Part shown: in pieces, positions 1 to 55,458 of the stretch
Position numbering within the stretch: the stretch's first letter is position 1
Layout of the letters: every line of letters begins with the position of its first letter
NCBI GenBank assembly: GCA_026393985.1
Contig: JAPKZB010000075.1
Coordinates: 1 to 55,458 of the forward strand
Length of the DNA stretch: 55,458 nucleotides
Origin: Acidobacteriota bacterium
GTDB taxonomy: Bacteria; Acidobacteriota; Terriglobia; Bryobacterales; Bryobacteraceae
Direction: 5' to 3'
The notes under the pieces: model-generated
What the model saw: only the letters and a program-made list of their open reading frames with translations
Databases searched by the model: none
Told to the model about the DNA's origin: nothing
Position numbers and translations under genes: made by a program

Positions 1-1
1 A

Positions 2-2077
2 TCGGTGACGATCACGGGCACCGGCTTCACCGGCGCGACAGCCGTGACGATTGGCGGCGCGGCCGCCACGGTCGTGACCGTGGTGAACGCGACGACCATT
101 ACCGCGACGACCCCGGCGGGTACGGCGGGCACAGCGAGCGTGCTGGTGACGACCCCCGGCGGGACAAACTCCGCGAACACGTTGTACACCTACCAGTCTG
201 GTCCGACGTTGACGGCGATTAGTCCCACGTCTGGTCCGTTGGCTGGCGGGCAGACGGTGACGATCACGGGTACCGGCTTCACCGGCGCGACGGCGGTGAC
301 GATTGGTGGCACGGCGGCCACGGGCCTGACTGTGGTGAACGCGACAACCATCACGGCGACGGCCCCGGCGGGTACGGCGGGCACGGCGAGCGTGCTGGTG
401 ACGACCCCCGGCGGGACGAGCTCCGCGAACACGCTGTACACCTACCAGTCCGGTCCGACGGTGACGGCGATTAGTCCCACGTCTGGACCGTTGGCCGGCG
501 GGCAGACGGTGACGATCACGGGTACCGGCTTTACGGGCGCGACGGCGGTGACGATTGGCGGCACGGCCGCCACGGGCCTGACTGTGGTGAATGCGACGAC
601 GATCACGGCGACGGCCCCGGCGGGTACGGCGGGATCGGCGAGCGTGCTGGTGACGACCGTCGGCGGCACAAACGCCGCCAACACGCTGTACACCTTTTTG
701 GTGGGCAGTGTGACGCTCTCACCGCTATCGGACGTCGCGACCGCGGCCGGCCAAACGGGCAAGACTGTCGAGGTAACGCCCAACGCACCATGGTTTGCCT
801 GGACCGCTACGTCCAATGCATCGTGGCTGACAATTGCTGGTGGGGCGTCGACGACCGGCAGCGGCGCGGTGACCTATAACGTGGAAGCGAACACCAGTAT
901 CAACAGCCGTACGGGTACGTTGACGATCGGTGGACAGACGCTGACGATCACACAGAGTGGTCTCACGGGACGGATCACCCTGTCGTCGCCCGGGGAGGCG
1001 GTGGCGGCGCTGGGCGCGACCGGCAGAACGGTGATCGTGACCTCGAACGCCCCAGACTTCGCCTGGACGGCCTTGTCGAATGTGCCCTGGCTGACGATCA
1101 CGAGTGGGGCGGCCGGCACGGGCAGCGGGTCGGTCGCTTACAGTGTTGCGCCGAACGCAGCCAGCGTGAACAGCCGTAGCGGCACGTTGACGATTGGCGG
1201 GCAAACCTTTACGGTCACCCAGAGCGGGGTGACGGGAAGCGTGACCCTGGCGCCTGCCTCGTACGCGGCGCCCGTGGGCGGAGCCGTGGGGCGGTCGATC
1301 TCCGTGACCGCGAACGCGACGGACTTTGCCTGGACGGCAGCGTCGGAGGCGACATGGCTGACCATTACCGGCGGCGGCTCCGGCACCGGCAACGGAACGG
1401 TGACCTACACCGTGGCGGCGAACGCAGGCAGCGAGCGCACCGGCACCCTGAGGATTGGGGGCAGAGCGTTCCTGGTGAGCCAGAGCGCCAAGCCGGAGAT
1501 CGTTCTGCCGGAGATCCGGGTCGATGCCAACTTTGCCGAAGGGGACCAGCCATTGCCCTTGGTGGTGAATTTGGAAGGAACGCCGGGGTTGGAGATTACG
1601 GTGCGTTCGGAGGTTTCCTGGCTGGAGGTAACCCCGAAGAGCGCCACCTTGCCTGCCAAGTTGACGATTACGCCGAGTTCGCAACTCAAGCCGGGTACGT
1701 ATGTCGGCATCATCTCGGTGCAAGCGGAAGGCACCGACCCGCGGTTGTTGTTTGTCCGGATGACGGTGACCGAGCCCTTGCAATTCATCGCGCTGCCGGC
1801 GGCCCTGCAACTGGATGGTTCGACGCCTGGGGTGCTGTACATCACTTCACGCGGGCGTCAGGTCCAGTACGATGCCGAAGCCATCAGCGAAGGCGGATGG
1901 CTCTCGGTGCTGCCCGAAAGCGGGATGACGCCGGTGAATCTGCGCGTGACAGCGAACACGTTCTTCCTGCCGCCCGGCGTCCACACGGGGACCATTCGGG
2001 TGACGACCAAGGATGCGGGAGGCGGGGCGCCAATCCGGGTTCCGGTAACCGTTACCGTGCCGGCGAAGGCGCAGTAG
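2..2077 (+). CDS. IPT/TIG- and BACON-repeat surface protein, C-terminal part (5' end outside window)
   Basis: The frame is open at the left edge, so the start lies outside the window. Counting from the GTG at nt 5, residues 1-65, 66-149 and 150-232 are three IPT/TIG-type units of 84 residues with the repeated core ISPTSGPLAGGQTVTITGTG. Three BACON-like units follow (about 233-318, 320-405, 409-490), each with a Trp, the SWLTI-type core and an RTGTLTIGG strand. Residues 490-690 hold further beta-sandwich sequence. Such arrays are extracellular; BACON domains are associated with carbohydrate or mucin binding and TIG domains act as rigid spacers. No catalytic domain is visible in this part. Ends with TAG at 2077. 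Role as an adhesin is inference. Confidence 0.85.
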   Translation, partial: SVTITGTGFTGATAVTIGGAAATVVTVVNATTITATTPAGTAGTASVLVTTPGGTNSANTLYTYQSGPTLTAISPTSGPLAGGQTVTITGTGFTGATAVTIGGTAATGLTVVNATTITATAPAGTAGTASVLVTTPGGTSSANTLYTYQSGPTVTAISPTSGPLAGGQTVTITGTGFTGATAVTIGGTAATGLTVVNATTITATAPAGTAGSASVLVTTVGGTNAANTLYTFLVGSVTLSPLSDVATAAGQTGKTVEVTPNAPWFAWTATSNASWLTIAGGASTTGSGAVTYNVEANTSINSRTGTLTIGGQTLTITQSGLTGRITLSSPGEAVAALGATGRTVIVTSNAPDFAWTALSNVPWLTITSGAAGTGSGSVAYSVAPNAASVNSRSGTLTIGGQTFTVTQSGVTGSVTLAPASYAAPVGGAVGRSISVTANATDFAWTAASEATWLTITGGGSGTGNGTVTYTVAANAGSERTGTLRIGGRAFLVSQSAKPEIVLPEIRVDANFAEGDQPLPLVVNLEGTPGLEITVRSEVSWLEVTPKSATLPAKLTITPSSQLKPGTYVGIISVQAEGTDPRLLFVRMTVTEPLQFIALPAALQLDGSTPGVLYITSRGRQVQYDAEAISEGGWLSVLPESGMTPVNLRVTANTFFLPPGVHTGTIRVTTKDAGGGAPIRVPVTVTVPAKAQ

Positions 2078-2107
2078 GCTGAGGAGAACGGGCAAGTAAC
2101 CCCAACG

Positions 2108-2160
2108 GCCATGGATCCCGCTAGCTCAGGTCGCAGCCTGCGGACTCCGGGAACCATGGC
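2108..2160. repeat. Large imperfect hairpin downstream of the repeat protein
   Basis: Arms 2108-2120 and 2148-2160 are 13-bp inverted repeats with one mismatch. The 27-nt loop itself contains a small CGCA/TGCG hairpin at 2132-2142. It starts about 30 nt after the stop of the repeat protein. It could be a transcription terminator, but no T-run follows, or a remnant of a mobile element end. The rest of 2078-2347 holds no gene I can support. Confidence 0.5.
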
Positions 2161-2347
2161 TCGAAGCTCCCTCCTCCGGGGCGATAGCACCACCGCCCAG
2201 TCTTTCAACATCCTTGGACGCGAAGACCCGTAATGCCAACCCACCCGGCGCACCCCCTGCTCAAAAGAGGCTTGGCGCGCCGGCTGTTTCGATCTGAGCT
2301 TGCTGTGAACTGGATTGGAGCAATGGCGGCGGCGTCCTTGGGCCGGG

Positions 2348-4477
2348 TTACGGGCGGGAGTCCGCTTCGGCCTGGCGGTACCAATCGAGCGCCTGGCGGA
2401 ACAGAGCCAGCACCTCGGCTTTTTGCTGTGGATGCTTGAACCGGCCGCTCTTTTCGGTGCGCGCGATGAGCTTTTCCACCCATGCGCGGTAGAAACGCAC
2501 ATCCTCGCGCAGCCGCACGGGCCGGCCGCCGATGGTGACGTAGACCGGACTGGTGTGGGCCCAGGTCTGCGTGTCGTTGACCACCAAGCGGTGGCGCGGG
2601 CCGAGGGTGCGCAAGGCAATCCAGGAGCTCTCCGGCACCTGCAGGGTTTCGGCAAACGGCTGGCCGGCGGCAAAGCGGCGCACCGCCTTTCCGTTGACAA
2701 TTACTTCCACGGCATCCACCGGGACCTGGCTCGTTACCTCTCCACGCAGCAGCACCTGCACCGGACCATTCCCGCGAATCTCCTCGCCCGGCAGCTTGCC
2801 GTTCACCGTGAAGCGGAGAATGGGGCCGTTTGAAGCAAACGAGCGCCCGCGGCGGAAGCCGTCGAGCCAGGCGGCGGAATCGAAGCGCTCGCCGGAGTGG
2901 ACATAGACGCGGTTCCCGCCGGCGAGATAGTGGTCGGCCACGTTGGTAAAGGCGTCCGTGCCGGCCGACACCGCGACGCGGAAGCCGCAGTTCAGGAGCC
3001 GGTACCACATCTCCGTCGTGGCCTTTTCGTCGTTGTTGCTGAGCACATCCATCGCGGTCGGCTGGCCCAGAGCGAGGTCGACGGGAAGCTCCTTGATGCT
3101 GGCGCGTTCAAAGCTCGGCGACATGCCGGGATGGGCGTAGCTGACCGCGCCGCCCTGGTCGAAGACCTGCTTGGCCAGGGTATAGTTGGCGGGGTAGTCG
3201 TCCCAGTAGGGCGTGTCGCGGAAGCCGTTATAGAAAGGCTCGACCAGTTGCTTGAGGCCGAGGAAGCACATGTGGCCGTAGGCGCTCGAGCGATTTTCTT
3301 CGTTCCAGTGCAGAACGTGTTCGGAGGAGGAGAGCCGGTGTGGGCGGCCTTCAAAGTACTGGCGGTCGTGAAGGAAGGCGCCCGACGAATTGGCCACGGC
3401 AAGATTGGCGTAGTTGAGATCCTCGCCCACCACCTGCAGCCGCACGTCGCGCGGCTCGATGACCTGATGGTGCGGCGCGGTGTAGTTGGCGTGGATATGG
3501 GTGTCGCCGGACCACCAGCCCTGGGCCGACGGGTGCGTCCAGCGTTCGAGGCGCAGCGTGACCGCGGCCGGGGCGCCGGGGGTGAGTTGCACCCGGCGGG
3601 TGGTGAGGCGGTACTCGGGTCCGCGGGTGGCTTCGAGGAGGGTCTCGCCGGCGGGCATTTCGAGCTCGAACGAATCTTCGGCGTGAAAGAAATAGTCGGC
3701 GCTCATGGCCATGATGCGCGCCGAGGAGCCGCGGGGCGCGTAGGCGAGGCCGTCCGCGCCGGTGAGGTAGACGCGCGCGACGGTGGGGCGGCCGCGCTCG
3801 TCTTCGAGGCGAACGCGGAGCGGGACGAGCGGGCGGATGTCGAAGTGCACCGGGGCGGCGAGTTCGCCGCCGGCGTGGCGCAGGGTGAGCTTGCCGGAGG
3901 TGGGGCCCAGGCTGGTTTCGACGGCACGGAGCAGGACCGGGACGGTGGCGCCGGCGGGGACGGTGATGTCCGGAGCCGCGCTTTCCATGGTGGCGCCGGC
4001 GTAGTGCGCCTCGAGGACGAGTGCGTGGGCATCGCGGTTGCGAATCAGCACGGGCAGCGTGAAGGTGCGCATGGAGCCGGCGACGAAGCGGGTGACGGGG
4101 GCGGCTGTCCAGGTGAGGGCGCCGCTCGCGAACTCCGCGCGGAAGGTGTCGGGGGTGGCGACGGCCTGGGGGTCGCGGACGCGGAAGGTGAAGCGGTCGC
4201 GGAGTTCGCCGAGAGCGGGGGCGTTGGCGCGGCGGCGGGGCAGCAGGCGGGCGAGATCGCCGAAGCCGACCTCGCCTTCGGCGTCGAACTGCAGCAGGCC
4301 GTTGTGATTGACCCAAAACGACAGATCCTCCTGCCCGTAGCGCGAGAGTGAGACGGCGGCCTGCCCGGCGGCGGGTTGGCGCGTGGCCAGACCGGCGAGG
4401 AAGAGCAGCAACAGCGCGGCGCCGGCGAGGGCGGCGCGGAGCAGGAGCGGGGAGCGCGGGAGAGAGGGAGAGGGCAA
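2348..4477 (-). CDS. CehA/McbA-family (PHP-like) metallohydrolase, exported
   Basis: A 709-residue protein if started at the TTG at 4477, which has a GGAGG 8 nt upstream and is only 19 nt after the stop of the preceding gene. A longer reading frame exists but overlaps that gene. Residues 10-35 form a Leu/Ala-rich signal anchor. The N-terminal half is beta-rich and the C-terminal half carries the metallohydrolase core: GDTHIHANY (HxH metal ligands), a HPGMSPS motif and AGTDAF. CehA and McbA hydrolyse carbaryl, but most family members are uncharacterised hydrolases. Third gene of a probable S9 peptidase - ManD - CehA operon. The substrate cannot be told from sequence. Confidence 0.8.
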   Translation of the reverse strand: MPSPSLPRSPLLLRAALAGAALLLLFLAGLATRQPAAGQAAVSLSRYGQEDLSFWVNHNGLLQFDAEGEVGFGDLARLLPRRRANAPALGELRDRFTFRVRDPQAVATPDTFRAEFASGALTWTAAPVTRFVAGSMRTFTLPVLIRNRDAHALVLEAHYAGATMESAAPDITVPAGATVPVLLRAVETSLGPTSGKLTLRHAGGELAAPVHFDIRPLVPLRVRLEDERGRPTVARVYLTGADGLAYAPRGSSARIMAMSADYFFHAEDSFELEMPAGETLLEATRGPEYRLTTRRVQLTPGAPAAVTLRLERWTHPSAQGWWSGDTHIHANYTAPHHQVIEPRDVRLQVVGEDLNYANLAVANSSGAFLHDRQYFEGRPHRLSSSEHVLHWNEENRSSAYGHMCFLGLKQLVEPFYNGFRDTPYWDDYPANYTLAKQVFDQGGAVSYAHPGMSPSFERASIKELPVDLALGQPTAMDVLSNNDEKATTEMWYRLLNCGFRVAVSAGTDAFTNVADHYLAGGNRVYVHSGERFDSAAWLDGFRRGRSFASNGPILRFTVNGKLPGEEIRGNGPVQVLLRGEVTSQVPVDAVEVIVNGKAVRRFAAGQPFAETLQVPESSWIALRTLGPRHRLVVNDTQTWAHTSPVYVTIGGRPVRLREDVRFYRAWVEKLIARTEKSGRFKHPQQKAEVLALFRQALDWYRQAEADSRP

Positions 4478-4496
4478 GGCAGGGGCCTCCGTGGGG

Positions 4497-5774
4497 TTAG
4501 GGTTTGACGACGGAGCCGTCGAGAGCGCGGTCGAGCCGGTAGGGGTTGCCGGTGGCGCTGGGCGGAATGGGGTATTTGGCGGCGAGCGTTTCGTTGATGT
4601 CGATGCCGAGGCCGGGCTTGCCGTTGCCGTAGAGGTAGCCCCGGCGGATTTCGGCGGTGCCGGGAAGGACCTCGTAGACCGAGGGCGGGAAGTGGTTTTC
4701 TTCCTGGATGCCAAAGGCGGGGCTGGAGATATCGACGTGGTAAGCGGCGAGCTGATTGACGGGGTCGTTGTCGCCGCCTTCCTGGAAGGCGGTTTTGCAG
4801 CCGAAGACTTCGCACAGGTGGGCGAGCTTCTTAGCTGGGGTGATGCCGCCGATGGCGCAGACGCGGCAGCGGACGAAGTCGATGAGCCGCTGGGAGATGA
4901 GCGGGTAGTATTCGTAGGGGTGGGTGAAGAGTTCGCCGACGGCCTGGGGCGTGGTGCAGATCTTGCGGATGTGCTGGTACCACTCGAGGTTTTCGGGGGC
5001 CAGGACGTCTTCGACGAAGAACATTTGCAGCGGCTGCAGGCGGCGGCAGAACTCGGCAGAATTCATGCCGCTGAGGTGGGAGTGGACGTCGTGGCAGAGT
5101 TTGGGGCCGAAGCCGACTTTGGCGCGAACCTGCTCGAAGTTGCGGGTGACGGTATCGACGTAGAGCTCTTCGTCGAAGGCGGGTTCGTTGCGGGCTCCTT
5201 CGGGGCGGGAGCCCTCCCCCGGGGGGAGAAAGCCGCCGCCGCCGTAGTTGCCGAACTGGACGCGGATATGGCGGTAGCCGGAGGCCCAGGATTTCTGGAC
5301 GTTTTCGGCGGCCTCGGCGGCGTCGCGGCCGCTGATGTGGTCATAGCAGGGCACGGCATCGCGCACCTTGCCGCCGAGGAGTTCGTAGACGGGCATGTTG
5401 GCGCGCTTGCCTTTGATATCCCAGAGGGCGATGTCCATGGCGGCGAGGACGTTGTTGTTGACGGGGCCGTTGCGCCAGTAGGTTTTCAGGTGGGAGCTTT
5501 GCCAGAGGTCTTCGATCTGGTCCGGGTCTTTGCCGATGAGCCAGGGTTTGAGGTGCTTTTCAAGGGCGGTGATGACGGCGTCGGTTTGGAAGGCGTTGTT
5601 GGCGGTGCCGATGCCGTAGAGGCCGGGTTCGGAGGTGATGATCTTCAGGAACACCCAGCGGTAGCGGGCGCCGGCCGAGGTGGGGATGATCTTGACGTCC
5701 TTGATGGTGAGGCGCGGCAGGGCGCGGAGGGCGGGGACGGCGAATAAGGATTGAAGTAGCGCGCGACGATGCAT
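4497..5774 (-). CDS. Enolase-superfamily dehydratase, D-mannonate dehydratase (ManD)-like, with putative Tat-type leader
   Basis: 425 residues. The N-terminal capping domain matches the ManD subgroup (YGIGTANNAF, WRNGPVNNNVLAAMD, ALWDIKGK), followed by a TIM barrel with metal-ligand segments CHDVHSH, FFVEDVL and VGELFTHP. ManD-group enzymes dehydrate D-mannonate or D-gluconate to 2-keto-3-deoxygluconate; many members have weak or unknown activity. Residues 1-20 begin MHRRALLQSLF and look like a short twin-arginine leader, unusual for an enzyme normally in the cytoplasm. A TATAAC hexamer ends 6 nt before the ATG (5781-5786). 24 nt separate it from the upstream S9 peptidase gene. Confidence 0.85.
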   Translation of the reverse strand: MHRRALLQSLFAVPALRALPRLTIKDVKIIPTSAGARYRWVFLKIITSEPGLYGIGTANNAFQTDAVITALEKHLKPWLIGKDPDQIEDLWQSSHLKTYWRNGPVNNNVLAAMDIALWDIKGKRANMPVYELLGGKVRDAVPCYDHISGRDAAEAAENVQKSWASGYRHIRVQFGNYGGGGFLPPGEGSRPEGARNEPAFDEELYVDTVTRNFEQVRAKVGFGPKLCHDVHSHLSGMNSAEFCRRLQPLQMFFVEDVLAPENLEWYQHIRKICTTPQAVGELFTHPYEYYPLISQRLIDFVRCRVCAIGGITPAKKLAHLCEVFGCKTAFQEGGDNDPVNQLAAYHVDISSPAFGIQEENHFPPSVYEVLPGTAEIRRGYLYGNGKPGLGIDINETLAAKYPIPPSATGNPYRLDRALDGSVVKP

Positions 5775-5798
5775 CGCTTAGTTATATCTCGGCGCGTT

Positions 5799-7772
5799 CT
5801 ATCTCGGCGCGGGGGGCAGGTGGCTATTCACCCAATCGAGGTGGCGCTGCATGAGGTCGGCGAGGAACTTCGGCTCCTGGGGACCGTGCGGGGTGCGGGG
5901 GTAGACAACCATTTGCACTTCGACGCCCTGGCGTTTGAGGGCGTTGTAGAACTCGTAGCCCTGGGAGATGGGGACGCGGTCGTCGGCTTCGCCGTGGAGG
6001 ATGAGCGAAGGGGTTTTGACGCCTTGGACGAAGGCCATGGGCGAGTGGGCGCGGTAGCGTTCGAAGAGCTCCCAGGGTTCGCCGCCGAAGTAGTCGGGGA
6101 GGAAGTTGGGGATGTCGGCGGTGCCGGTGAAGCTCCAAAGGTTGGTGACGGGGGCGCCGATGGCGGCGGCGCGGAAGCGGTGGGTATGAGTGACGATCCA
6201 ACTGGTCATGAAGCCGCCGTAGCTCCAGCCCATGACGAAGAGGCGGGCGGGGTCGGCGACGCCGGTGGCGATGAGGTGGTCGACGCCAGCCATGATGTCC
6301 TGGTAGTCTTTCCCGCCCCAGTCGTTGTGGTTGGCGAAGCGGAAGGCTTTGCCGTAGCCGCCGGAGCCGCGGGGGTTGGGCCGGAGGATGGCGAAGCCGC
6401 GGCTGGCGAAGGTGGCGAGCGGATAGATGCCGGGCTTGCCGGTGAAGACTTCGGAGAAGTAGTTGGCCGGGCCGCCGTGGATATTGAGGATGAGCGGGAC
6501 GGGGGCGCCGGGGCGGTGGCCGGCGGGGAGGGTGAGCAGGCCTTCGATGCTCTGTCCGTCGGGGGAGTTCCACGCGATGGCGCGGGTCTCCGAAACCGGC
6601 GGCAGGCCGGGGTTGGCGCGGCTGACCTGGACGGGCTGGCCGCCGGGGAGACGGGCGAGGAAGGCTTCGGCGGCCTCGGTGGAGGACTCGCGGGCGAAGC
6701 CCCAGAACTCGCCGGTGGCGTTCAGGTGAGCGGCGGGGCCGTAGCCGGCGAAGAAGGTGCCCTGGCGGGGTTCGTAGACGAGGCGCGGGGGACCGTCGAG
6801 GGGCATGGCGTAGAGGGCGGAGCGGGTGCGCTTCATTTCGGCGAAGTAGAGGTGGGCCGAGGCGGCGTCCCAGCCGAGGAGGGAGGGGCGCTCTTCGGGG
6901 GAGAGGGGAAGGAGGCGGAGAGCGCCGTCGGCGCGGTGGAAGAGGGCGAGGCGGGCTTCGCCGGGCCAGAGGGCGCGGGGGCCGGTTTGGACGAAGGCGA
7001 TGTAGCGGCCATCGGGAGAGTAGTAGGGACGGCTTTCCGAGGCCGGGGTGGCGGCGATGGAGCGGACGGCGCCGGTAGAGACGTCAACTTCGGCGAGATC
7101 GGACTGGCTCCAGGAGTCGGCGCCGGGGGTGGGCCAGTGTTCGAAGACGAGGGAGCGGGAGTCGCGGGCCCAGTCGAGGGTGGCGGTATGGCGGGGGAGG
7201 GTGGTGAGGCGGCGGGGGACGGCGGGCGAGTCCTGGACGGGGAGGAGCCAGAGGGTGTGGTTGCGGGGGTTGGCGTCGATGACGCGGAAGTCCAGCTTCT
7301 GCCGGCGGCGGCGGGCCTCGTCGGGGTCGTCGGGGAGGCCGGCGAAGACGATGGAGCGGCCGTCGGGAGAGGGGGCGAAGAGGCTGATCTGGCCGCTCCA
7401 GCGGAGGAGCGGGCGGGCTTCGCCGCCGTCGACGGGGATGCGGTAGAGGTTGGCCTGGCCGGAGCGGGAGGAGAGGAAGTAGAGGTGGCGGGAGTCGGGG
7501 GAGAAGGCGGGGGCGGTGGCGCTGTGGTCGCCGGTGGTGAGTTGGCGGCGGCGGGCGCCGTCGGCGGAGGCGAGCCAGAGGTGGGTGAGTTGTTCGCTGC
7601 GCTCCTCTTCGATGACGTTGCGGGTTTCGGTGTAGGCGACGAGCGAGCCGTCCGGGGAGGGTACGACGGAGCCGACGCCGCGGACGGTGAGCGAGAGCTC
7701 CGGGGACCAGGCGGGCTGGGCGGAGAGCGGGAGGACGAGGGCGGCGGCAAGGGCGAGGCGGCGGAGCGGCAT
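5799..7772 (-). CDS. S9-family prolyl oligopeptidase, secreted
   Basis: 657 residues with a signal peptide ending near LSAQPAW. Residues about 30-390 form a beta-propeller with TolB/WD40-type PDG repeats, and the C-terminal third is an alpha/beta-hydrolase. The nucleophile is the Ser of GWSYGGFM, the Asp lies in GEADDRVP and the His in PRTPHGPQ, so the triad is complete. It should cleave short peptides, often after Pro or Ala, in the periplasm. A TAAACT hexamer (7779-7784) ends exactly 6 nt before the ATG and no Shine-Dalgarno is present, which suggests a leaderless mRNA. First gene of the likely S9-ManD-CehA operon, divergent from the SelA-like gene. Confidence 0.9.
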   Translation of the reverse strand: MPLRRLALAAALVLPLSAQPAWSPELSLTVRGVGSVVPSPDGSLVAYTETRNVIEEERSEQLTHLWLASADGARRRQLTTGDHSATAPAFSPDSRHLYFLSSRSGQANLYRIPVDGGEARPLLRWSGQISLFAPSPDGRSIVFAGLPDDPDEARRRRQKLDFRVIDANPRNHTLWLLPVQDSPAVPRRLTTLPRHTATLDWARDSRSLVFEHWPTPGADSWSQSDLAEVDVSTGAVRSIAATPASESRPYYSPDGRYIAFVQTGPRALWPGEARLALFHRADGALRLLPLSPEERPSLLGWDAASAHLYFAEMKRTRSALYAMPLDGPPRLVYEPRQGTFFAGYGPAAHLNATGEFWGFARESSTEAAEAFLARLPGGQPVQVSRANPGLPPVSETRAIAWNSPDGQSIEGLLTLPAGHRPGAPVPLILNIHGGPANYFSEVFTGKPGIYPLATFASRGFAILRPNPRGSGGYGKAFRFANHNDWGGKDYQDIMAGVDHLIATGVADPARLFVMGWSYGGFMTSWIVTHTHRFRAAAIGAPVTNLWSFTGTADIPNFLPDYFGGEPWELFERYRAHSPMAFVQGVKTPSLILHGEADDRVPISQGYEFYNALKRQGVEVQMVVYPRTPHGPQEPKFLADLMQRHLDWVNSHLPPAPR

Positions 7773-7836
7773 GGGATCAGTTTACGGCAGGCGGGGCTTG
7801 ATATGATGGCGGCGAAATTGGTTTGCGGGAGGACGC

Positions 7837-9516
7837 ATGGAAGAGCAACCGGTAGTTCGGGAGGAGGAGCGGGAGGTTTCGCGGCGGGAGCTGTGGCAGT
7901 TTTCAACGGCCGTGGCGGTGCCGGCGCTGTTGAGCACGGGGCAGGTGGCCGAGGCGAAGGGGCCGCTGCGGCCGGGGCCGGAGATCTATCAGTCGATTGG
8001 GGTGGAGCCGGTGATCAACTGCCGGGGGACGTTCACGATTATCGGGGCGTCGATTGAGCTGCCGGAGGTGCGGGCGGCGATGGACGCGGCGGCGCTGCAT
8101 TACGTGCAGTTGGACGAGCTGGCGGCGGCGGTGGGGCAGCGGCTGGCGGAGTTGACGGGGGCGGAGTGGGGGATGGTATCGGCCGGGTGCGCGGCGGGGT
8201 TGAAGCACGTGACGGCGGCGTGCGTGGCGGGCGGCAACCCGGAGAAGCTGCTGCGGATTCCGGATCTGCGCGGACTGGATAAGACGGAGGTGGTGATTCC
8301 GCGCTCGTCGCGGACGGTGTACGACCACGCGATCCGGAACATTGGCGTGACGGTGGTTACGGTGGAGACGATGGAGGAGTTGGAGCGGGCGCTGAGCGGG
8401 CGGACCGCGATGATCTATCTGACGGCGGGCGGGGCGACCGAGTCCGGGCCGATGTCGCTTGAGAACGTGGCGCGGGTGGCGCGGCCGCTGGGGATTCCGA
8501 TTCTGGTGGACGCGGCGGCGGAGGTGTTGACGATTCCGAACGTGCATCTGCAGCGGGGCGCGACGGTGGTGGCCTACAGCGGGGGGAAGGCGATCTGCGG
8601 GCCGCAGTGCGCCGGTTTGTTGCTGGGGCGGAAGGACCTTCTGCAATCGGCGTGGCAGGCGAGTTCGCCGCACCACGGGCCGGGCCGGGATAACAAAGTG
8701 GGCCGGGAGGAGACGATGGGGATGGTGGCGGCGGTGGAGGCGTGGGTGAAGCGCGATCATAAGGCGGAGTGGGCCAAATGGCTGAGCTATCTGGACACGA
8801 TCGCGCGAAGCGTGACGCGGGTGGCCGGGGTGACGGCCGAGGTGCGGGAGCCGAAGGGGTTGTCGAACCGGAGTCCGGCGCTGCAGATTTCGTGGGATCC
8901 GGCCCAGCTGCATCTGACGGGCGAGGAGTTGGCCGAGACGGTGGCGCGGACCAAGCCGCGGATTGCGCTGGGCGCGGGCGGCCAGGGGATGGGTGGACTG
9001 GACCGGTCGCGGGACGCGGCGGCGCCGGGGGCGGGCGAACGGACATCGATCACCGTGACGGCGTGGATGATGCAGCCGGGGGACGACCGCGTGGTGGCGG
9101 ACCGGTTGTATGCGCTGCTCGTCGAGAAGCGGAGCCCGAAGGGCGCGGCGGCCGCGCCAGCGGCGCAGTTGACCGGGCGGTGGGACGTGACGGTGGAGTT
9201 TTTCAGCAGCCGGAGCGAGCAATCCTGGTGGCTGGAGCAGGAGGGGAACCGGCTGCAGGGTTCGCACAAAGGCGAGTTTTCGGTGCGGGACGCGTTCGGG
9301 ACCATCGAAGGCGCCGAGGTGCGGCTGCAGAGTACGGAGCGGACGCCAGGGGACCAGATTCCGTTCACGTTTGCCGGGAGGGTAAGCGGGGAGACGCTGG
9401 CGGGGACTGTCTACATGGGCGAGTATCTGACGGCGAAGTTCACGGCGCGGCGGCATGGGTATCCGGCGCAACGGCCGTCGATTCAGATTCCCGGGGGGCC
9501 GCCGCTGGCGAACTAG
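7837..9516 (+). CDS. SelA-like PLP-dependent protein with Tat-type leader and extra C-terminal beta domain
   Basis: 559 residues, start supported by GGGAGGA just upstream. Residues 15-45 (SRRELWQF, hydrophobic stretch, then AEAKG) look like a twin-arginine signal. Residues about 48-430 match the selenocysteine synthase/aminotransferase class V fold; the PLP lysine is in YSGGKAICGPQ. Relatives without a role in selenium metabolism include D-glucosaminate-6-phosphate ammonia-lyase. Residues about 440-559 form a separate beta-rich domain (TGRWDVTVEF, then GRVSGETLAGTV) of the kind found in other secreted acidobacterial proteins. No selenocysteine genes are nearby. The reaction is unknown; sugar-acid or amino-sugar lyase is a guess from the ManD neighbour. 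Confidence 0.75.
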   Translation: MEEQPVVREEEREVSRRELWQFSTAVAVPALLSTGQVAEAKGPLRPGPEIYQSIGVEPVINCRGTFTIIGASIELPEVRAAMDAAALHYVQLDELAAAVGQRLAELTGAEWGMVSAGCAAGLKHVTAACVAGGNPEKLLRIPDLRGLDKTEVVIPRSSRTVYDHAIRNIGVTVVTVETMEELERALSGRTAMIYLTAGGATESGPMSLENVARVARPLGIPILVDAAAEVLTIPNVHLQRGATVVAYSGGKAICGPQCAGLLLGRKDLLQSAWQASSPHHGPGRDNKVGREETMGMVAAVEAWVKRDHKAEWAKWLSYLDTIARSVTRVAGVTAEVREPKGLSNRSPALQISWDPAQLHLTGEELAETVARTKPRIALGAGGQGMGGLDRSRDAAAPGAGERTSITVTAWMMQPGDDRVVADRLYALLVEKRSPKGAAAAPAAQLTGRWDVTVEFFSSRSEQSWWLEQEGNRLQGSHKGEFSVRDAFGTIEGAEVRLQSTERTPGDQIPFTFAGRVSGETLAGTVYMGEYLTAKFTARRHGYPAQRPSIQIPGGPPLAN

Positions 9517-9555
9517 CGCTGCTAGGACGCGGGGGACTTGCCGGGGCGAAGGTGG

Positions 9556-10908
9556 TTAGCGGAGGGGGTGGGCTTCGGCGTCGCGCGGGAGGGGTTTGCC
9601 GTAGAGGTTTTGGGTGTCGCCGGTCTGTTTCAGCCAGCCGTCGAGGCGAGCGCGGAGGCGGGCGAGGGTACGGGCGTGACGGGGATTCGCGGCGAGGTTG
9701 ACGAGTTCGTGGGGATCGTTGCGGAGGTCGTAGAGCTCCTCGGCGGGTCGGCGTTTGAAGGCTTCGACGAGGGCGCGGGCCTGGGGGTTGGTTTGGGCCT
9801 CGCGCTCCCAGGACTGCCAGTAGCGGTAGGCGGCTTTGTTGCTGTCGCGGTTGGTGTGGGTGGAGTGCTGGAGTTCGGGGTGGAGGTTGCGGATGTACTT
9901 CCATTCGGGCGTGCGAACGGCGCGGATGGGGAAGACGTTCCAATCGCCATCGCCGCTGTGGGTGGTGAAGATTTCGGAGCGGTGGTGGCGGGCGCGGCCC
10001 CGGAGGACGGGGGCAAACGAGAGGCCGTCGAGGCCCTGGGGAGGCGGGCCACCGGCGAGGTCGATGAGGGTGGGCAGCAGGTCGATCCACTGGACCATGG
10101 CGGCGGTGCGCTGGTGGGGACGGATGACGCCGGGCCAGGAGACGATGAGGGGGGTACGGATGCCGGTGTCGTAGAGATTCCACTTGCCGAAGGGCCACTG
10201 AGCGCCGTGGTCGCTTGTGAGGAGGAAGACCATGTTGTCGCCGAAGCGGGCGCGGGCCGCATCGTAGACCTGGCCGAGTTCGGCGTCCATGTTGGCGACG
10301 GCGGCGAGGTACTGGGCGCGGGCTTCGCGGGTTTCCGGGGTGGGGACGGATTTGGGGGGGAGGGTGAGGTTGGGGTAATCGGGGTGCTGGGTGGGCCAGG
10401 GGACGTGGGGCCAGTTGGAGCCGACGAAGAGGGCGAGGGGTTTGGGGGAGTTGCGTTTGGCGAGGAAGTCGAGGGCGGCGGGGATGGCTTGGGGATCGTG
10501 GATGGTGTCGTGGCCGAAGGTGTCGAAGCCGTAGTCGGCGGTGTAGCGATAGTGGGAGACTTTGCCGAAGGCGGCGGTTTCGTAGCCGAGTTCTTTGAGG
10601 TAGGAGGGGAGTTTGCGGATCTCGGGACGGGGTTTGGTGTGGTTGGCTTCGGCGCCGTTGCGGGCGGGGTAGAGGCCGGTGAGGAGCGCGGCGCGGCTGG
10701 GGGCGCAACTGGGGGAGGCGACGAAGGCGTGGGTGAAGACGATGCCTTGGCGGGCGAGGCGCTGCATGTTGGGGGTGGGAGCGTCCGGGGAGCCGTAGAC
10801 GGAGGAGTCGAGGAGGCCGTGGTCATCGGAGAGGAAGATGACGAGGTTGGGGGGCGGGGATTGGGCGGGGGGAAGGAGTGCGGCGAGGAAGGCGCGGCGG
10901 GAAAGCAT
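9556..10908 (-). CDS. Sulfatase, heparan N-sulfatase (sulfamidase)-like
   Basis: About 450 residues from the ATG at 10908, which begins MLSRRAFLAALLPP, a short Tat-like leader; a longer frame upstream lacks any signal sequence. The fold begins NLVIFLSDDHG (metal-binding Asp pair) and contains SCAPSRAALLTG, the C-x-P-S-R motif whose Cys is converted to formylglycine in type I sulfatases. NWPHVPWP and LTSDHG supply further active-site residues. Likely substrates are sulfated glycans. An anaerobic or FGE-type maturase with intact cysteines was not found in the window. A GAAACT hexamer (10916-10921) ends 7 nt before the ATG. Confidence 0.9.
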   Translation of the reverse strand: MLSRRAFLAALLPPAQSPPPNLVIFLSDDHGLLDSSVYGSPDAPTPNMQRLARQGIVFTHAFVASPSCAPSRAALLTGLYPARNGAEANHTKPRPEIRKLPSYLKELGYETAAFGKVSHYRYTADYGFDTFGHDTIHDPQAIPAALDFLAKRNSPKPLALFVGSNWPHVPWPTQHPDYPNLTLPPKSVPTPETREARAQYLAAVANMDAELGQVYDAARARFGDNMVFLLTSDHGAQWPFGKWNLYDTGIRTPLIVSWPGVIRPHQRTAAMVQWIDLLPTLIDLAGGPPPQGLDGLSFAPVLRGRARHHRSEIFTTHSGDGDWNVFPIRAVRTPEWKYIRNLHPELQHSTHTNRDSNKAAYRYWQSWEREAQTNPQARALVEAFKRRPAEELYDLRNDPHELVNLAANPRHARTLARLRARLDGWLKQTGDTQNLYGKPLPRDAEAHPLR

Positions 10909-11267
10909 GGGAGGTAGTTTCGCATAGCGGGGAGGTGGGTGGCGAGGGTGGGGCGGAGTGCAGCCATGCGATGGGGCGCTCTTTATGCAGCGAGTGGCGA
11001 TCATCGTATCGAGGGCCTTGGGGACAGTTTGCCGATCTCCACGATCCGCAGCGTGGTGGGCAGCCGGGGGGGGGCGGGGCTGAAATCCAGTTTATCTTCC
11101 CAAGTCGCCGCCTCAGGACAATTTGCCGCGAAGTTTGCGGAACTACTTCTGGGTTTTCAGGAACCGCGCCCAACGGACTCGCTTCGGCCTGTGCGCTCTT
11201 GCGAGGCGGGCGGCACCGACGACGACAAAATCAAATGGATCGGACGCAGGAGGCTGGGTGGGGTGGA
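10909..11267. other. 359-nt stretch without a supported gene
   Basis: Several open frames cross this interval on both strands, but none has a start with a ribosome-binding site, a recognisable domain or convincing composition. G/C homopolymer runs (around 11066-11075) and short inverted repeats occur. It must hold the promoter of the sulfatase gene (minus strand) near 10916. It may be a decayed gene, but no family was recognised. Confidence 0.4.
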
Positions 11268-11762
11268 CTAGCGGTTTAGACGCCAGATGGCAAAGTTTAA
11301 CAGAGAGGCGAAGCTGACCCAGCCGAGATAGGGGAGCAGGAGGAGAGCGGCGGGTACGGAGTAAGTCCGAAACGCAGCGATGGTAGCGGCGATGGCCAGC
11401 CAGAGCAGAAGGATTTCGGCGAAGGCGGGGCCAGGGGACTCCCAGGCGAAGAAGAGGAATGACCAGAGGGTGTTGAGCGCTAACTGGAGCCAGAACAGGA
11501 ACAGGGGTGGGCGGAGCGGAGAGGCCACTTTTCGCCAGACGAGCCAGGCGGCGACCGCCATCATAGCGTAGAGCGTGGTCCAGACGGGGCCGAAGAGCCA
11601 GCTGGGCGGGGTCCAGGAGGGTTTTTGGAGGGTGGCGTACCAGGTGGGAATCTGGGAGATGGTGGCGAAGCTGCCGATGCCGCCGGCGGCGAGGCAGACG
11701 GTGAGGAAGGCGAAAAGGGCCAGGGCTTGGCGGGGGGCGGAACGGGATTGCACTGGGGGCAT
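11268..11762 (-). CDS. tspO: TspO/MBR family membrane protein (tryptophan-rich sensory protein)
   Basis: 164 residues from the ATG at 11762. Five transmembrane helices and family signatures are clear: PSWTPPSWLFGPVW, LYAMMAVAAWLVW, QLALNTLWSFLFF and PYLGWVSFASLLNFAIWRLN. TspO proteins bind porphyrins and cholesterol-like ligands and act in tetrapyrrole or stress control. The start is uncertain: a TACAAT hexamer (11761-11766) overlaps the ATG itself and lies 7 nt before an in-frame GTG at 11753, so the true product may be 161 residues and translated from a leaderless mRNA. Confidence 0.92.
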   Translation of the reverse strand: MPPVQSRSAPRQALALFAFLTVCLAAGGIGSFATISQIPTWYATLQKPSWTPPSWLFGPVWTTLYAMMAVAAWLVWRKVASPLRPPLFLFWLQLALNTLWSFLFFAWESPGPAFAEILLLWLAIAATIAAFRTYSVPAALLLLPYLGWVSFASLLNFAIWRLNR

Positions 11763-11799
11763 TGTATCCCGGCGGATGGTGAGCAAGGGGGGAAAGCCG

Positions 11800-11830
11800 A
11801 AGCCTCCCGGCCCGGTAGGGCGGGAGGCTT
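11800..11830. terminator. Hairpin between tspO and the TonB-dependent receptor gene
   Basis: A 10-bp perfect GC-rich stem (11800-11809 with 11821-11830, AAGCCTCCCG type) with an 11-nt loop lies 25 nt past the end of the receptor gene on the minus strand. The following T-run is poor. It probably ends transcription of the receptor gene. Confidence 0.6.
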
Positions 11831-11855
11831 TCGGTGGCAGACGGCGGGAACGGGA

Positions 11856-14800
11856 TTAGAACATCAGCTTCATGCCGAGCTGAATGTTCCGCGGGCCGAT
11901 CTGGGTGGAGTTGATACGACCGAAGGCGGCGTTGGTGAAATCCATGATGGGATTGCCAAAGACGACGCGGTTGAGCGGGTTCTGGATCTCGACGCGGAAT
12001 TGCGTTGAGAAGCGCTCGCCGATGCGGTTCTGCTTCATGAAGGCGAGGCTCTCATCCTGCCGCATCGGGCCGCGGACTTCGAGACCGCGGGCCGCGGTGC
12101 TCAACTGGCCCGCCGCCGGGTTGGCGAAGGCCGAGCGGAGGATGTAGGTGTTGCGGGCCGGATCGTTGGGATCGTACTGCCCCATCGAGACATCGGACCG
12201 CATGTTTGAGTTCACGATGTTGGGACGGAGGCCGAGGTTGAAGTACGGCAGCGGGTTCGAGGTGGTCGGGAACAGACGGCCACCTGAGTTGTAGCTGTTG
12301 ACGGTGGCCAACTGCCAGCCCTTAAGCAGGAAGTTCACGGCTTTGCTCTGGCTGGAGAAGGGAACGTTGTAGACCAGCGAGAAGGTGAACACGTGCGGAT
12401 AGTCGGAGGGGTGATACGACTTTTCGCGCTGCAGGGCATTCTGCTGGGCGGGGTTGTCGTCGAACATGGCCGCATCGGTGAGGAACTTGGACCAGGTGTA
12501 GGCGACGGTGCCGCTCAAACCGCGGGCCATGCGCTTATCCAGCTTGTACTGGAAGCTGTGATAGTTGGAGTTGCCGAAGGTGGAGCCGTAGATGCCCACG
12601 TTGGCATACTGCGGGAAGGGACGGAGCGCCTGGTTGACGCGGGCGAGACCACCCCAGAGCTGGGCGAAGCCGGGGAAGGGTTCGCGGATGCCGGCGGCGC
12701 GGGCGGCATCGGAGTTGATGTTCGCCGTGAGGAGCGAGGCGGGCAGGTTCCAATACTGCTGCGGGAGCTGGTTGAGCTGCTGCGAGTTGTAGAGGTGCCG
12801 GCCAGCGTTTGCCACGTAAGCGAAGCTCATGGAGATATCGTCGGCGAACTGGTGTTCGATGGCGAAGTTCCACTGGAGCTTGTAGGGCAGTTGATAGGAG
12901 GAAGGGATGACTGCGGTGGCAGCCTGGCCATTGGCGGCGGTGGCATCCTTGACGGGAGGCCGGCGGAAGTTCTGCGGGAAGCCGCCGTCCCAGTTGAAGG
13001 CGGCGGAGGTGCCGCCGTCGGCGGAGGCGAACGAAGCCGTGGTGGCGTAGCCGAAGGCGGGGAGGCCGAGGCCCTGGTTGATGTAGTTGGAGTTAAACAC
13101 GCCGGCGCCGCCGCGGATGACGGTGCGGTTGGTGAGGCGATAGGCCACGCCGAGGCGAGGGGCGAAGTTGTTCCAGAGCACGTTGAGATAGCGGTTGCTT
13201 ACGCCATCGGTGTTGCCGAAGCGCATGGCGCCGGGCAGATTGCCGGCCAGAGCGTTCGGGGCGGCGATATCCAGATAGGAGATCCGGCCCGCGGGGTCGC
13301 TATGGGGTACAACCGGCTCCCAACGGAAACCGAGGGTGAGGGTGAGTTTGTTGGTGACCTTCCAGGTGTCGTCGGCGAAGAAGCCGAAGACGGTGTAGCG
13401 GCCGCCGGGTAGGGAGTCGCGGAAGAAGGCGCTGGCGGAGTAGGTTTCGCCGAGCAGGAAGCTGGCGAAGGCGTCGCCGGAGGCCGCGACGCCGGGCAGG
13501 CCGGTGGTTTCGCGGCGATAGCGGAAGGTGCCGCCGCCGTTGCCGAAGTTGCGGTAGTTGTCGCGATGGCGCTGGACTTCGCCGCCGAACTTCAGGGTGT
13601 GGTTGCCGCGGATCATGGTGAGAGTATCGAGCGCGGTGAAGGTGTGGAAGTAGTTGTCGCTGGCGATGTCGTCGCCGAAGCGGGTGTAGCCTTCGGTGTC
13701 GAACAAAACCGTGGGAGAGAGGTCGAACTGGAGGCCGCGGAGCCCGAGTTTACCCCCGTTGGGCTGGGTCCATCCCTGGTTGAAGCCGAGCGAGAAGTTC
13801 GGATTGCGGAACCGGGAGTAGCCGAGGCCGATGTGGTTCAGGGTGGTGGGCGAGAGGTTCTGGTCGATGTTCAAGTGGAGCACGTTGGTGCGCACTTTCT
13901 GGAGGTTGTAGTTGAGAATGAGCGTCGCCGCTTCGCCGCCGACGGGGAGCAGGCGGGAGGGAGCAGGACTCTTGATGGAGGGGCGGAAGGTATCGTTATA
14001 CATGCCGCTGACGCGGTTTTTCGGGCTGAAGGTGTGGTCGATTTTGAAGCCGGCGGTGCGCTCATCGGCGCGCGGGCTGCCAAGGGGGGCGATGGAGTTA
14101 TTGACGAGGCCGGGGAGTTCCGGGGCCGGGATGAAGGGCAGCATCACCGAGGAGACCTTGCTGAGGCGGTTGGACGGGATGCGGTTGCCGGCGAACGGGA
14201 CGCGGCTACCGGCGGCGGCGGAGCTGGCGGGGTCGTAGATGAGACGGCTGCCGAGTTCGGAGAAGTCGCCCTGGGCCATGCGGGAGGTGGGGAGAGTGTT
14301 GAGACCGGCGAGGGCGCCGCCCCGGCGATAGAACTGGTCGAAGGAGAAGAACCAGAACGTCCGGTCTTTGCCGTTGTAGATTTTAGGGATGACGACGGGT
14401 CCGCCGAGGGTGCCGCCCCACTCGTTTTGCTTCGAAGGAGCGCGGGTGGCGGGGAAGAAGCCGCGGGCATCGAGCTTTTCGTTGCGGAGGAACTCGAAGG
14501 CGGTGCCGTGGAACTGGTTGGTGCCGCTCTTCATGGTGAAGCTGGTGACGCCGCCCATGGCGTGGGCGTATTCGGCCGAGTAGTTGTTGGTGATGAGCTT
14601 GAACTCGGCGATGGCGTCGACGGAGGGGTTGACTTCGGCGTCGTTCGACAGGTCGCCGCGGGAGAGGGCGATGCCGTCGTAATAGATTTGATCCTGGAAG
14701 CCGCCGCCGCCGGAGATGGATTTCGTCCAGGTGCCGGTGGGGCTGACGCCGGGGGCGAGCTTGATGAAGTTGGAGGGGTTGCGGATACCGCCGCCGAGGG

Positions 14801-15239
14801 TGAGGGGGAGGTCGAGGAACTGTTTGGACTCGACGACGACGCCGATGTCGGCGGATTCAGTTTGGATGATGGGGACGCCGCCCTGGACGGTGACGCTTTC
14901 GGTGACGGCGCCGACGGTGAGGCCGATGTCGATAGTGGCGGTCTGGTTGGTTTGAATCTGGACGCCGCGTTGGATGGAGGTGTTGAAGCCGGAGGCTTTG
15001 GCCGTGACGTCATAGAACCCGATGGGGAGACCGACGAGGCGGTAGGCTCCGGTGCCGGTAGAGACCGTTTCGAATCGGGTGTTGGTGGCGGTGTTGACCG
15101 CTTCGACGGCCACGTTGGGGACAGCGGCGCCGGATTTATCGGTGATGAGGCCGGTGATGGCGCCGCGGTCGCCTTGGGAGAGGAGCGCGGCGGCGGTAAG
15201 CAGCAGCGAGCAGAGAGAGCGGAACAGAGGGATTCGCAA
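11856..15239 (-). CDS. TonB-dependent receptor, Oar/carboxypeptidase-regulatory-like type
   Basis: 1127 residues. The start is a TTG at 15239 with AGGAAGA 5 nt upstream. Signal peptide 1-21, a carboxypeptidase-regulatory-like (CNA-B type) domain at 22-110 with the GAITGLITDKSGAAVP pattern, a plug domain at about 120-250, then a long outer-membrane barrel ending in an aromatic Phe. This architecture is greatly expanded in Acidobacteriota and is thought to import large oligosaccharide or peptide ligands with TonB-ExbBD energy. No TonB or ExbB gene is present nearby. Downstream hairpin at 11800-11830; upstream region 15240-15339 carries a GC-rich hairpin. Confidence 0.93.
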   Translation of the reverse strand: MRIPLFRSLCSLLLTAAALLSQGDRGAITGLITDKSGAAVPNVAVEAVNTATNTRFETVSTGTGAYRLVGLPIGFYDVTAKASGFNTSIQRGVQIQTNQTATIDIGLTVGAVTESVTVQGGVPIIQTESADIGVVVESKQFLDLPLTLGGGIRNPSNFIKLAPGVSPTGTWTKSISGGGGFQDQIYYDGIALSRGDLSNDAEVNPSVDAIAEFKLITNNYSAEYAHAMGGVTSFTMKSGTNQFHGTAFEFLRNEKLDARGFFPATRAPSKQNEWGGTLGGPVVIPKIYNGKDRTFWFFSFDQFYRRGGALAGLNTLPTSRMAQGDFSELGSRLIYDPASSAAAGSRVPFAGNRIPSNRLSKVSSVMLPFIPAPELPGLVNNSIAPLGSPRADERTAGFKIDHTFSPKNRVSGMYNDTFRPSIKSPAPSRLLPVGGEAATLILNYNLQKVRTNVLHLNIDQNLSPTTLNHIGLGYSRFRNPNFSLGFNQGWTQPNGGKLGLRGLQFDLSPTVLFDTEGYTRFGDDIASDNYFHTFTALDTLTMIRGNHTLKFGGEVQRHRDNYRNFGNGGGTFRYRRETTGLPGVAASGDAFASFLLGETYSASAFFRDSLPGGRYTVFGFFADDTWKVTNKLTLTLGFRWEPVVPHSDPAGRISYLDIAAPNALAGNLPGAMRFGNTDGVSNRYLNVLWNNFAPRLGVAYRLTNRTVIRGGAGVFNSNYINQGLGLPAFGYATTASFASADGGTSAAFNWDGGFPQNFRRPPVKDATAANGQAATAVIPSSYQLPYKLQWNFAIEHQFADDISMSFAYVANAGRHLYNSQQLNQLPQQYWNLPASLLTANINSDAARAAGIREPFPGFAQLWGGLARVNQALRPFPQYANVGIYGSTFGNSNYHSFQYKLDKRMARGLSGTVAYTWSKFLTDAAMFDDNPAQQNALQREKSYHPSDYPHVFTFSLVYNVPFSSQSKAVNFLLKGWQLATVNSYNSGGRLFPTTSNPLPYFNLGLRPNIVNSNMRSDVSMGQYDPNDPARNTYILRSAFANPAAGQLSTAARGLEVRGPMRQDESLAFMKQNRIGERFSTQFRVEIQNPLNRVVFGNPIMDFTNAAFGRINSTQIGPRNIQLGMKLMF

Positions 15240-15268
15240 GGCGTTCTTCCTGAGTGGGTAGATTTAAC

Positions 15269-15291
15269 ACCGGGGGTATATCCCCCTCGGT
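15269..15291. promoter_or_regulatory. GC-rich inverted repeat upstream of the TonB-dependent receptor gene
   Basis: ACCGGGGG and CCCCC(T)CGGT arms flank a TATAT centre, 30-52 nt upstream of the receptor start. It lies between the end of the DUF1080 gene and the receptor gene, both on the minus strand, so it could be the terminator of the former or an operator for the latter. No T-run follows on either strand. Confidence 0.35.
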
Positions 15292-15339
15292 TTGTTCAGG
15301 CTACCACAGACAGGGTAACAACCTCGTGATGGAAAACCC

Positions 15340-15915
15340 CTATTTTTTCGATGGTAACGGCTGAATCCGGAGGTTCCGGAAGGCGATGTTCTGCTGGGGG
15401 TGGCACTGGAGGCCGATGACGCCTGCGGGGTGCTTGGCGTCGTGGGCGTCGAGGACGGTTTGGCCGTTGAGTTTGACGAGAAAGTGATCGCCGCGGACGG
15501 TGATGTCAAAGCGGTTCCAGGCGTCGGCTTTGATTTTGGTGGGTTGTGCTTTGACGCTGCCGACGAGGCTGCCGGTGAGGTAGCCGGCGGGCTGCATGTC
15601 CCAGATCTGGAGTTCGTAGCCGGTGAGGTGGGGTTGGCCGTCTTTTTCGCTTCGGAGGAAGACGCCGCTGTTGACGGTGGCGGCGCCCTTGAACTCGAGT
15701 TGGAGACGGAAGTCGCGGTAGGAGGCGTTGGTGGAGAGCCAGCCGGGTTGGGCGTCGCCGCAGAGGATGGCGCCGTCGGCGACCTTCCAGTCGCCGGTGC
15801 CGGGCGGGGCGAAGGTGGCGCGGGGCTGCCAGCCTTGGAGGGTTTTGCCGTCGAAGAGGGTGGTCCAGGGCTGGGCGGCAGCGAGGGAGACGGTAAAGAG
15901 AGTGAGAGAGAGCAG
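15340..15915 (-). CDS. DUF1080 (3-keto-disaccharide hydrolase-like) protein, start codon unclear
   Basis: The frame reads a signal peptide (LLSLTLFTVSLAAAQ), then PWTTLFDGKTLQGW, FRLQLEFKGAATVNSGVFLR, YELQIWDM and a C-terminal IAFRNLRIQPL: a complete DUF1080 jelly-roll of about 190 residues. Relatives are laminarinase-like lectin folds, some shown to cleave 3-keto-disaccharides made by Gfo/Idh/MocA oxidoreductases, which fits the upstream neighbour. No ATG, GTG or TTG begins the frame. An AGGAG sits 9 nt before a TAG codon (15919-15921) exactly where an ATG would be expected, followed by CGT-CTG. The coordinates assume initiation at the CTG at 15915. It may be a recent start-codon loss or a sequence error. 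Confidence 0.75.
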   Translation of the reverse strand: MLSLTLFTVSLAAAQPWTTLFDGKTLQGWQPRATFAPPGTGDWKVADGAILCGDAQPGWLSTNASYRDFRLQLEFKGAATVNSGVFLRSEKDGQPHLTGYELQIWDMQPAGYLTGSLVGSVKAQPTKIKADAWNRFDITVRGDHFLVKLNGQTVLDAHDAKHPAGVIGLQCHPQQNIAFRNLRIQPLPSKK

Positions 15916-15927
15916 ACGCTAGGTGAG

Positions 15928-16971
15928 TTACTCCTGAGGGAGGTCGACCCAGGCGCCGGAGCGGAGGGAGGCGTAGCCGGCGTCGAGGATACGGTTGACG
16001 AGATAGCCGTCGTGATAGGTTTCGCGAGGGGTGCGACCGTGGCGGACGCACTCGACGAAGTGGCGCATTTCGGCTTGATAGCCGTAGGCGAAGGCCTCTT
16101 CGGGGAGCGGGCGGGTCCAGCCGGAGGCGGTGTCGGCCTTTTCGATGATGTAGCCGGCGTCGCGGGTGGTGAAGGCGGTAAGGGGGGTGCCGCGGGTGAC
16201 GTCGGTGAACAGGGAGCCTTCGGTGCCGTGAATTTCGTTGCGGAGGTCGAGGCCGCCTTTGGTAGTCCAGGAGAGTTCGCAGTGGCCGAGGCCACCGGAG
16301 GCGAATTGCAGAAGGAGCAGGGCGTTGTCTTCGCCGGCGGTCTTGTCGTGATGCACGAGGCGTTTGCCCCAAGCCATGACGCGGACGATGGGATCGCCTT
16401 TGCCGAAAAAGAAACGGGCGGCGGAGATGCAGTGGCAGCCGAGATCGTTCATGGCGCCGCCGCCGGTCTTTTCGACGTCCCAGAAGTGGGGGCTGTGGGG
16501 CCCGGAGTGAGATTCGCGGGAGCGGACCCAGAGGACGCGGCCGAGGCCACCGCTTTCGATCATCTCGCGGGCTTTGACGACGCAGGGGGCGAAGACTTCG
16601 GTTTCGGCGTAGCCGTGGAGCATGCCGGAGGCTTCGGCGGCCTGCCACATCTGGAGGGCTTCGGCGGCGGTGCGGCCGAGGGGTTTTGTGCAGACCTGAT
16701 GGCGACGGGCGGCGGAGAGGGCGAGCGAGACGGGGAGGTGCGCTTCGTTGGGGAGGGCGATGATATAGAGGTCGATGTCGTCGCGACTAATGAGATGGGT
16801 GAGGCTGTCGGTGGCTTCCGGGATCCCCCAGCGGGAGGCAAAGGCTTCGGCCTTGGCGAGGTCGCGGGAGTAGTTGGCGACGACGGTTTGGCCGGCGACG
16901 TTGGCGAGACCCTGGAGGTAGAAGTCGGCTACGAAGCCGGAGCCGAGCATGGCGATTTTGACGGGGGCCAT
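15928..16971 (-). CDS. Gfo/Idh/MocA-family oxidoreductase
   Basis: 347 residues from the ATG at 16971. Rossmann motif LGSGFVADFY at the N-terminus, then the dehydrogenase/isomerase signature with CTKPLGR where most members have EKP; the Lys is kept. C-terminal GFO domain with GGGAMNDLGCHCISAA (metal/substrate-facing His region). The family oxidises sugars or sugar derivatives with NAD(P). Followed 12 nt later by the DUF1080 frame; paired 3-keto-glycoside formation and cleavage is plausible. A TACAGT hexamer (16979-16984) ends 7 nt before the ATG, overlapping an alternative GTG at 16980. Confidence 0.88.
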   Translation of the reverse strand: MAPVKIAMLGSGFVADFYLQGLANVAGQTVVANYSRDLAKAEAFASRWGIPEATDSLTHLISRDDIDLYIIALPNEAHLPVSLALSAARRHQVCTKPLGRTAAEALQMWQAAEASGMLHGYAETEVFAPCVVKAREMIESGGLGRVLWVRSRESHSGPHSPHFWDVEKTGGGAMNDLGCHCISAARFFFGKGDPIVRVMAWGKRLVHHDKTAGEDNALLLLQFASGGLGHCELSWTTKGGLDLRNEIHGTEGSLFTDVTRGTPLTAFTTRDAGYIIEKADTASGWTRPLPEEAFAYGYQAEMRHFVECVRHGRTPRETYHDGYLVNRILDAGYASLRSGAWVDLPQE

Positions 16972-17007
16972 GCTGGGCACTGTATCACTTCGGCGGGGTG
17001 CGGCGGG

Positions 17008-18534
17008 TTAGGCGATGATGGAGTGCAGGACTTCGCCGCTGACGTCGGTAAGGCGGAAGTCGCGTCCGCTGTAACGATAGGTGAGCTTGGTGTGGTCGAT
17101 ACCCATCAGGTAGAGGATGGTGGCGTGGATGTCGTGGACGTGGACGGGCTTTTCAACGGCCTTGAAGCCGAAGTCGTCGGTGGCGCCGTGGATGGTGCCG
17201 CCTTTGATGGCGCCGCCGGCGAGCCACATGGTGAAGCCGTGGGGGTTGTGGTCGCGTCCTTTTTTGAGCTGGCCGCCGCCGCCACCGACCTCGCGGACGG
17301 GGGTACGGCCGAACTCGGAGCCACAGACGACGAGCGTATCTTTCCACAGGCCGCGGGACTTGAGGTCTTTGACCACAGCGGCGAAGGGCTGGTCGGAGTT
17401 TTTCGCGTTGATCTTGTGGGCGTTGATGTCAGCGTGGGCGTCCCAGGGGTCGCCTTTAGCGTAGTAGACCTGGACCATGCGGACGCCCTTTTCGACGAGG
17501 CGGACAGCAGTGAGGGCGCCGCGGGCGGTGGAACCGGGGCCGTAGAGTTTTTGGGTGGCTTCGGATTCCTTGCGGATGTCGAAGACCTGGGGGGCCTCGG
17601 TCTGCATGCGGAAGGCGGTTTCCATGGACTTGAGGGTGGCTTCGACCTGGGGGTCGCCACCCTCGCGCGCCAAACGCATCTTTTCGATTTTCTGCAAGAG
17701 GTCGAGTTCGCGGCGCTGTTCGGTGAGTTCAAACTTGGGATTGTTGACGTAGCTGATGAGCTTCTTGGGATCGAAGTTCTTTTCCACCTCAACCTTCTTC
17801 GGTATCTCCTTGCCGTCCTTGTCCTTCATGGGCATTTCCATGGGAGGCGCTTCGCCTTCCGGGGTGTTGACCTTCGAGGAGATGAAGGTGCCCTGGTTGA
17901 CCGGGGGCAGGAAGCCGTTGCTCCACAGGGGCGGGCCGACGGTGGTGGGCACGTCCGGGCAGAGGACGACGTAGCCGGGCAGGTTCTGATTTTCGGTGCC
18001 GAGACCGTAGGTCATCCACGCGCCGAGCGAGGGACGGCCGGCCTGGTTGGCGCCGGTGTTCATCATCAGGCAGGAGGGTTCGTGGTTGGGGATTTCGGTG
18101 TGGACGGAACGAACCCAAGCGATGTCGTCGGCGACTTCGCCGAGATGGGGCCAGAGTTCGGAGATGTCCATGCCGCACTGGCCGTACTTCTTGAACTTGT
18201 AGGGCGACCGCATGAGGGAGCCGGTGCCGCGTTCGGTTTTGATCTGGACGCCGGGGAGGGGTTTCCCGTCGTACTTATCGAGCATGGGCTTCGGATCGAA
18301 GCTGTCGATGGTGGAAAGCCCGCCGTTCATGAACAGGAAGATGACGCGTTTGACGCGCTGCGGGTGATCGAGGGTGGCCGCGCCCAGGGGACGGCCGGCG
18401 CCGTCGACGAGGCCTTCGGCACGGGCTACGGACTGATTCACCAGACTGGCGAAAGCCATCATGCCGAAGCCGTTGCCGATGCGGCGCAGGGCTTCCCGGC
18501 GGGTGGTGGGGTTAGAGGACTTCTGAAAAGACAT
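17008..18534 (-). CDS. DUF1501 domain protein, Tat-exported
   Basis: 508 residues beginning with a twin-arginine leader (TTRREALRRIGNGFGMM). The body is DUF1501, an alkaline-phosphatase/sulfatase-superfamily fold: VKRVIFLFMNGGLSTIDSFDPKP, then EFGRTPV and ATILYLMGID near the end. Function unknown. It follows the PSD1 gene by 14 nt and the two are almost always paired in Planctomycetota, Verrucomicrobiota and Acidobacteriota. Likely a periplasmic partner of the PSD1 cytochrome. Confidence 0.93.
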   Translation of the reverse strand: MSFQKSSNPTTRREALRRIGNGFGMMAFASLVNQSVARAEGLVDGAGRPLGAATLDHPQRVKRVIFLFMNGGLSTIDSFDPKPMLDKYDGKPLPGVQIKTERGTGSLMRSPYKFKKYGQCGMDISELWPHLGEVADDIAWVRSVHTEIPNHEPSCLMMNTGANQAGRPSLGAWMTYGLGTENQNLPGYVVLCPDVPTTVGPPLWSNGFLPPVNQGTFISSKVNTPEGEAPPMEMPMKDKDGKEIPKKVEVEKNFDPKKLISYVNNPKFELTEQRRELDLLQKIEKMRLAREGGDPQVEATLKSMETAFRMQTEAPQVFDIRKESEATQKLYGPGSTARGALTAVRLVEKGVRMVQVYYAKGDPWDAHADINAHKINAKNSDQPFAAVVKDLKSRGLWKDTLVVCGSEFGRTPVREVGGGGGQLKKGRDHNPHGFTMWLAGGAIKGGTIHGATDDFGFKAVEKPVHVHDIHATILYLMGIDHTKLTYRYSGRDFRLTDVSGEVLHSIIA

Positions 18535-18548
18535 GTTGTTCTCTCTCG

Positions 18549-21500
18549 TTAGTTGACGAACAGGAACTCGCTGGCACTCAGCAGCACCTTGGCGTAGCGG
18601 CCCCAGACGGTGGGTTCGTATTTGACAGAGGGCGGGGCGGCGCCACCGGGCCCGCGGCGGCCCATGCCTCCCATCATGCCCATGCCGAAGGCGTCAGCCG
18701 GCGGAGCGGCATCCGGAGCAGGGGCGGCGGCGGTTTCCGTCGGCAAGCCCTTATCGGGGCCAGGTTTGTCGGCTTCTTCGGGGGCGGGTTTGCTGGCGGC
18801 GGAGGCGGCCTCGGGGCGACGGCCACGGCCGGGCCCGCGGGGCGTTTCCGCCGGAGCTTTCTTCTTGCCTTCTTCGTATTCGAGCAGCGGTTCGGTTTTG
18901 AGATAGTCTAGGCCGAGGCTGATCTCTTCCGGGGTGGCTTCGCGGCCGTAGACGATCTGGTAGAGCTTCCTGATGCGGGCCGGGTTGTTGGGTTCGGCGG
19001 CGACGCGTTCGACGAGGGCTTCGGCCTGGACCTGCATGAAATCGCTGTTCATGAGGAACAGGCGCTGGGTAGGAACGGTAGTGACGAAGCGTTTTTCGGC
19101 GCTGATGAGCGGCGTGGGGAAGTCGAACAGCGACAGATACTCGTCGAGCTTGTAGCGGCTGACCTTACCGTAGACGGTGCGGCGATTGACGGCCGGGGTG
19201 AGTTCGACCGACGGGCCGCCGACGGCCTTATCGAGCTTACCGGAGACGTGGAGCACGGAGTCGCGGATCTGCTCGGCGTCCAGGCGCTTTTTATCGGCGC
19301 GCCAGTAGAGGCGGTTCCCGGAGTCCTTGGCGAGAGCGACGGGGTCACTTTCGGTGGAGAGCTGGTAGACGGAGCTGAGCATGATGTCGCGGTGAAGCTT
19401 TTTGACGGAGAGGCCGTTTTTGACAAAGTTGGCCGCGAGGTACTCAAGCAAGTCGGGGTTGGTGGGGCGTTCGCCGGTCATGCCGAAGTTGCTGGGTGAA
19501 TCGACGATGCCGGTGCCGAAGTGGCCCTTCCAGATGCGGTTGACGAAGACGCGCATGGCGATGGGCTGCTTGACGATTTGTTCGGCGAGTTCGATCCGGC
19601 CGCTGCCTTTCGAGAAGGGCGCGGGGTCGGAGGGGCTGAGAATGCTGAGGAAGTGGCGAGGCACTTCCTGCTTCAGGTCGAACGGGTCACCGCGGAAGGC
19701 GAGCTGGATGTTCCGGGCCTCAGGGGCGTCCTTGACGCTGTGAAGGTAGGGGAAGCCGGGTTCGAGCTTCTTGCGGGCCTCGTCGATGTCTTTGCGGATG
19801 GCGGCGATTTGCCCCTGGGTTTCTGAGCCCGAGCGCGATTCGAGGCCCCAGCCGCGGAAAGTGAGCACGCCGGGCTTGCCGAAGCGATTGCCGGCGGCCA
19901 TCATGGCGTTCGGGTCGTCACTATCGCTGAGCATGCGCTGGAAGATTTCGGTCCAGAAGGCGGTGTCGGCCTCGGGCATCTGCAGGAGGGTGAGGTTACA
20001 GCCGGGGCAGAAGTCGTCGTTGGTGACGAAGTTACTGGGCTTGTTCGTGCGCTTCTTTTTCTTGGTGCCTTCGATGGCCTTGGCCTGGATGACCTTATTC
20101 TGTTCGTCGAGATCATAGCGGGCCAGCATGACGGCGACCACCTCTTCCTGGAACTTTTCGGCCAGGCGCTTGGCTTCGGCGGAGGTGCTGGCTTTCTTCT
20201 TCATCATCATCGCCTGCCAGGCCTCTTTATTCTTGTACTTGTCGGTGGACTTCTCCATGTAGGCGATCCACCGCTCGAGCACTTCGTAGTCGAGGCGCCG
20301 GGCATCGACTACCGTGGCCTTGTCTTTCTTCTGCGGGCCGGTGACCTCCCAGACGCCCTGCAGATAGTTGGCGGTATCGAGGGCCAAGGCCTTCGAGAGG
20401 TTGGCGCCGACGTTCTGCTGGATTTCGGCCAACATTTTCTGTTTGAGGTCGATGTGATCCTCGATTTTCTGGAACTCTTCGAGGGTAGTTTTGGGAACGA
20501 GAGGGTACTCTTCGTAGATCGTGTTGTAAAAGACGCCGGCGAGGGCGTAGTAGTCGGTGGCGGGAATGGGATCGTACTTATGGTCGTGGCAGCGAGCGCA
20601 GCCGACGGTCAGGCCGAGGAAGCCGCGGCTGATGACGTCGACGCGGTCGTGGCGTTCATCGGCACGGGTGACTTCCGTGGAGCCGTTGTCGTAATACCAG
20701 GGGCCAAGGCCAAGGAAACCGGTACCGGGGAGCGTTTTGTGGCGGGTTTTGGGGTCGAGCAGATCGCCGGCGAGTTGGGCCTTGACGAAGTGATCGTAAG
20801 GCATGTCGTCCTGGAAGGCCTGAATGACCCAGTCGCGAAAATTGAAGGCGTTGGGGTAGGGGTTGTGGCCGCGACGCATGGGGTCGAGACTGCGGTAGTC
20901 GTCTTCGCCGTAGCGGGCGACGTCAAGCCAGAAGCGGCCCCAGCGTTCGCCGTAGTGCGGGGAGGCGAGGAGGCGATCAACCACCTTGGCGAAGGCGTTG
21001 GGCGCGGTGTCTTTCTCGAAGGCCTGGATTTCGTCGTAGGTGGGAGGGAGGCCGGTGAGGTCAAGCGTGGCACGGCGGAGCAGGTCGCGCTTCGAAGCGG
21101 GGCGGACCGGCTTGACGCCTTCCTTCTCAAGGCGGGCGGCGACGAAACGGTCGATGGCGGTCTGGCCCCACTTGGCGGTGGGGACAGCGGGTTCGCGCAG
21201 GGGCTGGAGCGACCAGAACTGGCGGGCTTCGGGCCGGATCACGTACTTCCCGCCGCTGGCGGCTTTGGTGTCATCCTGCACCTTGGCGCTGGCCGGCCAT
21301 TTCGCGCCGGCCTTGACCCAGGATTCGAGGACCTGGATTTCTTCATCCTTCAGCTTGTTGCCCATCGGCATTTTGTAGCCGGGGTCGGCGTGGCGGACAG
21401 CAATCAGCAGCGTGCTCTTGTCGGGTTCGGCAGCGTTCACCACCGGGCCGCGTTTACCACCCTTGGCGAGCGCTTCGCCACTATCGAGCCGCAGGCCGCC

Positions 21501-21635
21501 GAGGGCGGATTGCGTGTGACAGGCATAGCAATTCCTGGCCAGCAGCGGCCGGACCTTGTTTTCGAAGAACTCCGGGGAGTTCGGGCTCTGCGCGGAGGCG
21601 GCCAAAGAGAGAAGAAGAACCAAACTGTAGCGCAT
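18549..21635 (-). CDS. PSD1 and planctomycete cytochrome C domain protein (DUF1549/DUF1553)
   Basis: 1028 residues from the ATG at 21635 (AGGA upstream, then a signal peptide MRYSLVLLLSLAASAQ). A c-type heme site CYACH lies near residue 38, in the PSCyt1-type domain, followed by DUF1549 (WLDVARYGED, FRDWVIQAF) and DUF1553 (RIELAEQIV, FVNRIWKGHFG). About 85 residues before the C-terminal WGRYAKVLLSASEFLFVN is a low-complexity insert rich in Pro, Ala, Glu and then Gly/Met. Function of the family is unknown; an electron-transfer role in polymer breakdown has been suggested. Forms an operon with the DUF1501 gene. Confidence 0.92.
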   Translation of the reverse strand: MRYSLVLLLSLAASAQSPNSPEFFENKVRPLLARNCYACHTQSALGGLRLDSGEALAKGGKRGPVVNAAEPDKSTLLIAVRHADPGYKMPMGNKLKDEEIQVLESWVKAGAKWPASAKVQDDTKAASGGKYVIRPEARQFWSLQPLREPAVPTAKWGQTAIDRFVAARLEKEGVKPVRPASKRDLLRRATLDLTGLPPTYDEIQAFEKDTAPNAFAKVVDRLLASPHYGERWGRFWLDVARYGEDDYRSLDPMRRGHNPYPNAFNFRDWVIQAFQDDMPYDHFVKAQLAGDLLDPKTRHKTLPGTGFLGLGPWYYDNGSTEVTRADERHDRVDVISRGFLGLTVGCARCHDHKYDPIPATDYYALAGVFYNTIYEEYPLVPKTTLEEFQKIEDHIDLKQKMLAEIQQNVGANLSKALALDTANYLQGVWEVTGPQKKDKATVVDARRLDYEVLERWIAYMEKSTDKYKNKEAWQAMMMKKKASTSAEAKRLAEKFQEEVVAVMLARYDLDEQNKVIQAKAIEGTKKKKRTNKPSNFVTNDDFCPGCNLTLLQMPEADTAFWTEIFQRMLSDSDDPNAMMAAGNRFGKPGVLTFRGWGLESRSGSETQGQIAAIRKDIDEARKKLEPGFPYLHSVKDAPEARNIQLAFRGDPFDLKQEVPRHFLSILSPSDPAPFSKGSGRIELAEQIVKQPIAMRVFVNRIWKGHFGTGIVDSPSNFGMTGERPTNPDLLEYLAANFVKNGLSVKKLHRDIMLSSVYQLSTESDPVALAKDSGNRLYWRADKKRLDAEQIRDSVLHVSGKLDKAVGGPSVELTPAVNRRTVYGKVSRYKLDEYLSLFDFPTPLISAEKRFVTTVPTQRLFLMNSDFMQVQAEALVERVAAEPNNPARIRKLYQIVYGREATPEEISLGLDYLKTEPLLEYEEGKKKAPAETPRGPGRGRRPEAASAASKPAPEEADKPGPDKGLPTETAAAPAPDAAPPADAFGMGMMGGMGRRGPGGAAPPSVKYEPTVWGRYAKVLLSASEFLFVN

Positions 21636-21728
21636 GGAATCCTGGGAAGAACAGAATCGGTCGGTCGACAGGAGACCGGAAAGGTGGCTACAGAGCCAAG
21701 CGATACGACGCGGCCTAACCATTATAAG

Positions 21729-22739
21729 TTACTCGGGGAGGGTGGCGGCAATCCGTTTCGGATCAAAACGTTTCAATAAACTTTTGTTTTGGTCAAAGAT
21801 CCAGAGGGCGGCGGCTCCGGTGTAGAGATCGCCGTGACCGGCCGGGGCGGCGAACTGTTGCGAGACCTTGTTGGTGGCCGGGTTGATGCGGGTGATGGGG
21901 AAACCGGCGGTGGACAGCCAGAGGGAGCCTTCGCCGAAGGCGAGCGAGCCATTGGCGTTGGGAATTCCGGTTTCGATGGTCTCGGTGACTTTGTTGGTTT
22001 TCGGGTCGAGGCGGATCACCTTGCCCTCTTTGCGGGAGAGCACCCAGAGGGAGCCTTCGCCGAAGGCCTGGGCGACGGGTTCGGCGATTTCAATCCGCTG
22101 CGCGACGAGGTTGGTTTTGGGATCGACGCGGAGGAGGCGGCCTTCGTCCGGACAGGTTATCCAAAGCGCCGAGTCGGCAGCCTGCAGGGAGTTGCACCGG
22201 GCCGGGAGGCGGAGTTCGCTGACGATCGCGTTCTGTTCCGGGTCGATGCGCGAGAGGGTGGTTTTGTCGTCGGCGAGGAGCCAGACGCTGTCGGCGTTGG
22301 CGGCAAGGGCGCGGGCGGCGGTGCCGGTGCCGGTGCCGATGGTGGCGGTGAGCTTGCCGGAGCGGGCATCGAGCCGGACGAGGGTATTGTCGCCGCAGTT
22401 GGGGACCCAGAGGGACCGGAAGGCGTTGAGGATTCCGCCGCAGGGGGCCTTCAGGCCGGTCCAGGGATCGTTCAGTTTGTTGACTTTGGTATCGAGGCGG
22501 GTGATGCCGTTCTCGGGACCGTTGGGAAGGAAGGCCATTTCGCCGAAGAACATACCGTTGGGCCGGCCGGGGACCGTAATTTCGGCCTCGGATTTGACGT
22601 TGGCGAAGGGCATCTGAATGCCGGGAATTTTTATGCCGGCGGCGGGGGCAGGGAGCGGCGCCCCTTTCTTGGCGGGCTTCTGGGGCTCGGCGTGCAGCAG
22701 GCTGAGGGCGAAGAAGCAGAGGTAGGCGGCTGGTTTCAT
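21729..22739 (-). CDS. Secreted beta-propeller protein (Vgb/YncE-like)
   Basis: 336 residues with a signal peptide (MKPAAYLCFFALSLLHA). Repeats of about 40 residues follow the pattern GEGSLWVLS...VIRLDPKTNKV, giving a propeller similar to virginiamycin B lyase and YVTN proteins. The residues that make virginiamycin lyase active were not checked and most such proteins are binders, not lyases. It lies 6 nt downstream of the carboxypeptidase-regulatory-like gene and they should share the promoter at 23223-23252. Confidence 0.82.
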   Translation of the reverse strand: MKPAAYLCFFALSLLHAEPQKPAKKGAPLPAPAAGIKIPGIQMPFANVKSEAEITVPGRPNGMFFGEMAFLPNGPENGITRLDTKVNKLNDPWTGLKAPCGGILNAFRSLWVPNCGDNTLVRLDARSGKLTATIGTGTGTAARALAANADSVWLLADDKTTLSRIDPEQNAIVSELRLPARCNSLQAADSALWITCPDEGRLLRVDPKTNLVAQRIEIAEPVAQAFGEGSLWVLSRKEGKVIRLDPKTNKVTETIETGIPNANGSLAFGEGSLWLSTAGFPITRINPATNKVSQQFAAPAGHGDLYTGAAALWIFDQNKSLLKRFDPKRIAATLPE

Positions 22740-22745
22740 ATTGGC

Positions 22746-23123
22746 TCAGAAGCGGTTGGGATGGCGAGGCGAGAGGCCGGGCAGTTGGCCGAGGACGGAG
22801 AGAGTGCCGGAGGCGGGTGCGGCCTCGAGTTGGACGTTGACGGTGAGCGGGGTATCGCCGAGGAGACGGAGTTGGCGGGTGGTGGAGCGGAAGCCGGGCA
22901 TGCGGGTTTCAAGGGTGTAGTGGCCGGGGGGGAGAGCGGGAAAGACGAAGCGGCCGGCGGGGGTGGTGAGGGTTTTGCGGGGGGTGGCGGTGTCGAGGTG
23001 GGTGAGCGAGACAACTGCGCCGGAGATGGCGCCGGACTGCGGGTGGCGCACAATGCCCGAAAGAGAACTGTTCTGGGCCAGGGCGGGAATGAGGACCACA
23101 AGCCCAAGCAGGAGGCGAGACAT
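22746..23123 (-). CDS. Small secreted carboxypeptidase-regulatory-like domain protein
   Basis: 125 residues. Signal peptide of about 17 residues (MSRLLLGLVVLIPALAQ), then one CarboxypepD_reg/CNA-B-like beta-sandwich (LSGIVRHPQSGAISGAVVSL, GRFVFPALPPGHYTLE). TTGGAG lies 8 nt before the ATG. The domain alone has no catalytic residues; it may dock on a receptor or on the propeller encoded 6 nt downstream. Confidence 0.8.
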   Translation of the reverse strand: MSRLLLGLVVLIPALAQNSSLSGIVRHPQSGAISGAVVSLTHLDTATPRKTLTTPAGRFVFPALPPGHYTLETRMPGFRSTTRQLRLLGDTPLTVNVQLEAAPASGTLSVLGQLPGLSPRHPNRF

Positions 23124-23222
23124 GACGGAATCTCCAAAAGATGATTTCTTGCTCCGTCGTGGGAGGGGCGCCAGCGATGGCGCACTCGCCCCGGGTACGG
23201 CTGGGACCCAGGCTTAGCTACA
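23124..23222 (-). promoter_or_regulatory. Structured 5' leader of the 22746-23123 gene
   Basis: From the predicted transcription start near 23216 to the ATG there are about 93 nt. A perfect 6-bp hairpin with a tetraloop (23168-23183, GCGCCA/TGGCGC) competes with an outer GGGGCG/CGCCCC pairing (23165-23170 with 23187-23192), and a CTGGG-A-CCCAG element lies upstream. Mutually exclusive pairings near a good ribosome-binding site suggest an RNA switch or attenuator, but no known riboswitch consensus was recognised. Confidence 0.35.
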
Positions 23223-23252
23223 AAGATAGAAATGGGACCGGGAAAGTGTCAA
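23223..23252 (-). promoter_or_regulatory. Sigma70-type promoter for the carboxypeptidase-regulatory/propeller operon
   Basis: On the minus strand a perfect TTGACA (23247-23252) is followed after 18 nt by TATCTT (23223-23228). It points toward the 22746-23123 gene and is the clearest two-box promoter in the window. Confidence 0.6.
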
Positions 23253-23254
23253 AT

Positions 23255-23276
23255 AAAAAGGCTCTATCGACCTTAT
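23255..23276 (-). terminator. Weak terminator after the DSD1-type gene
   Basis: On the minus strand a short AAGG/CCTT stem with a 9-nt loop is followed by five T residues about 20 nt after the stop of the DSD1-type gene. The stem is short, so termination is uncertain. Confidence 0.3.
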
Positions 23277-23294
23277 GGGCACATGCCGCGGGCG

Positions 23295-24473
23295 TCATGT
23301 GCTCATGCCACGGGCGTCGATGCGCCAGAGGGCTTCGACCTGTTCGCCGCGGATGGCGAAGAAGCGATCGTAGAGGTTGACGGTGGGATCGCAGTGGGGG
23401 ATGACGAGTTCAAGGCGGTCGCCGAGCGAGACGGGAAGCGAGGCGCGGCGAACGTCGAGGCGGGCGTGTTCGTCGCCGGCGAAGGAGTAGAGGGCGCCCG
23501 GGATGCCGCGGACGACGGGCGGGTAGGGGGTGTCGGTGGCGAAGGCTTTGAGGCCGGCATCGAGGATGGCCTGCTCGCGGCCGGGCATGCTGTAGACGGT
23601 GGACAGGACGGTGAGGGAGTTGGCGAAGTCGTCGTAGAGCGGGCTGTTCCGGCTGCCGATGCGGTTGTAGTCGAGGTCCATGAACAGATAGGAGCCGGGC
23701 TGGAGTTCGGTAACGCCATCCATTTCGCCATCGATGTTGTAGGTACCCGTGGAGGCGCCCGAGAGCCAGGGACAGGGGATGCCTTTGGCTTCGAGGGCGC
23801 GGCGGGTGGCGATGGCCGGGGCCATGGCCTGGTGGCTGGCGGCGGCACGTTCGGCAAAGCCGACGACGTGGGCGGTGTGGCCGGCGTAGGCCTGAATACC
23901 TTGGAAGGAGAGGTGGGGGAGACGGGTGAGGTGTTCGGCGAGGGCGACGGCATCGGGGCCGGGGGTGACTCCGGTGCGGTTGGTGACGTTGAGGTCGATG
24001 GCGACGTTAAGGGAGACGCCGGCGGTTGCGGCGGCGGCGTTGAGATCGTCGGCGTTTTGCGCGTGGTCGACGACGAGGATGAGGCCGGGCAGGCGAGTGG
24101 CGAGGCGGACGGCGCGTTCGACCCGATGGCGGCCGACCATGGGGGTGGTGACGAGAATGCTTTCGACGCCGCCGGCGGCGAAGGCCTCGGCTTCACTGAG
24201 TTTGGCCGAGCAGGCGCCGACGGCGCCCGCGGCGAGGGTGAGCCGGGCGATCGCCGAGCACTTGTGGGACTTGCCGTGGGGGCGGAGGGCACGACCCTGG
24301 GCGCGGGCGTAGGCGGCCATTGTGGCGATGTTGCCTTCGAGGGCGTCGAGATCGACGCAGAGGGCCGGGGTGGGCAGATCTTCCTTTAACAGGTTACCCC
24401 GCACGTCGCCGGAGGCGAGCATTTGCTCGACCTCGGCCCAGGATCGGGTTTTAGTTTGCAGGATAGAGGCCAT
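23295..24473 (-). CDS. DSD1-family PLP enzyme (D-threonine aldolase/D-serine dehydratase-like)
   Basis: 392 residues. An alanine-racemase-type N-terminal barrel carries the PLP lysine in RPHGKSHK, and the C-terminal domain carries the metal motif HCDPTVNLYD typical of D-threonine aldolase and eukaryotic-type D-serine dehydratase. It should split or deaminate a D-beta-hydroxy amino acid in the cytoplasm. A TAAGCT hexamer (24480-24485) ends 6 nt before the ATG with no Shine-Dalgarno, so the mRNA is probably leaderless. Divergent from the pseudokinase gene with only 34 nt between the starts. Confidence 0.87.
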   Translation of the reverse strand: MASILQTKTRSWAEVEQMLASGDVRGNLLKEDLPTPALCVDLDALEGNIATMAAYARAQGRALRPHGKSHKCSAIARLTLAAGAVGACSAKLSEAEAFAAGGVESILVTTPMVGRHRVERAVRLATRLPGLILVVDHAQNADDLNAAAATAGVSLNVAIDLNVTNRTGVTPGPDAVALAEHLTRLPHLSFQGIQAYAGHTAHVVGFAERAAASHQAMAPAIATRRALEAKGIPCPWLSGASTGTYNIDGEMDGVTELQPGSYLFMDLDYNRIGSRNSPLYDDFANSLTVLSTVYSMPGREQAILDAGLKAFATDTPYPPVVRGIPGALYSFAGDEHARLDVRRASLPVSLGDRLELVIPHCDPTVNLYDRFFAIRGEQVEALWRIDARGMST

Positions 24474-24479
24474 GCCGGT

Positions 24480-24501
24480 AGCTTAGCGCACGCGATATCC
24501 T
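24480..24501. promoter_or_regulatory. Back-to-back -10 elements of a divergent, probably leaderless promoter pair
   Basis: In the 34-nt gap between two divergent start codons, TAAGCT (24480-24485, minus) and TATCCT (24496-24501, plus) each end exactly 6 nt before their ATG. This places both predicted transcription starts at the start codons. Confidence 0.45.
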
Positions 24502-24507
24502 GTTGCC

Positions 24508-26124
24508 ATGGAGAGCCTGGGCCGGTACGAGTTACGCGGGGAGTTGGGGCGCGGGCATGGGAGCGTGGTCTACCGCGCCTGGGACCCGGCACAGGAGCGT
24601 GAGGTGGCGATCAAGATGGTGCCATGTGCGGCGGGGGAGGACAACGGGCCGCGGGAGGCGCGAAAGGAGACGGAGTTTTGGCATCCGAACCTCGTTCCGG
24701 TGGTCGATCGCTTCCGCAGCAGAGATCGGGAGTGCATCGTCATGGAGCTGGTGCGGGGCGCTACGCTCGAAGCGATGATCGCGGCCGGCGAGACGCAGAA
24801 CCTTCCGATGATCCTGCGGATTCTGGGTCAAACGGCGGCGGCACTTGATGCGGCGCACGCGGCGGGCATGGTGCACGGGGCGCTGGAGCCGGGTAAGGTT
24901 CTCCTGGCTGAGACAGGGGAGGTGAAGGTCTCCGGTTTTGGCCACGGCAGCTACCGGGAGGTCTACGCTTCCCTGCCCGATCCCAGGTCCTGGCTTTATT
25001 GGGCTCCGGAGCAGCTGCGAAGCGAAGCGATCGATGGACGGACGGACCAATATGCCCTGGGCGTCATTGCCTATCAACTCCTAACGGGCGAATTGCCGTT
25101 TGAGGCTTCGGGAGTTGCCGCGGGGATGGCTAAGGTAATAAACGAGATACCGACGCCGGCGTCGACCTTCAATCCTCTCATCACGCCGATGATGCAGGCG
25201 GCCCTCGAACGGGCGATGGCCAAAGACCGGGCGTCGCGGTTTCCCCGCTGCGGCGACTTTGTCGAGGCGCTCGCGGCCACGGTGAAGACCAAGCCGGATG
25301 AATCGGCCGCGCTCAGAAAGAGGGTGATGATCCTGTTGCCGCTGGGTGTGGTGGTGACGGTGATTGTGTGGGGAATGATCGGGCGGGCGCGCGAGGCGGT
25401 GCTCGAACCGGGCGTGGAAATGCGGCGTCCGGCGGCGGAGGCGGCGCCGGTTACGACCACGAGATCGTTGGCGGCTCCGCCGACGACTTCGCCCGCGGGC
25501 GGGATCTCGCTGGCGCTCATTGTCGAAGGTATTCCGATGGATTTCGCTCAGTTGCCGGGCGGTGACTTTATCATGGGGTCTCCGGGCCCGAGCAGCGGTC
25601 CGCGGCCGCGGCAGCAATTGCTGACGATGCCCCCGTTTCAGATGGGTCGCACAGAGGTCACGGTGGCGCAGTGGAACGCGGTGATGACGGGCCGGGGCAC
25701 GGGCGGCACCCTACCCCAAGCGAACGTCTCCTGGAACGCGGTGCAGGAGTTTCTGGCCAGGTTGAACGCCCGCAACGATGGCTTCCACTACCGGTTGCCA
25801 ACCGAGGCGGAATGGGAGTACGCGGCGCGGGCCAACTCGCCGGAGGAGTTGCCAGGGAATGCCGGCGATATTGCGTGGCATCACGGCAACAGCGGCGGGA
25901 CGGCACACGAGATCGCTGGACGTCTTCCGAACACCTTTGGGCTGTTCGACACGATCGGCAACTTGGCAGAGTGGACGGCCGACGAGAACAAAATGGGCCG
26001 CATTGTGCGGGGCGGCAGCTTTCGCGATGCACCCGGACAATTATCCGCAGTACGCCGCACGACCGAATCGCCCGAGATACAACGGCCGGAGATTGGCTTC
26101 CGGGTACTGCGGGAGCGGAGGTGA
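24508..26124 (+). CDS. Membrane pseudokinase fused to an FGE-sulfatase (SUMF1)-like domain
   Basis: 538 residues. Residues 7-260 are a Hanks-type kinase domain: Gly loop LGRGHGSVV, VAIK with Lys36, APE at 166-168 and Asp180. The catalytic HRD is replaced by H123-G124-A125 (in HGALEPGK) and the DFG by G143-F144-G145, so phosphotransfer is very unlikely. A transmembrane helix spans 273-291, a Pro/Thr/Ala linker follows, and residues 344-538 form an extracytoplasmic FGE-sulfatase domain (PGGDFIMGS, YRLPTEAEWEYAAR, GNLAEWTAD, VRGGSF). The active-site cysteines of true formylglycine-generating enzymes are absent, so the domain probably binds ligand. Followed 3 nt later by a small gene. Confidence 0.88.
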   Translation: MESLGRYELRGELGRGHGSVVYRAWDPAQEREVAIKMVPCAAGEDNGPREARKETEFWHPNLVPVVDRFRSRDRECIVMELVRGATLEAMIAAGETQNLPMILRILGQTAAALDAAHAAGMVHGALEPGKVLLAETGEVKVSGFGHGSYREVYASLPDPRSWLYWAPEQLRSEAIDGRTDQYALGVIAYQLLTGELPFEASGVAAGMAKVINEIPTPASTFNPLITPMMQAALERAMAKDRASRFPRCGDFVEALAATVKTKPDESAALRKRVMILLPLGVVVTVIVWGMIGRAREAVLEPGVEMRRPAAEAAPVTTTRSLAAPPTTSPAGGISLALIVEGIPMDFAQLPGGDFIMGSPGPSSGPRPRQQLLTMPPFQMGRTEVTVAQWNAVMTGRGTGGTLPQANVSWNAVQEFLARLNARNDGFHYRLPTEAEWEYAARANSPEELPGNAGDIAWHHGNSGGTAHEIAGRLPNTFGLFDTIGNLAEWTADENKMGRIVRGGSFRDAPGQLSAVRRTTESPEIQRPEIGFRVLRERR

Positions 26125-26127
26125 GCG

Positions 26128-26355
26128 ATGTCCCGAGGCTGGGAGAGCAAGGATGTGGAAAGCCAGCAGGCCGAGCGCGAGTGGGGCGAACGCCCCGTGG
26201 CGCCGCCCACGGAGATGGAACGGCGGCGGCGGAGTCTCGAGCTCTCCCTGACGGCGGCGAAGCGAGACCTAGCATCCGCCCGACATCCCCGGCACCAAGC
26301 GATGCTGGCCGAGGCGGTCCGCCATCTGGAAAGCGAAATCACCAAACTGCTCTGA
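26128..26355 (+). CDS. Small charged helical protein of unknown function
   Basis: 75 residues, rich in Arg and Glu, with a predicted long amphipathic helix in the second half (RRRSLELSLTAAKRDL and onward) that could form a coiled coil. GGAGGT precedes the ATG and the gene starts 3 nt after the stop of the pseudokinase gene, so the two are cotranscribed. No family recognised; a cytoplasmic partner of the pseudokinase is possible. Confidence 0.7.
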   Translation: MSRGWESKDVESQQAEREWGERPVAPPTEMERRRRSLELSLTAAKRDLASARHPRHQAMLAEAVRHLESEITKLL

Positions 26356-26357
26356 AA

Positions 26358-26433
26358 TGGTGAGTCGGCCGGGGCTCGAACCCGGGACCACCGCATTAAA
26401 AGTGCGATGCTCTACCAACTGAGCTACCGACTC
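26358..26433 (-). tRNA. tRNA-Lys (anticodon TTT), CCA encoded
   Basis: 76 nt fold into a complete cloverleaf: acceptor GAGTCGG with CCGACTC, discriminator A, encoded CCA, D-arm GCTC/GAGC, anticodon arm TCGCA-CTTTTAA-TGCGG and a TTCGAGC T-loop. Anticodon TTT is at 26398-26400. It ends only 3 nt from the stop of the small plus-strand gene on the opposite strand. Confidence 0.97.
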
Positions 26434-26463
26434 ACGGGCTCGACTAATAGAATACCAAAAGCC

Positions 26464-27591
26464 TCAGGCTAAGCGTATCTCCCGCCGGTCTATTTTTGCC
26501 CAATCCCAAACGCCAAGGCCCAGCGCACCGGCAATTTCGACATGTTCGGGCTGGCGATGGGTGAAATGGCTAAAGGCGTCGGGGATGTCTTCGACCAGTT
26601 TCTTCATGCCGACCGAGACCCGTTTTTCGTCGATCACGCGCCAACCGACGTGATCCATCGCCACCGGATCCGTGGCGAAATACATCTTCTTGTGCTCCCA
26701 GACAAACTGGGGCCGGGCGCCGGGGCCGCCGTGGTAGAGGCCCTTGATGCCATCCATGATGTTGAGCACGGTCTTGTTCCGGATTACCGGAATTGACACC
26801 GAAGCGGGGATGAACGAGTTGCAGGAGTTCATCGTATTGGTGGCGTGACTGCGGTTGACGTTGTTGACGAGGCCGTGCGAAAGGTTCTTGAGCGCCATAG
26901 TGATACCGGCCGACTGATGATCCTTGAGCAGGCAGAGGTTGATGAGTTTGTTGACGTCTTTGGTGATGAAGCGGGCGGCAAAGGAGCGGCGGGCGGTGAG
27001 GGAAGCCGGATCCTGACCGGGTAGCACGAGTGGCAGTTCCATGTAGTGGTCCGGGTCATAGCCTTCGATGCCCTGCTGCCAGGTCTCGTAGTCTTCGGCG
27101 GCGTGGGTCCAGCGGACCTTTTCCGGGAGCCACTTGTCGAAACCGGCGTTCAGGAACTGGGCGCGGTAGCGATCGTAACAGACGATGTCCTGCGGCTTGA
27201 TGCCAATGGCCGTGAGACTGGCAATGATCTCGCGCACCACCTCGGGCGCGGAGGCCACATGGGGGTAGCCCACCGGGTTCAACTTGATGCCGACCACATC
27301 GCCGGGCTCGAAAAATAGCCGCCAGGCGGCCTGCCAGTCGCCGGCGCCGGTGAGGCCCACCATGCCGCGCCGGATCATGTCGCGGACCGGTTCAGCCTGG
27401 TAGGCGCCGCCCAGAATGGAGCCGGCGTGCTCGACGGAGACGACGCGGCCCTTGAACAGGCCCGGGATCCCCAGTTTGCTGAGTTCGGTTTTTGACGACA
27501 CGCAGGAGGAGAGCGCCAGGGGTCCGGCGGCAAGAGTCGTCAGGAACTTTCTACGATGCAGGCACAAGCGGGGAGCGTTCATGCCTGTCAT
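26464..27591 (-). CDS. DUF362 domain protein, Tat lipoprotein-like leader
   Basis: About 375 residues from the ATG at 27591; an alternative ATG at 27582 gives 372. The leader HRRKFLTTLAAGPLALSSC combines a twin-arginine motif and a lipobox-like Cys. The body matches DUF362 (PGDVVGIKLNPVG, KDVNKLINLCLLKDH, TDPVAMDHVGW), a family of unknown function with iron-sulfur-linked relatives, but no Cys cluster is seen here. Its start overlaps the end of the glycosidase gene by 31-41 nt, suggesting coupling. A CATAAT hexamer (27590-27595) ends 7 nt before the second ATG. Confidence 0.82.
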   Translation of the reverse strand: MTGMNAPRLCLHRRKFLTTLAAGPLALSSCVSSKTELSKLGIPGLFKGRVVSVEHAGSILGGAYQAEPVRDMIRRGMVGLTGAGDWQAAWRLFFEPGDVVGIKLNPVGYPHVASAPEVVREIIASLTAIGIKPQDIVCYDRYRAQFLNAGFDKWLPEKVRWTHAAEDYETWQQGIEGYDPDHYMELPLVLPGQDPASLTARRSFAARFITKDVNKLINLCLLKDHQSAGITMALKNLSHGLVNNVNRSHATNTMNSCNSFIPASVSIPVIRNKTVLNIMDGIKGLYHGGPGARPQFVWEHKKMYFATDPVAMDHVGWRVIDEKRVSVGMKKLVEDIPDAFSHFTHRQPEHVEIAGALGLGVWDWAKIDRREIRLA

Positions 27592-28618
27592 TATGCTCCA
27601 GTTCGCCGAGCGCCGCGCGGCAGGCGGCCAGCGGCACCTCGCCCGGGTCGCGCGGACCGGGACGCCAGACCCACGGCATGGCCACCTGCAGGCCGGCCGC
27701 AGCGGCCGCGCGGAGAAACTCGCCCGCCGGAATGTCGGGCCAGCCGCCATGACCGTCCGGGACGAGGCGGGCGCCCTGGGGATAGAACTCACTCAGGCCG
27801 ACGGCGAGCCGGCTTGCGTAGGGGACGACGCGTTCGGCGAGGACGCGGTGGAAATCGGGTTCGTCGCCGTAGTAGTGGAAGGTGAGCAGATCTCGCGCCG
27901 GGTCGAGCAGACGGGCCCAGCGGCCCATCCAGCGGGCCGTCATGCTGCCGATGGAAAACTGCGCGTGGGTGGCGCGGTGCACCGCCGCGCGGGTGCGGGC
28001 CAGGCGGTCGGCCATGACGGTAAAGCTCAGTTGGTCCTCCTCCGGCACGGCGGAACAACCGACGCCGGAGGGCTCATCGTACCAGTGATCGCGCCGGCGC
28101 ATGACCATCTCCGGTTCGTTGAGCAGTTCGTAGCCGGCCACGTTCGGATGGTTGTTGACGAGGGCCCAGAACGGGGCGAAGACATCGCCGACGAGCGCTT
28201 CGAAAAGGTCCGGATGGCGCAGCAGACGGCCATGGCCTTGGATCACCATGCCGGCGCCGGGAATCCCCCGGGGGCGAAAGGCGAAGGTGTGATCGAGCAG
28301 GACGAAAAGTATGGCGATGCCGTGGCGGGCGGCGGCATCGAGGGCTACCCGGAGCGCGGGTGCAACGCACGGATCGAGCCCCACGGGCTTTTCGCCCACG
28401 AACCGGATGCCATTGCGGCCATCGCAGAAGACGAACCAGCGAACCATGCGGCAACCGGCGGCGGCGAGGGTGGCGAAGTCGGCGTCGAGCAGGGCAGCCC
28501 GGTCCGGAGCGGCGAGGTGGAGCGGCGGGCCGGGCGAGGCGCCGAAGTCCCAGCCGTAGTGCAGACGGAAGTTGATTCCCCACCGCAGTGGCGCGCCCTT
28601 AGCCAGGTGGTAACGCAT
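27551..28618 (-). CDS. GH5-like glycoside hydrolase
   Basis: 355 residues forming a (beta/alpha)8 barrel of the cellulase superfamily. The acid/base Glu is in YELLNEPE and the likely nucleophile Glu in VGLSEFYP; LTFHYYGDEP corresponds to the conserved His-Tyr strand. No signal peptide, so it may act on oligosaccharides in the cytoplasm or the start may be upstream. The substrate cannot be assigned. Overlaps the DUF362 gene downstream. Confidence 0.78.
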   Translation of the reverse strand: MRYHLAKGAPLRWGINFRLHYGWDFGASPGPPLHLAAPDRAALLDADFATLAAAGCRMVRWFVFCDGRNGIRFVGEKPVGLDPCVAPALRVALDAAARHGIAILFVLLDHTFAFRPRGIPGAGMVIQGHGRLLRHPDLFEALVGDVFAPFWALVNNHPNVAGYELLNEPEMVMRRRDHWYDEPSGVGCSAVPEEDQLSFTVMADRLARTRAAVHRATHAQFSIGSMTARWMGRWARLLDPARDLLTFHYYGDEPDFHRVLAERVVPYASRLAVGLSEFYPQGARLVPDGHGGWPDIPAGEFLRAAAAAGLQVAMPWVWRPGPRDPGEVPLAACRAALGELEHNDRHERSPLVPAS

Positions 28619-28690
28619 ACCCGGATAGACGGAAGCGCCGCGGCAAACGCCGAGCGGGCGGATGTAAATCTTTCCCCGGCGCCGTTACGG

Positions 28691-28711
28691 TAAACTAGGG
28701 CGTTTAAGGAG
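28691..28711 (+). promoter_or_regulatory. -10 element and ribosome-binding site deciding a TTG start
   Basis: TAAACT (28691-28696) is a likely -10 box. AAGGAG (28706-28711) lies 6 nt before the TTG at 28718 and fixes that codon as the start of the Gfo/Idh/MocA gene. A short leader of about 15 nt is expected. Confidence 0.5.
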
Positions 28712-28717
28712 ACTGCA

Positions 28718-29731
28718 TTGCGAGTAGGGATTATCGGAACGGGCGCCATTGCCAACATGCATGCGCGCGCTTACAAGGCGATCGGCTACAAGATCACGGT
28801 TTGCTCAAACGGCAACGAGGAGCGCGGCCAAGCGTTTGCCAACGCCCACGGCGCCGAGTTCCTGCGCAACTACGAGGACGTGTGCCGCCACCCCGAGGTC
28901 GACTACGTCGATGTCTGCACCTTCCCGAGTTTCCGTCTGCAGGCAGTTGAGTTGTGCGCGCAGACCAGGAAGCATGTCCTGGTGCAGAAGCCCATGGCGC
29001 TGAGCATTGAAACAGCGCAGCGCATGATAACGGTGGCCCGTGAGGCGGGCATCACGCTCGGGGTGGTCAGCCAGCACCGGTTTGATGATTCGACGCTGTT
29101 TCTCAAAAAAGCCATTGCCGATGGGCGTCTGGGCAAACTGCTGCAGGCCGATGCGTACGTGAAGTGGTACCGGTCGGCGGAGTATTACTCCCGGCCGGTG
29201 AAGGGTTCCTGGGATGTGGAAGGTGGCGGCGCGCTGATCAACCAGGGGATTCACCAGGTGGACATTCTGCTGGCACTGGCGGGGAAGGTCAAGGATGTGG
29301 TGGGCTCGTGGCAGCTGGGCGCCATGCACCAGATTGAGTCCGAAGATGTGGTCAATGCCCTGCTCCGGTTTGAAAACGGCGCCACGGGCGTGATTCAGGC
29401 CTCGACGGCCATCTGGCCCGGCTACCCGGAACGCGTCGAGTTGCACGGCACCAAGGGTACGGCCGTCATGACCGGCGATAAACTGACGACGTGGGATGTG
29501 CGGGATGACTTCGGCGAACCGGCGCCGGTGGAGAACAAGACCAGTTCGGGCGCCTCGGACCCGATGGCGATTCCGCTGACGCCGCTCGAGCGGCAGTTCC
29601 GCGACTTTGGCGAAGCCTGCCAGAACGGCACGACGCCGACCGTGTCCGGCGAAGAGGGTTTGAAGGCGCTACAGCTGGTGCTGAGCGTTTATCAATCGTG
29701 CCGCGAAGAGCGCCGCGTGGTCATCGGCTAA
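28718..29731 (+). CDS. Gfo/Idh/MocA-family oxidoreductase
   Basis: 337 residues with a TTG start chosen because of AAGGAG 6 nt upstream. Rossmann motif IGTGAIANMHA at the N-terminus, LVQKPMAL in place of the usual EKP motif (Lys kept), and GGGALINQGIHQVDILL in the C-terminal domain. NAD(P)-dependent oxidation or reduction of a sugar or related polyol is expected. It starts a probable operon with homoserine kinase (4 nt gap). Confidence 0.9.
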   Translation: MRVGIIGTGAIANMHARAYKAIGYKITVCSNGNEERGQAFANAHGAEFLRNYEDVCRHPEVDYVDVCTFPSFRLQAVELCAQTRKHVLVQKPMALSIETAQRMITVAREAGITLGVVSQHRFDDSTLFLKKAIADGRLGKLLQADAYVKWYRSAEYYSRPVKGSWDVEGGGALINQGIHQVDILLALAGKVKDVVGSWQLGAMHQIESEDVVNALLRFENGATGVIQASTAIWPGYPERVELHGTKGTAVMTGDKLTTWDVRDDFGEPAPVENKTSSGASDPMAIPLTPLERQFRDFGEACQNGTTPTVSGEEGLKALQLVLSVYQSCREERRVVIG

Positions 29732-29735
29732 CCCG

Positions 29736-30644
29736 ATGTGGACGGTGCGAGTACCGGCGTCGAGTGCGAATCTCGGACCGGGTTTTGACGCTCTCGGATT
29801 GGCGTTCGGCCTGTACCTGACGTGCCGGTTTGCGCCCGCCCCGCGCCTGTCGATTGCGGTGCAGGGGCGGGACGCGGCGGCGATCTCCACCGGCGAAGAC
29901 AACTTCATCTGGCAGACGGCGCGGCGGGTAGCGGCGGACCTGGGCCAGGAGCTGCCGCCGGTGGCCTTGACGATTGACAACGATATTCCGCTCGGCAAGG
30001 GCCTGGGTTCCAGCGCGGCGGCGCTGACGGCGGGCGTGGTGATTGCGGACCGCATGCTGGGCTTGGGCTGGCCGATCACCCGGATTCTGGACGAAGCGGC
30101 GCGCCTCGAAGGCCATCCGGACAACGTAGCGGCGTGTGTGCTGGGTTCGATTGTCGCCAGCGCCATTGACGGCCACGGCGTCGCGCGGGCCGTGCGCCTC
30201 GAGATGCCGCCGCGGTTCGGCGTAGCGGTGGTCGTGCCGGATTTTGTGTTGCCGACCAAAGAGGCGCGGGCCACGCTGCCGGAGCGGTACGCCAAGGCGG
30301 ACTGCATTTTCAACGTGCAGCGAAGCGCGCTGCTGATAGCGGCCCTGGCCACGGGCAACGTTTCGGCGTTCCCGGCGGCGCTCGAAGACCGGCTGCATCA
30401 GCCCTACCGGGCCAAACTGGTCCCGGGCCTGGACGAGATGCTCAAACTGCGGGCTCCCGGACTGCTGGGCTGCGCGTTGTCGGGGGCGGGCCCGTCGATT
30501 CTCGTATTTTTTGAACGCGGCAGCGAAGAGGTTTGCGACCTGATCCGGCAGATCTTCGCGCTGCATGGCCGCGCGGCCGAGATCTGTTTTGCGCCCGTCG
30601 CGCAGGACGGTTTATCGATTATGGAGTCCCATGCAAGCAAGTAA
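29736..30644 (+). CDS. thrB: Homoserine kinase
   Basis: 302 residues of the GHMP kinase family: VPASSANLGPGFDALG at the N-terminus, the ATP loop PLGKGLGSSAAAL, and LSGAGPSI near the C-terminus. It phosphorylates L-homoserine using ATP, the step before threonine synthase, whose gene is in this window at 37413-38594 but not adjacent. Placed between an oxidoreductase and a TIM-barrel gene, overlapping the latter by 14 nt. Confidence 0.95.
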   Translation: MWTVRVPASSANLGPGFDALGLAFGLYLTCRFAPAPRLSIAVQGRDAAAISTGEDNFIWQTARRVAADLGQELPPVALTIDNDIPLGKGLGSSAAALTAGVVIADRMLGLGWPITRILDEAARLEGHPDNVAACVLGSIVASAIDGHGVARAVRLEMPPRFGVAVVVPDFVLPTKEARATLPERYAKADCIFNVQRSALLIAALATGNVSAFPAALEDRLHQPYRAKLVPGLDEMLKLRAPGLLGCALSGAGPSILVFFERGSEEVCDLIRQIFALHGRAAEICFAPVAQDGLSIMESHASK

Positions 30645-31557
30645 AGACGCTCTTCTGGCGCAGGGGCTGCCGGGCGAAGACCCGGCGGTAGCGCCCACTT
30701 CCCTGCTCCGGTTTCCCGATGGCGGCGAGTACCGCATCGAGATCCCTTCCACCGAAGGCCCCAAGGCCCTGGCCGCCGTGCTCGACGAAGCCCGGCAGCG
30801 CAAAGTGCCCGTGCACCGGGTTTCGCAAGGCAGCGGCATCATGCTGCTGACCAACACCGAATTGAGCGAAATGCTCGAGATTGGCCGCCAAGCGAACGTG
30901 GAGGTGAACCTGTTTCTCGGACCGCGGGCCGGTTGGGACACCGGCGCGCAGAGCGTCTCGCCTACGGGCAAGGCGTTCGCGCTCGCGGCGCGCGGCGCCA
31001 ACCAACTGGTGCAGAGCCTGGAAGATGTGCGGCGCGGCGTCGAAGCGGGGCTACGCAGTATCCTGGTGAGCGACATCGGGACGTTAGATGTGATCTCGAA
31101 TATGCGGGCCAAGGGGCAGTTGCCGGCCAATCTGATCATCAAGACCTCGGTGATGATGGCGCCGGCCAACCCGGCCAGCGCGCGCCTGCTCGAACAGCAC
31201 GGGGCGGATACGATCAACATCCCCTCGGATCTTTCCATCCCGCAGATTGCCAGCATCCGCGCGGCCATCACCAAGCCGATTGATTTCTACGTCGAAGCCC
31301 CCGATACGATCGGCGGCTTCATCCGGCACTACGAAGTGGCCGAGTTGATCCGCGTGGCCGCGCCGATCTATCTCAAGTTTGGCCTGCGGAATTCGCCCGA
31401 CGTCTATCCCAGCGGCACCCACCTGGACCATACCGTCCTGCTGCTGTGCCGCGAACGGGTGCGGCGGGCGCAGCTCGCCTGCGAGATGATCGAACGGTAT
31501 GCAGCCGGGGCGGTGATGTCGCCGCTCGGCAGCGCCGACCTGGGCGTTCCGGTTTAG
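30631..31557 (+). CDS. TIM-barrel protein, peptidase U32-like, function unknown
   Basis: 308 residues from the ATG at 30631 (GGAG upstream, inside the end of thrB). The sequence alternates beta strands and helices as in a barrel (ILVSDIGTLDVI, LIIKTSVMMAPAN, PIDFYVEAPDTIGGF, APIYLKFGLRN). It resembles proteins annotated as U32 peptidases, but the Cys-containing U32 signature is absent. Coupled to thrB, so a role in amino-acid metabolism is possible. Ends with a 4-nt overlap with the convergent amidohydrolase gene. Confidence 0.6.
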   Translation: MQASKDALLAQGLPGEDPAVAPTSLLRFPDGGEYRIEIPSTEGPKALAAVLDEARQRKVPVHRVSQGSGIMLLTNTELSEMLEIGRQANVEVNLFLGPRAGWDTGAQSVSPTGKAFALAARGANQLVQSLEDVRRGVEAGLRSILVSDIGTLDVISNMRAKGQLPANLIIKTSVMMAPANPASARLLEQHGADTINIPSDLSIPQIASIRAAITKPIDFYVEAPDTIGGFIRHYEVAELIRVAAPIYLKFGLRNSPDVYPSGTHLDHTVLLLCRERVRRAQLACEMIERYAAGAVMSPLGSADLGVPV

Positions 31558-32300
31558 CCGAAAACGGCAAAGGCGGTTTGCGAGAGCATCTGCTGCTTCT
31601 GCTCAACTGGCACGTCGAGCCGAAGCAGCTTTCTCATTTCGACGTCGGTGTTTTCTATCAGGTCCGAACCGGCCATCAGACGATCGGCCGGAATATGCTG
31701 CAGCACCTCGAAGATGTGATTCGGCATCAGCGTTGACAGGTCGAGGTAGATGTTCGGACAGAACGAGGCGGCGACTATGGCGTCAGCCAGCAGCAGTCCG
31801 CCGCCGCCGCAGTGGGCGAGGACGATTTTGAGATCGGGATACCGCCGGGCCGCGAACATAAAGACAGAGGGCAGCGCGTGCGGGATGCCCGAACCGGTGT
31901 GGGCGATGAGCGCCATCCGGTTTTCAAGCGCCGTTTCAAACAGAAAGTTGCTGCGCTCGGAGAGCGTATTCAAGCCCTGATACTGCGGCTGAAACTTCAG
32001 CGCGCGGAAACCGTGCACCTCGCGGCAGCGGCGCACTTCATCGCGGAAGATCTGTTCCGGGATAAAGGGATTCAGGCAGGCGGCGCCGGTGAGGCGATCC
32101 GGATGGGCCGCGACGGCGGCGCCGATCTCTTCATGGGCGGCGGTGTAATCTTCGACGACGGGAAAGGGGATGACGACGGAACGGTCCACACCGCAGCGGT
32201 CCATCTCGCGCAGGAGTTGATCGGCGGTTTGGCGGCGGCCGCTGTGACGAGCAAGCCCGATGTGGGTGTGAGTGTCGTAGAGAAAGAAACCGTCTTTCAT
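31554..32300 (-). CDS. Amidohydrolase-2 family metal-dependent hydrolase
   Basis: 248 residues. DTHTHIG at the N-terminus gives the HxH metal motif, IAHTGSG and LAHCGGGG further ligands, and MAGSDLIENT the last Asp. Related to decarboxylases and hydrolases of the TIM-barrel amidohydrolase superfamily. Last gene of the MFS-queC-queE operon (12 nt after queE). Substrate unknown. Confidence 0.85.
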   Translation of the reverse strand: MKDGFFLYDTHTHIGLARHSGRRQTADQLLREMDRCGVDRSVVIPFPVVEDYTAAHEEIGAAVAAHPDRLTGAACLNPFIPEQIFRDEVRRCREVHGFRALKFQPQYQGLNTLSERSNFLFETALENRMALIAHTGSGIPHALPSVFMFAARRYPDLKIVLAHCGGGGLLLADAIVAASFCPNIYLDLSTLMPNHIFEVLQHIPADRLMAGSDLIENTDVEMRKLLRLDVPVEQKQQMLSQTAFAVFG

Positions 32301-32312
32301 AAACAGAACCGG

Positions 32313-32984
32313 TCATACGCCGCGCCGGTCGCCCCACAAGTCAACATGAAGGCGGGGGCTGAGGCGGAAGCCGTGTTCGAGGCACAGGGGGGCCAGCCAC
32401 AGGCTGCGTTCGCGCAGCAGGGCGGGGTCGCGCCCTTCGGGCATGAGGATGACGTTGCCGGGGGGCGCGGCGAGAGAGTCGACGAGCGCGCGAATTTCAT
32501 CGAGGTCGGCCGGGTTGGCGACGACGAACTTGAGCTGATACGGGTAGCGGTCCAGGAGCGTCCGCAGCACGGGCAGGTTGATGCGGGTATTCTCGTGGCG
32601 GATGGCCCAGTCGCCAGCCGGGGTGGAGTTGGCGAGTTTTGGGCTGATGCTCACCAGGTCGCAGGCGACGTCGGCATCGAGGGTGCCGGCGGTCTCGATG
32701 GTGATGTGCCAGCCGGCCTCCCGTAACGCCCGCGACAGGGGCACGAGTTGGGGCTGCAGCATGGGCTCGCCGCCGGTGAGGACGACGTGGCGGGCCGGAT
32801 AGGCGAGCACCTCGGCGAGGATGGAGTCCACCGTTCGCTCTTCGCCTTCGGGCTGCCACGAGGTGTAGGGGGTATCGCACCAGGAGCAGCGGAGGTTGCA
32901 GCCGCTCGTCCGGACGAAGACCGAAGGAACGCCCAGTAAGCTGCCCTCTCCCTGCAGCGAGTAGAAGATCTCGGCGATTTTCAT
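32313..32984 (-). CDS. queE: 7-carboxy-7-deazaguanine synthase QueE
   Basis: 223 residues from the ATG at 32984. Radical-SAM motif in SGCNLRCSWCDTPYTSW (CxxxCxxC), N-terminal IFYSLQGEG typical of QueE, and VVLTGGEPMLQ. It rearranges 6-carboxytetrahydropterin to 7-carboxy-7-deazaguanine, the step before QueC in preQ0 formation. It lies 10 nt after queC. queD and queF are not in the window. Confidence 0.95.
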   Translation of the reverse strand: MKIAEIFYSLQGEGSLLGVPSVFVRTSGCNLRCSWCDTPYTSWQPEGEERTVDSILAEVLAYPARHVVLTGGEPMLQPQLVPLSRALREAGWHITIETAGTLDADVACDLVSISPKLANSTPAGDWAIRHENTRINLPVLRTLLDRYPYQLKFVVANPADLDEIRALVDSLAAPPGNVILMPEGRDPALLRERSLWLAPLCLEHGFRLSPRLHVDLWGDRRGV

Positions 32985-32994
32985 AACGCGATTT

Positions 32995-33675
32995 TCACCC
33001 GAGCAGCGGGTCCGCCACGCCGGCTTCGGCAAAGCCTTTGGCGCGGAGCAGGCAGCTATCGCACTCGCCGCAAGGGCGGCCGTCCGGGGCCGGGTCGTAG
33101 CAGCTGTGGGTCAGGCCGAAATCGACGCCGGTGCTGAGGCCGAGCTGGATGATCCCGGCCTTGGTCAGTTCGATCAACGGCGTGCGAATGGCCAGCCGCG
33201 AGCGGCCTTCAACACCGGCCTTCGTAGCCAGGTTGGCCATCCGCACAAAGGCGTCGATGAAAGCGGGACGGCAGTCCGGATAGCCGGAGTAGTCGACGGC
33301 GTTCACCCCGATGAAGATGGTCTCGGCCTCGACCACCTCGGCCCAGGCGAGGGCAAAAGAGAGAAAAATGGTGTTCCGCGCGGGAACGTAGGTGATCGGA
33401 ATGCCGGCGCCCATTTCCAAGGCGCTGCGGTGCTTGGGCACTTCAATATCGTCCGTGAGGGCCGAGCCGCCAAAGACCCGCAGGTCGATGCGGGCCACCC
33501 GGTGGGCGTGGGCGCCAAGATGCGCCGCCACGCGTTCGGCCGCGGCCAACTCCTGCCGGTGGCGCTGCCCGTAGTCGAACGAGAGGGCATAGGTTTCAAA
33601 TCCCTCCCGGCGGGCGACAGCAAGGCAGGTGGCGGAATCGAGACCGCCGCTTAACAGACAAATGGCACGAGCCAA
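32995..33675 (-). CDS. queC: 7-cyano-7-deazaguanine synthase QueC
   Basis: 226 residues from a TTG at 33675, chosen because AGGAG lies 7 nt upstream and the length then fits the family. PP-loop [10 protein letters not shown] binds [13 protein letters not shown] and NTIFLSFAL are family signatures; HSCYDP and [10 protein letters not shown] hold the zinc cysteines. It converts 7-carboxy-7-deazaguanine to preQ0 with ATP and ammonia, for queuosine in tRNA. It starts 4 nt after the MFS gene's stop. Confidence 0.95.
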
Positions 33676-33679
33676 GGGC

Positions 33680-34885
33680 CTACTCCTTCTCCGGCAGCGT
33701 TCGCGCCAGCATCCAGCCGGCCAGCGGCAGAACACTGACCAAGGCCAGCGCCCGGTGCAGGCCGAAGTAATCAGCCGCCAATCCGGTGAGCGGAATAAAG
33801 ATCAGCCCGGCGCTTCCCCAGGCAAAACCCATCAACAGCGCCGAAACGGTGCCGGCCTGCCCCGGCACGAGACGCTGTCCCATGAGCAAATTGACGGGAA
33901 TGGTGAACAGTAACAGCAGTCCGCCCAGGGCCAGTCCCAGCAGCGACACCCAGCCCGAGGCCAGGAAGAAGACAGCGAGAAAGGGCAGACAGCCGAGCAT
34001 GGAGATCAGAATCACGCGCCGGCCGCCGAAACGGTCGGCCAGATGGCCGCCCACAAAGCCGCCCAGGGCGCCGAAGGTCATGTAGAGTGTCAGGCCCAGG
34101 GCCGCCGACTGCACGCTGAAGCCCCGCTCCCGGCTCAGATAAAGCGGCAGGAAATGGGCAAAACACATGTGCACCACCGAGCGGATGAACACGAGAAGAT
34201 AGTGCACCGTCAGCGGCTTCCATACGGCGCGCAGCGGCGCCAGGGAGATGCGGCCGCGTCCGGAACTCACCGGGGGCGTGCGCAGCGCCCGCCAGAGAAT
34301 GCCCGTAATCACCAGACCCGGAATCGCCCCCAGCCAACTGCCCTCCATGCCAAAGCGGCCCACGAGGAGCGAAAAGAACGCGGGGCCGATGGCCATGCCG
34401 AGCGTCCCCGAACTGATGAACACCGCCATCCAGCGGCCCGGGTTAGCCGGTATCCCCACCGTGGCATTGGCCGTGGCCTGCGGATGAAAGGATGCAACCC
34501 CCGCGCCACCGAGCAGGACCATTAGAAAAAGCCACGGATAGGCGGGCGCCCAACCGAGCAACGAAATGAAGACGCCCGCCACGGCAGGAGCCAAGACCGT
34601 GAACATCCAGGAGGGATACCGGTCGGAGAGAATGCCGTAGAGCGGCTGCAGGAGCGAGGAGGAGAAGACGAGCACCCCGCCCAGCAGCCCCGCCTGCGAT
34701 AGACTCAAGCCATGCTTGGCCACCAGCAGCGGCTGAAAACCGCTCAAGGCGCTCGAGTAGAGGTCGATGAAGAAGTGAGCAAAGGCGAGCAGACCCAGGG
34801 CTACGAAGCCGGACCGCTCAGCGGGTAGGGCCGCGGGCGGGGCTAAAGTGGCACTGGCGCTATTGGCACTCATGCAAAACTTCAT
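33680..34885 (-). CDS. MFS transporter, fosmidomycin-resistance (Fsr)-like
   Basis: 401 residues with about 12 transmembrane helices and the MFS loop motif GILSDRYP in the first half and [11 protein letters not shown] in the second. Fsr-like proteins export drugs or metabolites; the neighbours queC and queE suggest a deazapurine or precursor substrate, which is inference. Two starts are possible: ATG 34885, or ATG 34873. A TATAAT (34884-34889) overlaps the first ATG, favouring the second. Confidence 0.88.
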
Positions 34886-34926
34886 TATAGCGAAACCTAT
34901 TTCTACGCCCGGGGTTTGAATTGATT

Positions 34927-37416
34927 ATGGGGAACTTACGGCTTGCAATAGCGATGGGATGGGCGGCGATCAGCTGGGCGCAGGCCCCGACTGCGCCCGT
35001 CCTGAACCAGCGGGGTGCGGTCAATGCCGTCACCCTGCAGCCGGCGCCGAGTAACGTCTCGCCGGGCGGACTGCTGCTGATCACCGGAATCAATCTGGGG
35101 CCGGCGGCCGGCTTTCGCGCCACCACCACGCCGCTGCCCACCAGCATTGACGACCCGCCCCTTGAAGTGCGCATCAACAACCGACCCGCGCCGATTTTCG
35201 AGGCCACGCCGGGTTCAGTGACGGTGCAGGTTCCGCTGGAAACGCCGCTTGGCGCAATGCCAATTGTGGTGCGCCGCGGGACCGTCAATAGCAGCCCGGC
35301 CCGGGTGAACGTGGTCGCGCCCTTCCCTTCACTGCGCACGGCCAACGGACAGGGGTTTGGCGCAGCCCCCGACGCCGAGGGAGGTAAGCTCCGCCTGGCG
35401 GTGGCCGGACTCGGGCTGAGCGAACCGCGCGTCAACGCCGGCGAGTTGCCGGGCGCCGAAGAGACGGCCGCACCCCGGCAGGCCATCCGCGCCAATGTGG
35501 GCGGTTTCCCCGCCGAGGTCTCCGCCAAGCTCTCGGCCACCAAAGTGGGCGAGTTTGATGTGGAGGTGACGCTTCCCGAGGGGGCGAAGGCCAGCGATGT
35601 GGTGGCCCTCTACGCGGGCAACACGGCCGGCAATCGGGTAACCCTGGGCGCCGAGCCGGCCGCCACGATCGAGTACCTGCCCCTGCCCGAAGCCGCCCGT
35701 ACTGCGCGCGGCCTCGCGGCGAGCGACCTGCGCCCGGGTTTCCTGGCGCTGAGCGCGCCGCGGAACGGAGAGGGGTGCTGGCCCTCGTGGCTCGTCGATT
35801 TTTCGCGCAACTCGGTCCGCGAGATTCCCGGCTGCCCGGCGTCGGCCAACCAAAACGCGGCCAGCCCGTTTCAAGCCAACCCGGAATCGGCGATCCTGGC
35901 CGCCTTCGCCGGCCCCGCCACGGGCCCGGCCGCGCAGGGCGTGAGCGACAAAGTAACGATTCTCCATCCCGCCCAGAGTGACCCGATGGCGGTTACCCTG
36001 CCGGCCCGCGGCCTGAACATCGGCGGCGCGCCGGGCGGCAATTTAAACATCGTCCTGGCGACCACCCCGCCCTCGACTGTCCTCATCAACGCCGCAACCG
36101 GCGAGGTGAGCGAACCCGCCGGGCCCGGCGGTGGCCAGCCCGGCGGTGGCGGCGGCGGATTGAACCTGGCGAATCTGCAGGTAGACCTTGGCGATGACGT
36201 CAAACAGTTGGTCGCCCAGCCGGTTAACCTGGGGCAGGGCGCCTTTGGCGTTCTCGCCGTCGACAACGCCTCGGCCGTGACGCGCGCCAAGTTTGGCATA
36301 CTCAACGCGGCCGGCGCCGTGCAGTCCACGCGGCCGTTCCCGGAAACCTGGCTGCCGTTGCTCGCTCCCGTGCAGGCCCAGGGGCCGGGGCTGCCGGGCG
36401 GAATTCTTCCCGGCGGACCGGGTGGACCAGGCGGTGCCTTGGGCGCGGCGGCCGCCATTCTGCGGGGCGCCACGATCTTTGACGGCCAGGCCCGGGTTTA
36501 CTGGGTCCTCGCCCGCAACCTGGCGAAAACCGCCGATGCCTTCATCGGCTTCCCGCTCACCGGCAATACCGAACCTGTCATCCGCCGCTTGGCGGAGGGA
36601 ACCTTTGTCGCCTCCTGCACCCCGCAGACCCGCCTGTTCAACATCGACCTGACGCGCCGCATTGCCGTGTCGACGGGCGTCACCGCCGAGGCCGAGGTGA
36701 AGAATCCGTGCTCGGCCAACGCCTTCGCCGTACTCGACCTCGGCGCACGCACGCTGACCGCCATCACCCTGCCCGGTCAGGGTGAGTTCAGCGTCTCCGG
36801 TAACAGCGCCAGTGAGATGAGCGACTATGTCTACGGCACCAATACCGACCCGGGGCGGCAGAACCGCTCCGATACCATTTACGTTCTCGACGGCGTTGGC
36901 AACTCCGCCTTCCGGCTCGACCTGCCCCCGGAGAGTGCCACATTTAACAACCTCAGCCCGATTCCGGAGATGACCCTGCTGGTGGCGCAGGCAAACGCCC
37001 AGGGCTCGAACGTAGCCGGCGGCGCGGGCCTCGTGATCTTCGACATTGAAAACCAGCAAGCAAAGCTGTTGCCCACCCCGGCCGGCTATTCGGCGGTACA
37101 GCTGCTGGCGACCTTCCCGGTGAGCCGCAAGCTGCTGGCCCGGGGCACCCGGACGGACCCGGCGGGCAGCCAACTGCTGCTGTACGACCTGGTCACCGGC
37201 AACCTGCAGATTCTCGCGAATCCCGAGGGCGTCAGTTGGGTCGGCCAAGTGCCGAACGCGCCGGGCCAACCGGGCCAACCGGGGCAACCCGGACAACCGG
37301 GGCAGCAGCCCGCCCCGGCCATCCAGCACTTCTCGCCCCGGTCCAACGCCGTCCACGTAATGGGTTACGGCGCCAACCGGCAGCCCGCCGGGATGATTCT
37401 GGTCCGGGTGAACTAA
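34927..37416 (+). CDS. Large secreted protein with TIG-like N-terminus and low-complexity linkers
   Basis: 829 residues from the ATG at 34927 (a TTG two codons earlier is an alternative). Signal peptide of about 18 residues ending ISWAQA. Residues 20-130 resemble the beta-sandwich module common at the ends of Solibacter secreted proteins (VSPGGLLLITGINLGP, VTVQVPLETPLG). Gly-rich linkers occur near residues 400 and 490, and a collagen-like PGQ repeat near 780. The C-terminal half has propeller-like strands. No catalytic motif found. Ends with a 4-nt overlap with the threonine synthase gene. Confidence 0.7.
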   Translation: MGNLRLAIAMGWAAISWAQAPTAPVLNQRGAVNAVTLQPAPSNVSPGGLLLITGINLGPAAGFRATTTPLPTSIDDPPLEVRINNRPAPIFEATPGSVTVQVPLETPLGAMPIVVRRGTVNSSPARVNVVAPFPSLRTANGQGFGAAPDAEGGKLRLAVAGLGLSEPRVNAGELPGAEETAAPRQAIRANVGGFPAEVSAKLSATKVGEFDVEVTLPEGAKASDVVALYAGNTAGNRVTLGAEPAATIEYLPLPEAARTARGLAASDLRPGFLALSAPRNGEGCWPSWLVDFSRNSVREIPGCPASANQNAASPFQANPESAILAAFAGPATGPAAQGVSDKVTILHPAQSDPMAVTLPARGLNIGGAPGGNLNIVLATTPPSTVLINAATGEVSEPAGPGGGQPGGGGGGLNLANLQVDLGDDVKQLVAQPVNLGQGAFGVLAVDNASAVTRAKFGILNAAGAVQSTRPFPETWLPLLAPVQAQGPGLPGGILPGGPGGPGGALGAAAAILRGATIFDGQARVYWVLARNLAKTADAFIGFPLTGNTEPVIRRLAEGTFVASCTPQTRLFNIDLTRRIAVSTGVTAEAEVKNPCSANAFAVLDLGARTLTAITLPGQGEFSVSGNSASEMSDYVYGTNTDPGRQNRSDTIYVLDGVGNSAFRLDLPPESATFNNLSPIPEMTLLVAQANAQGSNVAGGAGLVIFDIENQQAKLLPTPAGYSAVQLLATFPVSRKLLARGTRTDPAGSQLLLYDLVTGNLQILANPEGVSWVGQVPNAPGQPGQPGQPGQPGQQPAPAIQHFSPRSNAVHVMGYGANRQPAGMILVRVN

Positions 37417-38594
37417 TCTCGGGGAAATAGAGCGGAGTAGGCTTCGAGATACTTGAGGCCCGCTCCGGTGTTATAGATCACCATCCGCTCTTCCGGCTTG
37501 AGGAAACCGCTGGCGAGCAGTTTCTCGAGCGCCGAAACGCACGCCGCGCCCTCCGGCGCCACAAAGACCCCGTCTTCGCTGGCCAGCCGGACGCCGGCTT
37601 GCATCATCTCGTCGTCGCTCACCGCAATGGCCGTCCCGCCGCTTTCCCGCACCGACCGCAGAATCAGAAAGTCGCCGAGCGGCTTCGGCACCCGTAGACC
37701 GCTAGCGACCGTGTGCGCATTTTCAAAAAACTCGCTGCGCTCCGCCCCCGCCTGGTAGGCCCGCACCACGGGCATGCAACCCTCCACCTGCACCGAAATC
37801 ATCTTTGGCCGCTCCGGGCCAATCCAGCCGAGCTCCTCCATCTCGGCAAACGCCTTCCACATTCCGATGATGCCCACCCCGCCGCCGGTGGGGTAGAAGA
37901 TCACATCCGGAAGACGCCATTGCATCTGCTCGGCCAGCTCATAGCCCATGGTCTTCTTGCCTTCAATGCGGTAGGGCTCCTTCAGCGTCGAAATATCGAA
38001 CCAGCCCTCCTCGTCCTTCCGCGCGGCCACGATCTTGGCGCAGTCGCTGATCAATCCGTCGACGAGCGTCACCTTGGCGCCAAAGCTTTTGCACTCGATG
38101 AAGTTCGATTGCGGCACATCGCGCGGCATGAAGATATGGGCTTCAAGACCCGCCGCCGCCGCATACGCCGCCAGCGCGCTCGCCGCATTGCCCGCCGAAG
38201 GGATCGCTACCTTCCGGATGCCCAGTTCAACGCACATCGAAATGGCGCACGACAGCCCACGGGCCTTGAACGACCCGGTGGGATTGATGCCTTCGTCCTT
38301 CAACCACAGATGGTTCATGCCCAGCCGCGCCCCGCTGCGCTTGAGCTTCAACAGCGGCGACCAGCCTTCGCCCAACGAGACAATCGAGGGCGGCTTGCTC
38401 ACCGGCAGCACCGGCGCATAGCGCCACATGCTGCGCGGTCCGTTGGCCAGCCAATCACGATTCCAGTTCTCGCGGGCCTTCGCCAGGTCGTACCGGACCA
38501 GGAGCGGCCAGCCGCCGGCGGAGAGATTCTGCGGCACACCCGCCTGGTAGCGGTCGCCGGTAATGCTGCATTCTAAGTGCGTAACAGTGGTCAT
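37413..38594 (-). CDS. thrC: Threonine synthase
   Basis: 393 residues from the ATG at 38594. PLP fold type II with the lysine in NPTGSFKARG, the phosphate loop FYPTGGGVGIIGMW, and N-terminal LECSITGDRY. VSLGEGWSPLL is characteristic of threonine synthase. It converts O-phosphohomoserine to threonine. It is about 6.8 kb from thrB and is not in one operon with it. The start region is shared with the upstream, divergent lytic transglycosylase gene. Confidence 0.93.
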   Translation of the reverse strand: MTTVTHLECSITGDRYQAGVPQNLSAGGWPLLVRYDLAKARENWNRDWLANGPRSMWRYAPVLPVSKPPSIVSLGEGWSPLLKLKRSGARLGMNHLWLKDEGINPTGSFKARGLSCAISMCVELGIRKVAIPSAGNAASALAAYAAAAGLEAHIFMPRDVPQSNFIECKSFGAKVTLVDGLISDCAKIVAARKDEEGWFDISTLKEPYRIEGKKTMGYELAEQMQWRLPDVIFYPTGGGVGIIGMWKAFAEMEELGWIGPERPKMISVQVEGCMPVVRAYQAGAERSEFFENAHTVASGLRVPKPLGDFLILRSVRESGGTAIAVSDDEMMQAGVRLASEDGVFVAPEGAACVSALEKLLASGFLKPEERMVIYNTGAGLKYLEAYSALFPRD

Positions 38595-38666
38595 AGCCCA
38601 GCCTTTGAGTTTCCCACTTTTTTGTTTCGCCTCCACGCCCGGCACTCCCTGTGCGTCAATACCATT

Positions 38667-39335
38667 GTGCCCCGCATTGCTGTGTTGTTGACCTTCCTGG
38701 CCTGCCCGGTCCTGGCCGTCCCCGCCGCGGCCGCCGAAGTCCTGCTGCTGACCAACGGTTTCACCCTACGCGCCGAACGGGTAGAAGCTACCGGCACGGC
38801 GCTCCGGCTGCAGACCGCAACGGGTACCGTCGAGATTCCGCTCGCGCACGTGGTCGAACGGGAGACGATCGCCGAACCGCCCCACCCGGCGGCCCCGCCT
38901 CCGCCGCCTCCCGCTCCCACGCCGCCCCCTCCTCCCGCACCGCCGGCGGACCCGCTCGAAGCTGCCGCTCATAAGGCCGGTCTGCCCCCCGAGTTTCTCA
39001 AGAGCGTGGCGCGCATCGAATCGGCCTTCCGGCAGGACGCCATCTCGCCCAAGGGCGCTATCGGCGTGATGCAGCTCATGCCCGCCACGGCGCGCGAACT
39101 CGGCGTTGATCCGCACGACCACGAACAGAACCTCGAAGGCGGCGCTCGTTTGCTGCGCGATCTGCTGCTGCGCTATCAGAACGAGCCCGACCAGGTTCGC
39201 CGCGCCCTCGCCGCCTACAACGCCGGCGCCGGGGCCGTCGACCGCTATAAGGGCATCCCACCCTTTGCCGAGACGCAAAGCTACGTGGACAAGGTCCTGG
39301 CCGAATACCACCGGCTGCGCTCCCGCCCTCAGTAG
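38667..39335 (+). CDS. Lytic transglycosylase (SLT domain), secreted
   Basis: About 222 residues if started at the GTG at 38667, which gives a proper signal peptide (PRIAVLLTFLACPVLA); no Shine-Dalgarno supports it, so the start is uncertain. A small beta module follows (LLTNGFTLRAERVE), then a Pro-rich linker, then the SLT domain with catalytic Glu in VARIESAFRQDAISPKGA, VMQLMPATA and AAYNAGAGAVDRY. It cleaves peptidoglycan glycan strands. Confidence 0.92.
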   Translation: MPRIAVLLTFLACPVLAVPAAAAEVLLLTNGFTLRAERVEATGTALRLQTATGTVEIPLAHVVERETIAEPPHPAAPPPPPPAPTPPPPPAPPADPLEAAAHKAGLPPEFLKSVARIESAFRQDAISPKGAIGVMQLMPATARELGVDPHDHEQNLEGGARLLRDLLLRYQNEPDQVRRALAAYNAGAGAVDRYKGIPPFAETQSYVDKVLAEYHRLRSRPQ

Positions 39336-39353
39336 CGATACACTGACGGGGTC

Positions 39354-40406
39354 ATGCGCCTTCTCGCTCTCTTTCTGTGTACACTCGCGCTATTGGCGCA
39401 GCGCCCCAATACGAACTACGACGAATCGAAAGTGGGAAACGCTCCGCTGCCGGAACTGCTCAACGGCAAGGCCTGGCCCGAGCGCCGGGGCGAGATTCTG
39501 AAGCTGTACGAAACCCACGTCTTCGGCAACATCATCACGGCCAAGCTGCCGGTGCAAACTACCGTCAAGGCCCAGGGGCCCAACTGGCGAGAGGTTACCT
39601 TTACCTTCTCCGGCCAGGACAAACAGAAGGCCGTCAACGTCCTGATTGTCGTGCCGCCGGGCGCGAAAAAGCCCGTGCCCGCCGTAATTTGTCTCAGCTT
39701 CACGCCGATTTCCACCGTCCTCGCCGGCCACTCCCGCTGGCCGCTCGACGTCTTCGCCAAACATGGCTTTGCCGTCATCACGGCGCACTACACGGACTTC
39801 TTCCCGGACGTCAAACAAGGCAAGCCGGACTCGATCCTCGCCCTGCTCCCGCCGGACGAAACCACCAACGCCATGTCCGCCTGGGCCTGGTCGATGAGTC
39901 GCATCCTGGACTACGCGCTCACGCAGAAGGACCTCGACGGCAAGCGCATCGCCGTGGCCGGCCACTCCCGCCTCGGCAAGGCCGCACTCTGGGCCGGGGC
40001 CACGGACCAGCGCTTTGCCGCCGTCATCTCGAACAACTCGGGCGAAGGCGGCGCCTCACTCTCCCGCCGCATCTTCGGCGAACATGTCGCCGACCTGAAC
40101 GCCAACTTCCCCCACTGGTTCACCGGCAACTTCAAGGGCTATTCGCAATCGGTGAACGAACTCCCCGTCGACTCGCACATGCTGCTCGCGCTCGCCGCCC
40201 CCCGGCCGCTCTACGTCGCCAGCGCAAGCGAAGACCTGTGGGCCGACCCCCTCGGCGAACTGCTCGCCCTCACCGAAGCCGGCAAGGCCTACGAAGCCAT
40301 CGGGGCACCCGACCAGACGGCCTACCACCTGCGCCCCGGCAAGCACGACATTACAGCCTACGACTGGGAACGGTATCTTCGTTTCCTGAAGGCCAAACTC
40401 CGCTAG
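39354..40406 (+). CDS. CE15-like glucuronoyl esterase, secreted
   Basis: 350 residues with a signal peptide (MRLLALFLCTLALLAQ). Alpha/beta-hydrolase with nucleophile Ser in GHSRLGKAALW, matching the GCSRxGKG motif of family CE15, and catalytic His in PGKHDITAYDW. CE15 enzymes cut esters between lignin alcohols and glucuronic acid on xylan. A TACACT hexamer (39339-39344) ends 9 nt before the ATG. The stop lies within an 18-bp tandem duplication. Confidence 0.87.
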   Translation: MRLLALFLCTLALLAQRPNTNYDESKVGNAPLPELLNGKAWPERRGEILKLYETHVFGNIITAKLPVQTTVKAQGPNWREVTFTFSGQDKQKAVNVLIVVPPGAKKPVPAVICLSFTPISTVLAGHSRWPLDVFAKHGFAVITAHYTDFFPDVKQGKPDSILALLPPDETTNAMSAWAWSMSRILDYALTQKDLDGKRIAVAGHSRLGKAALWAGATDQRFAAVISNNSGEGGASLSRRIFGEHVADLNANFPHWFTGNFKGYSQSVNELPVDSHMLLALAAPRPLYVASASEDLWADPLGELLALTEAGKAYEAIGAPDQTAYHLRPGKHDITAYDWERYLRFLKAKLR

Positions 40407-40426
40407 CCGGCCAAACTGCGCTACCG
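40391..40426. repeat. 18-bp tandem duplication at the end of the CE15-like gene
   Basis: Copies 40391-40408 and 40409-40426 match at 15 of 18 positions. The first copy contains the stop of the esterase gene. The second contains, on the opposite strand, the stop codon of lepB (40421-40423). Confidence 0.7.
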
Positions 40427-40984
40427 CACAATGCCCACACGCTCGAGCGGCCAGTAGGAGAACACCGCTTTCCCGTAGATGTAGCGGCGATGTACCGGGC
40501 CCCAGGACCGGGAGTCGTTCGACGAACTCCGATGGTCGCCCATGACAAAATAGCTCTCCGCGGGTACGATCACCGGGCCAAGCGTCAGACCGTCGCGGAA
40601 CTCCCGCGGCACATAGCTTTCGTCCATCTCCTGACCGTTGAGAAACACCGTGCCGTTGCGCACCTCCACACAATCGCCGGGCAGGCCAATCACCCGCTTG
40701 ATGTAGCTCTTCGAAGGATCCCGCGGGAACCGAAAGACCACCGTATCGAGCCGCTCGATCTTCCCGAGCCCGAACCGGTAAACAAAGTTGTTGATGAAGA
40801 TCCGATCCTGATCCTCAAGCGCCGGCATCATGCTCGTCCCTTCAACCTTCACCGGCTGATACAGGAACAGGATCAGCACAATGGCCAGCACAACGCTCAG
40901 CAAAAGATCCCGTAACCACGCCATGGCGCTCCACACCGCCGGGTGCCGGTGGGCGGGAGCGGGCTGTTCGACTTCATCCGGCAT
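40421..40984 (-). CDS. lepB: Signal peptidase I
   Basis: 187 residues from the ATG at 40984, preceded by GAGGGGG. One N-terminal membrane helix (LLLSVVLAIVLILFLY), catalytic Ser in VEGTSMMPAL, catalytic Lys in SYIKRVIGLPGD, and the conserved GDHRSSSNDSRSWG. It removes signal peptides from exported proteins. Divergent from the glycosyltransferase gene with 36 nt between starts. Confidence 0.96.
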   Translation of the reverse strand: MPDEVEQPAPAHRHPAVWSAMAWLRDLLLSVVLAIVLILFLYQPVKVEGTSMMPALEDQDRIFINNFVYRFGLGKIERLDTVVFRFPRDPSKSYIKRVIGLPGDCVEVRNGTVFLNGQEMDESYVPREFRDGLTLGPVIVPAESYFVMGDHRSSSNDSRSWGPVHRRYIYGKAVFSYWPLERVGIVR

Positions 40985-41020
40985 CAGACCCCCTCTATCG
41001 TAGATTGTAGACCCAAAATC

Positions 41021-41698
41021 ATGCACGCCGCTCTCATCATCCCGGCCCTCAACGAACAGGAGTGCATCGCCCGCACCCTGGCCGATCTCCCCCGCGGAAT
41101 GTTCCGTTACGTTATCGTGGCCGACAACGGATCCACGGACCAGACCGCCGCCATCGCCCGCGCGCACGGCGCCCTGGTCAGCTCCGAGCCCGAGCGCGGC
41201 TACGGGGCCACGTGCCTGGCCGCTCTGGCCATCCTGCCCGCCGATGCCGAGATTGTGGTCTTCCTCCAGGCCGACGGCTCAGAGGACGCCGCCGAAGCCC
41301 CCCGTCTGCTCGAACCCATCCGCCGTGACGAGGCCGACCTGGTGCTCGGCTCCCGGCCCCTGGGCCGCCCGCAGCCCGGGGCTCTGCTGCCCCACCAGTG
41401 CTTCGGCAACTGGCTGGCCTGCAAGCTCGTCCGCCTCGTCCACGGCCACACCTACACTGACCTTGGCCCCTTCCGAGCCATCCGCAGAACGAGCCTGGCC
41501 GCTCTCGACATGCGGGACCGCAACTACGGCTGGACCATCGAAATGCAGATTCGCGCCCTGCAGCGCGGACTCCGCGTCCGCGAAGTGCCCGTCTCCTACC
41601 GCCCCCGCCGCGCCGGTGAGAACAAAGTCTCCGGCCATCTCCGCAGCAGCCTCGCCGCCGGCTGGATCATTCTTTCGAAAGTCTTCTCTTTACGTTGA
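41021..41698 (+). CDS. Family 2 glycosyltransferase
   Basis: 225 residues with a GT-A fold: IIPALNEQECI, VADNGSTDQT and FLQADGSED (DxD-like metal site). The C-terminal membrane helices of many dolichyl-phosphate mannosyltransferase relatives are absent. Donor and acceptor cannot be told. Its last 32 nt overlap the end of the convergent acyltransferase gene. Confidence 0.9.
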   Translation: MHAALIIPALNEQECIARTLADLPRGMFRYVIVADNGSTDQTAAIARAHGALVSSEPERGYGATCLAALAILPADAEIVVFLQADGSEDAAEAPRLLEPIRRDEADLVLGSRPLGRPQPGALLPHQCFGNWLACKLVRLVHGHTYTDLGPFRAIRRTSLAALDMRDRNYGWTIEMQIRALQRGLRVREVPVSYRPRRAGENKVSGHLRSSLAAGWIILSKVFSLR

Positions 41699-42770
41699 CG
41701 GCGTACCACTCGCTCGAGACGAACGCTCGCTTGCCGTAGGAGAGCGCAATCATCAAAGCCACCACCAGCACCGCGGCCACAGCCGTCTCCCCCAGGCTCA
41801 GCCGGCCCTTCAGCCCGTCGAACCAGCGGCCGTACACCACCTCCACATGCACCCAGTAGATCAACAGCGACGTAGTCCCCAACTGCCGCGGAATGCTGAA
41901 GCGCAGCGGACTGCCGCCAGCCTCCCGCAGCCGCGGCACCCACTCGTTCCAGAAGAAAGCGAAGGCGCAGAGCATGAGAATCAGGCCGCACTTGACGAGC
42001 GTTAAGCACGGGCTATCGAGCCAGAACTGGCTACGTGGATAGATCCCGTAGGGCAGGTTGGACAGATACTGGCAGAGGTAGGTCAACACGAACCCGAACC
42101 AGCCCACCCACTGCATCACCGTGGCGCGGCTCGCCTCCGGAACCATCCGGAACGCCGTCCCCCCGGCCATCCCCGCCGCCACGAACGCCGCCCAGGGGAA
42201 GAGCGGAAATCCATTGTAGTCCGGCACCAGATAGCTCCGCACAAACTCGTTCGGCGCCAAGCTCTTCCAATCGCTCGCCAAGGGCGCGCCAAAGGCGATC
42301 AGCACCGTGACCAGAAGAGCACCCCGGACCCGCTGCAGCCGCCGCAGCGCCGCCACCGGGGCCAGCAGCAAGCACGCCACGCCCATGCAGTTCAGGATGT
42401 CCACGCGAAACAGGCCGTCCCAGGAGCCGTAGGGATAGTACGACAGCCACAACTGCAGCCGGAACAGAATCGCCAGGCCGCCCAGGTAGCCCGCCCGCCG
42501 CAGCGCCGCCACGGCGCGTTGGCCGGGCGTTGCGCCCTTCGTCTCGCGGCTGTCGACCAGAAACGCGAGCGTCACCCCCGCCAAAAACAGAAACACCGCC
42601 GGGGCGACTCCCCCCGGAAACTGCGAGAGCACGTAGACGCCCGTATCCCGCAGCGCCTTATCGGTGAAGCTCTCCCAAACGTGCCCCTGCAGCATCACCA
42701 GCGTGGCCAGGCCGCGGGTCCAATCGAGGAAGGCGAGCCGGTCCTTTATGATCCCCTGTTGCGTCGACAA
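41667..42770 (-). CDS. Multispan membrane acyltransferase-like protein (DUF1624/HGSNAT-like)
   Basis: About 367 residues with around ten transmembrane helices. RLAFLDWTRGLATLVMLQGHVW is the N-terminal signature of DUF1624/heparan-alpha-glucosaminide acetyltransferase-like proteins, with the His in GHVW. The frame continues open far upstream without sense. The TTG at 42770 is preferred because TATTAT (42777-42782) ends 6 nt before it. Overlaps the convergent glycosyltransferase gene by 32 nt. Confidence 0.8.
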   Translation of the reverse strand: MSTQQGIIKDRLAFLDWTRGLATLVMLQGHVWESFTDKALRDTGVYVLSQFPGGVAPAVFLFLAGVTLAFLVDSRETKGATPGQRAVAALRRAGYLGGLAILFRLQLWLSYYPYGSWDGLFRVDILNCMGVACLLLAPVAALRRLQRVRGALLVTVLIAFGAPLASDWKSLAPNEFVRSYLVPDYNGFPLFPWAAFVAAGMAGGTAFRMVPEASRATVMQWVGWFGFVLTYLCQYLSNLPYGIYPRSQFWLDSPCLTLVKCGLILMLCAFAFFWNEWVPRLREAGGSPLRFSIPRQLGTTSLLIYWVHVEVVYGRWFDGLKGRLSLGETAVAAVLVVALMIALSYGKRAFVSSEWYAVNVKRRLSKE

Positions 42771-42775
42771 TACTT

Positions 42776-42782
42776 CATAATA
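42776..42782. promoter_or_regulatory. Shared AT-rich -10 region of a divergent, probably leaderless pair
   Basis: The 18-nt gap between the TTG at 42770 (minus) and the ATG at 42789 (plus) contains CATAAT on the plus strand (42776-42781, 7 nt before the ATG) and TATTAT on the minus strand (42777-42782, 6 nt before the TTG). The two -10 boxes occupy the same bases, so transcription from one side should exclude the other. Confidence 0.45.
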
Positions 42783-42788
42783 GAGCGA

Positions 42789-43640
42789 ATGACGCGCCGC
42801 CAACTGCTGGCCTCCCTGCTCGCCCCCGAACCGATTATCGATATCCATCAGCACACCCCCTACGCCGGCCGCACCGACGAAGAGCTCGTCCGGCATCAGG
42901 AGGTGATGGGGGTGACGCTGTCCATCCTGCTGCCCGCCGGACGGAAGTACGGGCTGGCCGCCGGGGCGGGCGGCAACGACATCTGCGTGCGGCTCGCCCG
43001 GCAGTACCCGGACCGCTTCAAGTTCTTCGCCAACGAAGCGCCCGATGTGCCGGACGCCCGGCAGACCATCGAAAAGTATCTCAAGCTCGGCGCCATCGGC
43101 ATCGGCGAACAGAAGTTCCCGCTCGATTGCGATGGCCCGGAGGTGCGCGCCGTGGCCGACCTGGCCCGCGACTACAAAGTGCCCGTGCTGCTGCACTTTG
43201 AACACAACACCTACAACCTCGGCTTCAACCGCTTCTACCGCATCCTTGAAAAGTACCCCGCCGTAAACTTCATCGGCCACGCCCAAACCTGGTGGGGCAA
43301 CATCGACGCCTCCCTCGAACAGGAGGTGCTCTATCCCCGCACCAAGGTCACGCCCGGCGGCATTACCGACCGCTACCTGCGCGACTACCCGAACATGTTC
43401 GCCGACATGAGCGCCGGCAGCGGCCTCAACGCCCTGCTTCGCGATGAGGACCACGCCCGCGGCTTCCTCGACCGCCACCAGAACAAGCTTTTGTACGGCA
43501 GCGACTGCAACGACCGCGATGGGCAGGGCGACCGTTGCAGCGGCCACAAGCAGATTGCCACCATCCGCCGCCTGGCGCCGAACAAAGCCGCCGAACGGAA
43601 GATACTCTATGAAAACTCCAAGCGCCTGTTCCGGCTCTAG
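42789..43640 (+). CDS. Amidohydrolase-family protein
   Basis: 283 residues from the ATG at 42789; a longer open frame upstream is antisense to the acyltransferase gene. IIDIHQHTP supplies the HxH metal motif, LLHFEHNTYN and FIGHAQTWW further His residues, and LLYGSDCNDRD the last Asp. TIM-barrel amidohydrolase-2 type, substrate unknown. The first residues MTRRQLLASLLAP look like a vestigial Tat-type leader. Ends in a CTAG 4-nt overlap with the convergent cupredoxin-like gene. Confidence 0.85.
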   Translation: MTRRQLLASLLAPEPIIDIHQHTPYAGRTDEELVRHQEVMGVTLSILLPAGRKYGLAAGAGGNDICVRLARQYPDRFKFFANEAPDVPDARQTIEKYLKLGAIGIGEQKFPLDCDGPEVRAVADLARDYKVPVLLHFEHNTYNLGFNRFYRILEKYPAVNFIGHAQTWWGNIDASLEQEVLYPRTKVTPGGITDRYLRDYPNMFADMSAGSGLNALLRDEDHARGFLDRHQNKLLYGSDCNDRDGQGDRCSGHKQIATIRRLAPNKAAERKILYENSKRLFRL

Positions 43641-44344
43641 TCGCGGTACTCGACCGACACCGTAACCGGCTGGCCGGCTTCGACGGTCAACTCCCGCGTC
43701 ACCTCGCCGAGGGCCTCGTGCCAGACGGCGAGCGTATAGCGGCCCGGCGGCAGATCCGGCCAGGCGAACTCGCCGCGGGGACCGGTCACGGCCAGAAAGG
43801 GATGGTCCAGCACACCGATATACGACCGCATCCAGTTATGCACGTTGCACTTGACCGGGATCATCACCTCGGGCACGGCGAACTTACGCTGCAGGTCCGG
43901 CGCGCCCGGCGGCTGCTGCTGGTTCCAGTCGCGGTTCTCGCGCGGGGTGGGGTGGACGTTGTGCGAAACCGGGTCGGCGTTCTTCACGGTTAGCGTCTGG
44001 CCGGTGCGCAGCGCGAGCACGCGGGGAACAAACTGGCAGCCCCGCTGTTCGAGCACCACGGCTTCGGTGGGCGGCGCGAAACGGCGATTCTCAAGCCCCG
44101 CCTTGATATAGACGAACGCATTGGCAAGAGCGCCTTCGGCGGAAACAATTATCCGGTCCTCGGAAGCCGGCTCCCGGTGCAATTTCTGACAGTCCTCTTC
44201 GGCCTCCATCGACAGCACCTTCGAGGCGCGCTTGGCGCCCTTGTAGAGAATCGTGCCGCTCACGGGCACGCGCGGGACCGGCGGCTCCGGCCCCGCGCAC
44301 CCCACCAGGCCCACCAGCAACGCTACGCACAGTTCGCGCCTCAT
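43637..44344 (-). CDS. Cupredoxin-like lipoprotein (methylamine utilization protein-like)
   Basis: 235 residues. Lipobox near LVGC at residue 16. Type-I copper-like ligands appear in SHNVHP (His) and VKCNVHNWM (Cys, His, possible Met), so blue-copper electron transfer is plausible. The C-terminal part (GEFAWPDLPPGRYTLAVWH) is a carboxypeptidase-regulatory-like beta-sandwich. Overlaps the di-heme peroxidase gene by 4 nt (ATGA), so translation is coupled. Confidence 0.82.
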   Translation of the reverse strand: MRRELCVALLVGLVGCAGPEPPVPRVPVSGTILYKGAKRASKVLSMEAEEDCQKLHREPASEDRIIVSAEGALANAFVYIKAGLENRRFAPPTEAVVLEQRGCQFVPRVLALRTGQTLTVKNADPVSHNVHPTPRENRDWNQQQPPGAPDLQRKFAVPEVMIPVKCNVHNWMRSYIGVLDHPFLAVTGPRGEFAWPDLPPGRYTLAVWHEALGEVTRELTVEAGQPVTVSVEYRD

Positions 44345-45372
44345 GGATTGGCCACCGCCTCCCCGGTCAACGATTCCAGAAACGCCACCAGATCACTCCG
44401 TTCCTGCCGGGTGAACGACGTGAGCGGCTGAATCAAGGGATCGAGCTGCGGATTGGCATTGCCGCCGCCCACGTAAAAGTCCACCACCTCCTTCAAGCTC
44501 TTCAAACTGCCATCGTGCATGTAGGGGGCGGTCTCGGCGATGTTGCGCAGGCTGGGCGTCCGGAAAGCTCCCCGGTCGGGCTCCCGGCCGGTGACCGCGT
44601 AGCGGCCCGGGTCGGGGAGGTTCCCCGCCGGGTCCATGCCGACGCCCAGGTTGTGAAATTTCTGGTCGGTAAGCAGCGCATGGTCGGCCGCGATGGTATG
44701 GCACACAGCGCATTTGGCTTTATTGCGAAACAAAGCCAAGCCGCGTTGGGCTTCTTCGCTTAGCGCCGTCCGGTCGCCGCCGAACAGATAGCGGTCAAAC
44801 GGCGAGTTGCCGCGCACCAGCGTTTTTTCGTAGGCGGCAATGGCTTTGGTAATGCGTTCGAGCGTGACGGCCTCGTCACCGTAGGCCGCCGCCATGAACC
44901 GCCGGAACTCCGGGTCGGCCGCCACGGCCGACACCACGCCGCGGCTCGAATGGCCCATCTCCACCGGGTTCATCATCGGCCCGGAGGCCTGCTGTTCGAG
45001 CGTAGCCGCCCGGCCATCCCAGAACTGACTGCTCCAGTAGGCCGCGTTCCACACCGACGGCGCGTTGCGGTTGCCGCGCCCCCCGTTAACCCCGGGCGAG
45101 TTTGGCCGCGGGTCGGCAAACCCTTGGCCCGGCTGGTGGCAACTGGCGCAGGCGAGCGTCCCATCGACCGAAAGCGACGGGCTGAAAAACAGCTTCTTGC
45201 CCAACGCCACCGCGGCAGCCGGAGCGGCGCCCGGCACCGCCGGCAGCCCCAGCGGCGCACGGATGCTCTCCGGCTTCCCGACGAAATCAGCCTTCGTGCA
45301 GCCGGCCAGCACCGCGACCGCCAACACCGGCAGCCAGCGCCTCGCTACTGTCCGATCACTACCACGCCCCAC
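44341..45372 (-). CDS. Di-heme cytochrome c peroxidase (MauG/CCP family) lipoprotein
   Basis: 343 residues from a GTG at 45372, which overlaps the preceding gene by 28 nt. Lipobox VLAGC. Two c-type heme sites, CASCHQ and CAVCHT, and the family motifs GQGFADPR, WDGRAATLEQQ, FRTPSLRNIAETAPYMHDG. It may reduce hydrogen peroxide or oxidise a partner protein as MauG does. Second-last gene of the five-gene redox operon. Confidence 0.93.
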   Translation of the reverse strand: MGRGSDRTVARRWLPVLAVAVLAGCTKADFVGKPESIRAPLGLPAVPGAAPAAAVALGKKLFFSPSLSVDGTLACASCHQPGQGFADPRPNSPGVNGGRGNRNAPSVWNAAYWSSQFWDGRAATLEQQASGPMMNPVEMGHSSRGVVSAVAADPEFRRFMAAAYGDEAVTLERITKAIAAYEKTLVRGNSPFDRYLFGGDRTALSEEAQRGLALFRNKAKCAVCHTIAADHALLTDQKFHNLGVGMDPAGNLPDPGRYAVTGREPDRGAFRTPSLRNIAETAPYMHDGSLKSLKEVVDFYVGGGNANPQLDPLIQPLTSFTRQERSDLVAFLESLTGEAVANP

Positions 45373-46382
45373 GGCCGTTCACCCGCCTTGATCTTCCGAA
45401 CCACCTGCATCGTGCTGACGTCAATCACCGAGACATCGTTCGACGGCCCATTAGCCGAAAACAGCATCTTCTCATCCGGCGAGAGCGCAATGCCCCACGG
45501 CCGCTGCCCCGCCTCCACCGAACCGACGACCTTATCCGTAGCGGTATCAATCGCCAGCACCTTCTTGCCCCGGCCCGTGCTCACGTAGAGCCGGCCGCCA
45601 TCGCGGGTCAGTGCGGTGCCCATCGGCTTCAAGCCGGGCTCCAGCGTCACGTTGCCCGCCGCCGCCATCTTTTCGAGGTTGAGAATGGTGAGGTTGCCAT
45701 CGTTCTCGTTGGTGACGTAGGCGCGTTTGCCATCCGGGAGAATCGCGATGTCACGCGGCCGCCGCCCCACCTTGATGGTCTTCACGATCTTGCCGGAGGC
45801 GGCATCGATCACCGCCACGGTGCCATCGTCTTCTGAGGTCACCAGCACCAGCTTGCCGTCCGGGCTCAGCCGCACACCCTCGGGCTCTTCGCCCGTGGGC
45901 ACGGTCTTCAGCACCGTACCGTCGGCAATCCGGATCATGCTCACCCCGGCGGCATCTTCGTTCGCCACGTAGATGGATGTCCCGTCTTTGCTGATGGTGA
46001 ACTGCTCCGGATCCGAGCCCCCGAAGAACTTCCTAACCACCTTCCGCTGCGCGAGATCCACCACGCCAATGCCGTCGGCCGATTTATCCGGCGGCGGCAG
46101 CGTGCTCTCATCGACGCCAGGAGGCGCCGAAGGCGAGCCGCTGAGGGCGACAAAGATCTGCCCGCCCAGCGCCTGCACGCCGCGCGGACGCTTGCCGAGC
46201 GGAATCCGCGCCAACTCCTCGGGCTTGGCCGGATCGATGACGGTCAGGTCGCCGGACCCTTCGTTGGTGACATAGACCAGGTAGGGGGGCTTGGTCTCCG
46301 CCACCGGAGGGGCCGCCGGCTCAGGAGCCTTCGTGCAAGCGGCGCCGAACAAGAGGAACACAGCGGGCAGCAGTTTCTTCAT
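45345..46382 (-). CDS. YVTN beta-propeller lipoprotein
   Basis: 345 residues. Lipobox FGAAC, then a seven-bladed YVTN/cytochrome cd1-like propeller with repeats of the type PDGKRAYVTNENDGNLTIL. No heme site. GAGGCG lies shortly before the ATG and the gene starts 6 nt after the cytochrome-HhH gene. Such propellers often act as binding or scaffold proteins beside di-heme peroxidases. Confidence 0.9.
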   Translation of the reverse strand: MKKLLPAVFLLFGAACTKAPEPAAPPVAETKPPYLVYVTNEGSGDLTVIDPAKPEELARIPLGKRPRGVQALGGQIFVALSGSPSAPPGVDESTLPPPDKSADGIGVVDLAQRKVVRKFFGGSDPEQFTISKDGTSIYVANEDAAGVSMIRIADGTVLKTVPTGEEPEGVRLSPDGKLVLVTSEDDGTVAVIDAASGKIVKTIKVGRRPRDIAILPDGKRAYVTNENDGNLTILNLEKMAAAGNVTLEPGLKPMGTALTRDGGRLYVSTGRGKKVLAIDTATDKVVGSVEAGQRPWGIALSPDEKMLFSANGPSNDVSVIDVSTMQVVRKIKAGERPWGVVVIGQ

Positions 46383-46388
46383 ATCGCC

Positions 46389-46853
46389 TCAGAACGTGAC
46401 GCGGTCTTTCTTCTCGTCCAGCTTGGCGGTCTCCAGACCCGGCACCTTCAGCAGCTCTTCCCAGGTTTTGAAGTTGCCATGCTCTTTGCGCCAAGCCAGC
46501 ACCGCCGCCGCCTGTGACCGTTTGAGACTCAACCCGCTTTCCAGTTGAATCGCCGTCGCCGTATTCAAGTTAATGCGCGGAACCTCTTCGGCGGGGAAGT
46601 TTTTGACCAGATAGTCGAGCACCAGGGCATATTCCTGATCGGTAGCCTTCATGCCGAACGCGGTCATCTTGGTCATCGACTTTTCCCAGCCGCCCCGGTC
46701 GAGCCGGGGGGAGATGGCCCGGGCGATTTCGTGACACTGCTTGCAGAGCCGCTCCGTCTCGGCCTTGCCCGCGCCATCGGGCAGCACTTGGGCGGTTGCC
46801 GCGGCTACGAACGCTAAACCGGTTGCCAACGCGAAAGAAGGAAAGGATCGCAT
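46389..46853 (-). CDS. Small c-type cytochrome fused to a ComEA-type helix-hairpin-helix domain
   Basis: 154 residues with a signal peptide (to about ATAQ). Residues 25-90 are a class-I cytochrome: CKQCH, then GGWEKSMTKM and FGMKATDQEYALVLDYLVKNF with a likely axial Met. Residues 93-154 form a helix-hairpin-helix pair of ComEA type (INLNTATAIQL, VLAWRKEHGNFKTWEELLKVPGL). ComEA binds DNA outside the cell during uptake, so the fusion to a heme domain is unusual. TAAAAT (46860-46865) ends 6 nt before the ATG and overlaps the stop of the propeller gene. Confidence 0.85.
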   Translation of the reverse strand: MRSFPSFALATGLAFVAAATAQVLPDGAGKAETERLCKQCHEIARAISPRLDRGGWEKSMTKMTAFGMKATDQEYALVLDYLVKNFPAEEVPRINLNTATAIQLESGLSLKRSQAAAVLAWRKEHGNFKTWEELLKVPGLETAKLDEKKDRVTF

Positions 46854-46862
46854 AACCCTATT

Positions 46863-48425
46863 TTAAATCTCAAACGGGAAGCTGAACACGTACTGCGTGC
46901 CGTCGAAGGTCGACACGTAGACCCGGCTGTCGCCCGCCGCCAGCGAACCGCTGTGGACGAACGAGGTCATCGCAGTGCCGGAGCTCCAAACCTCTTTGCC
47001 GGTGGCGCTGTCGAGCGCATAAAGCACGGCGGGGACGGACTTGGCAACGGTGGTCTTGGCATCGGTGGAGCGGAACTCACCCGACGAGAGCGCAAACACC
47101 ACACCGTTGATCACCACGGGCGCCGTCGGCGAAACCAGCTCGCGGGAGGTCCAGGCGACCTCCAGCCGGCCCTCGCCCGCCAGCTTAAAGGCGGTTATGT
47201 TCTTGCCCGCAGGCGCCAGAATCCAGCGCGTGCCCGACGGGTCCTGCCAACTGGCGAGCGCGCCGGCCTGATAGCCCGGCGTGGCGAACACCGACGACTG
47301 CGCATAGGCCTTGCTCAGGTCGGCCGTATCGACCACCTGCAGATGTCCCTGCGCGCTGGTGGCGGCCACCAGATTCCTGCCCTGGAACTCAAAGACCAGC
47401 GGGGAGGAGGTGAACTCGCCCACCGGGGACTTGTAGGAGCCCTTCGCTTCGAGGGTCTTGCCGGTCAGCGCCGTCAACTCGGCGCCCGCCGTGACATAGA
47501 CGGTACCGTCCGGAGCGATGGCCGGACCAGCCGTTCCCGCCACGTTACCCGCGGCCTTCCACTTGTTCACTTTCTTGGCATCCATCTCGAGCGCCCAAAC
47601 GCCGTTATCGATGCCGCCGCAGGCATTCTGCGTCGCCACGTAGGCAACCCGGTCTACGACAATGAGGCCCTGCGCATTGGCGCCCACGGGCAGAAACGGC
47701 AGGGCCGGGGCCGGCTCCTCGCCGTTCGAGACGTAGAGCGAGTGCAACAGACCATCGCCTGTCAGGGCATTCACCCACTGAATGCGCGGAGAAAAGGGAT
47801 TCGGCGCCGCCGGGGCACCCGGCTTGGCCGGCGCAACCGGCGGCGCCGGACGCACCGGAGCATCGCGCCGCAGCGTCACCGCGCCTTCATAGGGCTGCCC
47901 CACGCCCGACTTGGCCGGGTTGCCGCGACCCGGTCCGGAACCGGTCGGCACGGGACGGTAGGCGAGCACGGTGGGCCGCGTGACGTTGGCCGTCATGCCG
48001 CCGGGACAGGCAAACGTACCGGCAGAGCGCCGGGCCTTGCCCGCGTAGCTCTTCTCCCACTCGACGCGCGACAGATGCAGATCGTAGGCGATCACGCGGT
48101 CATCGCTGCCGCCGAAGAATCCAAGCGTCCGGAAGCCCCGGTAGCTGATGTAGAAATCGAGCAGGGCGGGAGGGGTCAGCGCGTTGAGCTGGCGGGCCAC
48201 GTTGGCCGGCTTGGTCTTCCACAACAGCCCGAACCCGGGCTTGGCCATCGAGGCTTTCGAGATCTTCTCATCGTTCCGGACCCAGTACGACCGCTGGGCG
48301 TCAAAGCCACTCGTCATCCAATCGCCGCTGCCGCGCTGGGCGACCGCCACTGTCGGCAGCAACGCCGTCAAAACGGCCGCCGCGGCCAGAAACCCTCTAC
48401 GCAGAACCAAAGTTGTCTTCTTCAT
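46863..48425 (-). CDS. PQQ-type beta-propeller protein, secreted
   Basis: 520 residues from the ATG at 48425 (a TTG two codons earlier is possible). Twin-Arg-like leader [15 protein letters not shown]-like propeller repeats ([31 protein letters not shown]). It shares CPGGMTAN and a CGG segment with the divergent gene at 48503. A Pro/Ala-rich insert lies around residue 190-215. No clear PQQ-stacking Trp or vicinal Cys pair, so cofactor binding is unproven. First gene of a tightly packed five-gene operon. Confidence 0.85.
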
Positions 48426-48502
48426 TTCCAAGCTCGATTCACAATCATATAACCAAGACGATCCGTTTGGGATATAGTGTGATTTTCGGAGTCCCCTTGC
48501 AT

Positions 48503-50050
48503 ATGAGAAGAACCCCGCTCGCTCTTGTTTTCTTGACCGCGGCCGCCTTCGGCGGACCCGCTGACTGGCTGACGGATGGAGGCGACAGCAAACGCAACAA
48601 CTGGCAAAAGAACGAAACCATCCTCACCAAAGCCAACATCAAGGGCATGCAACTGCTCTGGAAGAAAAAGCTCGACAACCAGCCGCGCCAGATGCACTCG
48701 CTGCTCGAGCCGCTCGTCATCGGCCAGATCAACACGAAGAACGGCCCGAAGGAGATGGTGATTCAGGCCGGGGTCTCCGACAATCTGTACGCTCTCGACG
48801 CCAGAAACGGCGATCTGCTCTGGAAGCGCCACTTTGAGAGCACTTACGCGGACCCCGTGGGCGGCCGCGGCCCCAGCGTCCTGTGCCCCGGCGGCATGAC
48901 CGCCAACGCCACGATCGGCCCCGGCGACCAGCCCGGTTCCTACAAGATCTATGCGGTTTCCTGGGATGGCCGCCTCCACATCCTGAACGCCGCCGACGGC
49001 GAGCCGCTCTCGCCCCCGCTCAAGTTTATGCCGCCCAACGGCAAGCCCTACGCCTTGAACCTCGTCAACAACGTCATCTATACGCACAGCGCTCAGGGCT
49101 GCGGCGGCAACCCGAACATGGCCTATACCTACGACCTCGCCACGCACAAGGTGGGGAGCTGGGGCCCAGCCGGCGGCGGCATGTGGGGACGGTCCGGCCC
49201 GGCCGTGAGCAAGGATCTCGTGATGTACACGGGCACCGGCGATGGCCGCTGGGATCCGGAAAACGGCGTCTACGGCAACGGCATTATCGGCGTCAAGCAG
49301 AACCCTGAGACCAAGGCCCTGGAACTGGCCGACTACTACGGCCCCTCGAACGCCGAATGGCTCTGGAAGCGCGACCTCGACATGCAGGTTACCCCGGCCA
49401 TCTTCGACTTCAAGGGCCGCGAGTACATGATTGACGCAAGCAAAGAGTGCCGCATCTATCTGATGGACACCGAGTCGATCGGCGGCGACGACCATCGCAC
49501 GCCCGCCTATCGCACCCCGCTCATCTGCAACGAGATTGTCGACTTCGCCGAGGCCGGCATCTGGGGTTCGCTCGCCACCTGGGAGGACGCCAAAGGAACC
49601 CGCTGGATCCTGACCCCGTTCTGGGGCGCCAAGCATTCCAAGTACAAGGCCCCGCTCGAATACGGTCCGGTGAAGAAGGGCGCCATCGCCGCCTTCAAAA
49701 TGGAGTTGGTCAATGGCAAGCCGGTGCTCCAACCCGCCTGGGTTTCGCGCGACATGAACCAGGCCGAACCGCCCATCATCGCCAACGGCATGATCTTCGC
49801 CTACGGCAGCGGCGAGAACACCGCGCAGGCCTTCCCCGACGTCGGCCTCGATTTCCGCATGGAGCGCCGCGTGCCGCTGTCCACCCACGCCGTCCTCTAC
49901 GTGCTCGACGCCGAAACCGGCAAAGAGCTCTGGAACAGCGGCAAGGAGATCACCAACTGGAACCATTGGAGCGGCCTCGGCCTCGCCAATGGCCAGGTTT
50001 ACATCAATACCTACGACGGCCATCTGTACTGCTACGGCCTCAAGAAATGA
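48503..50050 (+). CDS. PQQ-type beta-propeller protein, secreted, paralogue of the divergent gene
   Basis: 515 residues. Signal peptide [17 protein letters not shown]. Propeller repeats ([32 protein letters not shown]), CPGGMTAN and QGCGGNPNM. Compared with its paralogue it lacks the Pro-rich insert. GGAG lies about 10 nt upstream. A TATAGT hexamer (48474-48479) is a likely -10. The next gene overlaps its stop by 4 nt (ATGA). Confidence 0.85.
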
Positions 50051-50760
50051 GGTTCGTCGGTGCCCTTTTGCTCCTGGCGCTGAGCTTTCGGCTCAGCGCC
50101 CAGGAACTGTCCCGAGAACAGCTTGAAACCGCTCTCGAAGCCTACCGCCGGATCCTGCTCGACTGGGGCGGTCTCACCCGCTACGGCAGCGAAAACGCCG
50201 AACTGAAACCGCAACCCGGACGCGTTGTTTTCCTCGGCGACGAGATTACCGAAAACTGGGGGCCGGAGTTCTTTCCGGGCAAGCCCTACCTGAACCGGGG
50301 CATTACCCGCCAGACCGTCGCCCAGATGCTCGTCCGCTTCCGCCAGGACGTCATCTCGCTCAAACCCGCCGTGGTCGTCATTCAAGCCGGCACCAACGAC
50401 CTTGCCAGCGTCATGGGTCCGTCCACGGAGGGCACCATGGCCGACCACTTTATGTCGATGGTGGAGCTGGCAAAACAGCACCACATCAAAGTGGTTCTAT
50501 CTTCCGTGACCCCCGTCTGCGACTGTTTCACCAAAATGACCGCCCGGCGGCCCGTGGGCAAGATTCTCAGTTTGAACGGCTGGTTGAAGTCCTACGCCGC
50601 CCGGAACGGCATCCCGTATCTCGACTACTACGGGGCGCTGGTGGAGGGCCGTTTTTTCAAGCAGAGCCTGACGGTGGACGGCCTCCTGCCCAACGCCGCT
50701 GGTTACGCTGTGATGGCGCCGCTGGCCGAAAAGGCGATCGCCGAGGCGATCGCCCGCTAG
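50047..50760 (+). CDS. SGNH/GDSL-fold protein lacking catalytic Ser and His
   Basis: 237 residues with a signal peptide ending near LSAQ. The SGNH fold is clear: block [13 protein letters not shown], block II Gly in [10 protein letters not shown], block III QAGTND, block [12 protein letters not shown]. The catalytic Ser of GDS is Glu66 and the catalytic His of DGxHP is Leu214, while Asp211 and the oxyanion Gly and Asn remain. It is therefore probably not an esterase and may bind ligand. Translationally coupled to the propeller gene. Confidence 0.87.
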
Positions 50761-52061
50761 TCCTGATTCAGAAACGGAACCTTCTCTTTCAAACGCTCCC
50801 ACAACGACTTTTCCTGAGCCGCTTCAGCAGCTGCGGGCCGGGTGATCTGCGTGGCTTTCAGGTCGAACGGATCGGCTAGGCGCGCCCACGGGGCGGTGCT
50901 GATGAGCCGGACGCGATAGCCTTCAAATGCGTAGGTCCGGCGCTCGAGTTCTCCGCCGGGCGTAGCGAGCACGACCGAAAAGCCGGTGACGGTTTCGGTC
51001 TTTTTGCCCACCGTGACCTCCACCGGATGGACGGCGCTCGGGAAGTATCCTTTCACCTCGCGCAGCCGGAAGGCGGTCTCGTACCGTTTCCGCCGGGCAT
51101 TGTAGATGAAAACGCGCAGGCCATCGAACTCGTAGTCCTGGCCTCCCTGGGGAATTGTGGTCCACAGATAGTGCTTCTTCCCCGTGCCATCCTCGGCCGT
51201 CACCTCGCCGAGTGGAAACCAGGACGTGATCCGGTGGCCTTCGGCATACTGCGCCACCTCATCCGGAATGGTCATGGCCAAGGCCCGGGTTAGGACCCAG
51301 CCGGCGCGCCCTTCCGTGCTGCGCACGAGGCTCCAATCCTCCATTCGCACCGGATCGGCCTCGGGCTGGGGGGCTGTTTTGCCAGGGGCAGGCGGCCGCG
51401 AGTTTGGCTTCGTTTCGTCAACAGGCAGCGGGCTGCGGCGGGAGATCTCCAACCAGTTGACCGGCGGCCCGGGCGGCTGCGGCATGGGCGGCTGCTCGAA
51501 GGCCTCGACTTTGCCCTTGTCTTGGTCGCGCCGCGCCGCACGCTTCCTCGGGGCCGGCTTCTCGGCAGCGACGGCCAACTGCTTGCTCACCGCGGACTGA
51601 AACGGTAGCCGCGCCACCAGCCGGTGGCCGAGGACGTCCATCTTGTCGTTTTCTTTCAACTGATGAAAGCTGGGGGCCTGCCGGTTGGGCTCGGTATGAA
51701 TGTTCAGCAGGTCGTACACCATGGCTTGGCCCTGCGAGGGAAGCTTAGCGGCCACTTCGTTGGTCGCCCGCAGGCGTTCCATCTGCTCTGGAGTGAGCAG
51801 CTTTTCGCCTTCGCACCAGCCTTCGACGCCATTATCGGCCCGGACGCGCGTGAAGCGGCGGCGGATCTGAAGAATCGCCAGACGGTCCCCGTGCCTGACC
51901 GTCGCCACCGTGGGGGCCTTCGGCGAGATCTCCTGCCGGATGTTCAACGTGATGGGACCGGCGAACGCCTCGCCAATCACCGGCACTTTGGCAGGACCCT
52001 GATTACACGCAGCGCCCAAGCCTAAGAGCGCCGCCAACAGAAATGCATAGAATCCGCGCAT
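50757..52061 (-). CDS. SH3-domain lipoprotein of unknown function
   Basis: 434 residues from the ATG at 52061; the longer frame upstream is antisense to manA. Lipobox LGAAC. A bacterial SH3 domain spans about 35-85 (LNIRQEISPKAPTVATVRHGD, VEGWCEG), a second SH3-like segment follows the Pro-rich linker (MEDWSLVRSTEGRAGWV), then a beta-rich C-terminus. Might bind cell-wall peptides. Ends in a CTAG overlap with the SGNH gene. Confidence 0.82.
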   Translation of the reverse strand: MRGFYAFLLAALLGLGAACNQGPAKVPVIGEAFAGPITLNIRQEISPKAPTVATVRHGDRLAILQIRRRFTRVRADNGVEGWCEGEKLLTPEQMERLRATNEVAAKLPSQGQAMVYDLLNIHTEPNRQAPSFHQLKENDKMDVLGHRLVARLPFQSAVSKQLAVAAEKPAPRKRAARRDQDKGKVEAFEQPPMPQPPGPPVNWLEISRRSPLPVDETKPNSRPPAPGKTAPQPEADPVRMEDWSLVRSTEGRAGWVLTRALAMTIPDEVAQYAEGHRITSWFPLGEVTAEDGTGKKHYLWTTIPQGGQDYEFDGLRVFIYNARRKRYETAFRLREVKGYFPSAVHPVEVTVGKKTETVTGFSVVLATPGGELERRTYAFEGYRVRLISTAPWARLADPFDLKATQITRPAAAEAAQEKSLWERLKEKVPFLNQD

Positions 52062-52093
52062 ACTACCGCGCCACAACCTGAGCACTCTCCAGC

Positions 52094-52984
52094 TTAGCGC
52101 GAGGGAACCCAAACGCGCAGCAATTCCAACTCCGGCGTGCCATCTACGATATACGACCCCATCGCCGCTGGCACGAGCCACGCCTGGCCGGCCCGCAACT
52201 CTTCGACTTCCCCGCCCCCGCTCAGCAACCCCGCGCCGCGGGTGACCACCAGCAGATGGAAGCGTTCCGGATCGGATTGCCAGACGGTGGGCCCGTCGAG
52301 GCGCCGCCGCTCGGTGGCAAAGTACGGGCAGCTGGCCAACAGGTCGCCGGCGGGCGCCAGTGGGCCCGGCGCCGGGCCCCAGTCGAGCACGGCGATCGAG
52401 GGTTCGACGTGGAGCTCCCGTGGCCGACCATAGTCCCACAGGCGGTAGGTGACGTCCGAGTTTTGTTGAATCTCGCAGATGGCGAGGCCGCCGCCGATGG
52501 CGTGGACCGTCCGGGCCGGGGTGAAGTAGGTCTGGCCGGCGGCGGCCGGCCACCAGGCCAACAGCGACTCAGCGGTGCCTTCGTCGAGAGACTGCCGCAG
52601 TTCGGCCTCGGTGGTCTCGCGCGCAAAGCCCTGGGCGATCACCGCCTCGGGCTCGGCCGTGAGGACGTACCACATCTCCGTCTTGCCCGGCTGCTGGTGA
52701 TGTTCAAGAGCGTAGGCGTCCTCCGGATGGACCTGCACGGACAGCTTCTCGGTGGTGAACAGGAACTTGATGAGGATGGGGAACCGGCCGGCGGGCAGAG
52801 CGGTTCCCAGGATCTCCGGACGCGCCGTCAGTTCGCCCAGCGATTGCCCTTCCGAGGTCTCGATATCGTCCGACGATAGCCAGACCTCGCCAATCCGCCG
52901 GTCCACGGGCGGATACCACGGTTCGAGCGCGGTAGCGCCCCAAACTCGCTCGACAAATTTGGGGAGCAGCGCGATGGGTCTCAT
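52094..52984 (-). CDS. manA: Mannose-6-phosphate isomerase, class I
   Basis: 296 residues. Cupin-type PMI with zinc ligands in VQVHPED, KTEMWYVL and TVHAIGGG. Interconverts mannose 6-phosphate and fructose 6-phosphate, and may supply GDP-mannose synthesis. Its ATG overlaps the aminotransferase stop by 4 nt (52981-52984), so the two are coupled. Confidence 0.93.
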   Translation of the reverse strand: MRPIALLPKFVERVWGATALEPWYPPVDRRIGEVWLSSDDIETSEGQSLGELTARPEILGTALPAGRFPILIKFLFTTEKLSVQVHPEDAYALEHHQQPGKTEMWYVLTAEPEAVIAQGFARETTEAELRQSLDEGTAESLLAWWPAAAGQTYFTPARTVHAIGGGLAICEIQQNSDVTYRLWDYGRPRELHVEPSIAVLDWGPAPGPLAPAGDLLASCPYFATERRRLDGPTVWQSDPERFHLLVVTRGAGLLSGGGEVEELRAGQAWLVPAAMGSYIVDGTPELELLRVWVPSR

Positions 52985-54183
52985 CCCAGGCCGACGATAA
53001 AGTTGTGAATCCGGTCCAGGCCCCGCTCGATCTCGTGCATGGAGGTCGCATAGGAGATCCGGATATGCTTGGCTGTCCCGAAGGCCTCGCCCGGCACGAC
53101 GGCGACGTGGGCTTCCGACAGGAGCCGTTCGCAGAAGTCCATAGAGGAGTGGATGCCTTTTTTGCCAAAGGCCACGCTGATGTCGGGATAGGCGTAGAAG
53201 GCGCCCTGCGGTTCGGCCAGGGTGACGCCCGGGATCTGCCGCAAGCGGTCGATGACGAAGCGGCGGCGCTCTTTATAGGCGGCCAGCATGACATCGATGG
53301 AGCCCTGCGGTCCGCGCAGCGCTTCGACGGCCGCCTTCTGGGCAATCGAGGTGGGGTTCGACGTCGAGTGGCTCTGCAGCTTCATCATCGCGTCGATGAC
53401 CGGCTTCGGACCGAGGGCGAAGCCGATGCGCCAACCGGTCATGGCGTAGGTCTTTGACAGCGACCCGGCGACGATGACCGTATCTTTGGCTCCCGGCACT
53501 GAAGCGATCGAGAACGGTTCGCTGTCGTAGAGGAAGCGGCAGTAGCACTCGTCCGTCATTAGCCAGATGTTCCGCTGCGAGGTGACGGCGAAGATGCGTT
53601 CGAACTCTTCGCGCGGCAGCACGGCGCCGCTCGGGTTGCTCGGCGAGTTGATGATGACGAGCTTGGTTTTGGGCGTGATGGCGGCTTCGATCATCTCGGC
53701 GGTCAGGTTGAAGCCGTTGGCCTCGTCGGTTTCGACGAAGACGCAGATGCCACCCGAATAGTTGACGACGTCTTTGTAGGTCACCCAGTAGGGCACGGGG
53801 ATGATGACCTCATCACCGGCGTTGATGACGGCCTGCATGACGCCGAAGATGGCGTGTTTGCCGCCCACGGTGATGACGCATTCGGCCGGGGTGTAGTTAG
53901 TGCCGTAATCGGCCTGATGCCGCGCGCAGACAGCCTGCTTCAGCTCCTGGGTGCCGCCGGCGGGCGTGTACTTGGTGAAGTTCTTGGTCAGCGCTTCAAT
54001 CGCCGCACTCTTGATGTTGTCCGGGGTCGGAAAGTCGGGCTCGCCGGCGCCAAAGTCGACTACGTCGACGCCTTCGCGCCGCATTTTGTCGGCGTCGGCC
54101 GCGACCTTCATGGTGGAGGAGACCGAGATGGTGGCCATGCGGCCGGCCACGGCGAGATTGTCTACATGCACTGGGGAACTCAT
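52981..54183 (-). CDS. aspC: Aspartate/tyrosine/aromatic aminotransferase (class I/II)
   Basis: 400 residues. PLP lysine in AGSLSKTYAMTGWRIG, N-terminal VVDFGAGEPDFPTPDNI, INSPSNPSGA and the Arg near the C-terminus (IRISYA). Fits the aspartate aminotransferase subgroup that transfers amino groups from aspartate to 2-oxoglutarate. The exact amino-acid range cannot be told. Follows coaD by 13 nt. Confidence 0.92.
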   Translation of the reverse strand: MSSPVHVDNLAVAGRMATISVSSTMKVAADADKMRREGVDVVDFGAGEPDFPTPDNIKSAAIEALTKNFTKYTPAGGTQELKQAVCARHQADYGTNYTPAECVITVGGKHAIFGVMQAVINAGDEVIIPVPYWVTYKDVVNYSGGICVFVETDEANGFNLTAEMIEAAITPKTKLVIINSPSNPSGAVLPREEFERIFAVTSQRNIWLMTDECYCRFLYDSEPFSIASVPGAKDTVIVAGSLSKTYAMTGWRIGFALGPKPVIDAMMKLQSHSTSNPTSIAQKAAVEALRGPQGSIDVMLAAYKERRRFVIDRLRQIPGVTLAEPQGAFYAYPDISVAFGKKGIHSSMDFCERLLSEAHVAVVPGEAFGTAKHIRISYATSMHEIERGLDRIHNFIVGLG

Positions 54184-54196
54184 GGGATTGTTTGCT

Positions 54197-54727
54197 TCAC
54201 CTGCTTAGTGGATTCAATAAGGGCGTGGGCCGGAATCGTTCGGCCAAACGCGCCTCCACCGATGCCGGCACAAGGCCGGTGACGTCGCCGCCGAGACGGA
54301 CGACCTCTTTGACGAGCCGCGAACTGATGAACGAGTAGGCCTCGCCCGAGAGCAGAAACATGGTTTCGATTTCGGGGCGCAGCCGCCGGTTCATGAGCGC
54401 CATCTGCAACTCGTATTCGTAGTCGGAGACGGCGCGGATTCCGCGGACAATCAGCGTTGCACCGCGAGCCGTGGCGTGATCGACCAGGAGACCATCGAAG
54501 CTATCGACTTCGACATTGGGCAGTCTCGCGGTGACTTCAAGCAGCATATCCATCCGCTCGGAGACGCTGAAGAGCGGTTGTTTGCCTTCATTGTTGAGAA
54601 CGGAGACGATCAGCCGACCCACGAGGCGGCTGGAACGGGAGATGAGATCGAGGTGACCGTTGGTCAGCGGATCAAACGAGCCAGGGTAGATGGCGACGAC
54701 ACTGTCGGTGGAGGAACTCACGCGCAA
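54197..54727 (-). CDS. coaD: Phosphopantetheine adenylyltransferase
   Basis: 176 residues. Nucleotidyltransferase motif YPGSFDPLTNGHLDLI, then IVRGIRAVSDYEYE and ISSRLVKEVVRLGGDV, all diagnostic for CoaD. Transfers an AMP group from ATP to 4'-phosphopantetheine in coenzyme A synthesis. The start is TTG at 54727 or GTG at 54721; TAAAAT (54736-54741) ends 8 nt before the TTG and no Shine-Dalgarno is present. Confidence 0.96.
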   Translation of the reverse strand: MRVSSSTDSVVAIYPGSFDPLTNGHLDLISRSSRLVGRLIVSVLNNEGKQPLFSVSERMDMLLEVTARLPNVEVDSFDGLLVDHATARGATLIVRGIRAVSDYEYELQMALMNRRLRPEIETMFLLSGEAYSFISSRLVKEVVRLGGDVTGLVPASVEARLAERFRPTPLLNPLSR

Positions 54728-54766
54728 TGCACATTATTTTAGCGGATTCCTGCCCCCGACTCGTGT

Positions 54767-55458
54767 CTAATAACGAAACACGGTTACGACCTGCTCGGTT
54801 TCGCGTCCCTGGGAGTCGCGGGCCGTCAGGGTGATCGTATTGAAACCCGTGGTGAGGCGGATGCCGTTCATGATCCAGGAGTTGGTGCCGGTGGCAGTTC
54901 CGCTCGTGCCGTTGGAGACGCGCCAGGAGACCCGGCTGATGCCGCTGGTGGAGGCGGCGGTGCCGCGGAGGGTGAGCGTCTCGGACGGCCAGAGGAAGCT
55001 GTAGGTGCCGGGATTGGTGAGGGTCAGGCGCGGGGGCAGCGCCGGGTCGGTGGTGGTAGTAGCGACATGGACCTGCAGAGAGCGGCCAATGGTCTTGCGG
55101 GTAGCATCGGAGACCAGCACGGTGACGGTGTTTGTGCCGGGCACAAGGCGGACATCGGGGATGGTCCAGGAGAAGGTTCCGGCGCCAGAGGCGCTCGCCG
55201 AGCCATCTCCCCACATGCCCTTGTCGGTTACCCAGCGGACGACCGGCGTACCGGTCACCCCGGTGACTATGCCGAACATGGGAATCGACATGACGGTGGT
55301 TTGCAGATTGGCGGCCGGGGAGAGGAGTTCGACGGCGAAGGCCGGGGGCGTGGTCGGGGTGGCCGGGGGCGTGGTCGGGGTGGACGGAGGCGTGGTCGGG
55401 GTGGACGGGGGCGTTGTCGGGGTGGACGGAGGCGTCGTCGGGGTGGACGGGGGCGTTG
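54767..55458 (-). CDS. Secreted Ig-like repeat protein, C-terminal part (5' end outside window)
   Basis: The frame is open to the right edge. Upstream of the first Met at 55291 it reads a Thr/Pro heptad repeat (unit STPTTPP), then two Ig-like beta-sandwich units with the pattern RLVPGTNTVTVLVSDATRK and GFNTITLTARDSQGRE. Proteins of this kind are exported and bind polymers or surfaces. No catalytic domain in this part. Confidence 0.8.
   Translation of the reverse strand, partial: TPPSTPTTPPSTPTTPPSTPTTPPSTPTTPPATPTTPPAFAVELLSPAANLQTTVMSIPMFGIVTGVTGTPVVRWVTDKGMWGDGSASASGAGTFSWTIPDVRLVPGTNTVTVLVSDATRKTIGRSLQVHVATTTTDPALPPRLTLTNPGTYSFLWPSETLTLRGTAASTSGISRVSWRVSNGTSGTATGTNSWIMNGIRLTTGFNTITLTARDSQGRETEQVVTVFRY
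55344..55458 (-). repeat. 21-bp tandem repeat (5 full units plus a partial one)
   Basis: Units at 55344-55364, 55365-55385, 55386-55406, 55407-55427 and 55428-55448, continuing to the edge, differ at one to three positions. Each encodes seven residues (STPTTPP). It forms an extended Thr/Pro stalk before the Ig-like units. Confidence 0.9.

Follow-up and report, generated by a model that had tools for sequence, protein, structure and literature searches.

By predicted fold, the closest described relatives of the main protein of this locus are the PQQ dehydrogenases (XoxF/MxaF and PedH; TIGR03075 and TIGR03074), which have a cytochrome c as acceptor. Bacteria that use PQQ but make none are described in PMC12124388, in which Acidobacteria are characterized as ubiquitous and abundant in soil, PqqU is reported within this phylum only from Vicinamibacteria, and uptake by diffusion is allowed. 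Di-heme proteins of the MbnH type are conserved together with a neighbouring partner, according to PMC3621798, and hydrazine synthase pairs a MauG-like gamma subunit with a propeller beta subunit, according to PMC12607021. Searches of one literature collection retrieved no paper on 'acido-empty-quinoprotein', none combining acidobacteria, MauG and cupredoxin, and none on Bryobacter with PQQ and periplasmic cytochrome c.

The window, namely the whole stretch of 55,458 nucleotides that was analysed, contains seven genes on either side of a divergent intergenic region:

43637..44344, minus strand: CUP, predicted cupredoxin lipoprotein with a C-terminal CarboxypepD_reg domain (PF13620, ligand alignment, model, Foldseek)
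44341..45372, minus strand: CCP, MauG/MbnH-like di-heme c lipoprotein with two CxxCH motifs (families, alignment with known structures)
45345..46382, minus strand: YVTN, beta-propeller lipoprotein (YVTN repeats, invariant C16)
46389..46853, minus strand: CYTH, mono-heme cytochrome c domain plus ComEA-like HhH domain (families, invariant residues)
46863..48431 (ATG at 48425), minus strand: PQQ1, propeller homologous to PQQ2 (hhalign)
48426..48502, no strand: divergent intergenic region, 77 nt from ATG to ATG, presumed site of both promoters (coordinates)
48503..50050, plus strand: PQQ2, propeller of predicted quinoprotein fold, probable catalytic subunit (model, Foldseek, alignments)
50047..50760, plus strand: SGNH, exported pseudo-esterase (family match, residue alignment)

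The initial annotation had described these seven genes and given gaps of 9, 6, -28 and -4 nt between the five on the minus strand, which the open reading frame coordinates reproduce exactly; the PQQ2 and SGNH reading frames overlap by 4 nt. The signal peptides claimed for the set and the cysteine lipoboxes of CUP, CCP and YVTN were likewise seen on visual reading of the sequences.

Co-location in relatives had been set beforehand as the test of whether these genes form a unit. Among the 80 PQQ2 loci retained out of 109 (tblastn, E<=1e-8; many loci stop at contig edges), PQQ1 was present in 74, SGNH in 62, CYTH in 56, YVTN in 21 (including a weak match at L070), CUP in 18 and CCP in 16. The genes are thus a conserved unit, and a redox role is supported; the linkage proposed for the seven-gene module held, but not as a single fixed block, as all seven occur together in 12 of the 80 loci. 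The module consists of two sub-modules, a core of PQQ2, PQQ1 and CYTH, often with SGNH, and a trio of CCP, CUP and YVTN, which may sit apart yet co-occur by genome. Close CCP genes (E<=1e-100) had CUP within 15 kb in 30 of 32 cases, as compared to 0 of the next 30 CCP matches. In genome counts, which are not corrected for phylogeny and whose p-values are therefore indicative only, 28 of the 32 genomes with a close CCP have PQQ2, three of the remaining four have the PQQ2b type, and a close CCP is absent from 10 of 38 PQQ2 genomes. Of 25 genomes from another family of the class, 7 yielded both PQQ2 (E<=1e-15) and CCP (E<=1e-40), and the other 18 yielded neither at these thresholds. As to physical proximity, only 8 of 38 PQQ2 genes have CCP within 15 kb and 10 of 38 have CUP nearby, and 18 of 37 CYTH genes have PQQ2 nearby, many contigs being short. 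The counts of proximity and those of genomes with a close CCP cover the best 62 CCP matches, the best 37 CYTH matches, PQQ2 matches up to an E of 1e-179 and all CUP matches but the seven weakest. Two of the 11 PQQ2b matches (L146 and L147; 54% identity) place the trio between the propellers and CYTH. Clustering of the neighbours of the 80 loci revealed no additional family that accompanies the core everywhere.

PQQ1 and PQQ2 both matched the PQQ_2/PQQ propeller families and are homologous over almost their full length (hhalign probability 100, E of 5e-108, 445 columns). The structure model of PQQ2 (pLDDT 86.9) adopts the quinoprotein propeller fold, with XoxF/MDH as the top Foldseek match (E of 3.7e-14, TM 0.62 by query, rmsd 7.9), followed by BamB, which is not known to be an enzyme, at an E of about 1e-11. 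Residues W228, D247, D291 and D293 are invariant in all 51 PQQ2-type proteins (40-100% identity), a set made up of matches with at least 39% identity and 80% cover and thus without the PQQ1-like second propellers; PQQ1 has no equivalents of these residues in the alignment. The vicinal Cys-Cys of PQQ dehydrogenases is absent, since C128, which covaries with C200, is followed by Pro or Thr in 48 of the 51 proteins and is missing in the other three. An unrestricted hhalign of PQQ2 with PQQ-ADH slipped by whole blades and was discarded. In a restricted alignment, which is weaker evidence (probability 81, 1.7 in global mode), the metal-ligand Glu aligns with C200 and the Asn with D247, D291 would be the equivalent of the catalytic Asp, and D293 is also kept; in PQQ dehydrogenases a Glu/Asn/Asp metal site goes with the catalytic Asp. 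The stacking Trp of methanol dehydrogenase presumably falls near W228, a placement that is not firm. The 'PQQ-type' label of the initial annotation can therefore be kept for the fold and has to be qualified for the cofactor, as some of the cofactor residues look altered in PQQ2. Judged from these alignments, the cofactor site looks altered, and we consider PQQ2 a probable enzyme.

The remaining proteins provide candidate redox and binding partners. CYTH matched HHH_3, its cytochrome part being recognized by a CxxCH motif and a weak SorB match, and C37, C40, H41 and the candidate ligand M63 are invariant in 54 aligned sequences including that of the window. Glucose-dehydrogenase-like quinoproteins of this genome (L206) and of another (L207) also carry a fused cytochrome domain of the CYTH type. 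C16 of YVTN is invariant in 19 aligned sequences including the window's. The domain matches of CUP were CarboxypepD_reg and, weakly, fn3_3, so that its cupredoxin fold is predicted by the structure model (pLDDT 88.8) and not by family matches; Foldseek retrieved cupredoxins, and one domain of the model matched amicyanin (TM about 0.3 by query and 0.7 by target). H128, C166, H169 and M172 are candidate ligands of a type 1 copper; they do not vary across the 16 sequences aligned, the window's among them, and, with the modelled fold, place His, Cys, His and Met in a predicted type 1 site, which narrows the earlier reading of a cupredoxin-like lipoprotein to one with an amicyanin-like ligand set. 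SGNH matched Lipase_GDSL_2, but the catalytic Ser and His of active SGNH/GDSL hydrolases are replaced by Glu and Leu in the window. None of the 61 sequences aligned, among them that of the window, has the Ser (Glu in 36, Asp in 22 and Gln in 3), and one has the His; the loss of catalytic residues that had been read from this one sequence is therefore a family trait. SGNH was not seen in the PQQ2b and f4 stretches examined, nor in 18 of the 80 PQQ2 loci.

The set had also been said to look like a complete unit; the redox unit is supported, but completeness is not, as 13 of 120 related stretches carry in addition a sugar-type cassette of a TIM barrel, a Gfo/Idh protein and PF06439, located beside PQQ2 or the trio. 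The cassette Gfo/Idh protein has levoglucosan dehydrogenase as its best NCBIfam match, below the cut-off. Of 39 TIM genes, 9 have a PQQ2-like gene at a distance of 10 kb or less, a count whose p-value is likewise indicative only, and neighbour clustering of the 80 PQQ2 loci found 7 with a TIM barrel and 6 with a Gfo/Idh protein. A search of this genome for the cassette TIM gene gave no match at E<=1e-50. PF06439 taken alone was dropped as sugar evidence, because this genome has 26 over-cut-off matches to it as background. Some related loci, by their gene context, thus add genes resembling those of 3-keto-sugar pathways.

The data show that the genes are linked and co-occur by genome, and they give the modelled folds of PQQ2 and CUP, the Tyr position in CCP and the unvarying acidic residues of PQQ2; from this material we infer that PQQ2 is an enzyme, as well as its substrate and cofactor, a direction of electron flow and a role for CCP. 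In the reading that we prefer, to which we give a probability of about 0.42, the locus encodes a periplasmic sugar or glycoside oxidoreductase made of two linked sub-modules with electron-transfer and maturation proteins. PQQ2, with its methanol-dehydrogenase fold, and its degenerate paralogue PQQ1 would oxidise a small substrate, with a sugar or glycoside hydroxyl (C3) as the likeliest target, and PQQ2 would pass the electrons to CYTH. In the catalytically dead form that the window encodes, SGNH may be a binding or scaffold partner, and the lipoproteins CCP, YVTN (as a propeller scaffold) and CUP (as an amicyanin-like blue copper protein) would serve in onward electron carriage or in the oxidative maturation of a partner. 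The linkage and co-occurrence counts, the CYTH-type domains fused to quinoproteins, the unvarying residues of PQQ2, its XoxF/MDH matches and the sugar-type genes of related loci speak for this reading. The failure to find the TIM gene in this genome, the PQQ2 genomes without a close CCP, the low proximity counts, the BamB match, the restricted alignment behind the active-site mapping, the Tyr ligand of BthA and the loci without SGNH weigh against it.

The cofactor supply bears on the alternative that survives best, which we nevertheless regard as unlikely, namely that PQQ2 is an ordinary PQQ dehydrogenase working on environmental PQQ and that the trio is an independent copper/heme module whose clustering with PQQ2 is incidental. 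This genome has 36 matches to the PQQ-ADH family (E<=0.001), PqqC was not found in it and no PqqE match exceeded the cut-off, a situation that agrees with the users of PQQ without synthesis mentioned above, and D291 and D293 are retained in PQQ2. The missing vicinal Cys-Cys, the alignment of the metal-ligand Glu with C200 and the report of acidobacterial PqqU from Vicinamibacteria only, in a source that allows uptake by diffusion (PMC12124388), speak against scavenged PQQ, and the matching distribution of CCP and PQQ2 over the 25 genomes of another family, with both found in 7 and neither in 18, speaks against a separate trio.

CCP matched the CCP_MauG and cytochrome c families and gave its best whole-length scores in the PDB with bacterial cytochrome c peroxidases. 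These scores, together with the adjoining cupredoxin and cytochrome genes, fit a peroxide-reducing chain in which CUP and CYTH would feed CCP and the propellers would be structural. Tyr300, however, falls in the alignment on residue 294 of MauG and on the 6e1c Tyr, where the two aligned peroxidases have Met, and it is invariant in 14 aligned CCP sequences including the window's. With its two CxxCH motifs and a Tyr at the second-heme ligand position, CCP is MauG-like in the broad sense, so that the di-heme CCP/MauG lipoprotein of the initial annotation is refined to the Tyr-ligand type and a plain peroxidase reading is set back. As the invariant acidic residues of PQQ2 are also unexpected in a passive scaffold, we consider the peroxide-reducing chain improbable. 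A Tyr ligand is also present in BthA, the role of which is unsettled according to PMC6405878, so that it is neither unique to MauG nor proof of a maturation role for CCP. No Trp, Tyr, Cys, His, Met or Phe in PQQ2, PQQ1, CYTH, YVTN or CUP qualified as a CCP-modified residue, defined as one kept in at least 90% of the CCP-plus but less than 60% of the CCP-minus sequences (16 for PQQ2, 10 for PQQ1, 11 for CYTH, 8 for YVTN and 10 for CUP, some from incomplete genomes). In CUP, W171 is present in 26 of 26 aligned sequences and W140 in all but one, a CUP without adjacent CCP that has Phe; as both are kept with or without adjacent CCP, they do not point to CCP.

A more specific proposal, which we judge very improbable, is that PQQ2 is a quinoprotein that has lost PQQ and works on a protein-derived redox cofactor (Trp or Tyr in oxidised form, or the C128-C200 pair at a metal site) installed by the co-inherited CCP, with CUP as the electron acceptor. 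If true, this would be a PQQ-free, self-contained sugar dehydrogenase and would help explain quinoprotein-like genes of Acidobacteria without PQQ synthesis genes. That puzzle, many PQQ-ADH matches but no PqqC found and no PqqE match over the cut-off, is echoed by the NCBIfam name 'acido-empty-quinoprotein'; the module links an altered quinoprotein fold with a MauG-like enzyme and a blue-copper-type protein and, in part of the relatives, with 3-keto-sugar-type genes, and thereby narrows the puzzle to a few proteins open to expression and testing. Least probable of all is a hydrazine synthase beta-gamma-like catalytic complex of CCP, YVTN and a further subunit, with its own small-molecule chemistry and electrons from the propeller pair: YVTN and CCP do match the beta and gamma subunits and recall their pairing, but at 124 bits against a cut-off of 560 and 39 against 625, with no alpha-like protein among the seven and with YVTN repeats that match many propeller families.

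Compared with described systems, PQQ2 shares with the quinoprotein-like family TIGR04528 (acido-empty-quinoprotein group A) a weak N-terminal match of 42 bits, far under the 650-bit cut-off. We take the clustering of a MauG-like di-heme protein, an amicyanin-like cupredoxin and a YVTN-type propeller to be a likeness to the mau system (methylamine dehydrogenase, MauG and amicyanin); unlike in that system, no TTQ small subunit (MauA) is present among the seven genes, and CCP scores 230 bits against the cut-off of 444 for the curated MauG family TIGR03791. MbnH (TIGR04039) of the MbnH/MbnP pair is the best NCBIfam match of CCP, but the 251 bits fall short of the 363-bit cut-off; CCP has a cupredoxin for a partner, and MbnP (TIGR04052) had no match among the seven proteins at E<=0.01. 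As in the 3-keto-sugar pathways lacABC/DUF1080 and levoglucosan lgdA-B1-B2-C, as described in PMC9007349 and PMC7676230, some related loci have PF06439, a sugar-isomerase-like TIM barrel and Gfo/Idh beside an oxidoreductase; here two proteins of quinoprotein fold would together act as the oxidoreductase, and the TIM gene was not found in this genome at the threshold given above. The locus departs from the PQQ dehydrogenases in the lost vicinal disulfide, in the aligned changes of Glu to Cys and Asn to Asp, in the degenerate partner PQQ1 and in a genome in which neither PqqC nor an over-cut-off PqqE was found, and it resembles them in that PQQ2 is exported, keeps a putative catalytic-Asp equivalent and adjoins a cytochrome gene whose domain type occurs fused to quinoproteins.

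The seven ORFs of the module and the gaps between them have the positions assigned in the initial annotation, which had proposed, from the sequence alone, an extracytoplasmic redox unit of undescribed composition. Signal peptides and lipoboxes were assigned by eye.

43637-48431, minus strand: cupredoxin (CUP), di-heme protein (CCP), YVTN propeller (YVTN), cytochrome c-HhH protein (CYTH) and propeller PQQ1
48503-50760, plus strand: propeller PQQ2 and SGNH protein, overlapping by 4 nt

Elsewhere in the window:

18549-21722, minus strand: PSCyt1/DUF1549/DUF1553 protein of the planctomycete cytochrome type
32001-36000: sign change of the GC skew (2-kb windows)

Pfam and NCBIfam assigned CCP to CCP_MauG, YVTN to the YVTN propellers, PQQ1 and PQQ2 to the PQQ-type propellers and SGNH to the GDSL/SGNH proteins. 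In CYTH, an HhH_3 domain is preceded by a CxxCH stretch, and CUP matches CarboxypepD_reg and, weakly, fn3_3.

The scan of named genomes for PQQ2 confirmed 109 stretches, and the best 80 of these 109 loci were retained. Among these 80, we found PQQ1 in 74, SGNH in 62, CYTH in 56, YVTN in 21 (weakly in locus L070), CUP in 18 and CCP in 16, and all seven genes together in 12. In the 47 loci that extend 5 kb or more to either side, PQQ1 was present in 44, CYTH in 35, SGNH in 34, YVTN in 14, CUP in 14 and CCP in 13. The flanking genes of the window module (SH3, ManA, AspC, CoaD) were present in just 7 or 8 of the 80 loci, so the linkage of the module is not general synteny. At the family level, 67 of 121 genomes encode a PQQ2 relative (E ≤ 1e-30). 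The module is real, and the proposed co-location of its genes is conserved in relatives.

It is organised as two sub-modules, a core (PQQ2, PQQ1, CYTH, SGNH) and a trio of lipoproteins (CCP, CUP, YVTN). Of the 32 close CCP genes (E ≤ 1e-100), 30 have CUP no more than 15 kb away, as against 0 of the next 30 CCP matches, and 8 have PQQ2 at that distance. PQQ2 is also present in 28 of the 32 CCP genomes; of the remaining four, three have a member of a PQQ2 subfamily (54% identity), and in two loci of this subfamily (L146, L147), the trio sits between the propellers and CYTH. The 37 top-listed CYTH genes are near PQQ2 (18), near CUP (16) or near PQQ2, its subfamily or CUP (27). CUP alone has a broad distribution, occurring in 138 of 247 genomes sampled from the phylum. 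In 25 genomes examined from another family of the same class, both a PQQ2 relative (E ≤ 1e-15) and CCP (E ≤ 1e-40) were found in the same 7 and neither in the remaining 18, as raw counts that ignore kinship; members of one genus (g85) are found in both groups.

The PQQ2 model (pLDDT 86.9) is nearest to XoxF/MDH with a modest TM score of about 0.5-0.6, and BamB likewise matches it. Residues W228, D247, D291 and D293 are invariant in 51 PQQ2-type proteins. Of these proteins, 48 have both C128 and C200 and 3 have neither, a joint retention or loss that suggests a disulfide. The three proteins without the cysteines (L174, L175, L177) keep W228, D247, D291 and D293. In a restricted alignment with PQQ-ADH (probability 81), D291 occupies the position of the catalytic Asp, D247 that of the Asn and C200 that of the Glu ligand; of the two vicinal cysteines, one is missing. 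PQQ1 is homologous to PQQ2 and, in their alignment, lacks its W and D residues. The catalytic Ser of SGNH is present in 0 of 61 aligned sequences and the catalytic His in 1. The CYTH-type cytochrome domain is also fused to glucose-dehydrogenase-like quinoproteins in two scanned loci, L206 and L207, and L208 is similar in appearance. The L206 fusion scores 642 bits with PF01011 and 484 bits with TIGR03074 (cut-off 833).

L206, 757-3084 (genome of the window, contig C65): CYTH-type domain at the N-terminus of a glucose/quinate-dehydrogenase-like quinoprotein

The genome of the window matches the PQQ-ADH family 36 times at E ≤ 0.001, with 26 of the 65 initial candidates scored; no PqqC was found in it, and no PqqE over the cut-off (7 weaker matches). 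A PQQ-ADH match over the cut-off occurs in 37 of the 41 searched genomes; the 3 that have PqqC are also the 3 that have PqqE. Other bacteria have been described that use PQQ without making it (PMC12124388). PQQ2 may use PQQ from outside or another cofactor.

Some related loci carry a sugar-type cassette. In 120 stretches (the best 80 of 109 PQQ2 loci and 40 picked later), a TIM barrel (PF01261) was found in 13 and a 405-aa protein in 12, alongside 16 Gfo/Idh matches (a few weak) and 17 PF06439 matches. Neither Pfam nor NCBIfam matched the 405-aa protein at E ≤ 0.001; the top NCBIfam match of the Gfo/Idh protein is levoglucosan dehydrogenase (344 bits, cut-off 650).

L173, 3693-4907, and relatives: 405-aa protein at the head of the cassette in several loci
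Window 15361-15867, minus strand: match to PF06439 (3-keto-disaccharide hydrolase), ~28 kb away from the module
Window 11856-15239, minus strand: outer-membrane barrel protein adjoining this match

Of the 121 family genomes, 39 encode TIM, and 35 of these 39 also encode a PQQ2 relative, compared with 67 of all 121; 9 of the 39 TIM genes are located no more than 10 kb from such a relative. TIM was not found in the genome of the window. With 26 matches over the cut-off in that genome, PF06439 is too common to serve as evidence alone. Work on lacABC/DUF1080 and levoglucosan has established the chemistry of genes of this kind (PMC9007349, PMC7676230).

In the trio, Tyr300 of CCP is invariant in 14 aligned sequences and aligns to residue 294 of MauG and to a Tyr of 6e1c (MbnH; the deposition is named "Di-heme enzyme"); the two peroxidases shown in the alignment have Met at this position. 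A figure legend and the title of a cited reference in PMC6405878 give Tyr-His ligation for MauG, with Tyr294 as axial ligand, and the same article describes a Tyr ligand in BthA, with an unsettled role. One domain of the CUP model (pLDDT 88.8) matches NirK, amicyanin, plastocyanin and pseudoazurin, and all 16 aligned sequences have H128, C166, H169 and M172. YVTN matches hydrazine synthase beta and CCP gamma, both far below the cut-off.

The data fit best with a periplasmic dehydrogenase system that has a sugar or glycoside as its putative substrate. PQQ2-PQQ1 would be the dehydrogenase and would reduce CYTH, CUP could be a further electron carrier, and CCP-YVTN might be a pair for maturation or for electron transfer. 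Against this mechanism, 10 of 38 PQQ2 genomes lack a close CCP, and a search for the residue signature of a CCP substrate found none. A limited literature search returned no published description of these genes in combination, or of a quinoprotein site altered in this way; the parts of the module are of known kinds.
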